This document shows, one piece after another, positions 1-42,897 of a DNA stretch of 42,897 bases (the first letter of the stretch is position 1; each line of letters starts with the position of its first letter). The notes under the pieces are model-generated. The model saw nothing but the letters and a program-made list of their open reading frames with translations. It did no database searches and was not told the origin of the DNA. Made by a program: the position numbers and the translations under genes. The stretch is from a virus: the IMG/VR virus record IMGVR_UViG_3300025311_000005, positions 1 to 42,897 of that record; one strand, given 5' to 3'.

Positions 1-1
1 G

Positions 2-118
2 CGAGCCGTAACCCCTGACGGCGAGGGCGCGGTCCTCACGGGCCGCGTCCTCGCCACGGAGGCCCGATGCGCGGGCTCTTCGTTCGTGACGACCCCGGGG
101 CCGTCACGGACTGTGTGA
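2..118 (+). CDS. Possible 3' end of an upstream gene (partial)
   Basis: The reading frame starting at base 2 is open to a TGA at 116-118, and its first 22 codons nearly all end in G or C, as real genes here do. The frame used by the next gene is not coding-like before its start at 67. This may be the tail end of a structural gene that starts outside the window and overlaps the next gene by about 50 bases. The piece is too short to recognise, and the call rests on codon pattern alone. Confidence 0.3.
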   Translation, partial: RAVTPDGEGAVLTGRVLATEARCAGSSFVTTPGPSRTV

Positions 119-1104
119 CTGGCTACACCTGGGTGTTCGACGCGACGGATCGCGTCCTGAAGTGCTGGGACGGCTCGGCGTGGCGGCACTCGTGTCTCAC
201 GCAATACCTCGTGCCGGTGAGCGACGGGAACACGTTCATCGCGGTGCCTGATGGCGCGGGCACGGCCGCGCAGGTGCTCACCTCCAACGGGGCGGGCGCG
301 TATCCCTCATTTCAGACCGCCGCGGTGGCGACCTGGCTCAGCGAGCTGACGGGGCTCGGACTCTCGCACGCCGTGGATACCGACCACGACATTACGATTG
401 CCGTCGGCGCCGCCGCGAGCTACCACGCGACGATCACGAGTCGCGTGCTCCTGAATCTCACGGCGGCGCTCACCAAGCAGATCGATGCGGCGTGGGCGGT
501 GGGCACGAATCAGGGCGGGCTCTTCTCGGGCGCCGTCGGCACCAGCACGTGGTATCACGTGTTCCTGATCCGGCGCAGCGACACCGGCGTGGTGGATGCC
601 GGCTTCGATACCTCGGTGACGGCGGCGAACATCCCGGCGAGCTATGACCAGTACCGCCGGATCGGCTCCGTGCGGACGGATGGGTCGGCGAACATCCTCG
701 CGTTCGTGCAGGACGGCGACCTGTTCCAGTGGTCTGACCCGCCGCTCGACATCAACGTCTCGAATCCCGGCACGGCGGCGGTGACGCGCACCCTGAGCGT
801 ACCGACCGGCGTGAGCGTCCTCGCGCTCGTCAACGCACTGGCCTACGACGACACGTCCGCCGGGGGGACGCCCGTCGTGTATCTGAGCGATCTCGCCGTC
901 ACCGACGAGGCGGCGTCCGTCAGCGCTGGCCCGCTCGGTCAGACCGCAGGCGGCGGCACGACCGTGTCGCCGAATCCCGGCCAGATCCTCGTGCGCGCAG
1001 ACACGAGCGCCCAGATCCGCTCGCGGATCAGCGCCTCGGGCGCGACGCATCGCTTGCGCATTGCGACCACCGGGTGGATCGACAGCCGCGGGAAAAACGC
1101 CTGA
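67..1104 (+). CDS. Putative tail fibre/spike-like structural protein
   Basis: A 345-residue protein rich in Gly, Ala, Thr, Ser and Val. The ATG at 67 follows a strong GGAGG at 58-62. An N-terminal stretch with GYTWVFDATD and CWDGSAW resembles the short aromatic/Gly motifs common near the start of phage fibre and decoration proteins. Residues 90-240 are beta-rich and contain an AVDTDHDITI stretch. No catalytic motif is visible. Its stop overlaps the start of the tail tubular A gene (TGATG), so it is a coupled member of the late operon. The position between a nozzle-like protein at the other window end and the tail tube genes suits a virion surface or tail component. The family is not firmly recognised. 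Confidence 0.5.
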   Translation: MRGLFVRDDPGAVTDCVTGYTWVFDATDRVLKCWDGSAWRHSCLTQYLVPVSDGNTFIAVPDGAGTAAQVLTSNGAGAYPSFQTAAVATWLSELTGLGLSHAVDTDHDITIAVGAAASYHATITSRVLLNLTAALTKQIDAAWAVGTNQGGLFSGAVGTSTWYHVFLIRRSDTGVVDAGFDTSVTAANIPASYDQYRRIGSVRTDGSANILAFVQDGDLFQWSDPPLDINVSNPGTAAVTRTLSVPTGVSVLALVNALAYDDTSAGGTPVVYLSDLAVTDEAASVSAGPLGQTAGGGTTVSPNPGQILVRADTSAQIRSRISASGATHRLRIATTGWIDSRGKNA

Positions 1105-1943
1105 TGGCGCTCACGATCGGCAGCCAGGAGCTCGCGGCCAATACGTGCGTCGTCACGGTCTCGGGCCGGTTCCCGTCGCCGCCCTACCAGGTGCTCGCGA
1201 CGGCGGGGTGGCCCTCCGAGGCGTATCCGTCCGCGATGGCGGCCGCCTCGTTCCGCGTGGACCTGCAAGTCCCGGTGCCCACGGGCGGGTGCGCGCTCTA
1301 CTGGACGATCGTGGGCGGCATCGGCGGCATGCCGGCGACCTCGCTCGACATCGTCAACAACGCGCTCTTGCTGATCGGGGACCAGACGATCACGAGCCTG
1401 ACGCAGAACAAACCCTCCGCGCAACTCATGAACGCGCTCTACACGCCGACGCTGGACGAGGTGCTGCGCGGGCACAACTGGAATTTCGCCTCGATGCGCG
1501 CCGGCCCCGGGTGCGGCATGACGGAGTTGACCTGCAAGCCCGTCTGGGAGTACACGTACCAGTTCACGCTTCCCGATGGCACGTGCGCGCCGCTCGCGCT
1601 GATGGTGCTCGAGGCCAACCTCGGCGAAGAGGAGGCGTGGCGCATCGAGTACGGCTGCGACGCAGGCACGTCGTACAAGGTGCTCGTGACCGACGGGTGC
1701 TCGCCCGCGATCCTCTACATCGGGCGGGCGGACGACGTGACAAAGTGGGATCCGCTCTTCACGGACGCCTTCACCTACGAGCTGGCGTTTCGCGCGGCCT
1801 ACCCGCTGACGCGGAACGCGGCGCTCGCCGAGGTGCTCGCCAAGCAGGTAGCGGACAAATGGAAGGCCGCGAAGAGCCGCGATGGGCAGGAAGGGCGGGC
1901 GCTCAAGCGCCTGCTGAGCCGCACGCTGACGCGCGTGCGCTGA
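1104..1943 (+). CDS. Tail tubular protein A-like adaptor with N-terminal beta domain
   Basis: 279 residues from the ATG at 1104, which overlaps the preceding stop (TGATG). Residues from about 75 on carry the signature of the T7 gp11-like adaptor family: a helix with IVNNALLLIGDQTITSL, then a LYTPTLDEVLRGHNWNFA motif that precedes a beta region. This family joins the portal ring to the tail tube. The first ~70 residues are an extra small beta domain (PSEAYP...FRVDLQVPVPTGG...YW) of the same type as two domains encoded at 40276-40700. A Lys/Arg-rich helix ends the protein. Its neighbour is tail tubular B, the usual T7 order. The adaptor call is fairly sure; the domain relationship was judged by eye. 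Confidence 0.78.
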   Translation: MALTIGSQELAANTCVVTVSGRFPSPPYQVLATAGWPSEAYPSAMAAASFRVDLQVPVPTGGCALYWTIVGGIGGMPATSLDIVNNALLLIGDQTITSLTQNKPSAQLMNALYTPTLDEVLRGHNWNFASMRAGPGCGMTELTCKPVWEYTYQFTLPDGTCAPLALMVLEANLGEEEAWRIEYGCDAGTSYKVLVTDGCSPAILYIGRADDVTKWDPLFTDAFTYELAFRAAYPLTRNAALAEVLAKQVADKWKAAKSRDGQEGRALKRLLSRTLTRVR

Positions 1944-1945
1944 CA

Positions 1946-4177
1946 ATGCCCCGCCCGATCCCGGTCATCTTCGGCTTCGGTACTGGCGAGGTCGCCGAGA
2001 CGATCTACACGCGCCCCGACCTGGCGAAGTACGCCCAGGGCGCCCAGCAGATCCTGAACTACCACAACCTCCCGCAAGGCGGCGTGACGCGCCGGCCGGG
2101 CCTCCGCTTCGTCGCGCAGGTGAAGGACGCGACGCAGCGCACCGTGGTGCGCCCCTTCGAGTTCTCCAGGAGTCAGGCGTACATCCTGGAGCTCGGTGAC
2201 CTCTACACGCGCTTCTACCACCAGAACGCGCGGATCGAGTCGAGCGGCAACCCGGTCGAGGTCACGACGGTCCACGCGGCGGCCGACCTCTACGACCTCG
2301 ACTTCGTCCAGTCCGCCGACGTGCTCTACGCGCTGTCCTGCAACCAGGCGACGCGGCGCTTCGAGCGCTACAGCGACACGTGCTGGCGCTACAAGACGGT
2401 GACGTTCACGCCCCCGCCGACCGTCGAGTACGGCGACCGCCCGCCGGGACATCTCAGCGTGTCGGCGGTGAGCGGCACGGTCACCGTCACGTCGAACGCG
2501 GAGCCCTCCTTTTACCCGGCGGACGAAGACCGCGAGATCGTCGTGGTCGCGGGCGACAATGCGGGCGCGCGCCTGGGCATCCTGACGTACACGAGCGGGA
2601 CGCAGGTGACCGGTGTGATCTGCGACGCGTTCCTCTCCCTCACCGCGACCTGTAGCGGCTCCTGGAAGATCACGGGCTCGCCGCGGACCACGGTCACGCC
2701 GGCGGCGAAAGACCCCGTGGGCAAGGCGACGACGCTGACCCTGGCCCTGGCCGGCTGGCGCGGCACGTCGGTGCTCTCCGATACGGACTGCGGCAAGTAT
2801 GCGGTCATCAATGGCGGCCAGTACGAGATCACCTGCGTGCTCTCGACCACCGTGGCCGGCGCGACCATCCGGGGCACCGCGAGCGCCGCCACCGCCGCCG
2901 AGGCCGGCGCCTGGACGCTCGAGGAGGGCCTCTGGGGCCTGACGGCGGAGTATCCCGAGTGCGGCGACTTCTTCGAGGACCGCCTCTACCTGCCAGCGGG
3001 CCACCGGATCTGCGGCAGCAAGACCGGCGACTACGAGAACTTCGGTCTCGGCACGCTCGATGATGACGCGGTCGTGTTCCCGATCAACTCGAAGTCCATT
3101 AACACGATCCGATCCCTGATCGGCGCGCGCCAGCTCCAGGTCTTCACGGTCGGCGGGGAGTACGTCGCGCGGGGCGGCGGCACGGGCGACCCGATCACGC
3201 CCACGAACATCCAGGTCGGCAGCGAGACGACGCACGGCACGCGCGGCGTGACCCCGGTTCGCGTCGCCGACCAGACGCTCTTCGTCTCGCGTGGTGGGCG
3301 CCAGCTCCGGGAATTCACCGTGCGCGAGGACAGCGTCAGCGACATCTTCACGGCGCCCGACCTCCTGTTGCTCGCGCACCATCTGACCGAGGATGCGACG
3401 ATCATCGATCTCGCGTACCAGCGCGAGCCCCAGTCGAGGCTCTGGGCGCTCCGGAGCGACGGGGTGCTGCTCTGCTGCTCCTACCGCCGCGAGGAGAACG
3501 TCGTGGCGTGGAGCCGGCACACGACCTGCGGCCAGTTCGAGAGCGTCGCCGTGATTCCGCACCCGGACGGCGACCGCGATCAGGTCTGGGTCACGACGGT
3601 CCGCACGATCGGCGGGAGCACCAAGCGCTTCATCGAGTATTTTGATGACTGCGCCTTCTATTACAGTCAGCTCCACACGGACGCGGCGCTGACCTGCGAC
3701 AACGGCGTGGGGCTCACCTGCAACGTCATGATCGGGCTGAGCCACCTGGACGGCGCGACCGTGCACGTCATCGGGGATGGGCTCGACCAGGGCACGCAGG
3801 TCGTGGCAGACGGCAACGTCACCGTCTCGCCCGCCGCGCGGCGCGTCGAGGTCGGCCTGCCCTACACCTCGCTCGTCCAGACGCTCCGCCCAGAGGTCGC
3901 GATCGGCGGAGAGACCTCGCAGACGAAGAAGATGCGCTGGGCGGAGGTCGTCGTCCGGGTCCTGCGGACCATCGGCCTGGAGGCGCGCACGGACGTGGAT
4001 ACGGCGACCTATGACGTGCTGCCATTCAACACGACGAACTGGACGACGCCGTACACGGGCGAGCTGCGCCTGACGCATCTCGGCTGGGACTGCGGCATCC
4101 TGACGCTCCAGCAGTCGAAGCCCCTGCCGAGCACGATCCTCCTGATCTCGGGCGTGCTGGACCTGGGGGGCGCATGA
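1946..4177 (+). CDS. Tail tubular protein B-like (nozzle) protein
   Basis: 743 residues, close to the T7 gp12 size (about 790). The ATG at 1946 lies two bases after the adaptor stop. The N-terminus contains LAKYAQGAQQILNYHNLPQGG and TRRPGLRFVA, the characteristic opening of gp12-like tail tubular B proteins, which form the distal nozzle below the adaptor. An FEFS..QAYILELGD motif and a long beta-rich body with FVSRGGRQLREF follow, also typical. It belongs to the virion and the conduit for DNA ejection. The stop overlaps the next start as ATGA. Confidence 0.85.
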   Translation: MPRPIPVIFGFGTGEVAETIYTRPDLAKYAQGAQQILNYHNLPQGGVTRRPGLRFVAQVKDATQRTVVRPFEFSRSQAYILELGDLYTRFYHQNARIESSGNPVEVTTVHAAADLYDLDFVQSADVLYALSCNQATRRFERYSDTCWRYKTVTFTPPPTVEYGDRPPGHLSVSAVSGTVTVTSNAEPSFYPADEDREIVVVAGDNAGARLGILTYTSGTQVTGVICDAFLSLTATCSGSWKITGSPRTTVTPAAKDPVGKATTLTLALAGWRGTSVLSDTDCGKYAVINGGQYEITCVLSTTVAGATIRGTASAATAAEAGAWTLEEGLWGLTAEYPECGDFFEDRLYLPAGHRICGSKTGDYENFGLGTLDDDAVVFPINSKSINTIRSLIGARQLQVFTVGGEYVARGGGTGDPITPTNIQVGSETTHGTRGVTPVRVADQTLFVSRGGRQLREFTVREDSVSDIFTAPDLLLLAHHLTEDATIIDLAYQREPQSRLWALRSDGVLLCCSYRREENVVAWSRHTTCGQFESVAVIPHPDGDRDQVWVTTVRTIGGSTKRFIEYFDDCAFYYSQLHTDAALTCDNGVGLTCNVMIGLSHLDGATVHVIGDGLDQGTQVVADGNVTVSPAARRVEVGLPYTSLVQTLRPEVAIGGETSQTKKMRWAEVVVRVLRTIGLEARTDVDTATYDVLPFNTTNWTTPYTGELRLTHLGWDCGILTLQQSKPLPSTILLISGVLDLGGA

Positions 4178-4521
4178 CAACGCCGGCTGCCGGCTTCGTC
4201 GTCTCCGGGCGCACGATCTTCACCTATGCCCCGGACGGGCGCACGCGCGGCGTGCTCACGGGCTACGTCAACGGCGACGCCTTCGTGGTCGAGCACGTCA
4301 TCGTCTGCCCTGGCGCCGCCCCGACGACGCTGCGGGCGATGCTCCAGGCGGGGCTGGCCGAGGCGTGGCGCGCCGGCCATCAGCGCGTGACCTTCATGCT
4401 GCCGGAGGACGACGAGCGTCTGCCCGATGCCCCCGCGTTGGGGCGCCTGGCGCTCGGGCTGGGGTTCCTGCCGTTCGCGACGCAGGACGGCGTCACATGG
4501 TGGACCCGATGGCGGCCGTGA
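4174..4521 (+). CDS. Small GNAT-like protein of the tail operon
   Basis: 115 residues, ATG overlapping the previous stop (ATGA). The order of elements, a beta hairpin with a GYVNGDAFVVEHVIV stretch, then a helix with LRAMLQAGLAEAWRAGHQRVTFMLP and a C-terminal LGFLPFATQDGVTWW, resembles a shortened GNAT (N-acetyltransferase) fold. The acetyl-CoA loop (Q/RxxGxG/A) is not obvious. A more complete GNAT protein follows directly. Similar pairs occur in tail operons of podoviruses, but their substrate is unknown. It could also be a structural protein that only borrows the fold. Confidence 0.5.
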   Translation: MTTPAAGFVVSGRTIFTYAPDGRTRGVLTGYVNGDAFVVEHVIVCPGAAPTTLRAMLQAGLAEAWRAGHQRVTFMLPEDDERLPDAPALGRLALGLGFLPFATQDGVTWWTRWRP

Positions 4522-4943
4522 CCTGGATGCGCCCGGAGGATGAGGACGCCGTGCGGCGCCTCTATGCCCAGGGGCATCCGGGCTGGCCCGACCGCCCGGC
4601 GGAGTGGTTCTACGCTTACCCGACGTTGCTCGTGGAACAGAAGGGGCGCATCGCCGGCTTCACCAGCTTCTCGCTGGGCATGCTCACCGGCGCCCTCGTG
4701 CTTCACGGGCAGGACGTCGTCGTGGAGCCCGAGTCCCGCGGGCGCCGGCTCGGGCACGCGCTCCATCAGGCACGGCTCGACGTCGGCCGCAACGTCGGCG
4801 CGACGAGTTTCAGCGGCGTCACGGCGGAGGACAACCTCCCGATGCAGCGCATTTTCCAGGCCGCCGGCCACCACGCCTGCCAGACCGTCCGGGGCTACTA
4901 CCCGGATGGGTCCACGGGTGTGATCTGGGTCGGGGCCCTGTGA
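4509..4943 (+). CDS. GNAT family acetyltransferase
   Basis: 144 residues from the ATG at 4509; an in-frame ATG at 4497 would add four. Visible GNAT features are an N-terminal EDEDAVRRLYAQGHPGWP helix, a central strand LVLHGQDVVVEPESRGRRLGHALH carrying the acetyl-CoA-binding RGRRLG loop, and a C-terminal TAEDNLPMQRIFQAAG segment matching the usual N-x-P-x-x-R-x-F-x-x-A-G-F motif. The gene overlaps the preceding small GNAT-like gene and sits between tail tubular B and an internal virion protein. Its substrate cannot be told from sequence. Modification of a virion or host protein is possible but only inferred. Confidence 0.75.
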   Translation: MAAVTWMRPEDEDAVRRLYAQGHPGWPDRPAEWFYAYPTLLVEQKGRIAGFTSFSLGMLTGALVLHGQDVVVEPESRGRRLGHALHQARLDVGRNVGATSFSGVTAEDNLPMQRIFQAAGHHACQTVRGYYPDGSTGVIWVGAL

Positions 4944-4954
4944 TGAGGTAGGTC

Positions 4955-5461
4955 ATGGCCGTCATCGCCGGAGCCATCGCCGCCCTCGGGACCATCGTCA
5001 GCGCCTACGCGGCCTATCAGTCGGGCCAGCAGCAGGCCAAGGCGCTCGACTATCAGGCCAAAGTGGCACGCAATCAGGCCACGGCGGCGCAGCAGGCGGC
5101 GCAGGTCGCCGCGGAGAACGCCAGGGAGCGCAACCGTCGCGTGCTGGCCTCCCAGCGGGCCAGAATCGGCGCCAGCGGCGTGATCGGCAGCGAGGGCAGC
5201 TCCTTACTCGTCCAGCTCGAGAGCGCTGAACAGGCGGCCCTGGAGGAGGCTAGGATCCGGTACGGCGGCGAGGTCCAGGCCACGGGGCTCGAGAGCGCCG
5301 AGCGCCTGCGACGGTTCGAGGCCGGGGCCTCGCGCCGGGCGGGCACGCTCGGGGCCGGGGCGTCTCTGCTCCAGGGTGCCGGCACGGTCTATGGCATCTA
5401 CCGGGGCGCCCAGACTCCGCCCTCCACCCAGGCGCCGTACACGACGACGGGCGGGACATGA
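4955..5461 (+). CDS. Internal virion protein B-like (T7 gp14 family)
   Basis: 168 residues. The N-terminus is a hydrophobic Ala/Gly-rich segment (residues 2-22). A long Gln/Ala/Arg-rich helix follows, then the hallmark GASGVIGSEGSSLLV and a RIRYGGEVQA motif seen in gp14-type virion core proteins. These proteins sit in the internal core and are ejected first to form a channel in the outer membrane. T7 gp14 has 196 residues, so the size fits. The start follows a GAGGTAGGT ribosome site and the stop overlaps the next gene as ATGA, keeping the T7 order gp14-gp15-gp16. Confidence 0.8.
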   Translation: MAVIAGAIAALGTIVSAYAAYQSGQQQAKALDYQAKVARNQATAAQQAAQVAAENARERNRRVLASQRARIGASGVIGSEGSSLLVQLESAEQAALEEARIRYGGEVQATGLESAERLRRFEAGASRRAGTLGAGASLLQGAGTVYGIYRGAQTPPSTQAPYTTTGGT

Positions 5462-7092
5462 AGATCCCGATCGTCCTGGCGCAAGCGGAGATCCCGGCGA
5501 GCGTCCCCGCGGCGGCGCCGGCCACCGGCTTTGGCGCTGGGGCGTTCGAGGCGATCGGGCGTGGGGGCCAGGCCCTCCAGCGGGTCGGCGAGTTGCTGGC
5601 CCGCACCGAGGCGATCCGGCGCCAGGAGTTCGCCAAGAGCGAGGCGGCCAACGCCGTCGCCTCGTTCGAGCTGGCGGCCAAGACCGGGCTCGCCGACCTG
5701 GAGCTCGCCGAGCGCGATCCCGACCGCTACCAGTCCGCGGCCGACCGGCTGATCCAGGACACGGCGGACACGACGATGCAGGGGCTTCAGTCCGCCGATG
5801 CCCGGGCGCTCGTCACGCGCCGACTGGCGGCGCTCCGCGCGGACCTCGGGATCGCCGCGCGCCAGAAGGCGAACACGCTCTATCGGGAGCGCGACGCGGG
5901 GCTCCGGACCTCGACCCTCGACGCCCGCGCCCAGCTGGCGGGGCTGACGGCGATCGACGATCTGGCGGGCTTCCGCCGGCATCTGGACGCGGGCTACGCG
6001 GTGATCGCCGAGAGCCCCTCCCTCACCGCGGCGGAGAAAGCCAGCACGCGCCTCACCTACCGCGACCGGCTCCTCGGCGAGCGGGCGACCCGGCACCTGG
6101 AGATGGACCCGGAGAGCTTTCTCGAACGCCAGGCGGAATACGCGGGGCTCGGGCTGGCTCCCGAGAAGCGGAACGCCCTGACCGAGCAGGCCGAGCGCCG
6201 TATTGAGCAGCGACGGAAAGACGCGCTGGCGCAGGAGAAGACGTACCAGGAGTATCTCGACAAGGAAGCGACGCGCGTCGGCGAGGCGATGGTGCTGGAC
6301 TTGGAACGCGCCGCCGCGGAGGGGCGCGGATCGTTGGAGGACTTGAACTTCCTGATCGACCAGCGCTGGATCGAGCGGGACGACGCCGCGCGCATCCGCA
6401 CGATGATCGCGAAGGCGCCGGAGGAAGGGCCGTCGCGGAATCAGGCGCTGCTGGCCGAGTTCCAGCTCGACGCGGTCACGCCGGGGCGGGTTCCGAGTCC
6501 CGTCCAGGTGCGCCTCGCGAACCAGCGCGGCGATCTGAACACGAAAGATACCGTGGCGCTGCTGCAGACGATCGAGCAGCAGCGGAACGCCATGGAATCC
6601 GACCAGCGGAACTTCCATAGCGAAGCGAAGGAGTATATGCGCGCCCAGGTGGGCCTCTCGGCGATCATGGACGAATGGGACAAGGCCGATAAAGCCCTCT
6701 GGAAAATCATGATGGACGAGTTTAGCGCGCGGTCCATCGTCACGGGCGGGCGCGAGGCGCCGATGGACCTCGCGCGCGAGATCGCCGAGAAGGTCGCCCC
6801 CATGCGCCAGCAGCGCATGATTCTCAAGTCGCTGGAGATCCGCAAGATGCTGATGTTCGGGGCGCCGAACGCCGAGGCGGCCAAGGCCCGGCTCGAACAG
6901 GAGCGCCCACGGCTGCCGCGGACGGTCTACGAGCAGCAGCGGCGGCTGATCCTGGATCTGCTGCGCATGGAGAACGAGGAGAACATCATTCGCGGCGGCG
7001 GGCCGGGCACGCGCACCTTCGGTGCCGGCGGCACGCAGACCGAGGGCCGGAAGCGGCTCCGCAAGCCCACCGAGACGCCCACGAGTGACTGA
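5458..7092 (+). CDS. Internal virion protein C-like (T7 gp15 position)
   Basis: 544 residues, predicted almost entirely alpha-helical, with many Arg, Glu and Ala. The start overlaps the gp14-like stop (ATGA). Heptad-like helices around residues 30-160 and an AERDPDRYQSAADRLIQDT segment resemble ejection proteins of T7-like phages. The C-terminus is Gly/Thr-rich and disordered. By position and helix content it is the gp15 equivalent, which with gp16 forms the periplasmic and cytoplasmic part of the DNA ejection channel. T7 gp15 is longer (747 residues), and the match is by context more than by sequence. Confidence 0.65.
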   Translation: MKIPIVLAQAEIPASVPAAAPATGFGAGAFEAIGRGGQALQRVGELLARTEAIRRQEFAKSEAANAVASFELAAKTGLADLELAERDPDRYQSAADRLIQDTADTTMQGLQSADARALVTRRLAALRADLGIAARQKANTLYRERDAGLRTSTLDARAQLAGLTAIDDLAGFRRHLDAGYAVIAESPSLTAAEKASTRLTYRDRLLGERATRHLEMDPESFLERQAEYAGLGLAPEKRNALTEQAERRIEQRRKDALAQEKTYQEYLDKEATRVGEAMVLDLERAAAEGRGSLEDLNFLIDQRWIERDDAARIRTMIAKAPEEGPSRNQALLAEFQLDAVTPGRVPSPVQVRLANQRGDLNTKDTVALLQTIEQQRNAMESDQRNFHSEAKEYMRAQVGLSAIMDEWDKADKALWKIMMDEFSARSIVTGGREAPMDLAREIAEKVAPMRQQRMILKSLEIRKMLMFGAPNAEAAKARLEQERPRLPRTVYEQQRRLILDLLRMENEENIIRGGGPGTRTFGAGGTQTEGRKRLRKPTETPTSD

Positions 7093-10000
7093 TGGCTGAC
7101 GACACGCGGGACGCGCCGCAACAGAAGATTGAGCTCGAGATCCGCCCGCCCGTGCGGCTCGAGAGCCTGCGCGACGATCTCCCCCTCGAGAGCCTCTGGC
7201 AGCAGCGCCAGGCCGAACGCGACGACGCGGAGTGGGAGGCGCTCGGCGGCACGCCGATCCAGGGCGAGCAGGGGCTCGAGGAGGCCGCGAAAGGCGGCAA
7301 GGAGCTCGAAGCCGTCGAGCGCGTGCAGCGTACGACCGAAGGCGCGGTGCCGCCGGCCATCACCGAGGGCACGGGCCTCGAGGACTTGCGCGAGGGGCCA
7401 GTGCGCCAGGCCGTCGATACCGTGCTCCGGACATTGACGGGGGTGGGGCTCGACGGCGTGCAGCAGGCCATTGAGCGCGGGACGCTGCCCGAGGAAGTGC
7501 GCCTGAAGCTGCTCGATCCGGTGGGCTCCGTCTCCGAGGAGCTGGCAGCAGACACCGCGCGCAAGAGCGGGCTCGACGAGGAGCTGGCGCAGAAGATCGG
7601 CGGCATGACCGGCTTGCTGCTCGGCATGATCGTGCCTGGCAAGGCACGGAAACCGCCGACGTTTCTGCAGCCGATCGAGACGCTGATCGGGCGCCCGCTG
7701 ACCGAAGCCGGCAAGGCGGCGGCGGCACGGTACAAGCAGGCGAAAGCGGCGCTGCGCGGTGTCGCCGAGACCGCCCCGAACTATAGGACGCTCGCCGATG
7801 ATCTGAAGATCGCGGAGCAGGAAGTCCGTGCGGCCGCGGCCGAGATGCGCGCCGGTCCTCGCGCGATGGCAGGCGCCACCCCGTCGCGCCGTGAAGGCAT
7901 GGCCGTCAATCTCGCCGCCGTCATCCAGAACATCGGCGACTTCAACGCGACGCGCATGACCGAGGGCGTCGTGCCGCACGCGGAGACGATCCAGAAGGCG
8001 GCGCGCGCGATGCCGCTGGAGGATGCCCTCCGCCTCGACGTGGCGAAGTACGACCTCGCGACACTCCAGACGGCGGTTGCCGGGCACTATCGCGCGGCGG
8101 CCGACTACTACAAGGACGTGGCGACGCGGGCCATGAAGGGCGACCAGGCGGCGCAGGCAGAATATTGGGGCGCCTTCACGATCACCTCCGATCTGGCGGC
8201 GAAGGATGCGCTGCTCGGTACGCAAGTCGGTCGCGGGCTCGAAGCGCGCAAGATCGGGCTGGAGCAGTTGCGCGACATGATGGCGCCCGCCGACTTGCAA
8301 GCGATGGCGCAGCGGCTCCAGGGCGCGCCCGAGGCGGGCATGACGATCGAAGCCCACGCCGCGCGGATGCTCGCGCTTCCGGGCGCCGCGCGTAAGCGCG
8401 CGATGGAAGCCAGCGTCAGCTGGCTCCGCGCCGGCCAGGACATGCTCTACGAGGCGTGGATCAACGCGCTCCTGAGCGGCCCGCAGACCCATGTCGCCAA
8501 CTCGCTGAGCAATGCCGTGGTCGCCGCCTACGCGCCGGTCGAGCGCTTCCTTGCGGCGGCCTTCGACGTGGACGCGCTGGCGGGGCAACGCTCCGTCTAC
8601 TTCGGCGAGTCCGCGGCGATGGTCTACGGCGTCCTCGAGGGCTTCAAGGACATGCTCCGACTCGGGCTTAAGGAGTTCGGCGAGTTCGGCCCGACGAAGA
8701 TCGAGCGCACGCCCGCGATCACCGCGCGCGCGTTCGGGCTCAACCCTGAGACGACGGTCGGCGGCGCCGTGGATTTCTTCGGGGCAATCATCCGCACGCC
8801 CGGCAAGGCGTTGCAGAAGGAAGACGAGCTGTTCAAGGGCTTCGGCTACCGCATGCAGCTGAACGCCCTCGCCTACCGCGAGGCGGCGACCGAGGGACTC
8901 TCCGGCAGCGCCTTCTGGAAGCGCGTGCGCGACCTCAAGCGCGAGCCCGACAAGTACGGCCTGGCGGCCTCGGCGCAGGACTTCGCCCTGACGCAGACGT
9001 TCACGCGCGAGTTCGACGACCTCGGCAAGCTCGGCGGCCTGGGGCGCGCGGCCCGCGGCTTCGCGGAGAACGTGCCCATCTTCGGGCGCACCATCCTGCC
9101 GTTCACGCGGACGCCGACGAACCTCGTGCACTACGCGAGCGAGCGCGTGCCCGTGCTGGCATTCCTCTCGGACACGATCCGGGCGGATCTGAAGGTGGGC
9201 GGCGAGCGCCGGGCGCTGGCGGCAGGCAAACTCGCTGGCGGGCTCATGATCGGTGAAGTCCTCCGGCGCTACGCGATGGCTCCCATCGCTCCGGAGCAGC
9301 CGACGCCGTACATGACGCTTGTCACGGGCGAGGGACCGAAGGACGCGCGCATGAAGGCGCAGCTGCGCAGCATGGGCTGGCAGCCGTACTCCGTGTGGAA
9401 TCCGCTGACGAAGACCTACGTCTCCTACAACCGCCTGGAGCCGTTCGGCACCATCCTCGGAATCACGGTCTCCGGACAGGAGATCCTCGGTCAACTCAAC
9501 GAGGTCGGCGCGCTGGAAGTGCTCCAGGCGGCCATGATCGCCACGCAGAAGGCGATGATCTCCAAGACGTTCCTGACTGGGCTCCGCGACTTCCTCGACG
9601 CGATGGAGGGCGACGAGCGCGACTTCAAGCGCTTCTTCGACTCGCTCGCGCGCTCCGGGGTGCCAGCGCTCGCGCGTCAGACCATGCGGACGCTCGACCC
9701 GATCCGCAAGGATGTGGACACGCTCTACGACCACTGGCGCTCGGGCCTGCCGAACTACGACGGCCCGCCGGTCCACAACCTGTGGGGGGACCCGATCATC
9801 CTGCCGCCAGGCTTCGGGATCGACGGCATCTCGCCGCTCTACAGCTCCGAGGTGACGCCGGATCGGGTGACGGAGTGGATGATCCGCACTCGCGTGGTGG
9901 TCCCGCGCTCCCCGCGGGCCGTGGGACCGACGCCCGAGGCGCCCGGCGAGACGCCCTACATCCGCACCGAGGCCGAGAAGCCAGTGAAGCTGACGCTCGA

Positions 10001-10352
10001 GGAGCGCCAGCGTCTCTCGGTGCTCATCGGCAAGGGCGAGCGGGCGCCGAGCCTCGGCGTGCCGATCCTGCCGATGGGCGCCGCCCTCAAGGACGAGATC
10101 GCGCGGGTCATCGACGGGCCAGGCACGGAGGGCGTCGGCGGGAGCAAGGCCGACCGCGTGCTTCAGCGCGTCTACGCACGGCGACGGCAGGCGATCGAGC
10201 AACTCCGGCGCGAGTCGCCGCTGCTGGACCAGGAACTGACGCGCCGCGAGCGGCTCGTGATCGAACAGAAGACGCGCGGCCCTGCGGCGCCGCCGCCCGC
10301 CGTACCGGGCGGTGGCGGCTTCGGCGATCTGCTGCGCTCTCTCGGGAGGTAA
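7092..10352 (+). CDS. Large internal virion/ejection protein (gp16 position)
   Basis: 1086 residues; the ATG overlaps the preceding stop (TGATG). The central part has a YEAWINALLSGPQTHVANSLSN motif that recurs in very large phage virion or polyvalent proteins, followed by helical and amphipathic segments (residues 500-800). The C-terminus is proline- and glycine-rich. It is the third and largest of the ejection-protein series, matching T7 gp16 (1318 residues). No lytic transglycosylase motif is visible at the N-terminus, unlike T7 gp16, so a virion murein hydrolase is not apparent here. Confidence 0.65.
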   Translation: MADDTRDAPQQKIELEIRPPVRLESLRDDLPLESLWQQRQAERDDAEWEALGGTPIQGEQGLEEAAKGGKELEAVERVQRTTEGAVPPAITEGTGLEDLREGPVRQAVDTVLRTLTGVGLDGVQQAIERGTLPEEVRLKLLDPVGSVSEELAADTARKSGLDEELAQKIGGMTGLLLGMIVPGKARKPPTFLQPIETLIGRPLTEAGKAAAARYKQAKAALRGVAETAPNYRTLADDLKIAEQEVRAAAAEMRAGPRAMAGATPSRREGMAVNLAAVIQNIGDFNATRMTEGVVPHAETIQKAARAMPLEDALRLDVAKYDLATLQTAVAGHYRAAADYYKDVATRAMKGDQAAQAEYWGAFTITSDLAAKDALLGTQVGRGLEARKIGLEQLRDMMAPADLQAMAQRLQGAPEAGMTIEAHAARMLALPGAARKRAMEASVSWLRAGQDMLYEAWINALLSGPQTHVANSLSNAVVAAYAPVERFLAAAFDVDALAGQRSVYFGESAAMVYGVLEGFKDMLRLGLKEFGEFGPTKIERTPAITARAFGLNPETTVGGAVDFFGAIIRTPGKALQKEDELFKGFGYRMQLNALAYREAATEGLSGSAFWKRVRDLKREPDKYGLAASAQDFALTQTFTREFDDLGKLGGLGRAARGFAENVPIFGRTILPFTRTPTNLVHYASERVPVLAFLSDTIRADLKVGGERRALAAGKLAGGLMIGEVLRRYAMAPIAPEQPTPYMTLVTGEGPKDARMKAQLRSMGWQPYSVWNPLTKTYVSYNRLEPFGTILGITVSGQEILGQLNEVGALEVLQAAMIATQKAMISKTFLTGLRDFLDAMEGDERDFKRFFDSLARSGVPALARQTMRTLDPIRKDVDTLYDHWRSGLPNYDGPPVHNLWGDPIILPPGFGIDGISPLYSSEVTPDRVTEWMIRTRVVVPRSPRAVGPTPEAPGETPYIRTEAEKPVKLTLEERQRLSVLIGKGERAPSLGVPILPMGAALKDEIARVIDGPGTEGVGGSKADRVLQRVYARRRQAIEQLRRESPLLDQELTRRERLVIEQKTRGPAAPPPAVPGGGGFGDLLRSLGR

Positions 10353-10354
10353 GG

Positions 10355-10723
10355 ATGGGGGTGCCGCCGGTGCGACGGGCTGACGATCCGCAGGGCGACT
10401 TCCGCGAGCAGCGCCAGCCGCAAGAGATGATCGACTTCGGCTTCGGGCGGTGGCGGCTGAAGGCATCAGGCGCGCTGACCCTGATCCTCTTGGGCATCCT
10501 CGCCATCGTCGGCGCGCAACTCTACGTCGGCTGGGAGATCCGCTCCGCATCGAGCGCCGAGCACGGGGTGGTGCTCAAGAGCCAGGGGCTACTCTTCACG
10601 GCGCAAGATCGCCTAAGCTGCATCGTCACGCTGTCGGCCGAGGAGCGCCAGGCCCTCCGCCACGAGTTCCGCCCCGGGGCCTTCGCCCGCTGGTGCCCCT
10701 GGGTGCGCGAGAACGAGCGGTGA
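10355..10723 (+). CDS. Single-pass membrane protein, function unknown
   Basis: 122 residues from the ATG at 10355, preceded by GGGAGGTAAGG. A charged N-terminal half (DPQGDFREQRQPQE) is followed by one strong membrane segment at about residues 43-62 (LTLILLGILAIVGAQLYVGW). A 60-residue outer portion has two Cys (SCIV, RWCPW). It is the penultimate gene of the late operon, a common place for lysis or host-envelope genes. It has no lysozyme motif and no convincing spanin coiled coil, so the function is left open. Confidence 0.6.
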   Translation: MGVPPVRRADDPQGDFREQRQPQEMIDFGFGRWRLKASGALTLILLGILAIVGAQLYVGWEIRSASSAEHGVVLKSQGLLFTAQDRLSCIVTLSAEERQALRHEFRPGAFARWCPWVRENER

Positions 10724-10857
10724 AGCTCCTGGCGAGCGCACTGGCGGTCGTGAGCGTTCCCCTCGGGCTGCTCGCCTCACTGGTCGGCGATCCGGTTGAT
10801 GTGTGGCTACTCGTCACGATCGGCCTGCTCGCCCTGTTGTGCTGGAGCGCGCAGTAA
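10720..10857 (+). CDS. Tiny two-segment hydrophobic protein
   Basis: 45 residues. The GTG at 10720 overlaps the previous stop (GTGA). Two hydrophobic stretches (residues 3-21 and 27-42) are separated by GDPVD, a holin-like hairpin layout. The gene ends the rightward late operon and its last 51 bases overlap the 3' end of the convergent glycosyltransferase gene. A holin role is possible from size and topology but nothing else supports it. Confidence 0.5.
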   Translation: MKLLASALAVVSVPLGLLASLVGDPVDVWLLVTIGLLALLCWSAQ

Positions 10858-11562
10858 CTCCGCGGTCCGCGTGAGGTACGCCGCGCGCAGGGTCTGGTAC
10901 CGGAGGATCTTCTGCGCGCGTCTGGCGCCGCACCGCGCGGCCATCCTCCGGATCATCTCGCGCAGTGGCCCGCGGGGCGCAAAGGAGGTGCCGCGACCGA
11001 GATGGGCCCAGAGCGTCGAGCCCCACTCATCGATGTATTCCGCGATGCCGCCTCGTCCCTGATAGTACTGACCTGCATGCGTGAAGGGCAGCACCTTGCA
11101 GCGCCACCGGAGACACGCGAGCACGCCCGTGTCGTACCGCAGATAGCCGAGGCCGGGTTCGTGGCGTGCTCGGAACGTGACGGCGTGCTCGAAGGCGTCG
11201 CGCGTGAAACTCAGGCAATGCGCATGCGGCACGATCTGACCATCTACGCAGACCTGATTCACCAGGCCGCGCGACCGCATGCCGCCGACGACGTCGTAGT
11301 CCTCGGCATGGTAGCGCTGGAGCGTCGGGAGCCACTGGCGCGACAGCACGCAGGCGTCGTCATCGAAAAGGATGATCTGCTCGGCATCCCCATAGGCGCG
11401 TTCTTGTCGCACCGCCTCGATGGTCTCCGCGTGCTCCTCGGCGCGCTGTCCTGCCGTCCAGCGCAGGAGAATTCGGACCTCGGGTGCGAACGTCCGTAGG
11501 CTGCGCACCGCGAGCCGCGCCAGCTCAGGACGCGCCGAGGCGATGATCGCGTAGGCGGTCAT
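10807..11562 (-). CDS. Glycosyltransferase, GT-A/family 2-like
   Basis: 251 residues from the ATG at 11562, preceded by GGTGGG and overlapping the stop of the small gene upstream (ATGA). The N-terminus has AYAIIASARPELARLAVRSL, the usual opening strand and helix of a family-2 type fold. An IILFDDDACV motif near residue 70 supplies the DXD-like metal and nucleotide-sugar site. A GYLRYDTGVLACLRW segment may be the acceptor part. It is the last gene of the minus-strand sugar cluster and would transfer a sugar in the cytoplasm. The donor and acceptor are unknown. Confidence 0.7.
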   Translation of the reverse strand: MTAYAIIASARPELARLAVRSLRTFAPEVRILLRWTAGQRAEEHAETIEAVRQERAYGDAEQIILFDDDACVLSRQWLPTLQRYHAEDYDVVGGMRSRGLVNQVCVDGQIVPHAHCLSFTRDAFEHAVTFRARHEPGLGYLRYDTGVLACLRWRCKVLPFTHAGQYYQGRGGIAEYIDEWGSTLWAHLGRGTSFAPRGPLREMIRRMAARCGARRAQKILRYQTLRAAYLTRTAELLRAPAQQGEQADRDE

Positions 11563-11687
11563 GAGGCCCACCATGCGCCGAGGAGAAAGCCGGCGCTGAC
11601 CAGGCCCACGCTGGCGGCGATCAGCACAACGAGAACGATGACGATGTCCGCGTCGTCGATCGGCTCGTGAAAGCACCTGAGTCTCAT
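11559..11687 (-). CDS. 42-residue membrane protein, copy 1 of a tandem pair
   Basis: Starts at the ATG at 11687 with a clear GGAG upstream and ends in ATGA overlap with the glycosyltransferase. A short charged head (RLRCFHEPIDDAD) is followed by one long hydrophobic stretch to the C-terminus, ending WWAS. It has the same length as the next small gene and shares an E-x-I-D-x-A head and a hydrophobic V/I/L/G pattern, so the two look like a diverged duplication. Function unknown. Confidence 0.65.
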   Translation of the reverse strand: MRLRCFHEPIDDADIVIVLVVLIAASVGLVSAGFLLGAWWAS

Positions 11688-11734
11688 GCGAATCTCCAAT
11701 TCCCCGTGGAGGCGATCAGCGCCACGGCGTTCAT
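11684..11734 (-). pseudogene. 16-codon remnant ending like the deacetylase
   Basis: A tiny open frame (ATG at 11734, overlapping the stop of membrane copy 2; TGA overlapping the start of copy 1). It ends STGNWRFA, while the deacetylase gene at 11856 ends STGNWRLP. The underlying DNA, 11691-11710, matches 11863-11882 in 19 of 20 bases. The simplest reading is a leftover deacetylase tail carried along when a 172-bp unit was duplicated. It may still serve translational coupling. Confidence 0.45.
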
Positions 11735-11882
11735 GACGCGCACCGCACGATCGCGACGTAGAGCACGACGATGCCGAGTACGCAGGCGAGCCCTAGGATG
11801 TCGATGACGACATAGGCGGGATCAATCGACTCGTCGCAGTCGCACTTCCAGCGGCTCATGGCAACCTCCAATTCCCCGTGGA
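11691..11882. repeat. 172-bp spaced direct repeat around twin membrane genes
   Basis: The 20-bp sequence at 11691-11710 recurs at 11863-11882 with one change (AAYCTCCAATTCCCCGTGGA). On the minus strand it holds the end of a deacetylase-like reading frame plus the ribosome site for the next small gene. Each copy is followed by a 42-codon membrane-protein gene, so the unit is about 172 bp. Only the regulatory/tail part has stayed nearly identical. Confidence 0.7.
11731..11859 (-). CDS. 42-residue membrane protein, copy 2 of a tandem pair
   Basis: ATG at 11859 with TTGGAGGTTGCC upstream, overlapping the deacetylase stop (ATGA). A Cys- and acid-rich head (CDCDESIDPA) precedes a hydrophobic stretch of about 24 residues (residues 16-39), ending RCAS. 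It resembles copy 1 in length, head pattern and position. It is most likely a single-pass inner-membrane peptide of unknown role inside the sugar operon. Confidence 0.65.
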   Translation of the reverse strand: MSRWKCDCDESIDPAYVVIDILGLACVLGIVVLYVAIVRCAS

Positions 11883-12716
11883 CCACCGTGGCATCGCGAG
11901 CGGATGCGGGCGCATCATCGTGGCGGCGAAGCCGAGGAGGACGCCCTCCGCTCTGAGCCGGCGCAGCCCCTCGGGCGTGTACGAGCCGCAGGGATGGGAC
12001 ATATAGGCAGAAGTGCCTACCGTGCCGATCAGATACGCGGAGGTTGCATATTCCAGCGCTTGCTGCTCGACGCTCAACGTCGCCAGAGTCATCGGATGGC
12101 TATGGGAATGGAAGCCGACGCGGTGCAGGCGTCCATGATAGTCGCGTAAGTCTGGTGCACCGAACCAGTGCCAGGGCGGCGTCTTCTTCGGCGCCAGCGC
12201 CCACATCACGCGCTCGTACTGCTCCGGCGTCACGAGCGCGTTGCGCCACCAGCGAAACTCGCGCTCGGGCACGGTGAGATAGGGGCGATTCTCGAGGAAG
12301 GCGCGCGGCATCGGACGCGCCTTCAGCATCGCTCGCGCATAGGGACGCCACGCCGCATCGAACGCCTGCGGCGTCTCATACTGCATGCGAATCCACCGCG
12401 CGTCCGCGACCATGTTCCGGACACCGAGGAGCGTGCCGGTAATGATGAACAGGAACGCGGTCAACTTGCGTGCCTCAAGCACCTCCAACCCGATCCGCTG
12501 GCAGACGAGCCCGTCATCCATCGTGACGCAGACGGCGTCGCCGAGCTTCTTCTTGCGGAACGCCTCCAGCCACTCCTGCGCGCCGATGAGCCGCGTGCCG
12601 TAGGCGTCGAGGCCGTCTGACCACTGTTCGGCGGTGAGCGCGTCGTCGGTCACGGGATCGTCGGGACCGCGGAAATAATGCGCGAGAATGCCGTGAGCGC
12701 GGCGGGGCGGTTTCAT
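11856..12716 (-). CDS. Polysaccharide deacetylase (NodB-type)
   Basis: 286 residues, ATG at 12716 overlapping the preceding stop. NodB-domain motifs are visible: TMDDG at 66-69 (motif 1, catalytic base and metal Asp), HSHSHP at 203-208 (motif 2, metal His residues) and SHPCGSYTPEG (motif 3 region). About 130 residues lie between motifs 1 and 2, longer than in simple deacetylases, so the domain has a large insertion rich in Arg and Trp. The family removes N- or O-acetyl groups from sugars in a metal-dependent way. With no signal peptide it would act in the cytoplasm, perhaps on a nucleotide sugar or lipid-linked glycan. Confidence 0.8.
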   Translation of the reverse strand: MKPPRRAHGILAHYFRGPDDPVTDDALTAEQWSDGLDAYGTRLIGAQEWLEAFRKKKLGDAVCVTMDDGLVCQRIGLEVLEARKLTAFLFIITGTLLGVRNMVADARWIRMQYETPQAFDAAWRPYARAMLKARPMPRAFLENRPYLTVPEREFRWWRNALVTPEQYERVMWALAPKKTPPWHWFGAPDLRDYHGRLHRVGFHSHSHPMTLATLSVEQQALEYATSAYLIGTVGTSAYMSHPCGSYTPEGLRRLRAEGVLLGFAATMMRPHPLAMPRWSTGNWRLP

Positions 12717-12877
12717 AGATGAGTTACCTCAAGGATGTCATCAATGCGTCGTCGCAGATCCTCCGCCTGCAGATCGAGGCCCTCGAAGTAGTGTCGCAGG
12801 GGGATCTCGACGGCCAAGAGGAAGGCGCCAATTTCGGAGAGCAACTGGAAGCGCTCCTCATCAGTCTGTGGTTTCAT
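12713..12877 (-). CDS. 54-residue helical protein
   Basis: A small gene with ATGA overlaps at both ends (start 12877 over the formyltransferase stop, stop at 12713 over the deacetylase start). The product is acidic and helical (KPQTDEERFQLLSEIGAFLL, then LRRRIDDILEVTHL), with no Cys and no membrane segment. The tight coupling on both sides argues that it is real. Its function is not recognisable. Confidence 0.65.
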   Translation of the reverse strand: MKPQTDEERFQLLSEIGAFLLAVEIPLRHYFEGLDLQAEDLRRRIDDILEVTHL

Positions 12878-13557
12878 CCCAGCCTCGCCAGGTACTCAGC
12901 GGCGACCGCCTCGGTGAAGTCAACGTGATGCGAGACGCGGCAGCGGTCATACCAGTACCCGGACCACTTCACGTCCGAGTGCGCCACACATCGTACCATC
13001 GCGCGAATGCCGCGTTGCACGACATCCATGCCGCGGCGGAACGGGTCCGTGATCGCGAGATCGCTGCGCACCTCGGCCAACACGCGCCCATCGTCGAGCG
13101 TGGAGGCGAGCTGCTGCACTTGCGCCCCGACCAACTCCGGGCGCCCGTCGTACTCCGCCCAGAAGTTGCAGGCGCTGCCGCGATAGGCTGGCGCGATACC
13201 AGCGTGGAGATTGAGCGCCTTCTGAGCGATCATATCGTAGAGCGGCGACGTGATCCACGATGCGCTGAACACGACGATGCGTGTGGCAGCATGCCCCAGC
13301 ACGCAGGCGTCCAGGAGCGCACTAATCTCCCCAGGACGCACGGCGATGACGGGCGCATTGATGCGCAGATCGCCACCGAACACCGCGCGCTCTGCCTCCC
13401 GCACGCGCCACCAGTACTCGCGCAGCGCAGGAGTCTCGGGCGCCGCGAACGTCTTGGGCTCGACGAAGACGGCGAGGAGCTGGTGCCCCGCGCCCTGGAG
13501 CGCGCGCACGAGCGCGGCGTGGCGCGGTTGGTTGGAGGTGAAGACGACGAGCGTCAT
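12874..13557 (-). CDS. Formyltransferase (sugar N-formyltransferase candidate)
   Basis: 227 residues from the ATG at 13557 (ATGA overlap with the preceding gene). The N-terminus is a Rossmann-like start (TLVVFTSNQPRH). The formyltransferase core is clear: LNLHAGIAPAYRG with the catalytic Asn and His, then VGAQVQQLASTLDDG with the catalytic Asp, as in methionyl-tRNA formyltransferase and the sugar formyltransferases that use N10-formyl-tetrahydrofolate. The C-terminal tRNA-binding barrel of Fmt is absent. Given the sugar-synthesis neighbours, N-formylation of an amino sugar made by the DegT aminotransferase is the likely role. This is inferred from context. Confidence 0.78.
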   Translation of the reverse strand: MTLVVFTSNQPRHAALVRALQGAGHQLLAVFVEPKTFAAPETPALREYWWRVREAERAVFGGDLRINAPVIAVRPGEISALLDACVLGHAATRIVVFSASWITSPLYDMIAQKALNLHAGIAPAYRGSACNFWAEYDGRPELVGAQVQQLASTLDDGRVLAEVRSDLAITDPFRRGMDVVQRGIRAMVRCVAHSDVKWSGYWYDRCRVSHHVDFTEAVAAEYLARLG

Positions 13558-13817
13558 GATGGTAGAAGTCCACGTTGACGGACCAGCGTGGCGCAATCAG
13601 CATCCAGCGCCCATGAGGCGTCGGTAGGCGCTGACGAAGAAGATGCTCTGGGAATCAGACCGAGACGAGGCAGGAGTGCCTGGAGGTCCGCGATTAGGCG
13701 TTCGACGTCATGGCGATCCCCGATCGACCACAGGGAGCATTGGTGTGTGAGGCTGGCCATGCCAGTGTCATCATCGATAAAGGCTTGTCCTGATTCGTAG
13801 CGTTCCCGCTGGCTCAT
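13554..13817 (-). CDS. Unknown 87-residue phage protein
   Basis: Start at 13817 (ATGA over the previous stop) and stop overlapping the formyltransferase start. The sequence contains SGQAFIDDDTGMASLTHQC and a helix RHDVERLIADLQALLPRLGL, followed by a Ser/Pro linker and WALDADCATL. No known domain was recognised. The coupling supports expression with the formyltransferase. Confidence 0.6.
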   Translation of the reverse strand: MSQRERYESGQAFIDDDTGMASLTHQCSLWSIGDRHDVERLIADLQALLPRLGLIPRASSSSAPTDASWALDADCATLVRQRGLLPS

Positions 13818-13987
13818 CCCTCGATCTCCACGAGCAGCGCTTCGGCCTCGCGCCACCAGAACTGGTAGCGGTCATCCTCGATCGAGCGCATCGGCGGGCG
13901 GCGCTTCAGCATCGCCACGAGGGCGTCGAACTGCACGAGCTTGCCGTCGCGCGTGTCATCCTTGCGGTTGCGGTGGTCCTGGGGCAT
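13814..13987 (-). CDS. 57-residue charged protein
   Basis: The ATG at 13987 has a near-perfect AAGGAGG six bases upstream, and the stop overlaps the next start (ATGA). The product opens with HRNRKDDTRDGK and continues as an amphipathic helix with EDDRYQFWWREAEALLVEIEG. It is soluble and unrecognised. Confidence 0.65.
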   Translation of the reverse strand: MPQDHRNRKDDTRDGKLVQFDALVAMLKRRPPMRSIEDDRYQFWWREAEALLVEIEG

Positions 13988-14264
13988 GCGTGCCTCCTTG
14001 CGGCGGCGGTCCCGCCTGGAATTGAACGGTGATGCCGTGCTGCGCGCCGATGTCCACGCCCGTCCGCACGACGCTCTCGACGATCTTCGCGAGGACCGCG
14101 GGCGGGGCTTGAATTTTACTGACATAAACGCGGCGCGTAAAATCGCTCAGTATGTGGATCGTGACTTCGCACAAGATGTCGCTGCCAAGCAAATTGCCCT
14201 CGGCGGCGATGAAGTCTTTAAGCCCACGCCATGCCTTGCCTGACCAGCCCTTACCCTTCCACAT
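13956..14264 (-). CDS. 102-residue protein whose first codons come from a pentamer array
   Basis: ATG at 14264 with CAAGGAG seven bases upstream; that ribosome site is itself part of the 5-bp repeat array. The first 14 residues (WKGKGWSGKAWRG) are encoded by eight further array units, so the repeat runs through the start codon into the gene. The rest (LLGSDILCEVTIHILSDFTRR...VLAKIVESVVRTG) looks like a normal small folded protein. It ends 32 bases inside the next gene with a Pro/Gly/Gln-rich tail. No function is recognised. Confidence 0.6.
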   Translation of the reverse strand: MWKGKGWSGKAWRGLKDFIAAEGNLLGSDILCEVTIHILSDFTRRVYVSKIQAPPAVLAKIVESVVRTGVDIGAQHGITVQFQAGPPPQGGTHAPGPPQPQG

Positions 14265-14345
14265 CTATGCACTCCTTGCCCGACCCTGCCAAACCTCTGC
14301 GGGCCATTCCACAGCTGTCCATGCCGAACCCTGCCGAGCCCGGCC
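14224..14345 (-). repeat. Degenerate 5-bp array (NNNGG on minus strand), short copy
   Basis: On the plus strand CC falls at every fifth base (positions ending 4-5 and 9-0) from 14224 to 14345. By direct count, 21 of 25 positions in phase are CC; the exceptions are 14264, 14269, 14299 and 14314. Read on the coding (minus) strand this is GG every five bases, mostly GGC followed by two variable bases. The array begins just past the 3' end of the 200-codon gene and extends through the ribosome site and start codon of the 102-residue gene into its first 13 or so codons. Confidence 0.85.
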
Positions 14346-14349
14346 GGCC

Positions 14350-14952
14350 TTACTTGAACTCCGCGACCTGAAATCTCCCATAGGTCGGCCGGAAGTCCGC
14401 GAGCCCGACGAGCCGGCCTGCGTTCCCGATCGCCGCGCCGAGGATCTCGCGCGTGATGTACTCGGGCAGGATCACCTGCAACTCGAATGTGGCGTGCCAC
14501 CCCTTGTGGAATGCGGGGCGCACGCGGTTGACGCCGTTGCGCTGCACGACGACGCGCCGCTGGTCGAGGTAATCCCACTCCACCTTCCCGAGTGAGGCGT
14601 ACTCGGTGAGTACGACGAGCCCCGCCTTGAACAGGTCCATCGCGCTCTTGCGCGGGCTCCGCGGGTCCTGGATGTACTTCGCGGCGTGGATGATCGCCTG
14701 GCGGAAATACTCGCCGGGAATGCAAATCTCGTTCGCCTCGTTGCGGTACACGTAGGACTCGACGTTGTCCTCCTTCTTGCCCTTCGAGCCCTTGGCGGCT
14801 TTGGCCTTCTCCTGCACCGCCTCGACGTTCCAGGCGTGGAACAGGAGCGCCGCCGTGCCCTCGATCGCTACCTTTACCGCGTAGGGCTCTGTGAGCGCGA
14901 TGTCGTTCGCGCCGCCGTTGCTCACTGGACCGATCGCTGTCGCCTTCTTCAT
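14350..14952 (-). CDS. Conserved-looking phage protein of unknown function, array-flanked
   Basis: 200 residues from the ATG at 14952, with AAGGAG seven bases upstream. The frame stays open further upstream through the pentamer array, but the ribosome site marks the Met-Lys-Lys start. The protein has LTEPYAVKVAIEGTAALLFH, a Lys-rich loop (KAKAAKGSKGKKED), NEICIPGEYFRQAIIHAAKY, RSPRKSAMDLFKAG and GRLVGLADFRPTYGRFQV. The short beta segments with a Gly-rich C-terminus suggest a nucleic-acid binding ferredoxin-like fold, but that is a guess. Pentamer arrays lie immediately before and after the gene. Confidence 0.7.
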   Translation of the reverse strand: MKKATAIGPVSNGGANDIALTEPYAVKVAIEGTAALLFHAWNVEAVQEKAKAAKGSKGKKEDNVESYVYRNEANEICIPGEYFRQAIIHAAKYIQDPRSPRKSAMDLFKAGLVVLTEYASLGKVEWDYLDQRRVVVQRNGVNRVRPAFHKGWHATFELQVILPEYITREILGAAIGNAGRLVGLADFRPTYGRFQVAEFK

Positions 14953-14970
14953 GTGATTCTCCTTATGGAT

Positions 14971-15140
14971 GCCATGCCAAACCCGAGCACACCGAACCGC
15001 GCCTAACCCGGCCAGGCCGGGCCCAGCCGAGCCACTCCTTGCCTTGCCACGCCCAGCCTTGCCTCGCCAGGCCGTGCCCCATCGCGCCACGCCGCGCCGA
15101 GCCTGATCCAGCCCGGCCTTGCCATACCATTCCTCGCCCC
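14971..15140 (-). repeat. Degenerate 5-bp array (NNNGG on minus strand), long copy
   Basis: Strict 5-bp periodicity. On the plus strand CC occupies bases 2-3 of each group of five (14972-73, 14977-78, ... 15137-38). Counting each position gives CC in 31 of 34 units; the exceptions are at 14987, 15082 and 15107. No base was inserted or lost over about 170 bp. On the minus strand, the sense of the downstream gene, units read GGC plus two variable bases (GGCAA, GGCTG, GGCGT, GGCCG and so on). It lies between the stop of the glycosyltransferase at 15161 and the ribosome site of the 200-residue gene, so it would be mRNA leader or intercistronic RNA. Confidence 0.9.
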
Positions 15141-15160
15141 TGTCCGGCCCTTCCACGTAG

Positions 15161-16102
15161 TTACATCGCCTCCATGCGCTGAATGATCTCCTCGGCGACT
15201 CCCCGCGTTCTCCCGGCGAGCCAGCTGTCCACATACGCGCGCCGCGCCTCGTGATCCTGCGTCATCGTCGGCTCCCAGTGGTCGAGCCACCGCGCGGCCC
15301 CCTCGACGCTCATCGACTCGACGACGCCGGGCCACGCATACGGGCTCCCCTGGCGCGCGCGCATCAGCGCGTAGGTGCCGCAGTGCCGGAGATGCCACTG
15401 CGGCAGGCGCACGCTGAGCGCCAGGACACCCGCCGCCGCTGCCTCGCAGCCCGCCGCGGATTGGTGGACGACGGCAAGCGACGCGCGCCGGAGCGCAGTC
15501 AGCGACGCCCAGGGATACAACGTGTCGTCACCGAGCACCTCGTCCGCCAGCACCTCGACGAGTTTCGGCAGGCGGATCTTGGCGCGCGTCTTGATCAGGA
15601 GCTTCACGCGGGCGTGGCGAGCGGCCCGCCAGAGAACGATCGCGAGCACGCACGTCATCGCGTACCGCCACGCGCGGTGCGGCCCGGGAATGCGCGTCTT
15701 GGGCGGGAACCAGAGGAGATGCCGTTCGTCGGTGAACGGCACGTCCGCGAGCCCGTCGAGCGCGAGCATCCCGTGGCGCAGCGTGCGGTGCTGGACGTGG
15801 GCGAAGTCGGCGCGCACCGTCAGCTGGTCGTACCACGCTTCGAGATGGCACCACTTGACGCCGCGCACATACGGCAGCGGCGGCGGGCCGGCCAGCCAAT
15901 CGCCCGCGAACATCTCGGGGCGGATGACGACGTCGCCCGCGATGGCCTCCGGTAACTCGTCCTTCGTCCACTCGTCATCGGGCTTGGCGTCCGCGGGATC
16001 GCCGACGTAGACGACCTCGTGGCCGCGCCGCTTCGCCGCGCGTGCGAGCGGACCAGCGAAGACGAAGAAGGACCGGCGAGGGACATACAGGCCGAGGATC
16101 AC
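15161..16102 (-). CDS. Glycosyltransferase-like protein, GT-B type
   Basis: 313 residues, ATG overlapping the DNA methyltransferase stop (ATGA). The start (MILGLYVPRRSFFVFAGPLARAAKRRGHEVVYVGDP) is typical of the first Rossmann half of a GT-B enzyme. A C-terminal ASLAVVHQSAAGCEAAAAGVLALSV has the form of the donor-binding segment in the second half. The length is short for two full domains (usually 350-400). It probably acts in the cytoplasm on a nucleotide sugar, possibly a CMP-activated one given the neighbours. Alternatives are a 2-epimerase-like or glycerophosphotransferase-like fold. Confidence 0.6.
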   Translation of the reverse strand: MILGLYVPRRSFFVFAGPLARAAKRRGHEVVYVGDPADAKPDDEWTKDELPEAIAGDVVIRPEMFAGDWLAGPPPLPYVRGVKWCHLEAWYDQLTVRADFAHVQHRTLRHGMLALDGLADVPFTDERHLLWFPPKTRIPGPHRAWRYAMTCVLAIVLWRAARHARVKLLIKTRAKIRLPKLVEVLADEVLGDDTLYPWASLTALRRASLAVVHQSAAGCEAAAAGVLALSVRLPQWHLRHCGTYALMRARQGSPYAWPGVVESMSVEGAARWLDHWEPTMTQDHEARRAYVDSWLAGRTRGVAEEIIQRMEAM

Positions 16103-16731
16103 AGCGGCAGCACCTCTTGGCGCAGACGCTTGACGGTGATCTCGCAGTATTTCGGCTCGATCTCGATGCCGATGGCGCGGCGGCCGAGATCCTTCGCCAT
16201 GCGCAGGGTCGTTCCACTTCCAGCGAACGGGTCAAGCACAACCGCTCCGGCAGAAATCAGCCTGTCGATATAAACCGCGCCGTCCGCGCCCTGCTGCCAA
16301 GGGTGGTCTTCTTTCTCTCTCGCGGTGCGCGTCGTGTCGGTAATCGGTGGCGATACAGGCAGGGCAGGCGGCTTGCGGCACCAGATGATTGGTTTCCAGT
16401 GAGCACCAACACCTCGCGACCAGATGACGGCGTTACCACCAGCGTGCAGGCAAGCCACTAACCACCAAAACTCGAGGTGCTTGACCATCTTCGGCAACGT
16501 GTCGTAAATGAATCGGTGGCCCGCATAGGCGAAGCAATGCCCCCCGGGAACCAATACGCGCGCCCCATGCTCAGCAACGAAAGGATACGCCCAGGTGAAC
16601 TCGTAAAGATACGGAGGATCGGTCCAGATCATGTCTACTGGACCATCCACCAATGGCAGCACCTCCCGGCAATCCCCGCAGTACAGCGTGACGCCGGGCT
16701 CCTCGTAGAAGAGGAAGTCGCGAAGGATCAC
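16099..16731 (-). CDS. DNA methyltransferase, N4-cytosine/N6-adenine, beta-class
   Basis: 210 residues. Motif IV is DPPY at 38-41, preceded by VDMIW, and motif I is DPFAGSGTT at 167-175 followed by GRRAIGIEIEPKYCEI. The DPPY-before-FAGSGTT order marks the beta class, which methylates exocyclic amino groups of A or C. The target-recognition part is only about 100 residues, so the recognition site cannot be read. No restriction partner is adjacent; both neighbours are sugar genes coupled by ATGA. An orphan phage methyltransferase guarding against host restriction is the likely role. Confidence 0.88.
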   Translation of the reverse strand: MILRDFLFYEEPGVTLYCGDCREVLPLVDGPVDMIWTDPPYLYEFTWAYPFVAEHGARVLVPGGHCFAYAGHRFIYDTLPKMVKHLEFWWLVACLHAGGNAVIWSRGVGAHWKPIIWCRKPPALPVSPPITDTTRTAREKEDHPWQQGADGAVYIDRLISAGAVVLDPFAGSGTTLRMAKDLGRRAIGIEIEPKYCEITVKRLRQEVLPL

Positions 16732-17693
16732 GCGAGCGCCCTCCGCACCGTAGCGATCACCGTCGCCTGCTCGCTCTCCGTCAGGTCCACCGAGCAGGGC
16801 AGCGAGATGCCGTACTCCGCCACGTGTCGCGCCACCGGAAAGTCACCGTCGCGCCGGCAGTCGGCGAAGAGCGGCAGGTCTGGCAGGCAGGGCCAGACGT
16901 GTCGTGCCTCGACGCCCGCGGCTTGGCAGGCGGCGACTACGGGCCCGGCGGGCACGGGCAGGAGCCCGACCGGCTGCCAGTAGGTGATCGATGGCTGCCA
17001 CGGGATTTCGGGCAGCTCCATCGCATAGCGCCACGCGAGCTGCTGCTTGCGCGCGATGGTCTGCGTCAGCATCTCAAGCTGGGCGCACATGACGGCGGCC
17101 TGGAGGTTCGACATCTCGAAGGGCCAACCGAGCGCGTCCCAGATGTGCGGCGCCCCAGGCACGCGAGCGCCGCGGATCAGGTGGCGCATCCGGTCGGCCT
17201 CGTACTTCGCCGCGCACAGTACGGCGCCCCCGCCCCCGCCCGTGGCGAGCTTATTCTGATTGAAACTCAGGACGCCGAAGCGTCCGCGCAGGGTCCAGGC
17301 GCCAAGCGCCTCGCAGGCGTCGTCGATCGGCGCTGTCCCTGGCGCGATCATGCCGTAGAGATGCACCTGGACGTCCACAGGCACGGCGGCGCCCCAGGTC
17401 ACCGGGTCGATGTCCACGAAGAGCGGCCACGCCCCCCAGAGCCGTGCGGCTTGCGCGGGCGCCAGATACGTGAGCGCCGGCATGCGGTACACCGGGCGGC
17501 GCGAGGCTTCCATCGCCAGGAACAGGCCCGCGGTGCCGCTCGACACGCAGACGGCGTACCCGCCGCACTGACGCGACAGCGCCTCCTCGAGCCGGTCGAG
17601 GTAGGCGCCGCGCATCAGCTCGCCGCGCTGCATCGCGTCGCGCACGTACTCCTCCTGCCGTGGCGCGAGAAAGGGCATGCAGTGCGGGATCAC
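16728..17693 (-). CDS. DegT/DnrJ/EryC1 family sugar aminotransferase
   Basis: 321 residues, somewhat shorter than the usual 360-390. Recognisable PLP features are SSGTAGL at 51-57 (phosphate loop), IDDACEALGA at 123-132 (Asp pairing with the PLP nitrogen) and the internal aldimine Lys148 within SFNQNKLATGGGGG. This family converts a 4-keto nucleotide sugar to a 4-amino sugar. Its partner is the upstream SDR dehydratase. Start and stop overlap neighbours as ATGA. In nonulosonic acid pathways this is the LegC/PseC step. Confidence 0.88.
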   Translation of the reverse strand: MIPHCMPFLAPRQEEYVRDAMQRGELMRGAYLDRLEEALSRQCGGYAVCVSSGTAGLFLAMEASRRPVYRMPALTYLAPAQAARLWGAWPLFVDIDPVTWGAAVPVDVQVHLYGMIAPGTAPIDDACEALGAWTLRGRFGVLSFNQNKLATGGGGGAVLCAAKYEADRMRHLIRGARVPGAPHIWDALGWPFEMSNLQAAVMCAQLEMLTQTIARKQQLAWRYAMELPEIPWQPSITYWQPVGLLPVPAGPVVAACQAAGVEARHVWPCLPDLPLFADCRRDGDFPVARHVAEYGISLPCSVDLTESEQATVIATVRRALA

Positions 17694-17869
17694 AGGCCGA
17701 ACACTCGCTTGACTATTTCTAGTTCAGCCATATCAGGACAGGCGAGATTCGTGGGATATTCTAGCCACTGCTCACCATCAGTCCACAAGCGTCGTAGTGA
17801 TGGATACTCGGGTGGGCGTTCTTTGATCCAGGGGCGAAATGGACCCCAGAACACGCGCAATCTTTTCAT
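17690..17869 (-). CDS. 59-residue unknown protein between SDR and aminotransferase
   Basis: ATG at 17869 and stop at 17690, both ATGA-coupled. It is rich in Trp, Arg and Pro (RLRVFWGPFRPWIKERPP, LRRLWTDGEQWLEYP) and has one Cys. Nothing in it suggests an enzyme. It separates the dehydratase and aminotransferase genes that would act in consecutive steps. Confidence 0.55.
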   Translation of the reverse strand: MKRLRVFWGPFRPWIKERPPEYPSLRRLWTDGEQWLEYPTNLACPDMAELEIVKRVFGL

Positions 17870-18759
17870 CGATACGCCTCCCACGTCGCCCGCAATCCCA
17901 GCGCGAGCGGGACGCGCGGGCGCCACCCGGTCAGACTCGTCAGGCGCTCGATGCCTGGGATGCGCGCGCGCGGGAAGCCGCGCAGGGCGGAGCCGATGAT
18001 GATCGGGCGCTCAATACCCGCGACGTCCTGCAGGCGCTGCATGAGCCGGCGCATCGTCACGGGCTCCTCGGGATTGCCGATGTTCACGATCACGCGATCG
18101 AGCGTCATCGCCGCGAGGATGCCCTGCACGGCGTCGGCGATGTAGCAGAACGCGCGGATCGCGGTGGGGTCCTCGACGGTGACATGGTCGCCGGGGTCCC
18201 GGAGTTGCAGGCAGAAGCGCGGGATGACGTGGTCCGTGCCCATGCCCGGACCGTAGACGTTGTGGAAGCGCCCGATCACGTAGGACTGCCCCGAGAGGAT
18301 CGCTGTCGTCTCCTGCCACACCTTGCCGACCGCGTAGGCGGCGCGCGGCGCGGTCAGGTCCGGGATCACCACCGGCGCGTCCTCGCTGGTAATCGGGCAG
18401 TGCCCGCCGTAGAGTTCGGACGTCGAGGCGACGAAGTGCTTTGTCGCCTTGATCGCATGGAGCCATGTTGCAGACACGGAGGCGACGGTCGCCGTGCGTC
18501 CGGGCTCGCGCTCGACGTTGGGGACACCGACAATCGCGGCGAGGTGGAAGCACCAATTCCAGGGAGTCAGATTCCAAAAGTCGATGAGCGCGGGCATCTC
18601 GCAAATATCGAAATCGCACACACGACATGCATTAGGCAGCGGAATGCCTGTATTCCGCATTCTATTGTCGATGATCGAGACCTCGTGTCCGAGCGCGACC
18701 AGCGCCTGCGCGAGGTGCGAGCCGATGAAGCCGGCGCCGCCGATGAGAAGGCATTTCAC
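17866..18759 (-). CDS. NAD-dependent nucleotide-sugar epimerase/dehydratase (extended SDR)
   Basis: 297 residues. The NAD site GGAGFIGS lies at 7-14. The active site shows STSELYG (112-118) and YAVGK with Tyr142 and Lys146. Thr-Ser-Glu in this position, as in GDP-mannose 4,6-dehydratase (ASTSELYG), favours a 4,6-dehydratase over an epimerase, because the Glu performs the elimination. A GRFHNVYGPG stretch follows. It would make a 4-keto-6-deoxy sugar nucleotide for the aminotransferase, the LegB/PseB-type first step. UDP versus GDP cannot be told. Confidence 0.85.
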   Translation of the reverse strand: MKCLLIGGAGFIGSHLAQALVALGHEVSIIDNRMRNTGIPLPNACRVCDFDICEMPALIDFWNLTPWNWCFHLAAIVGVPNVEREPGRTATVASVSATWLHAIKATKHFVASTSELYGGHCPITSEDAPVVIPDLTAPRAAYAVGKVWQETTAILSGQSYVIGRFHNVYGPGMGTDHVIPRFCLQLRDPGDHVTVEDPTAIRAFCYIADAVQGILAAMTLDRVIVNIGNPEEPVTMRRLMQRLQDVAGIERPIIIGSALRGFPRARIPGIERLTSLTGWRPRVPLALGLRATWEAYR

Positions 18760-19118
18760 GGCGTCTCCTCCAGATTCAACAGGGCTGGATTCAAGACACC
18801 AGTACCCGCATTGGCACGCTCGCCTTCGTGTCCGATTTGCGTCTCCAGGTTATGCCATCGGCGCAACGTCTCGCCCCACGCCCACGACGTCGCCAGTACA
18901 CTGACCGCCGCGCCATACATGAATCTCGTGATGCCGTCGGTGTTGGCATCATGGCTCGCCTGTTTCGCCACAGATGTAAGCAACGCCTCGTCCCCGCCCG
19001 CGCGTTCCTCGATGAGGTTCGCCCAACGCTCTGCGTACTCGATCACGGCCTGTCCGTACCCACTGTCCATGTTTGCGTCGCGCCACTTCTTCCATGAGGT
19101 CTCGTCGCTGATTTTCAT
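18756..19118 (-). CDS. Phage protein of unknown function, 120 residues
   Basis: ATG at 19118 with AGGAGG upstream; stop overlaps the SDR start (ATGA). A helical protein with a conserved-looking core MYGAAVSVLATSWAWGETLRRWHN followed by GHEGERANAGTGVLNPALLN. This pattern is familiar from other phages as an early protein without known function. It is an island of ordinary phage sequence within the sugar cluster. There is a 22-bp gap to the preceding gene, so it has its own ribosome site. Confidence 0.6.
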   Translation of the reverse strand: MKISDETSWKKWRDANMDSGYGQAVIEYAERWANLIEERAGGDEALLTSVAKQASHDANTDGITRFMYGAAVSVLATSWAWGETLRRWHNLETQIGHEGERANAGTGVLNPALLNLEETP

Positions 19119-19140
19119 GGCGTTTCCTCCTGTGCGCGGA

Positions 19141-19950
19141 TCATGGCGTCCATTCCTGCAATAGCCGTACTATGCGCGGCACGCTCTGGCCGTCTCCGTA
19201 GGGCACGCGCTCCCGTCCCTGCTGGCGCACGCCGATCTCGACGGTGCGCAGCCCGACGAACGGCGCCTCGATGACGAGGGCCGAGGAGTTCCCGATCAGC
19301 ACGTCCGCCTCATAGAGGAGCGCACGCCATGCCGCGTCCGTGACACAGTCCACCATGCGGTCGCGCGTGTAGCGCTCGCGACCGGGGTCCTGACAGGGCG
19401 TGAACCACAGCGCCTGCCGGTCGCCGATCGCGGCGACGCACTGGCGGTATTCCGCCTCGGCGTCCACGGTCGCCCGCGTCGTCGGATGCAAGATCACGAG
19501 CGCCCAGCGGCGAGCCGCGTCCAGACGCAGATGCCGCGCCAGGACGCTGCGCGCCATGTGCGGGCGCGTGAGCCGGTCGAGCCCCGGCGCCCCAGTGACG
19601 TGGATCGTCTCCTCGGGAATGCCCATTGTGAGCAGGCGCTGGCGGTGCAGGTCATGGCAGCAGAGCCGGAGCGCGGCGATCCGCGAGATGAAGTGGCGCA
19701 CGTCGTCGTCGAAGGCGTGGGGCGTGGATTCCCCAGCGTGCAGCTGGATGATCGGCACGCCTTCGCCGAGGGCGCGGCAGGCGATCTCGCCCATCTCCCA
19801 GCGGTCGGTGGGAATGATGAGCCCCTCCAGGTGCCGCACGGTGCGCGCCGGATGATGCACCCAGGCGCACCGCAGCGCCTGGCGCAACTCGCCCGTGTGC
19901 CCCCAGTCGGAGCGCGCGACGGTCGCGATGCCGAGGCGCCTCACATCCAT
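19141..19950 (-). CDS. Hydrolysing UDP-sugar 2-epimerase, NeuC/LegG-like
   Basis: 269 residues against about 370-390 in the family. Clear landmarks are a WGHTGELRQAL start, TDRWEM, LHAGE (usually HGGE), DDDVRHFISR, VTGAPGLDRL and GNSSALVIEAPFVGLRTVEIGVRQQGR, the last being the signature of NeuC/LegG/PseG-neighbour epimerases. About 60-70 residues usually found between the start and the TDR(W/Y)EM motif are missing, so it is a compact form. The reaction releases UDP and inverts C2, giving the free amino sugar for the next enzyme. It overlaps the synthase gene upstream by 10 bases. Confidence 0.82.
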   Translation of the reverse strand: MDVRRLGIATVARSDWGHTGELRQALRCAWVHHPARTVRHLEGLIIPTDRWEMGEIACRALGEGVPIIQLHAGESTPHAFDDDVRHFISRIAALRLCCHDLHRQRLLTMGIPEETIHVTGAPGLDRLTRPHMARSVLARHLRLDAARRWALVILHPTTRATVDAEAEYRQCVAAIGDRQALWFTPCQDPGRERYTRDRMVDCVTDAAWRALLYEADVLIGNSSALVIEAPFVGLRTVEIGVRQQGRERVPYGDGQSVPRIVRLLQEWTP

Positions 19951-20648
19951 GTCTCCGCCTCCCGGATACGCTGGACATACATGTCAAAGGCGGCTGGCAC
20001 GAGCGAGACCGCATAGTCCGGATTCGTCTCTGGGGTGCAGTTCAGCATCACGTGCGCCTCGATGATCTGCGCGCCGGCTAGGACCGCACGGGCGCCGGTC
20101 TCCCACCATCCCGTATGGTCGGAGAAGCCGTGCAGCCCGTACCTGTGGATCATACTGAGCGCCATCTCCTTGGCGAGCGTCGGATACTGCGGGATGCAGT
20201 GGAGGTACTCGAAGCGCTTGTGGCGCCGCCGCCCGTTGAGTTGGGCGTGGGACCATCCGCCCGTCGAGACCACGATCGGGGCGCTCTCATCGTGCCAGAA
20301 CCAGTCAAGGAGCAAGTCGTCGCTGCGCGAGGATTCCCAGGAGCCGACCTTGCGGCGATGCGTCAGCGGGGCGATCTTCATCACGTCCTCGCGGAGGTAG
20401 ACGGTGCACATCGCCTCGACTGACGTCGGAATATCGTGGAGCCACTCCGCAGGCATCCGGTAGTGTTCGAACCACGCCGCATCGCCCCCGCGTCCGCGAT
20501 GCGTCGCCATCTTCAGGCTGTCGGACCAGTACTGGCCCTTGATCGCGTCGGCGCCGGCCTCCACCGCCACGTCGATGAGGCGGCGCCAGGTGTCGCGGTC
20601 GCCCTCGTGCGCGATGCCGAGCTCAGCGATCACGTAGGTAGGCGGCAT
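19941..20648 (-). CDS. Nonulosonic acid (N-acetylneuraminate-type) synthase, NeuB-like, lacking SAF domain
   Basis: 235 residues. The TIM-barrel signatures are in order: VIAELGIAHEGD (6-17), GADAIKGQYW (32-41), LHCIPQYPT (149-157), GFSDHTG (174-180), IIEAHVMLN (195-203) and NPDYAVSL (209-216). The enzyme condenses a 6-carbon amino sugar with phosphoenolpyruvate. Known NeuB proteins have about 340 residues and end in an antifreeze-like (SAF) domain that completes the partner's active site; here the gene stops straight after the barrel. The start at 20648 lies inside the NeuA gene (26-bp overlap). Confidence 0.85.
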   Translation of the reverse strand: MPPTYVIAELGIAHEGDRDTWRRLIDVAVEAGADAIKGQYWSDSLKMATHRGRGGDAAWFEHYRMPAEWLHDIPTSVEAMCTVYLREDVMKIAPLTHRRKVGSWESSRSDDLLLDWFWHDESAPIVVSTGGWSHAQLNGRRRHKRFEYLHCIPQYPTLAKEMALSMIHRYGLHGFSDHTGWWETGARAVLAGAQIIEAHVMLNCTPETNPDYAVSLVPAAFDMYVQRIREAETWM

Positions 20649-21186
20649 AGTGGCGCTCCGCGCGCACGAGATCGTGTTCGTTGTCGATGTTGATATGCGC
20701 CGGGCCGACGAGGTCCACGCACCGCGGTCCCATGATGCGGCCGGCGTCGAGGCACGCCCGGCGCGTGGTGTAGACGCTCCCGTTTGGATGCCCATGCGCG
20801 ACCGTGACCGTGGAGTCCGCCTCGAAACGGTCGAGCGCCTCGATGGCCTCGTCGATCTCGATGCCGAGACGAAACGGTACTGTCGGCTGGAGCGTGACGA
20901 TGACTGTGGACGCCGGATAGAACTGCACCGCATGTAGGAGCACCGGAAGCGTCGGCGTCTCATCCTGCGCCAGATACTCCGGCCGCAGAATCCACGCGCA
21001 GCGCAGACGCGCCGCCTCCTGCACGATCGCGTTGTCGTCCGTGCTCACGACGATCTCATCAAGTCGCGTCGCCGCGCGGGCGCTCTCGATCGCCCAGGCG
21101 ACGAGCGTCTTACCGCCGATCTCGCGCAGATTCTTGCGCGGGAGCCGCTTGCTGCCGCCGCGCGCGGGGATGACGGCGAAGATCAT
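20623..21186 (-). CDS. CMP-nonulosonic acid cytidylyltransferase, NeuA-like
   Basis: 187 residues from the ATG at 21186 (ATGA over the preceding stop). The N-terminal IPARGGSKRLPRKN (6-19) is the nucleotide-binding motif of CMP-sialic acid, CMP-Leg and CMP-Pse synthetases. DEIVVSTDD and LQPTVPFR segments follow, then a HINIDNEHDLVRAE C-terminal motif typical of the family. The length is somewhat below the usual 220-230. It activates the nonulosonic acid with CTP, giving the donor for a glycosyltransferase. It sits directly before the NeuB- and NeuC-like genes. Confidence 0.88.
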   Translation of the reverse strand: MIFAVIPARGGSKRLPRKNLREIGGKTLVAWAIESARAATRLDEIVVSTDDNAIVQEAARLRCAWILRPEYLAQDETPTLPVLLHAVQFYPASTVIVTLQPTVPFRLGIEIDEAIEALDRFEADSTVTVAHGHPNGSVYTTRRACLDAGRIMGPRCVDLVGPAHINIDNEHDLVRAERHYAAYLRDR

Positions 21187-21353
21187 GTTTGAACCTGCCA
21201 CTCTTCGATATCGGCGAATTCCCATGCGACGTCGGTCGAACCTCCTTGTTTCTTATGCTCACGTATTGCTGCATTTGCGGCCTTGCTTGTGGCATAGACA
21301 CTCAAAATTTCGCCGCTTTCGATATCATGGAAGATCACCACAAAGACTTTCAT
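21183..21353 (-). CDS. 56-residue unknown protein
   Basis: ATG at 21353, ATGA-coupled at both ends. It has the compact alpha/beta pattern KVFVVIFHDIESGEILSVYA, then an AANAAIREHKK helix and an acidic/Trp tail. This resembles the many short proteins phages use as modifiers, but no specific family is evident. Confidence 0.6.
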   Translation of the reverse strand: MKVFVVIFHDIESGEILSVYATSKAANAAIREHKKQGGSTDVAWEFADIEEWQVQT

Positions 21354-22207
21354 CGCAGCCTCTCCGCGAAGTCGAGCACTCGGATCGCCTCGTCCATCGT
21401 GCACAGCCTGTTGTTGCTCTCGCCCGTCATCCGCAGCGTATGCAGCTCCTGCGCCTCGTGGAGGAGCCACGCGGAGGGATCTTCCCACGCGGGCTTGATC
21501 TGATCGGGTTCCTCCAGGTACTCCCGCCTCCACTCCACCACGCCGCGCTCGCCGATCACCTTGAGCCGCGTCTCGTGGGGCGACCAGAAATCCATCCGCA
21601 GCGTGCCCTCGAAGGCCATGCCGAGCTCATCGGCGTACCACCGCAAGCTGGCGCAGCACTCATCGCGATAGGCGAACCCGTCGATGTCGAGCGGCATGCC
21701 GAACATCTGGAGCAGCAGATCCAGCATGTGCGAATGCTCCAGAAGCACGCCGCCCTCGGCCGGATCGGTGAGCCACGGCTGACGCTCGAGGGGGCCTTGC
21801 TCGCTGTACACGGCCTCGAGCACACGCACCGGGGCGATCCGCGCGATGGCGTCCTTGAGCTGGAGCGTCGCCAGCGCGAAGCGGAGACAGTAGCCGACGT
21901 AGACATGGGCGCCCGCGGCGAGCGCGGCGTGCTGGAGCCCGTCCGCCTCGGCGGCACTCGTCGCCAGCGGCTTCTCCACCAGCAGCCAGCGCGCACCGAC
22001 GTCGAGCGCGGCCATGACGTCCGTGACGTGCTGACTCGGCGGCGTCGCGATCACCACGAGATCCGCCCCCTCGACCGCCTCGCTCCACCGCGCCACGGTG
22101 CCCCGGTTTGGCACGACGTCGTAGACCGCCACGTCGTAGCCGAGGCGCGCGAAGTTATGGGCGTGCCTGCGTCCGATGTGACCCCCGCCGATTACGGCGC
22201 ATTTCAT
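21350..22207 (-). CDS. Gfo/Idh/MocA family oxidoreductase
   Basis: 285 residues from the ATG at 22207, preceded by GAGGGG. The NAD(P) motif GGGHIGRRHA is at the N-terminus, VVIATPPSQH near residue 70, and LLVEKPLATSAAEA near residue 95, which contains the EKP active-site motif of the family. A beta-sheet domain follows. The family oxidises or reduces sugars, often nucleotide sugars, and occurs in nonulosonic acid and other glycan clusters. Its step here is unknown; an extra modification of the sugar is plausible. It is TGATG-coupled to the preceding gene. Confidence 0.85.
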   Translation of the reverse strand: MKCAVIGGGHIGRRHAHNFARLGYDVAVYDVVPNRGTVARWSEAVEGADLVVIATPPSQHVTDVMAALDVGARWLLVEKPLATSAAEADGLQHAALAAGAHVYVGYCLRFALATLQLKDAIARIAPVRVLEAVYSEQGPLERQPWLTDPAEGGVLLEHSHMLDLLLQMFGMPLDIDGFAYRDECCASLRWYADELGMAFEGTLRMDFWSPHETRLKVIGERGVVEWRREYLEEPDQIKPAWEDPSAWLLHEAQELHTLRMTGESNNRLCTMDEAIRVLDFAERLR

Positions 22208-22578
22208 CACAATCCCCTCGTGAACAATTCTTTCGCTCGATGCCAGAACGGGCGCGTCTCTGAATGCGTGATGGCGGCCGGCTTCGATTCTTCGCGATGG
22301 CGGATCGCGCAACCACGATGAGCGTATACGAGTCCGGCATCAGCCAAGAAACCGATTGACGTGAAATCGTCAATGCCCCCGAGAAACCCTCGGACATGAC
22401 AGTACTTACATTCGACGTGCGCCCAACCATCTCTGTAGGCGTCCCAGCTTTCCCAGCCACCCGGACGCTCATGCTCATCACAACCGAACCATGCTGCATC
22501 TTTCAGCTTAAAGCACCCACATGCGAGTACTCGTTCAGGCGGCGTACTCCATGACCAAGGATCAGTCGTCGGCTTCAT
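22207..22578 (-). CDS. Cys-rich protein, possible zinc binder
   Basis: 123 residues from the ATG at 22578, overlapping the O-antigen ligase-like stop. Cys/His pairs are CGCF (20-22), FGCDEHE (31-37), CKYCHVRG (57-64) and AHRGCAIRH (86-94), enough for one or two zinc sites. No enzyme motif is seen. It lies between a membrane glycan-assembly protein and an oxidoreductase. Confidence 0.55.
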   Translation of the reverse strand: MKPTTDPWSWSTPPERVLACGCFKLKDAAWFGCDEHERPGGWESWDAYRDGWAHVECKYCHVRGFLGGIDDFTSIGFLADAGLVYAHRGCAIRHREESKPAAITHSETRPFWHRAKELFTRGL

Positions 22579-23612
22579 ATCAATCTCGCGCTGATGGTGA
22601 GCAGCATGAGCCCCAGCACCGGGTGGCGCCACGGCCAGTGGACGAGCGAGATCACGGCGCCGGCCACCCAGGCCGCCGCCCAGGGATCGCCGAGCCGCAG
22701 ATGCCAGACGATCGGCGCGGCGAAGGCGAGCACGCCCACGAGTCCGACGAGCCCGTATTCGTAAAGCACTTGGAGGGGTTCGTTGTGGGCCTCGCCGATC
22801 GGCAACTCCCTGACGGATCGGGAGCCCCAGAGACGCCCCGCGGTCTTGAGGCTGCCCGGCCCGCACCCGAACCAGCGGTGTCCGTCGCGCCACCAGCCGC
22901 GGAGCAGGCACCGCATCATGGCGACCCGAGACCAGAGCCCGTCCGGGGAGTCGCCCCGCGGCGTCCGTTCGAGCACGCGCCAGCCCGTCAGCCGTGTCAG
23001 GACCACCGCCAGGATGCCGCCTGCGGTCCCCAGCGCCCCCAGGAGCCACGAATCCGGGTGGACCCAGATCAAGGCTACCCCCAGCGCCAGAAAGGCCGTC
23101 CAGGAGCACGTCAGGTAGAGCCCGATGGCGAGGAGCGGCCATCCCCACCAAGGGCAGAACGGGGCGAGCAGGACGAAGTAGAAGCTGCTGACCACGGGGG
23201 AGCCCAGGAGCCCCTTGGTGCGGCGCCCCCAGCTCCGGCGCTTGACCGCTGACCAGTCCGCCCTCTGCAGGACGAGGCACCACGCGACGTGGTAGACGGC
23301 GCCAGCCAGCCACGCCCAGGGGAGCCAGATCCAGGCGGTCTCGGGCAGCGTGCGCAGAAGGCCCCAGGTGGCGGCGACGGCGACCCAGCCAAGGAGCGGG
23401 CCGTGCAGCTCCATGCTGCGCCAGCGGACGAGGCACCAGAACGCGAGGATCGCCAGCCATGCGGCGCCCTGCCAGGCGAACCAGGCGATCCCGAGCAGCA
23501 GCAGCGCGCGCAGCCAGCGGTTGCGTGCCGCGTGGATGTCGGCGTCGCAGACCATCTTGATCGGATTCCAGGGCGCGAGCGCGACGGCGGAGGCGACCAG
23601 CCAGGGGATCAT
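22575..23612 (-). CDS. O-antigen ligase/polymerase-like membrane protein (WaaL/Wzy type)
   Basis: 345 residues with about nine hydrophobic segments from the ATG at 23612. The C-terminal half has the signature of the O-antigen ligase/polymerase superfamily: an SRVAMM segment near 228, a GCGPGSLK turn near 249 and EAHNEPLQVLYEYGLVGLVG with His276, followed by further membrane segments. In bacteria these inner-membrane enzymes join undecaprenol-linked glycans on the periplasmic side. It sits in the sugar cluster with coupled neighbours on both sides. Ligase, polymerase or a regulator of the host enzyme cannot be told apart. Confidence 0.75.
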   Translation of the reverse strand: MIPWLVASAVALAPWNPIKMVCDADIHAARNRWLRALLLLGIAWFAWQGAAWLAILAFWCLVRWRSMELHGPLLGWVAVAATWGLLRTLPETAWIWLPWAWLAGAVYHVAWCLVLQRADWSAVKRRSWGRRTKGLLGSPVVSSFYFVLLAPFCPWWGWPLLAIGLYLTCSWTAFLALGVALIWVHPDSWLLGALGTAGGILAVVLTRLTGWRVLERTPRGDSPDGLWSRVAMMRCLLRGWWRDGHRWFGCGPGSLKTAGRLWGSRSVRELPIGEAHNEPLQVLYEYGLVGLVGVLAFAAPIVWHLRLGDPWAAAWVAGAVISLVHWPWRHPVLGLMLLTISARLI

Positions 23613-23749
23613 GGACGCGTGGCGATGGCGAGCAGAAGCCAGATATATAGATCGGCGTCGTTGACATTCCACATTCCTCGCATGATCAGCAGCACGAGCA
23701 CTGTCGCTAGAGCGATGAAATGTATAGGAGCAGTTAGACTGAATTTCAT
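23609..23749 (-). CDS. 46-residue membrane peptide
   Basis: ATG at 23749, ATGA-coupled at both ends. Two hydrophobic stretches (residues 6-24 and 34-43) flank MWNVNDAD. It immediately precedes the O-antigen ligase-like gene and may be a companion peptide, similar to small phage inhibitors of the host O-antigen polymerase. That comparison rests on size and location only. Confidence 0.55.
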   Translation of the reverse strand: MKFSLTAPIHFIALATVLVLLIMRGMWNVNDADLYIWLLLAIATRP

Positions 23750-24468
23750 CGCCGCCTCGACACGCGGTAACCGTCGCGCTCCCAAACCAACTCCAACTCG
23801 CGGTAGAGGTATGCGCACGTCTCCTCGCGCTGTGCCTCGGTCGCGAGGTCCAGATCGTTGCGCAAGGGATTCCCGACGAAGTTCCAGTGCAGCACGCCGC
23901 CCGGCGCCAGCTGGGTCCGCAGCCACTTCGCCGCCGCCAGAGGATCGCTCAAGTGCTCGAATACATCGAGCGCCGTGATGACGTTATAGGGAGCCACCGC
24001 GCGCGCGACGTCTCGGAGACGCCACTGGGCATAGCGGAAATGCGGCGCCGCCGCGAGGTCCACGACGTGATACTGCCACTGTGGCTTCTGCCGCACGCAG
24101 TACGTGGTGACCGGCGCGATGCCGCAGCCGTATTCCATCAGCGCGCCGTGCGTCCCGCGCATCGTCCAGAGGACGCGCCGCCACGCGCTGTGGCGCCGGT
24201 GGACCAGATTGCGCCAGAGCATGTAGTCGCACTCGGTGTAGAACGCGAGCGCCTCGGCTTCCGTCATCACGGGCTTCAGGCGCTGCTCGGCGTCCAGGCG
24301 CTTCAGGGTGTATCTCACCCACATTTCCTCGGGCGTCATCCGCGGCTGCGCGAGATAGGTCTGAAACTCCTGGAGCCACGCTTGCGGCCAGCCGAGTTTC
24401 TCCGCGAGCCGCCGCAGGCGCGGCTCCCAGCGGTCGAGATGATGCGCGAGGGTCAGTCGCGCGCGCAC
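23746..24468 (-). CDS. SAM-dependent methyltransferase, class I
   Basis: 240 residues. The Rossmann SAM motifs are LMEYGCGIAPVT (motif I, about residue 110), HVVDLAAAP (acidic residue binding ribose), NVITALDVFEHLSDP and LAPGGVLHWNFVGNP. An N-terminal 100-residue helical part precedes the core. The VFEHLSDP/PGG pattern is that of small-molecule or sugar methyltransferases. It overlaps the preceding deacetylase-like gene by 16 bases. A glycan O-methylation is likely from context but unproven. Confidence 0.78.
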   Translation of the reverse strand: MRARLTLAHHLDRWEPRLRRLAEKLGWPQAWLQEFQTYLAQPRMTPEEMWVRYTLKRLDAEQRLKPVMTEAEALAFYTECDYMLWRNLVHRRHSAWRRVLWTMRGTHGALMEYGCGIAPVTTYCVRQKPQWQYHVVDLAAAPHFRYAQWRLRDVARAVAPYNVITALDVFEHLSDPLAAAKWLRTQLAPGGVLHWNFVGNPLRNDLDLATEAQREETCAYLYRELELVWERDGYRVSRRR

Positions 24469-25037
24469 AGCGCCGCCTCGAGCTCGTCCATACTGTCCTC
24501 CCAGTGCAGCACGAAGTCGCGGTCATGCCAGACGCGCCAGCCCTCGGGCACCGGGGAGCCCGGCGCCACATACTGCGTCACAGGTACGCCGAGCGCGTAG
24601 CCGAACCACTTGCAGCCGACCGAGGGCTCGATCGCCTCCGGCTCCCGATGCCAGGCGCGGTTACTGCCGATCCAGCGCGGGAGGTGTCGCCCACGATCCG
24701 GGATGCAGTGCGTCCAGCCGTGGAGCGCCACCTCGATGGAGCCGCGCGTGGCGTGCGCGACGACGACGCGCGCCTGATCGGGGAACTTCTCCGCGTAGGG
24801 CAGGAGCGTGCCGTCCGCCTCGACCCAGTTCGCGGTGATCGCCACGGTCAGGACGCGGCGGGCGCGGGCACAGGCGGAGAAGATTATCTCCATCTGCCAA
24901 GGCGCGAGCTCGCGGTACGGTCCCCACGCGCCGAAGAGCCGCCGGTCGTGCAGCGGCCAGACGTTCGCCCAGCGGTGGCGCGACCAGCGCTCGTACTGCT
25001 TGCTGCTGGCGCCGAGATCGTCGAGGCGGAGGTTCAT
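24453..25037 (-). CDS. Polysaccharide deacetylase-like protein
   Basis: 194 residues. It begins almost directly with the metal/base motif LRLDDLG (3-9, Asp6-Asp7). It has VALHGWTH (103-110, His106 and His110) at the position of the second NodB motif and YVAPGSPVPEG for the third. This short form with an RLDDLG start is seen in a branch of deacetylase-like proteins in glycan clusters. It would act on a cytoplasmic sugar because no signal peptide is present. It is less certain than the deacetylase at 11856. Confidence 0.65.
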   Translation of the reverse strand: MNLRLDDLGASSKQYERWSRHRWANVWPLHDRRLFGAWGPYRELAPWQMEIIFSACARARRVLTVAITANWVEADGTLLPYAEKFPDQARVVVAHATRGSIEVALHGWTHCIPDRGRHLPRWIGSNRAWHREPEAIEPSVGCKWFGYALGVPVTQYVAPGSPVPEGWRVWHDRDFVLHWEDSMDELEAALCARD

Positions 25038-25354
25038 GCGCGGCGCCGCTCGTCACGGCGGCGCTCAAGCGTGTGCGTGTGCGTGCGGCACGGGTCGCAG
25101 AACTTGCGACGGGAGCGGTCCCGCAGAAAGGCCGCGCCGCAGCGCGAGCACCGCGCCTCGCGCGGCGTGCGAGGATCGCGAAACCCGACTTGCCGCGCCC
25201 GATGCGGCATGACGTAGGAATGCATCGGCTGCGTGTGCCCGTTGAGACAGCGCCGCATCGCATCGACGTTCCACCCGACGCGCGTCGGATCGGTGCGCGC
25301 GCGCTCGTGCACGACGTCGAGCAGGACGGCGGCCCCGCACCGTGGGCAGCTCAT
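25034..25354 (-). CDS. Double zinc-ribbon protein
   Basis: 106 residues from the ATG at 25354. It has MSCPRCGAAVLLDVV at the N-terminus, CLNGH in the middle and a second CSRCGAAF...KFCDPC site near 68-90, then a His/Thr/Arg-rich tail. The C-x2-C...C-x2-C spacing suits two small zinc ribbons, and the basic tail suggests nucleic-acid contact. It is ATGA-coupled to the nuclease gene before it and the deacetylase-like gene after it. Confidence 0.7.
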   Translation of the reverse strand: MSCPRCGAAVLLDVVHERARTDPTRVGWNVDAMRRCLNGHTQPMHSYVMPHRARQVGFRDPRTPREARCSRCGAAFLRDRSRRKFCDPCRTHTHTLERRRDERRRA

Positions 25355-25728
25355 CGCAGCGCCTCGACAGCTTCGGCGGCAGAGTGGACCACGGCGGCGA
25401 GCCCGCCAGCGGCGCGCACGGCGTCGAGGAACGCCTGCTGCTCGGCCGTGGCGTCCTGGCCGGGCCGCTTGACTTCGAGCGCGACCCAGACGGCGTACCG
25501 ACCAGGCCAGGAGGACTGATCGCGCGCAATCATCGTGACGGTGATCATTCTCCACCCGATCAGATCGCTCATCCCCTTCATCCCGCCGAAGCGCACGAGC
25601 CGCGAGCGTCCCTTCTCGCCGGGCATCCGCAGCACGCGGCTGTTGACGCGCCAAAGCGTGACGCCTGGCAGTAGGTTGCACGCACGCAGAATCTCGCGCG
25701 TGATCTCGGACTCGGTGCGCTCAGCCAC
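25351..25728 (-). CDS. VRR-NUC domain nuclease
   Basis: 125 residues from a GTG at 25728 that overlaps the preceding stop; the frame is open further up but is not coding-like there. Order of motifs: ESEITREILRACN helix, VTLWRVNSR, GMKGMSDLIG (metal-binding Asp), WVALEVKRPGQDATAEQQAFLDAV (the E-x-K catalytic core) and GGLAAVVHSAAEAV. This is the complete small VRR-NUC fold of the PD-(D/E)XK superfamily found alone in many phages. Such nucleases are linked to DNA recombination and Holliday-junction processing. Confidence 0.85.
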   Translation of the reverse strand: MAERTESEITREILRACNLLPGVTLWRVNSRVLRMPGEKGRSRLVRFGGMKGMSDLIGWRMITVTMIARDQSSWPGRYAVWVALEVKRPGQDATAEQQAFLDAVRAAGGLAAVVHSAAEAVEALR

Positions 25729-25915
25729 GCGGGGCCTGCATCGCCGGGGCTCGCCCTCGTTCACCGTCCAACACGTCTCGCAGACGCCGCTTCCCGTGGC
25801 GCTGGCAGAAGCGCCCGAGTATCGCGTTGTACGTGTTGCGCAGCTCCACGCGCGCCGCCGACCGGCAGCCGCGCTCACTACACTCCGAGTTGAGCGGCCG
25901 AAGATGGGCACCCAT
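25721..25915 (-). CDS. 64-residue Cys/Arg-rich phage protein
   Basis: ATG at 25915 with GGAGG seven bases upstream (a GTG at 25918 adds one residue). It contains CSERGC near the start and FCQRHGKRRLRDVL further on, a C-x4-C...C-x2-H layout that could bind zinc, and is very basic. It lies just before the nuclease and overlaps its start. Confidence 0.6.
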   Translation of the reverse strand: MGAHLRPLNSECSERGCRSAARVELRNTYNAILGRFCQRHGKRRLRDVLDGERGRAPAMQAPRG

Positions 25916-26055
25916 CACCCCGCCTCCCCGCCCAGCCGGGCGATCTCCCCGACGAGCGTTGCCGTGATGCGGTCCTGACAGACCCGACAGATCACGAGTG
26001 ACGGGCGCATGGAAGGCGCGTCACAGCCGTTCGCGCATCGCTTCAAGGGTCGCAT
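25915..26055 (-). CDS. 46-residue zinc-binding protein
   Basis: ATG at 26055 in TGATG overlap with the frame upstream (another ATG lies at 26058), and GGGAGG upstream. Cys residues lie in CANGC and VICRVCQDR (C-x3-C...C-x2-C), a minimal zinc knuckle, followed by LVGEIARLGGEAG. It ends in TGATG overlap with the next gene. Confidence 0.6.
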   Translation of the reverse strand: MRPLKRCANGCDAPSMRPSLVICRVCQDRITATLVGEIARLGGEAG

Positions 26056-26168
26056 CATTTTTCCTCCCCGCCCAGTCGGGCGAGCATCTCGGCGCGGCAG
26101 GCGTTCCAGCCATTCGTGTACACGGCGTCATCGACGTCGTCCTGGGTTGGATAGTCCTTGCGCGTCGC
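26055..26168 (-). CDS. Start-less 37-codon frame, probable disrupted small gene
   Basis: The frame reads ATRKDYPTQDDVDDAVYTNG, then WNACRAEMLARLGGEEK, with good codon pattern. It ends in TGATG coupling to the next gene, so it looks genuinely translated. It has no ATG, GTG or TTG before residue 16, and a TGA at 26171-26169 closes it upstream. An ATG in another frame (MSDA, in the end of the 26128 gene) lies just before it, as if a 1- or 2-base change had cut the gene from its start. Sequencing error is possible. Confidence 0.4.
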   Translation of the reverse strand, partial: ATRKDYPTQDDVDDAVYTNGWNACRAEMLARLGGEEK

Positions 26169-26514
26169 TCATGTACATGGCGCCAGCCCCTCCCCATTCA
26201 ATGCCTCCACCCCCGTTGATACGCAGCCGCCGGAGCAGAAGTGTGTGGATCGCCACCGCCTGGATTGGCTGGACGAGAGCCATCAACTCCTCCTCACTTG
26301 GCATCTGCGTCAGAGCGAAGGCAAGAGCGGCGCGGGCCATGGAGCGAAACGGCTCACGGAACATGTCGTCCACCTCGTTCCAGTCATGAACAGCGATGCT
26401 GGGATTCGGATTCCACGCTCGCCACAACGTCTCCGCCAGCGCCTCGACGACGTGCCGCGTCTCCACGCGCGCCCGCTCCTCGGGGGTGAGGTCCATCGGG
26501 GTGTCGTCGGTCAT
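26128..26514 (-). CDS. 128-residue unknown protein
   Basis: ATG at 26514 with GGAGGACGCC upstream, the same leader as the 26953 gene. The start TDDTPMDLTPEERARVE also resembles the MPDLTPEGLRARA start of that gene. The body is helical (VVEALAETLWRAWNPNP, FRSMARAALAFALTQMPS) and acidic in the first half, with a Gly-rich stretch (RINGGGGIEWGGAGAM) near the end. No function is recognised. The last codons overlap the start-less frame downstream. Confidence 0.6.
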   Translation of the reverse strand: MTDDTPMDLTPEERARVETRHVVEALAETLWRAWNPNPSIAVHDWNEVDDMFREPFRSMARAALAFALTQMPSEEELMALVQPIQAVAIHTLLLRRLRINGGGGIEWGGAGAMYMSDAQGLSNPGRRR

Positions 26515-26621
26515 GGCGTCCTCCGATGCGTGCGCCACACATGCTCGCGCAGCGCGTCCCAAGTCCAGCAGCGGAAGTCGCAGAGGTGGCAGCGAAGGGA
26601 GAAGGGCGTGACCGTGGTCAT
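26511..26621 (-). CDS. 36-residue C2H2-type zinc finger
   Basis: A tiny gene with ATGA overlaps at both ends (start 26621 over the previous stop, stop at 26511 over the next start). The product shows FSLRCHLCDFRCWTWDALREH and VWRTHRRTP. This is C-x2-C, a 12-residue finger with hydrophobic positions, then H-x4-H, the classic C2H2 pattern. Such single fingers occur in phages as DNA- or protein-binding mini-proteins. Confidence 0.65.
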   Translation of the reverse strand: MTTVTPFSLRCHLCDFRCWTWDALREHVWRTHRRTP

Positions 26622-26953
26622 AGCGTCTCCTCCTGCGCGCGGATCGCGGCGGCGATACGCACAGATTGACAGAGGTCGTCATCCCAAAAGTGACAGTGCT
26701 CCTCTACGAATATCGCATCCGCCTCCCGCTGCGCCCGCCGCGCCTCGGCGACGAGGACGGTGAAGGTCGGCAGGAGTATCTTGTCCTGTATCCAGGTCGC
26801 GTAGGCTTCGCATGCCTCGCGTTCGCTGAGTCCGATGACCGTCGAGCGTTGCGTCCCGCAGACCAGCACAACACGCCACGACTTGCCGTCGGGTTCGACT
26901 GCTACCACCGTCCGCGCCCGCGCCCGCAGCCCCTCGGGGGTCAGGTCAGGCAT
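26618..26953 (-). CDS. 111-residue unknown protein
   Basis: Start at 26953 with GGAGG seven bases upstream. The first half is beta-rich (TVVAVEPDGKSWRVVLVCG), then a helical region SEREACEAYATWIQDKILLP and an acid/aromatic segment with EEHCHFWDDDLC near the end. The N-terminal DLTPEG and the leader are shared with the 26514 gene, suggesting a partial duplication. Confidence 0.6.
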   Translation of the reverse strand: MPDLTPEGLRARARTVVAVEPDGKSWRVVLVCGTQRSTVIGLSEREACEAYATWIQDKILLPTFTVLVAEARRAQREADAIFVEEHCHFWDDDLCQSVRIAAAIRAQEETL

Positions 26954-27251
26954 GGCGTCCTCCGAACGTCTGCGCGAGCCACGCGAGACTCCGTGCGCTG
27001 CGCTCGCTGCATGTCGCCTCCGGATGCGCGACACGCCACGCCGCGACCGCCTCCGGGTGCTGGGCCGCAAAGCACTCGCTCGGCTCGATGTGGCGGTGGT
27101 TGCGGAGCAGACGCCGACCATCGGGGCGCAGGCACGCGCACGCCCACGCCTGCGCGTGGCGGCGCTCCACGGGCACGGCGGTATACGGGTGCGTCGAGCG
27201 CGGCAGCTCGGCGCCGCCGCAGGCACAGCCGGGTTTCGAGCAGGTGCTCAT
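26946..27251 (-). CDS. 101-residue Cys/His-rich protein
   Basis: ATG at 27251 (ATGA overlap). It starts STCSKPGCACGG and has WACACLRPDG and ECFAAQHPEA further on, a mixed Cys/His set that could bind one or two metal ions. The C-terminal half is an Ala/Arg helix (SERSARSLAWLAQTFGGRHA). Function unknown. Confidence 0.55.
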   Translation of the reverse strand: MSTCSKPGCACGGAELPRSTHPYTAVPVERRHAQAWACACLRPDGRRLLRNHRHIEPSECFAAQHPEAVAAWRVAHPEATCSERSARSLAWLAQTFGGRHA

Positions 27252-27649
27252 TGACTCGCCCGAATGAGAAAGCCGCCGTAATAGCCGTTGTGCTCGTTGT
27301 GCGTTGCCATCGTGAAGGACCCCTTACTGGTTTTCACGACGAGAAACGCGACTTCGTGCTCGCCGTACTTGTCCTCAACAGGTGGTGCTGACCGCACCTC
27401 AGCGTTGCGCAGCCGTGCGCCAATGAAGTGCGCCAGGTCGTCGTCTGTCACCATGTAGCGGTGTTCGCAGCACGATTGCCCTTCGTCGGCGAGCGTGAGT
27501 GTCGTTCCGTCTACGAAACGAAAATGCAGTGCATCATCCTTCAGGGCGAGCGCGCTGATCTTCTTGCCTACGGCGTTTCTCCAGGCGGAGACGCTCTCTT
27601 CATTACCGCCGAGCAAGCCGATCATGACACCTAAGCCAAGCTGTCCCAT
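27248..27649 (-). CDS. DUF7448-like phage protein
   Basis: 133 residues from the ATG at 27649, with GGAGG upstream. The core has KISALALKDDALHFRFVDGT, DEGQSCCEHRYMVTDDDLAHF, EVAFLVVKTSKGSFTMATH and NEHNGYYGGF. The SCCEHRYM and NEHNGYYGGF motifs mark a phage family known only as a domain of unknown function (I believe DUF7448). It is probably a soluble early protein. There is a short gap to the preceding gene. Confidence 0.7.
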   Translation of the reverse strand: MGQLGLGVMIGLLGGNEESVSAWRNAVGKKISALALKDDALHFRFVDGTTLTLADEGQSCCEHRYMVTDDDLAHFIGARLRNAEVRSAPPVEDKYGEHEVAFLVVKTSKGSFTMATHNEHNGYYGGFLIRASQ

Positions 27650-27680
27650 CACTTCGCCTCCAAGTGATCCGCGAGCATCT

Positions 27681-28679
27681 TCATCGCGGGAGCCGCGTCT
27701 CAAGGTACTTGCGCAGGTCGCCGAGGGCCACGACGTCCGCCTTCTGCGGGTCGGCGTCGGGCGCGCCGAGGTAGGTCGTCTTGATCGTTGCCCAGTCCGC
27801 CGGCTTCGGCTTGAGCATCTTGTAGAGTGCGGTGATCTGCTCGATGAGCGTCCGCCGCTCCTCATCCTCGGGCGAGGGGAACAGCGCCTCGCTCTCGGCG
27901 CGGTGCGTCTCGGGATCGGTTTGCGGGCGGGTGGGATCGCCGGGCGCGTCCTGACGCACCCCGAAGGTCGCCGAGCCCCGGTCAGGCTGGGAACTGCGCT
28001 CGGTGCCGTTGTGGGTATCCCCGCGCCCGGCGACGTCACTATCTTCCAAGTCCTGCGTGAAGATATCGCTCGCGGCCGTCACGTTCAACACGGCCGCTAC
28101 GAGGCTCCGCTTGTTCGCCATCTTCAGCACCGTGTTGTACTGGTCGGCGAGGTCCTCGTTCGCCACGCGCTCGACGCTCTGCCCCTCGATGTCGCCGGCG
28201 CCGTCGGGCCACTTCGCGCCGCACCCGCCCTTCTTGCCGTAGCAGAGCCAGCCGCCGCCATACTCGGCCTTGCTCTTGATGATCGTGTCCTTGCCGCACT
28301 TGGGGCACAGGCGCTTCCCCTGGCGGTAGGCGTACTTGCTCTCCTTCGTTGAGCACGAGCCCTCGCCGGAGCCGAGCCGCTGCCCACTCGTGATGTGATA
28401 GAGCGTGCACCGGCTCTTGACGGTGAGGTGCTTGCCGTCGTAGGTCTCGGCGGACTCGTACTGCGGATCGAAGCGAAACGTGAGCAGCAGTTTCTCGGCG
28501 CCCGGCTTCAGGAGCGTCGGCTTCTGCGTGCCCGGGATGATGCCGTAGTGCTCCCCGGACTTCATCACACGCTCCATCACGGCCTGAATCTTCTGTACCT
28601 GGGCGATGACATCCTCGACACCGAGCTCGTCGCGCTGGGCCAGGGGTGTCGGGATCTGGTGGACGAGTTCTGTACTCAT
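27681..28679 (-). CDS. Phage recombination-type protein with zinc ribbon
   Basis: 332 residues from the ATG at 28679, with GAGGAGGAG upstream. Residues 25-80 carry MERVMKSGEHYGIIPGT, KPTLLKPGAEKLLLTF and a CTLYH strand, a recognisable phage family. A zinc ribbon (Cys125, Cys128, Cys146, Cys153) interrupts the domain. LADQYNTVLKMANKRSLVAA, at about 177-196, follows. The C-terminus is a disordered linker and a helical tail. The KMANKRSLVAA helix is also seen in single-strand annealing proteins, so a role in homologous recombination is suspected, supported by the nuclease nearby. Not proven. Confidence 0.6.
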   Translation of the reverse strand: MSTELVHQIPTPLAQRDELGVEDVIAQVQKIQAVMERVMKSGEHYGIIPGTQKPTLLKPGAEKLLLTFRFDPQYESAETYDGKHLTVKSRCTLYHITSGQRLGSGEGSCSTKESKYAYRQGKRLCPKCGKDTIIKSKAEYGGGWLCYGKKGGCGAKWPDGAGDIEGQSVERVANEDLADQYNTVLKMANKRSLVAAVLNVTAASDIFTQDLEDSDVAGRGDTHNGTERSSQPDRGSATFGVRQDAPGDPTRPQTDPETHRAESEALFPSPEDEERRTLIEQITALYKMLKPKPADWATIKTTYLGAPDADPQKADVVALGDLRKYLETRLPR

Positions 28680-28876
28680 CGCGCCGCTCCTCCTCGATTC
28701 ATCGCCCGCGCCACCGGAAACAGTTGCGCCGAGCCGCACGCGGGGCAGGTGGTGCCGTCTTGAAAGATCGCCTCGCAGTTGAGGCAGAGCAGCGCGCGCT
28801 CCAAACGGATGTGCCGGCGGCGCTGCGCCTCTTCGACCTGCGCCAGCCGAGCCTCGAGCTGCTCGCGGAGGTTCAT
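28676..28876 (-). CDS. Coiled coil plus zinc ribbon protein
   Basis: 66 residues from the ATG at 28876 (ATGA coupling at both ends). The first 35 residues are a charged helix (LREQLEARLAQVEEAQRRR). Then comes CLNCEAIFQDGTTCPACGS, a textbook C-x2-C...C-x2-C ribbon. It directly precedes the zinc-containing recombination-type protein and may work with it. Confidence 0.7.
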   Translation of the reverse strand: MNLREQLEARLAQVEEAQRRRHIRLERALLCLNCEAIFQDGTTCPACGSAQLFPVARAMNRGGAAR

Positions 28877-29157
28877 GGCTTCCGACACCACTCGCTCCGC
28901 ATCGATGAACGTATCTCGTTGACGCGCCGCCAGAACACTCGCGCGGCATCGTCCATCGGACCGTGCCAGACCACGCCGTCCTTCGTGACGGTCAGGATCG
29001 CGGTCTGTTGTTCGTCCACGAAGACCAGTCTCGCCGGAGGAGGCACCAGCCGCGGGTCTGACGAGATCGATGACTCGCGCCGCGCCATGCCGGCGTCTTC
29101 GGCTCCCGTGGACACCATGAGCCCGAGCGCAAGAGCCCCGAGCCAGCGGTTAGTCAT
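28873..29157 (-). CDS. Small protein with hydrophobic N-terminus
   Basis: 94 residues from the ATG at 29157. The first 18 residues (NRWLGALALGLMVSTGAE) look like a short signal peptide or membrane anchor, followed by a soluble part with RLVFVDEQQTAILTVTKDGV and ARVFWRRVNEIRSSM. An inner ATG (MARRES) could give a version without the hydrophobic start. Function unknown. Confidence 0.55.
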   Translation of the reverse strand: MTNRWLGALALGLMVSTGAEDAGMARRESSISSDPRLVPPPARLVFVDEQQTAILTVTKDGVVWHGPMDDAARVFWRRVNEIRSSMRSEWCRKP

Positions 29158-29320
29158 TGAGTCCTCCGATCCTCCGCACGCGCTTGAGCACGGTCTCCAG
29201 CCGCTGAGCCACTCGTTCGTGCATCCGCCAGCCATCGGGCGCCCGCAACTCGCCGATCACTGCCAGCAGCTCCCGCTCCGCGAGCGTCGCCAACTCGGCG
29301 CGGATGTCTGCGTCATTCAT
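29150..29320 (-). CDS. 56-residue helical protein
   Basis: ATG at 29320, overlapping the next gene by 8 bases. It consists of two amphipathic helices (DIRAELATLAERELLAVIGE and MHERVAQRLETVLKRVRRI). It is probably a small regulatory or scaffold-like peptide; no family was recognised. Confidence 0.55.
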   Translation of the reverse strand: MNDADIRAELATLAERELLAVIGELRAPDGWRMHERVAQRLETVLKRVRRIGGLND

Positions 29321-29346
29321 CGGCCGGTGAACGCATGCGCCGCACC

Positions 29347-29538
29347 TCAGTCGCAGTCCACGCAGCGGTACCGGTTCCCGCGCACGATCACCATGGCCGC
29401 GGCGCGGTGGCAGTCCTGGCAAGCGATGACCTGCTCGCCCAGGAGCACGAGCGCGCTCCCGTCGTCGCGGACCGTGACGAAGGGGGACTCACGGATCTCG
29501 CGGGGCAGGGGCGGCGCGGCCTGGGTGCGGCAAGTCAT
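29347..29538 (-). CDS. 63-residue zinc ribbon protein
   Basis: ATG at 29538. The C-terminal half shows VIACQDCHRAAAMV and RYRCVDCD, a C-x2-C...C-x2-C pair for one zinc ion. The N-terminal half is a short beta segment (FVTVRDDGSALVLLGEQ). Another member of the set of Cys-rich mini-proteins in this region. Confidence 0.65.
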   Translation of the reverse strand: MTCRTQAAPPLPREIRESPFVTVRDDGSALVLLGEQVIACQDCHRAAAMVIVRGNRYRCVDCD

Positions 29539-29544
29539 TAGTTT

Positions 29545-30033
29545 TTAGGCTCCCTCTGCGGGTCGTGCTCGGCCGTCTTTCACGCGCAACAGCTCTGCCC
29601 GGTCTTCATCCTGTGCAAGCACGTAAACCCACCGATCCTTTACGGGCTGAATGCCTGTACCCCAGTTGCCATTTCCGGTCGGCGGCGGGAACAAGCGATG
29701 CCATGTAGGCGCCCAGGTGAAACCGCAGGCGCGATAGAGCGCTCCGGTGTGACCCTGCGAGGGATCGGAGTAACTCACGATCGTCGTCACATCGGGACGA
29801 GCGTGGAGAAGCCAGCGACGGACGCGGCTCCATTGGCGGCTTCCACCGTTGCGAGTTCCAACCAAGCACCATCTCGCGATTTCGAGCCATCGGTCTTGCG
29901 GGAGGCGTCGTGAGGTAGGCGTCGTGAGGACCATGACACCAAATTCATCTCGCCACGCAATGCCTCGCCGAATCGGGCCGAGATAATGTCGCTCGGCGAG
30001 AAACTGCGAGACCTCGCGCGGCAATACGATCAT
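29545..30033 (-). CDS. Mom/GNAT-like protein (DNA-modification candidate)
   Basis: 162 residues from the ATG at 30033 (ATGA over the previous stop). Motifs include FLAERHYLGPI, EFGVMVLTTPTSRRLP, VRRWLLHARPDVTTIVSYSD and PSQGHTGALYRACGFTWA, then HRLFPPPTGNG. The YSDPSQGHTG-LYRACGF stretch has the shape of the acetyl-CoA-fold core of Mom-like phage proteins, which modify adenines to block restriction. A plain GNAT enzyme is the alternative. Mom homology is proposed from the motif only. Confidence 0.55.
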   Translation of the reverse strand: MIVLPREVSQFLAERHYLGPIRRGIAWRDEFGVMVLTTPTSRRLPQDRWLEIARWCLVGTRNGGSRQWSRVRRWLLHARPDVTTIVSYSDPSQGHTGALYRACGFTWAPTWHRLFPPPTGNGNWGTGIQPVKDRWVYVLAQDEDRAELLRVKDGRARPAEGA

Positions 30034-30179
30034 CCGCCCACCACCCACGCCAGCGCGCCATACGCCATGACGCACGCCAGGGTGAGGAGCGCGGCAAGCC
30101 AAGCGTCCCGGAGCGCGCCGCGGGGTGACTGAGGGTCCCGCGCCGCGCCCCGCCCGCCGCGGAATTGCGGCGAGGTCAT
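30030..30179 (-). CDS. 49-residue single-pass membrane protein
   Basis: ATG at 30179, ATGA at both ends. An Arg/Gly-rich head (QFRGGRGAARDPQSPRG) precedes one membrane segment of about 20 residues (LAALLTLACVMAYGALAWVV). Function unknown. Confidence 0.55.
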   Translation of the reverse strand: MTSPQFRGGRGAARDPQSPRGALRDAWLAALLTLACVMAYGALAWVVGG

Positions 30180-30379
30180 GACGACTCCGCTTTGCACGCC
30201 GGACACGGCCGCCCGCCCGCGCCCTGACACTCGTCGCACGTCACGCGATCATCGACCTCCGGCTCCGCGCAGCAGCAGCTATCCTCGCCGCAGTCGTGCG
30301 CGTCGCCCTCGCCGCCACAGGAATAGCAGGGAATCCACCCGCTCTCGCAATCGACCGGATGCGAGTCGGCGTCGGTCAT
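30176..30379 (-). CDS. Cys-rich DnaJ-type zinc finger protein
   Basis: 67 residues with 11 Cys. It contains CYSCGGEGD, then an acidic Cys cluster (CGEDSCCC), then TCDECQGAGG and PCPACK. The C-x2-C-x-G-x-G repeats match the zinc-binding modules of DnaJ. It is strongly acidic. Several phages carry such stand-alone modules; their partner is unknown. Confidence 0.65.
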   Translation of the reverse strand: MTDADSHPVDCESGWIPCYSCGGEGDAHDCGEDSCCCAEPEVDDRVTCDECQGAGGRPCPACKAESS

Positions 30380-30392
30380 GGTGCCAGGGTTC

Positions 30393-30956
30393 TCATCGGT
30401 CCATCTCCCATCCCTGCAACCGCGCGATCACCCGCCACGCCTCCGTGGCGAGGTAGTAGAGCCCGCGACGCTCTTCGCGATCCGCGTAGTGCGCTATCGC
30501 CTCGTCGAGCGTGAAGGTGTGGCATCCCGCCTGGAGGCGGTAGCCCCAATCGGTGCGCCAGAGCGTCGTCGGCCAGCCGTCGATGTACCCCACGCTTGCG
30601 ATGCCGAGCACTTTGGCGCCCCAGAGCTTGGCGCCCCCGAGGTTGGCGCCCCCGAGGTTGGCGCCCCAGAGCTTGGCGCCCCCGAGGTTGGCGCCCCCGA
30701 GGTTGGCGCCCCCGAGGTTGGCGCCCCCGAGGTTGGCGCCCCCGAGGTTGGCGCCCCGGAGGTCGGCGCCCCCGAGGTTGGCGCCCCCGAGGTTGGCGCC
30801 CCCGAGGTTGGCGCCCCGGAGGTCGGCGCCCCGGAGGTCGGCGCCCCCGAGGTTGGCGCCCTGCTTGACCGCGATCTCGACGGCAACACGCCAGGACTCT
30901 GCCTCGACGCCGAACAGGACGGCGCCGGAAAAGCGGTTCTTGATCTCGATCTTCAT
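30393..30956 (-). CDS. Pentapeptide-repeat protein
   Basis: 187 residues from the ATG at 30956. After a short N-terminal beta part ([18 protein letters not shown]), residues 31 to about 114 are consecutive five-residue units of the A(N/D)LGG or A(D/K)LRG/LWG type, which fold into a right-handed four-sided beta helix. A 70-residue cap with Trp and Tyr follows. Such proteins can mimic DNA (as gyrase inhibitors) or serve as scaffolds. The repeats are nearly identical at DNA level. Confidence 0.85.
30615..30860 (-). repeat. 15-bp tandem repeat coding for pentapeptides
   Basis: About 16 copies of a 15-bp unit (plus strand GCGCCCCCGAGGTTG, with variants CGGAGGTCG and CAGAGCTTG) run without interruption inside the pentapeptide gene. 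Most units are identical, so the array could gain or lose copies by slippage without shifting the frame. Confidence 0.9.
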
Positions 30957-31063
30957 CGGTCCCTCCTCCACCCGTCCTGGCAGCCCATGAGAACACGGTC
31001 CGCCCACGCGCCGCCGTTCGGTCCTCGTGCGAGCTGGCGGATGATCTCGGGATCAGGGGTCAT
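30953..31063 (-). CDS. 36-residue protein
   Basis: ATG at 31063 with ATGA coupling at both ends. The product starts [20 protein letters not shown] and ends with a basic CQDGWRRDR tail. It is too short to identify, but overlap with both neighbours and codon usage support it. Confidence 0.5.
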
Positions 31064-31389
31064 CGCCTGGTCAGGCGGCGCGTGCCGCGCGTCGTGAGGC
31101 TGAGCCCCTTGGCGTCCTCGCGGAGCTGGATGATGACGGGCCGGCGCGTGCGCCGCCTCATCGCTTTTTCCCACCAGAGGATGACGTGGTCGCCATCGCT
31201 CCGAGCGTGGGAGCGATAGCCACGACGAAGGGCGGCTAAATACGCCGTGCTCTTCACCGCCCCGACCGTTCGTCCATTGAGGGGCACGCGGACTGCCCGG
31301 CCATTGGTCACTGTAGCCATGAGATCGTCCAGGGGGAGATACGTGTCCTTGCGTTGGAGTCTCTCGAGTCGGGCGACAAATTCACTCAT
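31060..31389 (-). CDS. Basic 109-residue protein
   Basis: ATG at 31389 with GGAGG seven bases upstream. The sequence is strongly basic and includes NGRAVRVPLNGRTVGAVKST, AALRRGYRSHARSDGDHV and an Arg-rich tail ([27 protein letters not shown]). It is probably a nucleic-acid binding protein; no family is seen. Confidence 0.55.
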   Translation of the reverse strand: MSEFVARLERLQRKDTYLPLDDLMATVTNGRAVRVPLNGRTVGAVKSTAYLAALRRGYRSHARSDGDHVILWWEKAMRRRTRRPVIIQLREDAKGLSLTTRGTRRLTRR

Positions 31390-31484
31390 TCGTGCCTCCA
31401 CCCGCGCCGATGCGCCATCTCGTGCTCCAAGATCGCCTCGCCCGGTTGCGGCGAGTCCTGGGCGAAGCGGACGCGGCGGGCGCG
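31386..31484 (-). CDS. Start-less frame with HExxHxxGxxH zinc-peptidase motif
   Basis: Directly after the TGA of the 31688 gene and in the same frame, 32 more codons are open. They read VRFAQDSPQPGEAILEHEMA then HRRGWRHE, so they contain HEMAHRRGWRH, the HExxHxxGxxH zinc motif of metzincin-type peptidases. The frame ends in ATGA coupling to the 31389 gene. No usual start codon occurs before the motif except a TTG a few codons ahead. It is a fragment of a lost gene, a readthrough extension or a sequencing artefact. Confidence 0.4.
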   Translation of the reverse strand, partial: RARRVRFAQDSPQPGEAILEHEMAHRRGWRHE

Positions 31485-31688
31485 TCAGCACGGCTCCGAT
31501 CCTATCCGCTCGATCACGACGCGGTGCTTGGTGGTCGCGACGTGCAACTCGCCCACGCTATTCAGCGACTCCGCGACCTCGGCCGTGGACGGGTCCCTGT
31601 CGAGCCAGCAACCGGGCGTGAGACACCGCAGGCGATACGGCCGCGCGGCCAGATCCTCCGGCCCGATCTCGCGGATGATCTCGGTCAT
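31485..31688 (-). CDS. 67-residue unknown protein
   Basis: ATG at 31688 (ATGA coupling). Contains RPYRLRCLTPGCWLDRDPST, AEVAESLNSVGE and LHVATTKHRVVIERIG. CLTPGC and a late Cys could bind metal. Its stop is followed in frame by a zinc-peptidase-like stretch (31386-31484). Confidence 0.6.
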   Translation of the reverse strand: MTEIIREIGPEDLAARPYRLRCLTPGCWLDRDPSTAEVAESLNSVGELHVATTKHRVVIERIGSEPC

Positions 31689-31906
31689 GACACGACCTCC
31701 GTCAGTCCCCAGCGCGCGACGCCGGCCTGCTCCTCGGTCTCGTACTGGAACGACCACTTCTGTCCCCAGCGCCGCACCATCTCACGGCGCGCCGCCTCGG
31801 CATCTTCGGCGCGAATCCGGACGAAGCGTTTGGCCAGCGAGGCGCCCGTCACCGGATGCACATGGCCGAAGCCGAACGTGAAGATCCACTCGCGCAGCTC
31901 GGTCAT
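31685..31906 (-). CDS. 73-residue unknown protein
   Basis: ATG at 31906 with GGAGGA upstream. An alpha/beta protein: WIFTFGFGHVHPVTGASLAK, FVRIRAEDAEAARREMVRRW, then SFQYETEEQAGVARWGL. A small soluble early protein of a kind common in phages, where short proteins relate environmental or enzyme input to output; no specific role is visible. Confidence 0.6.
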   Translation of the reverse strand: MTELREWIFTFGFGHVHPVTGASLAKRFVRIRAEDAEAARREMVRRWGQKWSFQYETEEQAGVARWGLTEVVS

Positions 31907-32112
31907 GCCTTCCTCCTGTCCATGGATGGATGCGCCACCACATGCAGCAACAGCAGTTCTAGCCACTCGACGCGCCGGAGCACGGTCCCGAGCTTGCCCG
32001 CGATCTGCGCGGCGCCCGTGAGATCGGGCGTCGCGCAGTAGGTGTCGTAGGCGTCGCGGATGCGTTCGATCTCTTCGCGAGTGGGCCAGGAGGCGGTGGT
32101 GCGGCAGGTCAT
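31903..32112 (-). CDS. 69-residue helical protein, first main gene of the long operon
   Basis: Start at 32112 (overlapping a 12-codon frame as ATGA) and stop over the next start. Two helices are apparent: PTREEIERIRDAYDTYC and AAQIAGKLGTVLRRVEWLE, with a LLLLHVVAH stretch after them. It is the first sizeable gene after the non-coding region at 32148-32291, so its transcription probably begins there. Confidence 0.55.
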   Translation of the reverse strand: MTCRTTASWPTREEIERIRDAYDTYCATPDLTGAAQIAGKLGTVLRRVEWLELLLLHVVAHPSMDRRKA

Positions 32113-32147
32113 CGCTCGATGTCGTCCTCGGTCATGATTGTTTTCAT
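32109..32147 (-). CDS. 12-codon leader frame
   Basis: A tiny frame, ATG at 32147 with AGGAA about nine bases upstream, reading KTIMTEDDIER and ending in ATGA overlap with the 32112 start. It could be a coupling leader peptide for the long minus-strand operon. Support is only positional. Confidence 0.3.
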   Translation of the reverse strand: MKTIMTEDDIER

Positions 32148-32291
32148 GCGCTCATTTCCTGCAGGGGTTGTGCCGTGTGACATGTCAGCCTCGGCACAAT
32201 GACACCGTGCGCCTTCTCGCCAACTTCCGCGCTGCACAGTCTTCGACCACTGCCGCGTTTCGTCACAATCGCGGCACGGTGGGTCACGCTG
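32148..32291 (-). promoter_or_regulatory. Non-coding region at head of the long minus operon with nested inverted repeats
   Basis: No gene is visible in these 144 bases. They contain TTGTGCCG (32168-32175) and its exact inverse CGGCACAA (32192-32199) enclosing 16 bases, inside which TGACATGTCA (32178-32187) is a perfect 10-bp palindrome. No U-run follows, so it is more likely an operator or binding site than a terminator. A related GCGGCAC with GTCACAA lies at about 32263-32277. A promoter for the minus operon is expected here, but I could not pick convincing boxes. Confidence 0.45.
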
Positions 32292-32504
32292 TCACGCCAG
32301 GGGATTCTCCAGGTAGTATTTCGCCCAGCGCTTCGCCACGAGGCGTTTCATGATGAGCGAGCGATTCCGGCGTGACACGCCGCGCCAACTGGCGAGCCCG
32401 CCGCGGCGACCCAGTTCCCGCGCGGCCGGCAGCGGCGCCTTGAGAAACTTCCGGATCAGTCGATACGGCTTGATGCGCTTGCGCCCCTTGCGAGGTCTCG
32501 CCAT
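32292..32504 (-). CDS. Small basic protein, candidate early regulator
   Basis: 70 residues, nearly a third Arg/Lys. ARPRKGRKRIKPYRLIRKFL opens it. RRGGLASWRGVSRRNRSLIM and KRLVAKRWAKYYLEN follow, like the GGxAR...R(S/T)xxAKxAAxARW pattern of small phage and plasmid DNA-binding proteins. The ATG at 32504 has no ribosome site and falls at the predicted transcription start, so the mRNA may be leaderless. As the first product from the divergent promoter it may regulate this region. Confidence 0.6.
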   Translation of the reverse strand: MARPRKGRKRIKPYRLIRKFLKAPLPAARELGRRGGLASWRGVSRRNRSLIMKRLVAKRWAKYYLENPLA

Positions 32505-32510
32505 GCGAGA

Positions 32511-32540
32511 ACGATAGCAATATTTCGCTTGCGTTGTCAA
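32511..32540 (-). promoter_or_regulatory. Minus-strand sigma70-type promoter
   Basis: TTGACA (32540-32535), an 18-base spacer, and TATCGT (32516-32511) preceded by TG at the extended -10 position. The -35 is a perfect match and the -10 keeps the key T, A and final T. Expected transcription start is six or seven bases on, at about 32504, which is the A of the start codon of the small basic gene. The region is AT-richer than its surroundings, unlike almost anything else in the window. Confidence 0.65.
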
Positions 32541-32558
32541 CGGTGCGCTACGTATACT
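32529..32558 (+). promoter_or_regulatory. Plus-strand promoter, overlapping the minus one
   Basis: TATACT at 32553-32558 is a near-consensus -10; TTGCGT at 32529-32534 gives an 18-base spacer with a fair -35. The predicted start near 32565 leaves a 13-base leader with AGGAGG (32567-32572) before the lipoprotein ATG at 32578. The -35 box overlaps the -35 of the opposite promoter, so only one polymerase could bind at a time. Confidence 0.5.
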
Positions 32559-32577
32559 CGCGGCACAGGAGGCCACC

Positions 32578-32937
32578 ATGAACCTCGCGCTGCTGATCCT
32601 CTCGCGTCTCTGGCGCTTCTCGCGTCGCGCCACTCTCTGGACGCTGCCGGTGCTTGTCGTACTCATGGCGGGGTGCACTGCTGCCGACACCGACACAGCG
32701 CGGGAGCTTACCATTGCGAAGGATCGCCTCGACAACGCCCGGGCAGATTCGCGCCGCATGTATGAGGCGTGGCACGACACGATGAGGCGTCTCGCTCACG
32801 TCTGTCCAGAGCAGTTCTCGGGGCCATCAATGGCCACGGCCCCGACGACGAATCAGCGTCTCCCGCCACTCGCGCCAGACGATCTGCTACGCTACAATCG
32901 CTGCGCGGAAGCGGCGAGGCTGAGTTGGCCGCAATGA
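32578..32937 (+). CDS. Lipoprotein with lipobox
   Basis: 119 residues. The N-terminus has basic residues, a hydrophobic stretch (LWTLPVLVVLMAGC) and a lipobox LMAGC, so cleavage would leave Cys33 as the lipidated residue. The mature part is helical and charged (ARELTIAKDRLDNARADSRR) with two further Cys. No spanin partner was found beside it, so an outer-membrane spanin role is unproven. Exclusion of other phages is another option. It is the first gene of the rightward transcript. Confidence 0.7.
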   Translation: MNLALLILSRLWRFSRRATLWTLPVLVVLMAGCTAADTDTARELTIAKDRLDNARADSRRMYEAWHDTMRRLAHVCPEQFSGPSMATAPTTNQRLPPLAPDDLLRYNRCAEAARLSWPQ

Positions 32938-33050
32938 CGCCCGCGATTGGCGCCTGTATCCTCTGGTTCTTCGCTGTCAGCGTATGGGAGCCCGTGCCAT
33001 TTCACATCGACGACGCACCCTATCGCGCGGTCGGTTGGCTGGGCTTATGA
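32934..33050 (+). CDS. N-terminal half of a possibly frameshifted membrane-anchored protein
   Basis: 38 codons from the ATG at 32934 (ATGA over the lipoprotein stop). The product has one hydrophobic segment (GACILWFFAVSVW) and ends in PYRAVGWLGL. The +1 frame continues as GWAYDGPWASKQECEEMRHR and looks like the natural sequel. The gene is therefore probably either split by a one-base change or read by a shift near 33035-33050. Confidence 0.45.
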   Translation: MTPAIGACILWFFAVSVWEPVPFHIDDAPYRAVGWLGL

Positions 33051-33243
33051 TGGTCCATGGGCATCGAAACAGGAATGCGAAGAGATGCGACACAGACGAG
33101 AGACGCCCGTGACGACTATCAGGGCGCGCTATGCGGCCGGTCCCTGCACGGCGCTGTCGTTCCGTGACTTCGCGACGCACTCACTGGTTATGGGACGGGC
33201 CTTGACGACGCCCCCGAAACATCGAGCACCAGGAATCCCATGA
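33033..33243 (+). CDS. C-terminal half of the possibly frameshifted protein
   Basis: In the +1 frame relative to the previous gene, reading from about VGWAYDGPWASKQECEEM, then RARYAAGPCTALSFRDFATH, to a stop overlapping the next start as ATGA. The frame is also open before this point, back to a TTG at 32947, but there it does not look coding. The ASKQECEEM...YAAGPC pattern with two Cys is typical of small phage proteins with a membrane anchor in front. Confidence 0.4.
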
Positions 33244-33752
33244 CGCCCCGCGCTGACTTCGCCTGCCTCTCCCGGAAGTGCCGGAGCGAGACTGAGGGCG
33301 CTGCCCCGATCTACGAGCTGCCCGTCGGGGCAACGCGCTGTCCCGTGTGCGGCAGCAAGCGTCTTCAGCGCCTCTGGAACCGCGCGCCCGCCGTCCTCCG
33401 CGGCGCCCAGCCCGAGCCCGTCAACCTGCGCTCGTCCTCCATGGCGACGAATCTCGACCGTCTGGCGGCGCCAGAAATCGAACGCATGGAGCACCGGGAG
33501 AGTGCCGCGAAGGATGCGCGCACGTCCGGGCGCGTCGGGGAAGGCTTCGCCGTGCCGCTGAGTCAGATCCCCGCGACTCTCGCCAAGTTCGGCGGCCGCG
33601 CGCAGGCGGTGCAGATTCCGGGTGGCGCGGCGAACGTGACGCCGGGGCAGTTCCATCCCGTGCAGGGCCAGATGACCGGGCCGAAGCCGGCGCCGGGGTC
33701 GCTGCACGATACGAAGTGGGCGATCCGAGGCGGGAAGGCGGTGAAGCGGTGA
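33240..33752 (+). CDS. Zinc-ribbon protein before the portal gene
   Basis: 170 residues from the ATG at 33240 (ATGA). The N-terminus has FACLSRKCRSE and TRCPVCGSKRLQRLW, an FmdB-like C...C / C-x2-C ribbon. A helical/linker region follows (RLAAPEIERMEHRESAAKDA), then a Gly/Pro-rich tail with HDTKWAIRGGKAV. Such a protein before the portal is common in podoviruses and may be minor structural or assembly related. A further 11-codon frame (33750-33783) overlaps its stop and is too short to support. Confidence 0.6.
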   Translation: MTPRADFACLSRKCRSETEGAAPIYELPVGATRCPVCGSKRLQRLWNRAPAVLRGAQPEPVNLRSSSMATNLDRLAAPEIERMEHRESAAKDARTSGRVGEGFAVPLSQIPATLAKFGGRAQAVQIPGGAANVTPGQFHPVQGQMTGPKPAPGSLHDTKWAIRGGKAVKR

Positions 33753-33797
33753 CACACCTCGACTGGCTTCGGAGAAGGCGCTAGGCTGACGACTTCC

Positions 33798-33827
33798 TTT
33801 ACATCCCCGCCCTGTCCGGTCTAGACT
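33798..33827 (+). promoter_or_regulatory. Promoter directly before the portal gene
   Basis: TTTACA (33798-33803), an 18-base spacer and TAGACT (33822-33827). Six bases follow and then the GTG start of the portal gene at 33834, so the predicted mRNA start coincides with the start codon and no ribosome site is present. Spacer and discriminator lengths equal those of the minus promoter at 32511. The boxes are fair but not perfect. Confidence 0.45.
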
Positions 33828-33833
33828 CATGCC

Positions 33834-35504
33834 GTGCGGATTCCGACCATCCCGGACGGTCGTGGGGCCGAGACAGCTTTCCAGAGCAGGAAGGCGCTCT
33901 ACATCAACACCTTGAGGGAGTGCGAGGTCTCCCGTGAGGACCGCGCCGCGACCGCCAGTAGTCTCAAGACGGCCTTCCTCACGGGCTCGCTCAGCGCCGC
34001 CAGCGTCCGCTACAACAAGCTGAAACAGCACGGGATGAGCGTGGCGAGCGCGCTCTACTCCCCGGAGAGCGTGCGCTTTTCGCCCTATCTCCCGCCGCAT
34101 TACCACATGGACGCCTACCTGGCGCGGATGCCCGCCGTCCGGGATGCGCTGGAGGCGGTCTGGAGCGCGTCGGACGCTGGCGCCGTGTTCAACATGGGTG
34201 TGCGCGCCGCGTACTACACGGACTGCGTCACCTTCAAGGTGCTCACGAGCAACGGCGCGCCGACCGTGGCGCTGATCTCCGATCCTGGCGACCTCGGCGT
34301 CTGGGAGGAGATCAGCGACGACTTCGTGCATCAGGAGGCGCTCTGCCACTGGTACTCGATGAGTCTCCCCGCCTTCTGGCGCCTGATCTCCGGCAAGCCC
34401 GCCTCGATGCGCGAGCGCCTCTGGGCCATCGCCCAGGAGCACCGTTCGCGCCGGCCCTACGGGCGCGATGACGCGCTACCGCCCACGGTCGAATCGCTGA
34501 TCGTGTTCTCGACCTCGCCGACGATGGCCGGCGAGGCGAACGTGGCGGGCCTGGACGCGACGATGGCGAAACCCCAGGTCGCGGCCGACGTCGTGCGGCT
34601 CGCGGAGCTCTGGATCTGGGACGACGCGCTGGCGGACTACCGCGTCGTCACGTTCCTCTTGCCGACCGAGACGATCGTCCGCGACACGGGCAATCCGCTC
34701 TTGCCGGGCGAACATCCGTTCTACCCGCTGACGCTCGACCCGGTGCCGGGGTACGTCTGGGGCCTGGCCCCGATGCGCTATTTGATCGGGCTCCAGAACT
34801 GGCGCGAGAAGAAAATGTTGTCGATGGACGATCGGGACGAGAAGCAGATCGACCCGCCGCTCGTCCTGCTCGGCTTCGGGAACCTCGTGGACAACGAGAA
34901 GGCCAAGGCGTTCCGGAAGGCCGGCGGCACGCTGGCCGCGAACAACCCCGGCGCGGACGTCAAACCCGTGATCCCGCCCCCGATCCCCGATCCGCTCTAC
35001 ATGATCGACGCGATCGACCGGATGTGGGAGAACATGGAGTCGCTCCCGACCGGGGCCGGCGCCCGCGGGCTCGGGCCAGCGAGTGCCGAGGACGACCTCA
35101 TGGCGAAGGCGCTGCTGTCCTCCGGCCCCACGCTCAACCGCGCGATGCTGGTGGAGCGCTGCATCGAGCGCGTCGCCACGGCGCTGCTGCGGCTCGAGCG
35201 GCGCCGGAAGGAGCGCCCGCTGTTCACCACGGAGGGCGAGCGCTTCTATCTGTCGCAGATGCCGGCCGCCCTGGCCGCGCGGGTCTGGGCGCACTCGGCC
35301 TCGCCGATCTTCGCGCAGCAGATCATGAGCAAGGCCCTGGCCGCGCGTCAGACCGGGGACATCACCGGGGAGGACTTCTTGGAGTTCCTCAACCTGCCGG
35401 GGCTCGACCTCCTGCGCCCGAAGGCGCGGCGCATCGCCGAGGCGCAGGCCGAGCATCAGGACAAGGTGATGCAGGTCGCCAAGCTGAAGGCCCTGAAGAA
35501 GTAG
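33834..35504 (+). CDS. Portal protein
   Basis: 556 residues from a GTG at 33834; there is no other usable start in frame. The N-terminal helical part (CEVSREDRAATASSLKTAFL), MGVRAAYYTDCVTFKVLTSN, then GYVWGLAPMRYLIGLQNWRE and the long helix with SAEDDLMAKALLSSGPTLNR are typical of podoviral head-tail connector proteins. The size agrees with T7 gp8 (536). It forms the dodecameric ring at the head vertex. The gene is followed by a methyltransferase, an unusual neighbour, and no terminase was seen upstream. Confidence 0.82.
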   Translation: MRIPTIPDGRGAETAFQSRKALYINTLRECEVSREDRAATASSLKTAFLTGSLSAASVRYNKLKQHGMSVASALYSPESVRFSPYLPPHYHMDAYLARMPAVRDALEAVWSASDAGAVFNMGVRAAYYTDCVTFKVLTSNGAPTVALISDPGDLGVWEEISDDFVHQEALCHWYSMSLPAFWRLISGKPASMRERLWAIAQEHRSRRPYGRDDALPPTVESLIVFSTSPTMAGEANVAGLDATMAKPQVAADVVRLAELWIWDDALADYRVVTFLLPTETIVRDTGNPLLPGEHPFYPLTLDPVPGYVWGLAPMRYLIGLQNWREKKMLSMDDRDEKQIDPPLVLLGFGNLVDNEKAKAFRKAGGTLAANNPGADVKPVIPPPIPDPLYMIDAIDRMWENMESLPTGAGARGLGPASAEDDLMAKALLSSGPTLNRAMLVERCIERVATALLRLERRRKERPLFTTEGERFYLSQMPAALAARVWAHSASPIFAQQIMSKALAARQTGDITGEDFLEFLNLPGLDLLRPKARRIAEAQAEHQDKVMQVAKLKALKK

Positions 35505-35505
35505 C

Positions 35506-36066
35506 ATGATCCCGGCCTGCGATGCCTGGGCGGAGATCCGCCGGGCGATTGCGGCGCATCCCCAGAAGGGCTCGTTCCTGGACGTGGGCGGACGCGATGG
35601 ACGGCACGCGGCGCTCGCCGAAGGGTTCCGCGATTACACGATCCTCGACCTCGAGCCGCACGGGCTCTATGACCAGATCCGCGGGGACATCTGCGCGCTC
35701 GAGCCGGATCTGCTGCCAGACGGAACCATCGACGTGCTCTTCAGCACCGACCTGCTCGAGCACGTCACCGACCCGCCCGCCGCCGCGCGGACCATCGGTC
35801 GGCTCCTGAAGCCCGGCGGCCTCGCGATCACGCAGACGCTGTTCGCCTGGGACTATCACCCGCGCCCGGTCGATTACTGGCGCTTCACGCACGCCGGGCT
35901 GGCCTACCTCTTCGAGCAGTACGGCGGGCTCCGTACCGAGCTGGCCGCCTACGATGCGGCGCTGCGTCTCGAGGATCTTCGCGGCTCCGGGCTCCTGGAC
36001 CGCGCCGGGATCGTGCGCCGCCGGCTGGTCAAGCGCAAGGTGCTCCACATTGGGCGGAAACCATGA
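35506..36066 (+). CDS. SAM-dependent methyltransferase in the head operon
   Basis: 186 residues, starting two bases after the portal stop. SFLDVGGRDGRHAALAEGF (SAM motif I), YTILDLEPHGLYD, DVLFSTDLLEHVTDPPAA and LLKPGGLAITQTLF are the motifs of type 11 methyltransferases. HPRPVDYWRFTHAGLAYLFE is a glycan-type C-terminal motif also seen in capsule or LPS methyltransferases. It does not look like a DNA methyltransferase because no DPPY-like catalytic motif is present. It may modify a sugar or lipid. Confidence 0.78.
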   Translation: MIPACDAWAEIRRAIAAHPQKGSFLDVGGRDGRHAALAEGFRDYTILDLEPHGLYDQIRGDICALEPDLLPDGTIDVLFSTDLLEHVTDPPAAARTIGRLLKPGGLAITQTLFAWDYHPRPVDYWRFTHAGLAYLFEQYGGLRTELAAYDAALRLEDLRGSGLLDRAGIVRRRLVKRKVLHIGRKP

Positions 36067-36126
36067 TCCGGCCCGCGCGGCCACCACCCGTCTCCTGACC
36101 TTCAAATCGGCCTGTCAACCTTTTCC

Positions 36127-36156
36127 TTGACACACCCTGACAGGTCAGGGTACAGG
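36127..36156 (+). promoter_or_regulatory. Promoter with a palindromic operator filling the spacer
   Basis: TTGACA (36127-36132) and TACAGG (36151-36156) are 18 bases apart. The bases 36134-36151 form a perfect 18-bp inverted repeat, ACCCTGAC-AG-GTCAGGGT. A symmetric site lying exactly between -35 and -10 is the arrangement of tightly regulated promoters, where a dimeric regulator sits between the boxes. It precedes the small basic gene and the scaffold/capsid genes. The 36067-36165 gap holds nothing else that I can support. Confidence 0.6.
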
Positions 36157-36165
36157 TAAGGGCGT

Positions 36166-36288
36166 ATGCAACGTTTGGGCCGTTACCACGCCCGCAGCGT
36201 GCGGAAGAACGTCGCCAAGGCCCGCACGTCGCGCTGGGCCGGGGGCACCCGGCAGACCGCGCGGCGGATGCCGCGGGGCCGACGATGA
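36166..36288 (+). CDS. Short arginine-rich protein
   Basis: 40 residues, ATG at 36166, ending in ATGA overlap with the next gene. The sequence is Arg/Lys/Ala-rich with RYHARSVRKNVAKARTSRW and RQTARRMPRGRR, similar to a nucleic-acid binding peptide. It starts a few bases after the operator-containing promoter. Its length and charge suggest a DNA- or RNA-binding role; otherwise unknown. Confidence 0.55.
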   Translation: MQRLGRYHARSVRKNVAKARTSRWAGGTRQTARRMPRGRR

Positions 36289-36632
36289 ACGGCGCGACCG
36301 GCCCGACTGCGCCCGCGACGACGCCCGCTGATAACTCCGGCCTGCACGTTCGCGGGAAGATCCAGGTCAACATCGCGCTCAAGACGCTGACGCAGGCCGT
36401 GCAGCTCCTCGGCGCCGAGACCGAGGACGGACGAATCGTGCTCGAGGCGCTGGCGAAGCTCAGCAAGCAGTTTGGCGAGGCGGCGCAGGATCTCACGCGG
36501 CAGGAGATCGCGATGATGGCCGAGAACGCCGCGCCCGCGGGGCCGACCCCGGCCGGCGGGATGAGCGACTTCCGGCAGATGACGCAGCAACGCATGCCCC
36601 CGGCGATGATGGCCGGCGGGCCAGGAGGGTAG
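36285..36632 (+). CDS. Small head-operon protein
   Basis: 115 residues. Middle part KIQVNIALKTLTQAVQLLGA and ALAKLSKQFGEAAQDLTRQE are amphipathic helices; both ends are Ala/Pro/Met/Gly-rich and disordered. The place just before the scaffold suggests an assembly or minor head protein. No family recognised. Confidence 0.55.
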   Translation: MNGATGPTAPATTPADNSGLHVRGKIQVNIALKTLTQAVQLLGAETEDGRIVLEALAKLSKQFGEAAQDLTRQEIAMMAENAAPAGPTPAGGMSDFRQMTQQRMPPAMMAGGPGG

Positions 36633-36634
36633 TC

Positions 36635-36850
36635 ATGGGTGATGGACTCGTCGGACCGCAGCGCTACCCCATAAGGGATCCGAAAAGCAACTCGAAGCGC
36701 AACGGCCGGATGGTGAATTCGCCCAGGTACGCCGACATGGGCGGCCTCACCGGCCCCGGCAAGCTTCCGGCCGGCGGCGACTTCGTGCCCGAGGCGCCGA
36801 CCGGCGTCAAGAGCGCGAAGAAGACTTCGGCACGCAGCCAGGAGGGCTAA
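36635..36850 (+). CDS. 71-residue Gly/Pro/Lys-rich protein
   Basis: ATG at 36635 with GGAGG upstream. A disordered basic protein (RDPKSNSKRNGRMVNSPRYA, then PTGVKSAKKTSARSQEG). Its location between two head-assembly genes and its low complexity suggest a minor head or DNA-contacting component. No domain seen. Confidence 0.55.
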   Translation: MGDGLVGPQRYPIRDPKSNSKRNGRMVNSPRYADMGGLTGPGKLPAGGDFVPEAPTGVKSAKKTSARSQEG

Positions 36851-36853
36851 GCC

Positions 36854-37399
36854 GTGGCGAACGAACAGGTCGATATCCGCGCCGTCCTGATGGAGGCGCT
36901 CGACAACGACCCGGAGACGCGGCCGAAGTTCCGGGCGCTCGTCAAGCAGAAGTTCCCGAAGGCGCCGATTCCCGAGGTTGACCTCGATCAGCGCTTCGAG
37001 GCGCACAAGACGGAGCTACGGCAGGAGCTGGAGGCCGAGCGCCTCGCGCGCAAGAAGGACAAGGACGCGGCCGATCTGGCCGCCGCCCGCCGCGCCGTCA
37101 TGGAGGACCCAGAGCTCCGCATCACCGAGGACGAGATCCCCGAGGTCGAGAAGATCATGCAGGATTCGACACTCGGGCCGATCGCCTCGCACAAGGCGGC
37201 GGCCATGCTCTACCGCAGCATGCAGGCCGTGGCGACGCCGCGGCCGTTCGCCCTGACGGCCGACGTGCCCGGGATGGGGGCCAGCGCCGAGCAGTACAAG
37301 GGCATTCTCGACGACCCGCAGAAGTGGCGGGGCGGCCGGATCGAAGAGATCGTCAACGACTTCCGCAACGGCCGGGGTCACAAGTGGCCGGTGGCCTGA
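36854..37399 (+). CDS. Scaffolding protein (candidate)
   Basis: 181 residues from a GTG at 36854 with AGGAGGG upstream. A long charged helix (FEAHKTELRQELEAERLARK, then KDKDAADLAAARRAVMED) and an Asp/Glu-rich character are typical of phage scaffolds, and the gene sits just before the capsid-region genes. The C-terminus (GRIEEIVNDFRNGRGHKW) could be the capsid-binding part. Called by composition and place, not by homology. Confidence 0.6.
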   Translation: MANEQVDIRAVLMEALDNDPETRPKFRALVKQKFPKAPIPEVDLDQRFEAHKTELRQELEAERLARKKDKDAADLAAARRAVMEDPELRITEDEIPEVEKIMQDSTLGPIASHKAAAMLYRSMQAVATPRPFALTADVPGMGASAEQYKGILDDPQKWRGGRIEEIVNDFRNGRGHKWPVA

Positions 37400-37421
37400 C
37401 ATGCAGCAAGGAGGCGCGCCC

Positions 37422-38078
37422 ATGCGTCGGATGATCGCACTCGTCACGTTCACGCTCCTCCTGCTCGGCGCCGCGGCGCCGGCCCTCGCCCAGGTCCGCG
37501 CCCCGGTCGGTCCGGGCGGGCTGCTCTACTGGGACAATGCCACGCGGTCGTATGCCAACGACCGCACGACCCAGCACAAGCTCCTCGGCCTGCTGATCCC
37601 GCCGTCGCTCATGGCGACGCAGCCGGTGCCCAACACCACGAGCATCTGGCCGACCTCCGCGCCGATCAGCGTCAAGATCATCGGGCAGTTGACCACCCTG
37701 ACGACCGTGCAGGCCGCGCTCGGCATCAACTACGGCTCCGGCGCGACGCTCTCGCTCATCAACAGCGCCGCGTTGACGAGCGCGAACGAAGGATTCAGCG
37801 ACGCGCCCTTTGAGCTGACGGTCTATCTCGTGCCGCTGGCGACGACCTCGGCGACGCCGAACATGGCGAACTCGCTCTGGATGCAGGCCAGGTTCGCGAC
37901 CCGTGGGCTGACCAATGCCAACGCCGGCCAGGTCGAATACACGGCGCGCGTGCTGGGGACCTCGGTGCTCGCTTCCCCGACCGAGTTGAACATCTACTGG
38001 CGCTGGCTCGGCGCGGCCGTGACGGGCGGTAGCAGCGTGCTCCGCGTCCACTCGACCCAGGTCAAGATCGGACTGTAA
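37422..38078 (+). CDS. Exported protein with signal peptide in the head operon
   Basis: 218 residues from the ATG at 37422, chosen because AAGGAGG lies seven bases upstream (an in-frame ATG at 37401 has none). Residues 1-24 (RRMIALVTFTLLLLGAAAPALA) are a classic signal peptide with an ALA-Q cleavage site. The mature part is beta-rich (PISVKIIGQLTTLTTVQAAL, ELTVYLVPLATTSATPN) and ends in a beta strand with RVHSTQVKIGL. A phage head operon gene with an export signal is odd: the product would go to the periplasm or outer membrane rather than into the virion assembly in the cytoplasm. Confidence 0.65.
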   Translation: MRRMIALVTFTLLLLGAAAPALAQVRAPVGPGGLLYWDNATRSYANDRTTQHKLLGLLIPPSLMATQPVPNTTSIWPTSAPISVKIIGQLTTLTTVQAALGINYGSGATLSLINSAALTSANEGFSDAPFELTVYLVPLATTSATPNMANSLWMQARFATRGLTNANAGQVEYTARVLGTSVLASPTELNIYWRWLGAAVTGGSSVLRVHSTQVKIGL

Positions 38079-38081
38079 GGC

Positions 38082-39242
38082 ATGACGCTCTCCCGCGCCT
38101 GGTGGGTGCCGGTGGCCGGGGCGCTGCTCGCGCCCCTCGTCACCTGGCTCCCGATGCTCGCCCACGAGTACCCCGGGCTCGGGCTGCCCGTCTACGCGCC
38201 GCCCATCGGCATCGACCTCTGGCAGAGTCAGGTGTTCTGGGCCGTCGCGTTCGCCGCCGTCGGCGCCGCGCTCTGGGTCCGTGACCGCTGGCTCGGCGTG
38301 CTCCTCTGGCTCCTCGCGGGCAATCTCCTGATCCGCGGCTCGCTCTTCGACGGCTCGCACTTCGCCGTCGTGCTGTTCGGCGTGCTCGCGCTGGTGGCCC
38401 TCCGGCAGACGCCGCGCGTCTGGCACGGGCGCCTGCGCCTGATCCTCGCAGTCTCCGGCATGGTCCAGGTCGCGTACATGCTCCAGCAGGCGGTGCTCCA
38501 CTACGATCTCCTCTGGGGGCCGGTGGTAGGCGGCGTGCTCGTCGCCAAGGTGCAGCCGCTCGGCACCCTGGGGACCGTGGACGCGGCGAGCGCCTACGTG
38601 GCGATCACCGCGCCGCTGATGCCGCTCTGGGCGCTCCCGTTCGGCGTCTGGGCGATCTGGGAAGGGCGCTCGCTGACCGCGATCGCCGCGTTCGGCGTCG
38701 GCCTCCTGGCTCGCTGGCTCATGCAGGAGGACCGCCCGCGCGTGCGCGCTGTCGGCCTCGCGGCGGCGCTCCTGACGCTCGGCGGCGCCGTCATCGCGGT
38801 CGGGCTCTGGAAGCACGCGGTCTCGCCGACCATCCCGGGCTGGGGCACGGTGACCGGGCGCCTCACGATCTGGGCCTTCGCGCTCTCCGACTGGTGGACG
38901 CAGGGGCTGTTCCACGGCTTCGGGTTGTCCTCCTGGTCGCTCCGCATCCCGATGCTCCAGCAGCAGGCCGGCGTGCTGCCGAACGGGGAGCTGTGGGCGC
39001 AGGCGCATTCCGAGCCGATCCAGGTCGCCTACGAGACCGGCGTCCTCGGGATGGCCGTCCTCGGCGCCTGGCTCCGCGACCACTGGCGCGCGTGGCAGTC
39101 TCCCGCGTGGGGGCCGGCGCTTGGCGCGCTGGCGGTCTCCACGCTTGGCTTCTTCACGTTCCACGTCGTCTCGACGGCCTTGCTCGGACTGGTGCTGTTC
39201 GGCCTCGCGTCCGCACAGACGGCTGAGGCCCACGGAGGGTAA
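38082..39242 (+). CDS. O-antigen ligase/polymerase-like membrane protein within the late operon
   Basis: 386 residues with about ten hydrophobic segments. The second extramembrane region has GTLGTVDAASAYVAITAPLM, like the GTFGN-xx-xxAxxLxxxLPL motif of WaaL/Wzy proteins. The C-terminal loop carries GRLTIWAFAL (259-268) and HGFGLSSWSL, then QAHSEPIQVAYETGVLGMAV with His309. This is the same architecture as the minus-strand homologue at 22575, although the two are highly diverged. It sits between a signal-peptide gene and the capsid gene. The enzyme would join or polymerise lipid-linked glycan at the inner membrane. Confidence 0.72.
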   Translation: MTLSRAWWVPVAGALLAPLVTWLPMLAHEYPGLGLPVYAPPIGIDLWQSQVFWAVAFAAVGAALWVRDRWLGVLLWLLAGNLLIRGSLFDGSHFAVVLFGVLALVALRQTPRVWHGRLRLILAVSGMVQVAYMLQQAVLHYDLLWGPVVGGVLVAKVQPLGTLGTVDAASAYVAITAPLMPLWALPFGVWAIWEGRSLTAIAAFGVGLLARWLMQEDRPRVRAVGLAAALLTLGGAVIAVGLWKHAVSPTIPGWGTVTGRLTIWAFALSDWWTQGLFHGFGLSSWSLRIPMLQQQAGVLPNGELWAQAHSEPIQVAYETGVLGMAVLGAWLRDHWRAWQSPAWGPALGALAVSTLGFFTFHVVSTALLGLVLFGLASAQTAEAHGG

Positions 39243-39247
39243 CCACA

Positions 39248-40258
39248 ATGGCTCTGCTCGGCGGAATTTTCTCCGGGGCATCACAGGCGCAGCAGGACGA
39301 GCTGCAGGCCGTCACCCGCTACGCGGCCGTGCCGGCGTGCATCGTCCAGATCTACCAGTTCGACGGGTGGCTGTCGGCCGCGCTCTCGCAGGCCAAGATG
39401 GTCACCGGCGGCATGACGTCGATCGTCGTGCCGGTCCAGGGCGCGCCGCTGACGACGGCCGCGGCCATGGACTTCACGGGCTCCTTCTCCGCGCCGTCGG
39501 GGCAGACCGGGATCAAGCAGGCCAGCGGCGTTCTCAAGGGCGTCATCGTGCCGATCGGGTTCCAGGGCATGGAGGGCATCATCCAGGACAACGCCGCCCT
39601 GATCCCGCTGGTCGAGGCGCGGATGAACGACGCAGGGAACCAGGTGGCGGACTACCTGTCGAGCCAGGCGTGGACGAACACGTCCGACATAAACATCAAC
39701 ATCACCGGCTGGCCCGCGATCGGCAGCGCGACGAACACCTACCTCGGCCTGGACCGCACGGTCGAGACCTACATGCAGGCGTGCCTCCGCACCGGCGGGG
39801 CGATCACGCGGCAGATGATGCTCGCGTCGATCATCGACGGCATGCAGTTCGGCCTCGGCGAGATGCCGAACGTCGGATTCCTCTCGGTCGGCGACTGGTA
39901 CGCGCTCGCCGCCGACTTCATCGCGGACGAGACCTATCAGGTCCAGCCCGGGACCGGCTTCGACAAGTCCGAGGGCCGCGGCGGGTTCACGGCGCTCAGC
40001 GTCGCGGGCGTGCCGCATTTCATGAGCACCAGGCTCGCGAACGGCACCGCGTACCACTACAACACGCGCTACGACCACATGTACATTCACCAGATGGCGC
40101 CGTTCGCGTTCACGGGCTTCGCCTCGACGCTGCCGGCGCTGTCGATCGGCTACATCGGCTGTCTGGTCGCGATCCTCGAGCACGTCAACGTCAAGCCCCG
40201 CACTGTCTGCGTGACCTCGAGCCTGACGGGCGGGATGACGGTCACGGCCGCGCCGTAA
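39248..40258 (+). CDS. Major capsid protein (candidate)
   Basis: 336 residues. The N-terminus has LLGGIFSGASQAQQDELQAV. The body contains GIKQASGVLKGVIVPIGFQG, VADYLSSQAWTNTS and DETYQVQPGTGFDKSEGRGG. ATG at 39248 follows GGAGGGTAACC. The length and the mix of an N-terminal helix with beta strands fit an HK97-fold podoviral capsid protein, and it lies at the expected place after the scaffold. Called from context and general pattern. Confidence 0.75.
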   Translation: MALLGGIFSGASQAQQDELQAVTRYAAVPACIVQIYQFDGWLSAALSQAKMVTGGMTSIVVPVQGAPLTTAAAMDFTGSFSAPSGQTGIKQASGVLKGVIVPIGFQGMEGIIQDNAALIPLVEARMNDAGNQVADYLSSQAWTNTSDININITGWPAIGSATNTYLGLDRTVETYMQACLRTGGAITRQMMLASIIDGMQFGLGEMPNVGFLSVGDWYALAADFIADETYQVQPGTGFDKSEGRGGFTALSVAGVPHFMSTRLANGTAYHYNTRYDHMYIHQMAPFAFTGFASTLPALSIGYIGCLVAILEHVNVKPRTVCVTSSLTGGMTVTAAP

Positions 40259-40275
40259 CGCCGTGGGGAGGTCTG

Positions 40276-40488
40276 ATGCCCACGACCGGAGCCGTCGCCA
40301 GCATCACGGCCGGCGCGGTGAGCCACGCAGTGAGCGCGACGCTGGCCGCGACCTACGAGGTCGGCGGCGCGCCCTCCTGGCCCACGGCCTGGGGGATCGG
40401 TAGCAAGAGCGCCGCGGGCTTCACGCTGACCTTCGCCGCCCCGGCCCCGGCGGGCGGCGCGGTCTTCGACTGGACCGCGCGGTGGTGA
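40276..40488 (+). CDS. Stand-alone small beta-domain virion protein
   Basis: 70 residues, ATG at 40276 with GGGGAGG upstream. Pattern: VSHAVSATLAATYEVGGAPS then FTLTFAAPAPAGG and DWTARW. The N-terminal 70 residues of the next gene follow the same pattern residue by residue (APSWVTAW, FTLTFAAPCPAGG, DWLARY), so the domain is present in tandem, once free and once fused. It may be a decoration or receptor-facing domain. Confidence 0.7.
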   Translation: MPTTGAVASITAGAVSHAVSATLAATYEVGGAPSWPTAWGIGSKSAAGFTLTFAAPAPAGGAVFDWTARW

Positions 40489-40489
40489 G

Positions 40490-41359
40490 ATGCCCGTAGC
40501 CGGGGCCGTCGCCACGATCCCCGCGGCCGCGACGTCGCACGCGGTCTCGAGCCTCAACCTCTCCACGCCCTACGAGATCTCCGGCGCGCCCTCCTGGGTC
40601 ACCGCGTGGAGCGTCGGCGCCAAGACCGCGAGCGGCTTCACGCTGACGTTTGCGGCGCCCTGCCCGGCCGGCGGCGGCACGTTCGACTGGCTCGCGCGCT
40701 ATCCGTCCGTCTCGGGGGGCGGCACCGCGACGCTGGCCGACTATCTGGCCGAGCTGCGGAGGCTCCTCCACGACGAGAACGATAACTTCTGGTCCGCCGC
40801 GGACAAGACGGCGTACATCAACGCCGGAATCCAACGCCGCGATCTGGACAGCGGGCAGAACCGCGTGCTCATCAGCAAGACACTCACCGCGGGGACGGCG
40901 CTCTACAACTTCTCCGATCTGAGCAACGACGCCGTGTTCGACGTAATCGGTATCGCGGTCATCAACGGCTCCACGCGCATCCAACTGAATCAGTACAGCT
41001 ACAGCGAGCTGAGCGTGGCCGCGCGGGCCTGGACCACGTATCAGTCGCTGCCGCGCGCCTTCGCCCGCTACGGGCCGAGCCAGGTCTACCTCGCGCCGAT
41101 TCCGGTCAGCGCCTACGTCTCGGAGTGGGACTGCTGCGTGTACTCCGATCCGCTCGTGGCGCCGACGGACGTGGACCCGCTCCCGTTCCCGTACGTCAAG
41201 CCCGTCGCCTACTATGCGGCGTACGAGGCCAAGCTCTACGAGCGCGCGTTCGACGAGGCCGAGGGGTTCCTCGCGCAGTACCAGCAGCAGCTCCAGGTGG
41301 CCCTGACGGCGCGAGTCGGGACGGTGCCGAGTCTCTACAGTGGCGTGGTGCGGGTGTGA
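40490..41359 (+). CDS. Head-tail adaptor with N-terminal beta domain
   Basis: 289 residues. Residues 1-70 are the small beta domain shared with the previous gene. From about residue 80 the protein has LADYLAELRRLLHDENDNFW, TAYINAGIQRRDLDSGQNRV and later PYVKPVAYYAAYEAKLYERA, the helix-rich pattern of phage adaptor (connector) proteins that attach below the portal. The second adaptor-type protein, at 1104, also has such a domain. Coupled to the next small gene as GTGA. Confidence 0.7.
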   Translation: MPVAGAVATIPAAATSHAVSSLNLSTPYEISGAPSWVTAWSVGAKTASGFTLTFAAPCPAGGGTFDWLARYPSVSGGGTATLADYLAELRRLLHDENDNFWSAADKTAYINAGIQRRDLDSGQNRVLISKTLTAGTALYNFSDLSNDAVFDVIGIAVINGSTRIQLNQYSYSELSVAARAWTTYQSLPRAFARYGPSQVYLAPIPVSAYVSEWDCCVYSDPLVAPTDVDPLPFPYVKPVAYYAAYEAKLYERAFDEAEGFLAQYQQQLQVALTARVGTVPSLYSGVVRV

Positions 41360-41472
41360 GCCGCGGGGGCCCGTGTCCGCTGTTTCATCCCGGGCCAGGA
41401 GACGCGCCCTGTCCGGACGTCTCGTCCGGCACCATGGCGGTCACGAGCCAGCCCGAGCGTAGCACGCCATGA
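41356..41472 (+). CDS. 38-codon Cys/Pro-rich frame
   Basis: GTG at 41356 overlaps the adaptor stop and the TGA overlaps the next ATG (ATGA). It reads SRGGPCPLFHPGPGDAPCPD and ends TSQPERSTP. Both junctions fit the coupling style of the whole window, which is the main support. With an internal ATG the product would be still shorter. Function unknown. Confidence 0.45.
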   Translation: MSRGGPCPLFHPGPGDAPCPDVSSGTMAVTSQPERSTP

Positions 41473-42897
41473 GCATGACGCCAAGGATGTTGCAGCAGCG
41501 CGGCGGTGGCGCACGGCGCCCGTCCGCGGGGCCGCGCTGGCAGGAGTTCGAGGCGTTCCGGCGGGGGATGAACCAGGTCGATGCGCGCACGGCCATCGCC
41601 GATGATGAGGCGTACTGGCTCGAGAACATGATCCCGATCGGGGCGGGCGCGCTCCAGGTCCTGAACGGGCCGGGTGACGCCGTCGCGACCATCAGCGTCG
41701 GGATCGCCTCGCTCTGGGGCTTCACGCTGAACGGCGCGCCGGTGCATATCGCGATCAACCGGGACGGCTCGGTGACGCAGGTCACGCCAGGCGGGGCGAC
41801 GACGAACGTCGCGACGGCGAACAGCGTCGATCCGAGCGACGCCGTCTGCACGATCTGGCGCGGCACCACGATCCTGATCCTCTCCTCGCTCGGCTACGTT
41901 TCCTGGGACGGCACGACGTTCACCGTGATCTCGACGACGCAAACCGGCGCCGCGCTCGTGGTGGGGCAGGGGCGCGCCTGGCTCATCAGCGAGCGCACGA
42001 TCACCTACACGGCGCCGAACACGTACAACGACTTCACGGCCGGGAACGGCGCGGGCTCGACGATCCTGACGGACGAGGCGTTCGACGGGAACGTCGTCGC
42101 GGCGGTCTCGGCCCTCGAGCAGATCTGGCTCGTCGGCAACGCCTCCGTGGAGGCGCTGTCGAATGTCTCCTCCTCCGGGACTGCGCCGAACGTGGTCACG
42201 GTGTTCGCCCTGACGAACATCGTCCCGACGATCGGCACGACCTCGCCGCAGTCGCTCCGCGGGTACTTCCGCGCGCTCACGTTCCTCGCGCCCTACGGGG
42301 CCTACGCGCTCTCCGGGGTGACGCCGCAGCAGCTCTCGGAGAAGCTCGACGGCCTGTTCCCGTCCCTGACCATTGACGACACCGTGTCCGCGTGCGTGGC
42401 GATCGTCAAGAACCTCCTCTGCCTGATCTACCGGGTCCAGTACACGGGCCAGGCGCTGGCGAACGGGGCCGGGCCGATCTCGCTGCTCCTCGTGTTCAAC
42501 AAGGGCCGCTGGTGCCTGGCCTATCAGGGCGCGGTGACCTGGGTCACGACGCTGATCGTCGGGGGCGTGGCGCAGGCGTGGGCCACGGACGGCACCACGA
42601 TCTTTCGCCTGTTCGGCGCGGCGGATACGGTGGACGTGACGGCGAAGATGGTGTCCAAGCTCCACAGCTTCGGCTCCTCGATGAGCGGCAAGTTCGTGAC
42701 GCGCGCCGCCGTCGAGGTCGAGTCCTCGCGGCCGATCAGCCCGACGCTGACGATCGACTCGCTCTACAAGAGCGAGGCGGTCACGCTCACGACCACGGCC
42801 GAGCTGACGTGGCAGACGACGGCGGGCGGGATCATCACGTTCATCAACGCGGGCGGGCAGGACCTCGCGTGGCAGACGCAGGGGCCGACCGCCTCGC
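41469..42897 (+). CDS. Tail nozzle/DNA-stabilisation-like protein (partial at window edge)
   Basis: 476 residues visible from the ATG at 41469; the frame is open to the last base. After a basic/Gly-rich N-terminus, WQEFEAFRRGMNQVDARTAI resembles the opening of podoviral tail-needle, nozzle or packaged-DNA stabilisation proteins. A beta-propeller-like series follows (TISVGIASLWGFTLNGAPVH, TITYTAPNTYNDFT, AAVSALEQIWLVGNASVEAL). Near the cut end it has TIDSLYKSEAVTL and TFINAGGQDLAWQT, a motif that usually precedes some 40-60 further residues. It lies directly after the adaptor, as expected for a head-completion or tail-tube protein. Confidence 0.62.
   Translation, partial: MSMTPRMLQQRGGGARRPSAGPRWQEFEAFRRGMNQVDARTAIADDEAYWLENMIPIGAGALQVLNGPGDAVATISVGIASLWGFTLNGAPVHIAINRDGSVTQVTPGGATTNVATANSVDPSDAVCTIWRGTTILILSSLGYVSWDGTTFTVISTTQTGAALVVGQGRAWLISERTITYTAPNTYNDFTAGNGAGSTILTDEAFDGNVVAAVSALEQIWLVGNASVEALSNVSSSGTAPNVVTVFALTNIVPTIGTTSPQSLRGYFRALTFLAPYGAYALSGVTPQQLSEKLDGLFPSLTIDDTVSACVAIVKNLLCLIYRVQYTGQALANGAGPISLLLVFNKGRWCLAYQGAVTWVTTLIVGGVAQAWATDGTTIFRLFGAADTVDVTAKMVSKLHSFGSSMSGKFVTRAAVEVESSRPISPTLTIDSLYKSEAVTLTTTAELTWQTTAGGIITFINAGGQDLAWQTQGPTAS

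Follow-up and report, generated by a model that had tools for sequence, protein, structure and literature searches.

The O-antigen-ligase domain is common to WaaL and to O-oligosaccharyltransferases (O-OTases), and on its own it does not tell whether an enzyme glycosylates proteins or ligates LPS (PMC12645811). For TfpO, TfpM and PglS, the cognate substrates are often encoded near the enzyme (PMC12645811). Among phage proteins, Wzy-beta of phage D3 is a known O-antigen polymerase that alters LPS (PMC4815439), and VarioGold carries an O-antigen-ligase-like gene, VG_p25, outside its structural genes (PMC9658991). In PMC11256854, mycobacteriophage glycosyltransferase genes are taken to glycosylate the capsid. 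An enzyme encoded beside its acceptor is a known principle; the setting of a phage head operon is not known to us. A phage pair of this type was not described in the open-licence literature, a scope that leaves out most subscription journals, and tblastn of the INPHARED cultured phages with five ligases detected no relative.

Here we analysed the window, a whole stretch of viral DNA of 42,897 nucleotides (IMG/VR record IMGVR_UViG_3300025311_000005). It is a fragment, as one contig extends ~14 kb beyond its right end (42897) and another extends ~11 kb before its left end (position 1). The reading that we favour, with some reserve, is that the genes at 37422-38078 and 38082-39242 form an acceptor-enzyme pair, in which the periplasmic target of glycosylation is an exported protein of virion type and not host LPS. 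This points to a phage-encoded system by which sugar chains of the host are attached to a particle protein.

A Wzy_C superfamily gene and its neighbours in the head operon

The relevant part of the window contains the following features.

33834 to 35504, plus strand: portal-like gene, named from position and synteny, with no profile match
36285 to 36850, plus strand: two small conserved genes (115 and 71 aa), found upstream of the scaffold-like gene in relatives
36854 to 37399, plus strand: scaffold-like gene, named by position, which adjoins the capsid gene in relatives without the pair
37408 to 37414, plus strand: strong ribosome-binding sequence AAGGAGG of the partner gene
37422 to 38078, plus strand: partner gene, for an exported beta-sandwich protein of 218 aa with a Sec-type signal peptide, proposed as glycan acceptor and virion-surface protein
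38082 to 39242, plus strand: ligase gene, for a proposed phage O-oligosaccharyltransferase, a membrane protein of the Wzy_C/O-antigen-ligase superfamily (386 aa; R260, H309)
39248 to 40258, plus strand: major capsid protein, phrog_9953 (PHROG major head protein, E 5.8e-6)

The ligase gene starts with ATG and encodes ~10 hydrophobic segments. Its product matched Pfam Wzy_C (PF04932) with an E-value of 9.4e-7 and 29.2 bits, just below the curated cut-off of 31.7, and several relatives encoded at the same position exceed this cut-off. Eighteen of 21 aligned ligase-type proteins matched the PF04932 profile at E <= 0.01. R260, G281, A308, H309, E311 and G320 were invariant across all 21, including a second Wzy_C protein encoded on the minus strand of the window. 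The loop of the window ligase reads H309-S-x9-G-x2-G and is an exact match to H[NSQ]x9Gxx[GTY], which we take to be the periplasmic-loop motif of the O-antigen-ligase superfamily. The sole solved structure matched by a profile of the 21 proteins was that of the O-antigen ligase WaaL (7TPG/7TPJ, E 4.2e-5). When the profile was aligned to 7TPG, R260 lay opposite Arg265 of WaaL (by our own count) and H309 opposite the His of the AHN motif. The window protein is a member of the Wzy_C superfamily and retains both the Arg and the His of the ligases. An earlier note, made from the sequence alone, had described a ten-segment WaaL/Wzy-type membrane protein and had pointed to the conserved His and Arg as a check; both the description and the residues are borne out here.

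Among NCBIfam families, the best match of the 21 proteins was the O-OTase TfpM, which was weak (E 0.0017, two proteins, below the cut-off), and the window ligase had no TfpM match in this search. No Pfam match to PglL_A or Wzy_C_2 was found among the 21 proteins; these domains are absent from TfpO and TfpM too (PMC12645811). A structure model of the window enzyme was poor (pLDDT 59), and Foldseek returned no match.

The gene order is scaffold-like gene, signal-peptide partner, ligase and capsid, with the ligase gene directly before the capsid gene. The earlier note had placed the ligase between scaffold-side genes and capsid; the position is correct, but the signal-peptide gene in between had been overlooked. 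The longest open reading frame of this partner gene begins at 37401. Its Sec-type signal peptide, called like all signal peptides in this study by a home-made rule rather than by SignalP, is MRRMIALVTFTLLLLGAAAPALA, with the predicted cleavage directly before Q. The ligase gene starts 3 bases past the partner stop codon, and no ribosome-binding sequence was seen before it in the window. The partner was modelled as a beta-sandwich (pLDDT 77). Matches of this model in the PDB were weak, and the viral matches were phage appendage domains (TMq up to 0.6) and were not specific. No cement or decoration profile of Pfam or PHROG matched the window partner.

Recurrence of the gene pair in phage head operons

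Ligase and capsid searches recovered the order scaffold-like gene, signal-peptide protein, ligase and capsid in 11 genotypes that share the capsid family of the window (the window, L009, L010, L017, L018, L019, L020, L103, L108, L110 and L098). The insertion that the earlier note had suggested seeking in related phages is found at the same place in all of these. The window ligase is 39-45% identical to the clade ligases, and the window major capsid protein is 45-49% identical to its counterparts in L009 and L010. In L017, a second partner homologue is located after the ligase. Further relatives (L021, L022, L026, L034 and others) have a capsid gene of the same type and no ligase, and here the capsid gene follows the scaffold-like gene directly. 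A homologue of the partner was found in none of the ligase-less loci examined in the window clade. Because partner and ligase are present or absent together among relatives, we regard them as a two-gene cassette. In pairs of relatives similar enough for measurement, the ligase had a dN/dS of 0.20-0.27, the partner of 0.31-0.46 and the capsid gene of 0.03-0.17, which shows purifying selection on the ligase and the partner in these comparisons. The constant place of the ligase in 11 genotypes, together with this selection, argues for more than chance.

To the clade we added more distant loci, located with the ligase profile and all in head-gene regions (L112, L115, L119, L114, L120, L139, L137, L122 and L117). 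The gene directly upstream of the ligase could be read in 20 head-gene Wzy_C loci, and in every one of them it encodes a Sec-type signal peptide. Under a strict signal-peptide rule, this was the case for 17 of 20 phage loci compared to 0 of 23 cellular Wzy_C loci, a limited control that comes from one bacterial family with short upstream stretches. For the three phage loci missed by the strict rule (L009, L017 and L108), the signal peptide was evident by eye or under a looser rule. The 20 loci span three recognised capsid families, with Phage_capsid_4 in L112 and L119, phrog_9953/SU10-like in L114, L120 and L139, together with L137, and Phage_capsid_2 in L122; no family was recognised for the L117 capsid. 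The pair sits before the capsid gene in some loci and after it in others. In most loci, partner and ligase are separated by 0-6 bases or share a short overlap; the extremes are an overlap of 25 bases and a gap of 39 bases, apart from L117, in which the overlap reaches 119 bases. L139 has two tandem signal-peptide genes ahead of its ligase.

This recurrence bears on whether the arrangement is a chance one, or the ligase-like gene an unrelated membrane protein without glycan function, such as a holin-like protein or an export helper. The poor enzyme model and the lack of a fold match would agree with this, but the Wzy_C matches of 18 of 21 proteins, the invariant catalytic residues, the match to WaaL in the PDB, the purifying selection and the recurrence in three recognised capsid families all speak against it. 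We consider such an explanation very improbable.

The partners were also compared with virion protein families and known glycosylation sites. Those of L112, L119 and L114 weakly matched Phage_cement_2 (E 1.8e-4 to 5.5e-3, below the cut-off), and that of L114 also matched a head-decoration family (7e-4). The C-terminal residue of the window partner is Leu, and the rest of the window-clade partners end in neither Ser nor Thr. Across all loci there is no general Ser ending; L122 is the one listed exception, judged by its last residues only. No known O-OTase sequon was found in the partners, and the sequon search gave nothing specific. The Ser/Thr content of the partners (13-29%) was only somewhat higher than that of the capsid proteins (14-15%).

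The partners are not the only exported proteins of these phages. In the window clade, phages with the ligase had 22 signal-peptide genes, partners among them, in a total of 158, whereas relatives without it had none in 136 (p 1e-6). Further structural-looking genes with signal peptides were observed 3' of the capsid gene in L009, L010, L017, L018, L020, L098, L103, L108, L110, L119, L120 and L139. One such protein in L018 (gene at 13673) has a signal peptide and its L020 homologue (at 12114) is without one. The extra signal-peptide genes are consistent with a wider export of surface proteins in the ligase-bearing clade.

As a separate observation, the capsid open reading frame has an in-frame N-terminal extension in L018 (8367-9503), L107 (9714-10862), L098 (9681-10868) and L108 (about 9131-10294). 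The extension consists of a signal-peptide-like stretch and a hydrophobic segment. The best ribosome-binding sequence lies ahead of the upstream start, and none was found ahead of the usual start. A major capsid protein targeted to the membrane would be very unusual, if this is so.

Exported phage proteins could also act at the cell envelope. The partner would then be glycosylated or anchored there, block receptors against superinfection and stay out of the virion. The signal peptide, the resemblance of the partner fold to phage appendage domains and the presence of several other structural genes with signal peptides in these phages are in keeping with such surface display, but cement or decoration families are matched by the partners of three loci. 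A virion role is the simpler one because of these three matches and the coupling of the pair to capsid genes, and we regard surface display as improbable.

The second Wzy_C protein, the sugar operon and the host

The window encodes a second Wzy_C protein next to genes for sugar synthesis.

19141 to 22312, minus strand: core of the sugar operon, four genes
19141 to 19950, minus strand: UDP-GlcNAc 2-epimerase
19941 to 20708, minus strand: NeuB
20623 to 21225, minus strand: cytidylyltransferase
21350 to 22312, minus strand: GFO/IDH oxidoreductase
22575 to 23672, minus strand: second Wzy_C protein, in the sugar operon (Pfam Wzy_C E 2.3e-7)

The four core genes probably encode a CMP-nonulosonic-acid route. 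They lie in a large sugar operon on the minus strand (11856-25037), in which DegT, an epimerase, a formyltransferase, a methyltransferase, a deacetylase-like gene and a DNA methylase were also observed. The second Wzy_C protein is 30% identical to the head-operon ligase over 170 aa, and its loop reads H296-N-x9-G-x2-G. The earlier note had reported a diverged superfamily member at 22575, a loop shared by both proteins and different contexts for the two copies, one in the head operon and one in the minus-strand sugar operon, and our analysis agrees on each of these. There is no signal-peptide gene upstream of the minus-strand copy, which makes it a useful internal contrast to the paired ligase. 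Other long window-clade records have one Wzy_C match each, and this is the head-operon one.

These sugar genes bear on the possibility that the head-operon protein is a ligase or polymerase for host LPS. Such an enzyme would act on lipid-linked host O-antigen and change or cap LPS late in infection, with serotype change, superinfection exclusion or less re-adsorption of progeny as effects, and the partner would be an unrelated neighbour or a helper. WaaL is the sole PDB match, LPS-altering phage genes of Wzy type are known (D3 Wzy-beta, PMC4815439; see also the O-antigen-ligase-like gene of VarioGold, PMC9658991), and the window itself encodes nonulosonic-acid genes and a second Wzy_C protein. 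However, what accompanies the enzyme across several capsid lineages is not a glycan gene but an exported protein of virion type; the place in the head operon differs from that of the VarioGold cluster, found apart from the structural genes; and a search of the phage records detected NeuB in just three, with the window phage (G011) among them. Action on host LPS would account for the enzyme but not for its constant partner, and we consider this main alternative unlikely. The earlier note had suggested the host glycan or the host ligase as a possible target; this is not supported, as 20 of 20 head-gene loci pair the enzyme with an exported protein of virion type, a pattern that favours this protein as the acceptor. 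A required link of the ligase to nonulosonic-acid genes was also considered and was dropped since NeuB occurs in few of the phages.

Among genome contigs, only L098 (VBID01000050.1) has the pair, and it is binned in a Chloroflexi MAG. A host assignment from this bin was rejected, as the gene was in none of the other 399 Chloroflexi genomes searched (400 in total).

Proposed mechanism and comparison with known systems

We infer that the partner is the acceptor of the ligase because the tight coupling of the enzyme to an exported protein of virion type holds in 20 of 20 loci. In the periplasmic glycosylation that we favour, the partner, a putative virion-type beta-sandwich protein, would be exported by Sec, and the ligase would be an inner-membrane O-oligosaccharyltransferase of the Wzy_C superfamily. 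The enzyme may take a glycan from its lipid carrier at the periplasmic face and transfer it to the partner through a presumptive O-linked bond. Since the partner is exported and capsids form in the cytoplasm, the two could join only at lysis. This inability to meet cytoplasmic capsids earlier counts against the pair acting as acceptor and enzyme for the virion. The glycosylated partner would have to wait in the periplasm and bind capsids once lysis mixes the compartments. The outcome would be glycan-coated virions, with camouflage, stability or less re-adsorption to debris as a possible benefit.

More tentatively, the pair could be a widespread and repeatedly acquired phage cassette, in which a surface protein is exported, O-glycosylated en bloc in the periplasm and added at lysis, so that virions wear host glycan. 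If so, virion maturation would not be confined to the cytoplasm, and tailed phages would own a dedicated O-glycosylation system for a virion protein, parallel to pilin glycosylation, with part of the particle made in the periplasm. This would hint at a way in which some phages in the environment camouflage their virions or make them more stable, would offer new enzyme-acceptor pairs for glycoengineering and would provide a hypothesis for the function of signal-peptide genes in phage head operons.

Like phage cement and decoration proteins (Phage_cement_2, phrog_122), to which they show weak matches, the partners of L112, L119 and L114 adjoin the capsid gene. Unlike those proteins, the partners have signal peptides, and the window partner has no such match. 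Mycobacteriophage virion glycosyltransferases are thought to act in the cytoplasm, whereas a periplasmic en bloc transferase is proposed for the window phage. With WaaL (7TPG), the window ligase shares detectable homology and the catalytic Arg and His; in contrast to WaaL, it has no adjoining LPS core genes and has a constant exported-protein partner. Like D3 Wzy-beta (by its description) and VG_p25, it is a phage-encoded multi-segment protein of Wzy type (PMC4815439, PMC9658991). It differs from VG_p25 in its place in the head operon beside the capsid gene, and VG_p25 lacks the AHxE motif. In VarioGold (L142, OP296522, 21080-23229), a cultured Variovorax phage, the Wzy_C gene VG_p25 directly follows a signal-peptide gene, VG_p26, and these two genes could be a cultured relative of the pair arrangement.

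In comparison with TfpO and TfpM, the window partner lacks a terminal Ser sequon, and the NCBIfam matches to TfpM, in two of the 21 proteins, are weak. What the locus has in common with TfpO/PilO, TfpM and PglS is an enzyme of the Wzy_C superfamily, an exported protein encoded nearby and a proposed en bloc transfer in the periplasm (PMC12645811). What sets it apart from these systems is that it is phage-encoded, lies in a head operon and has a partner of virion type rather than a pilin.
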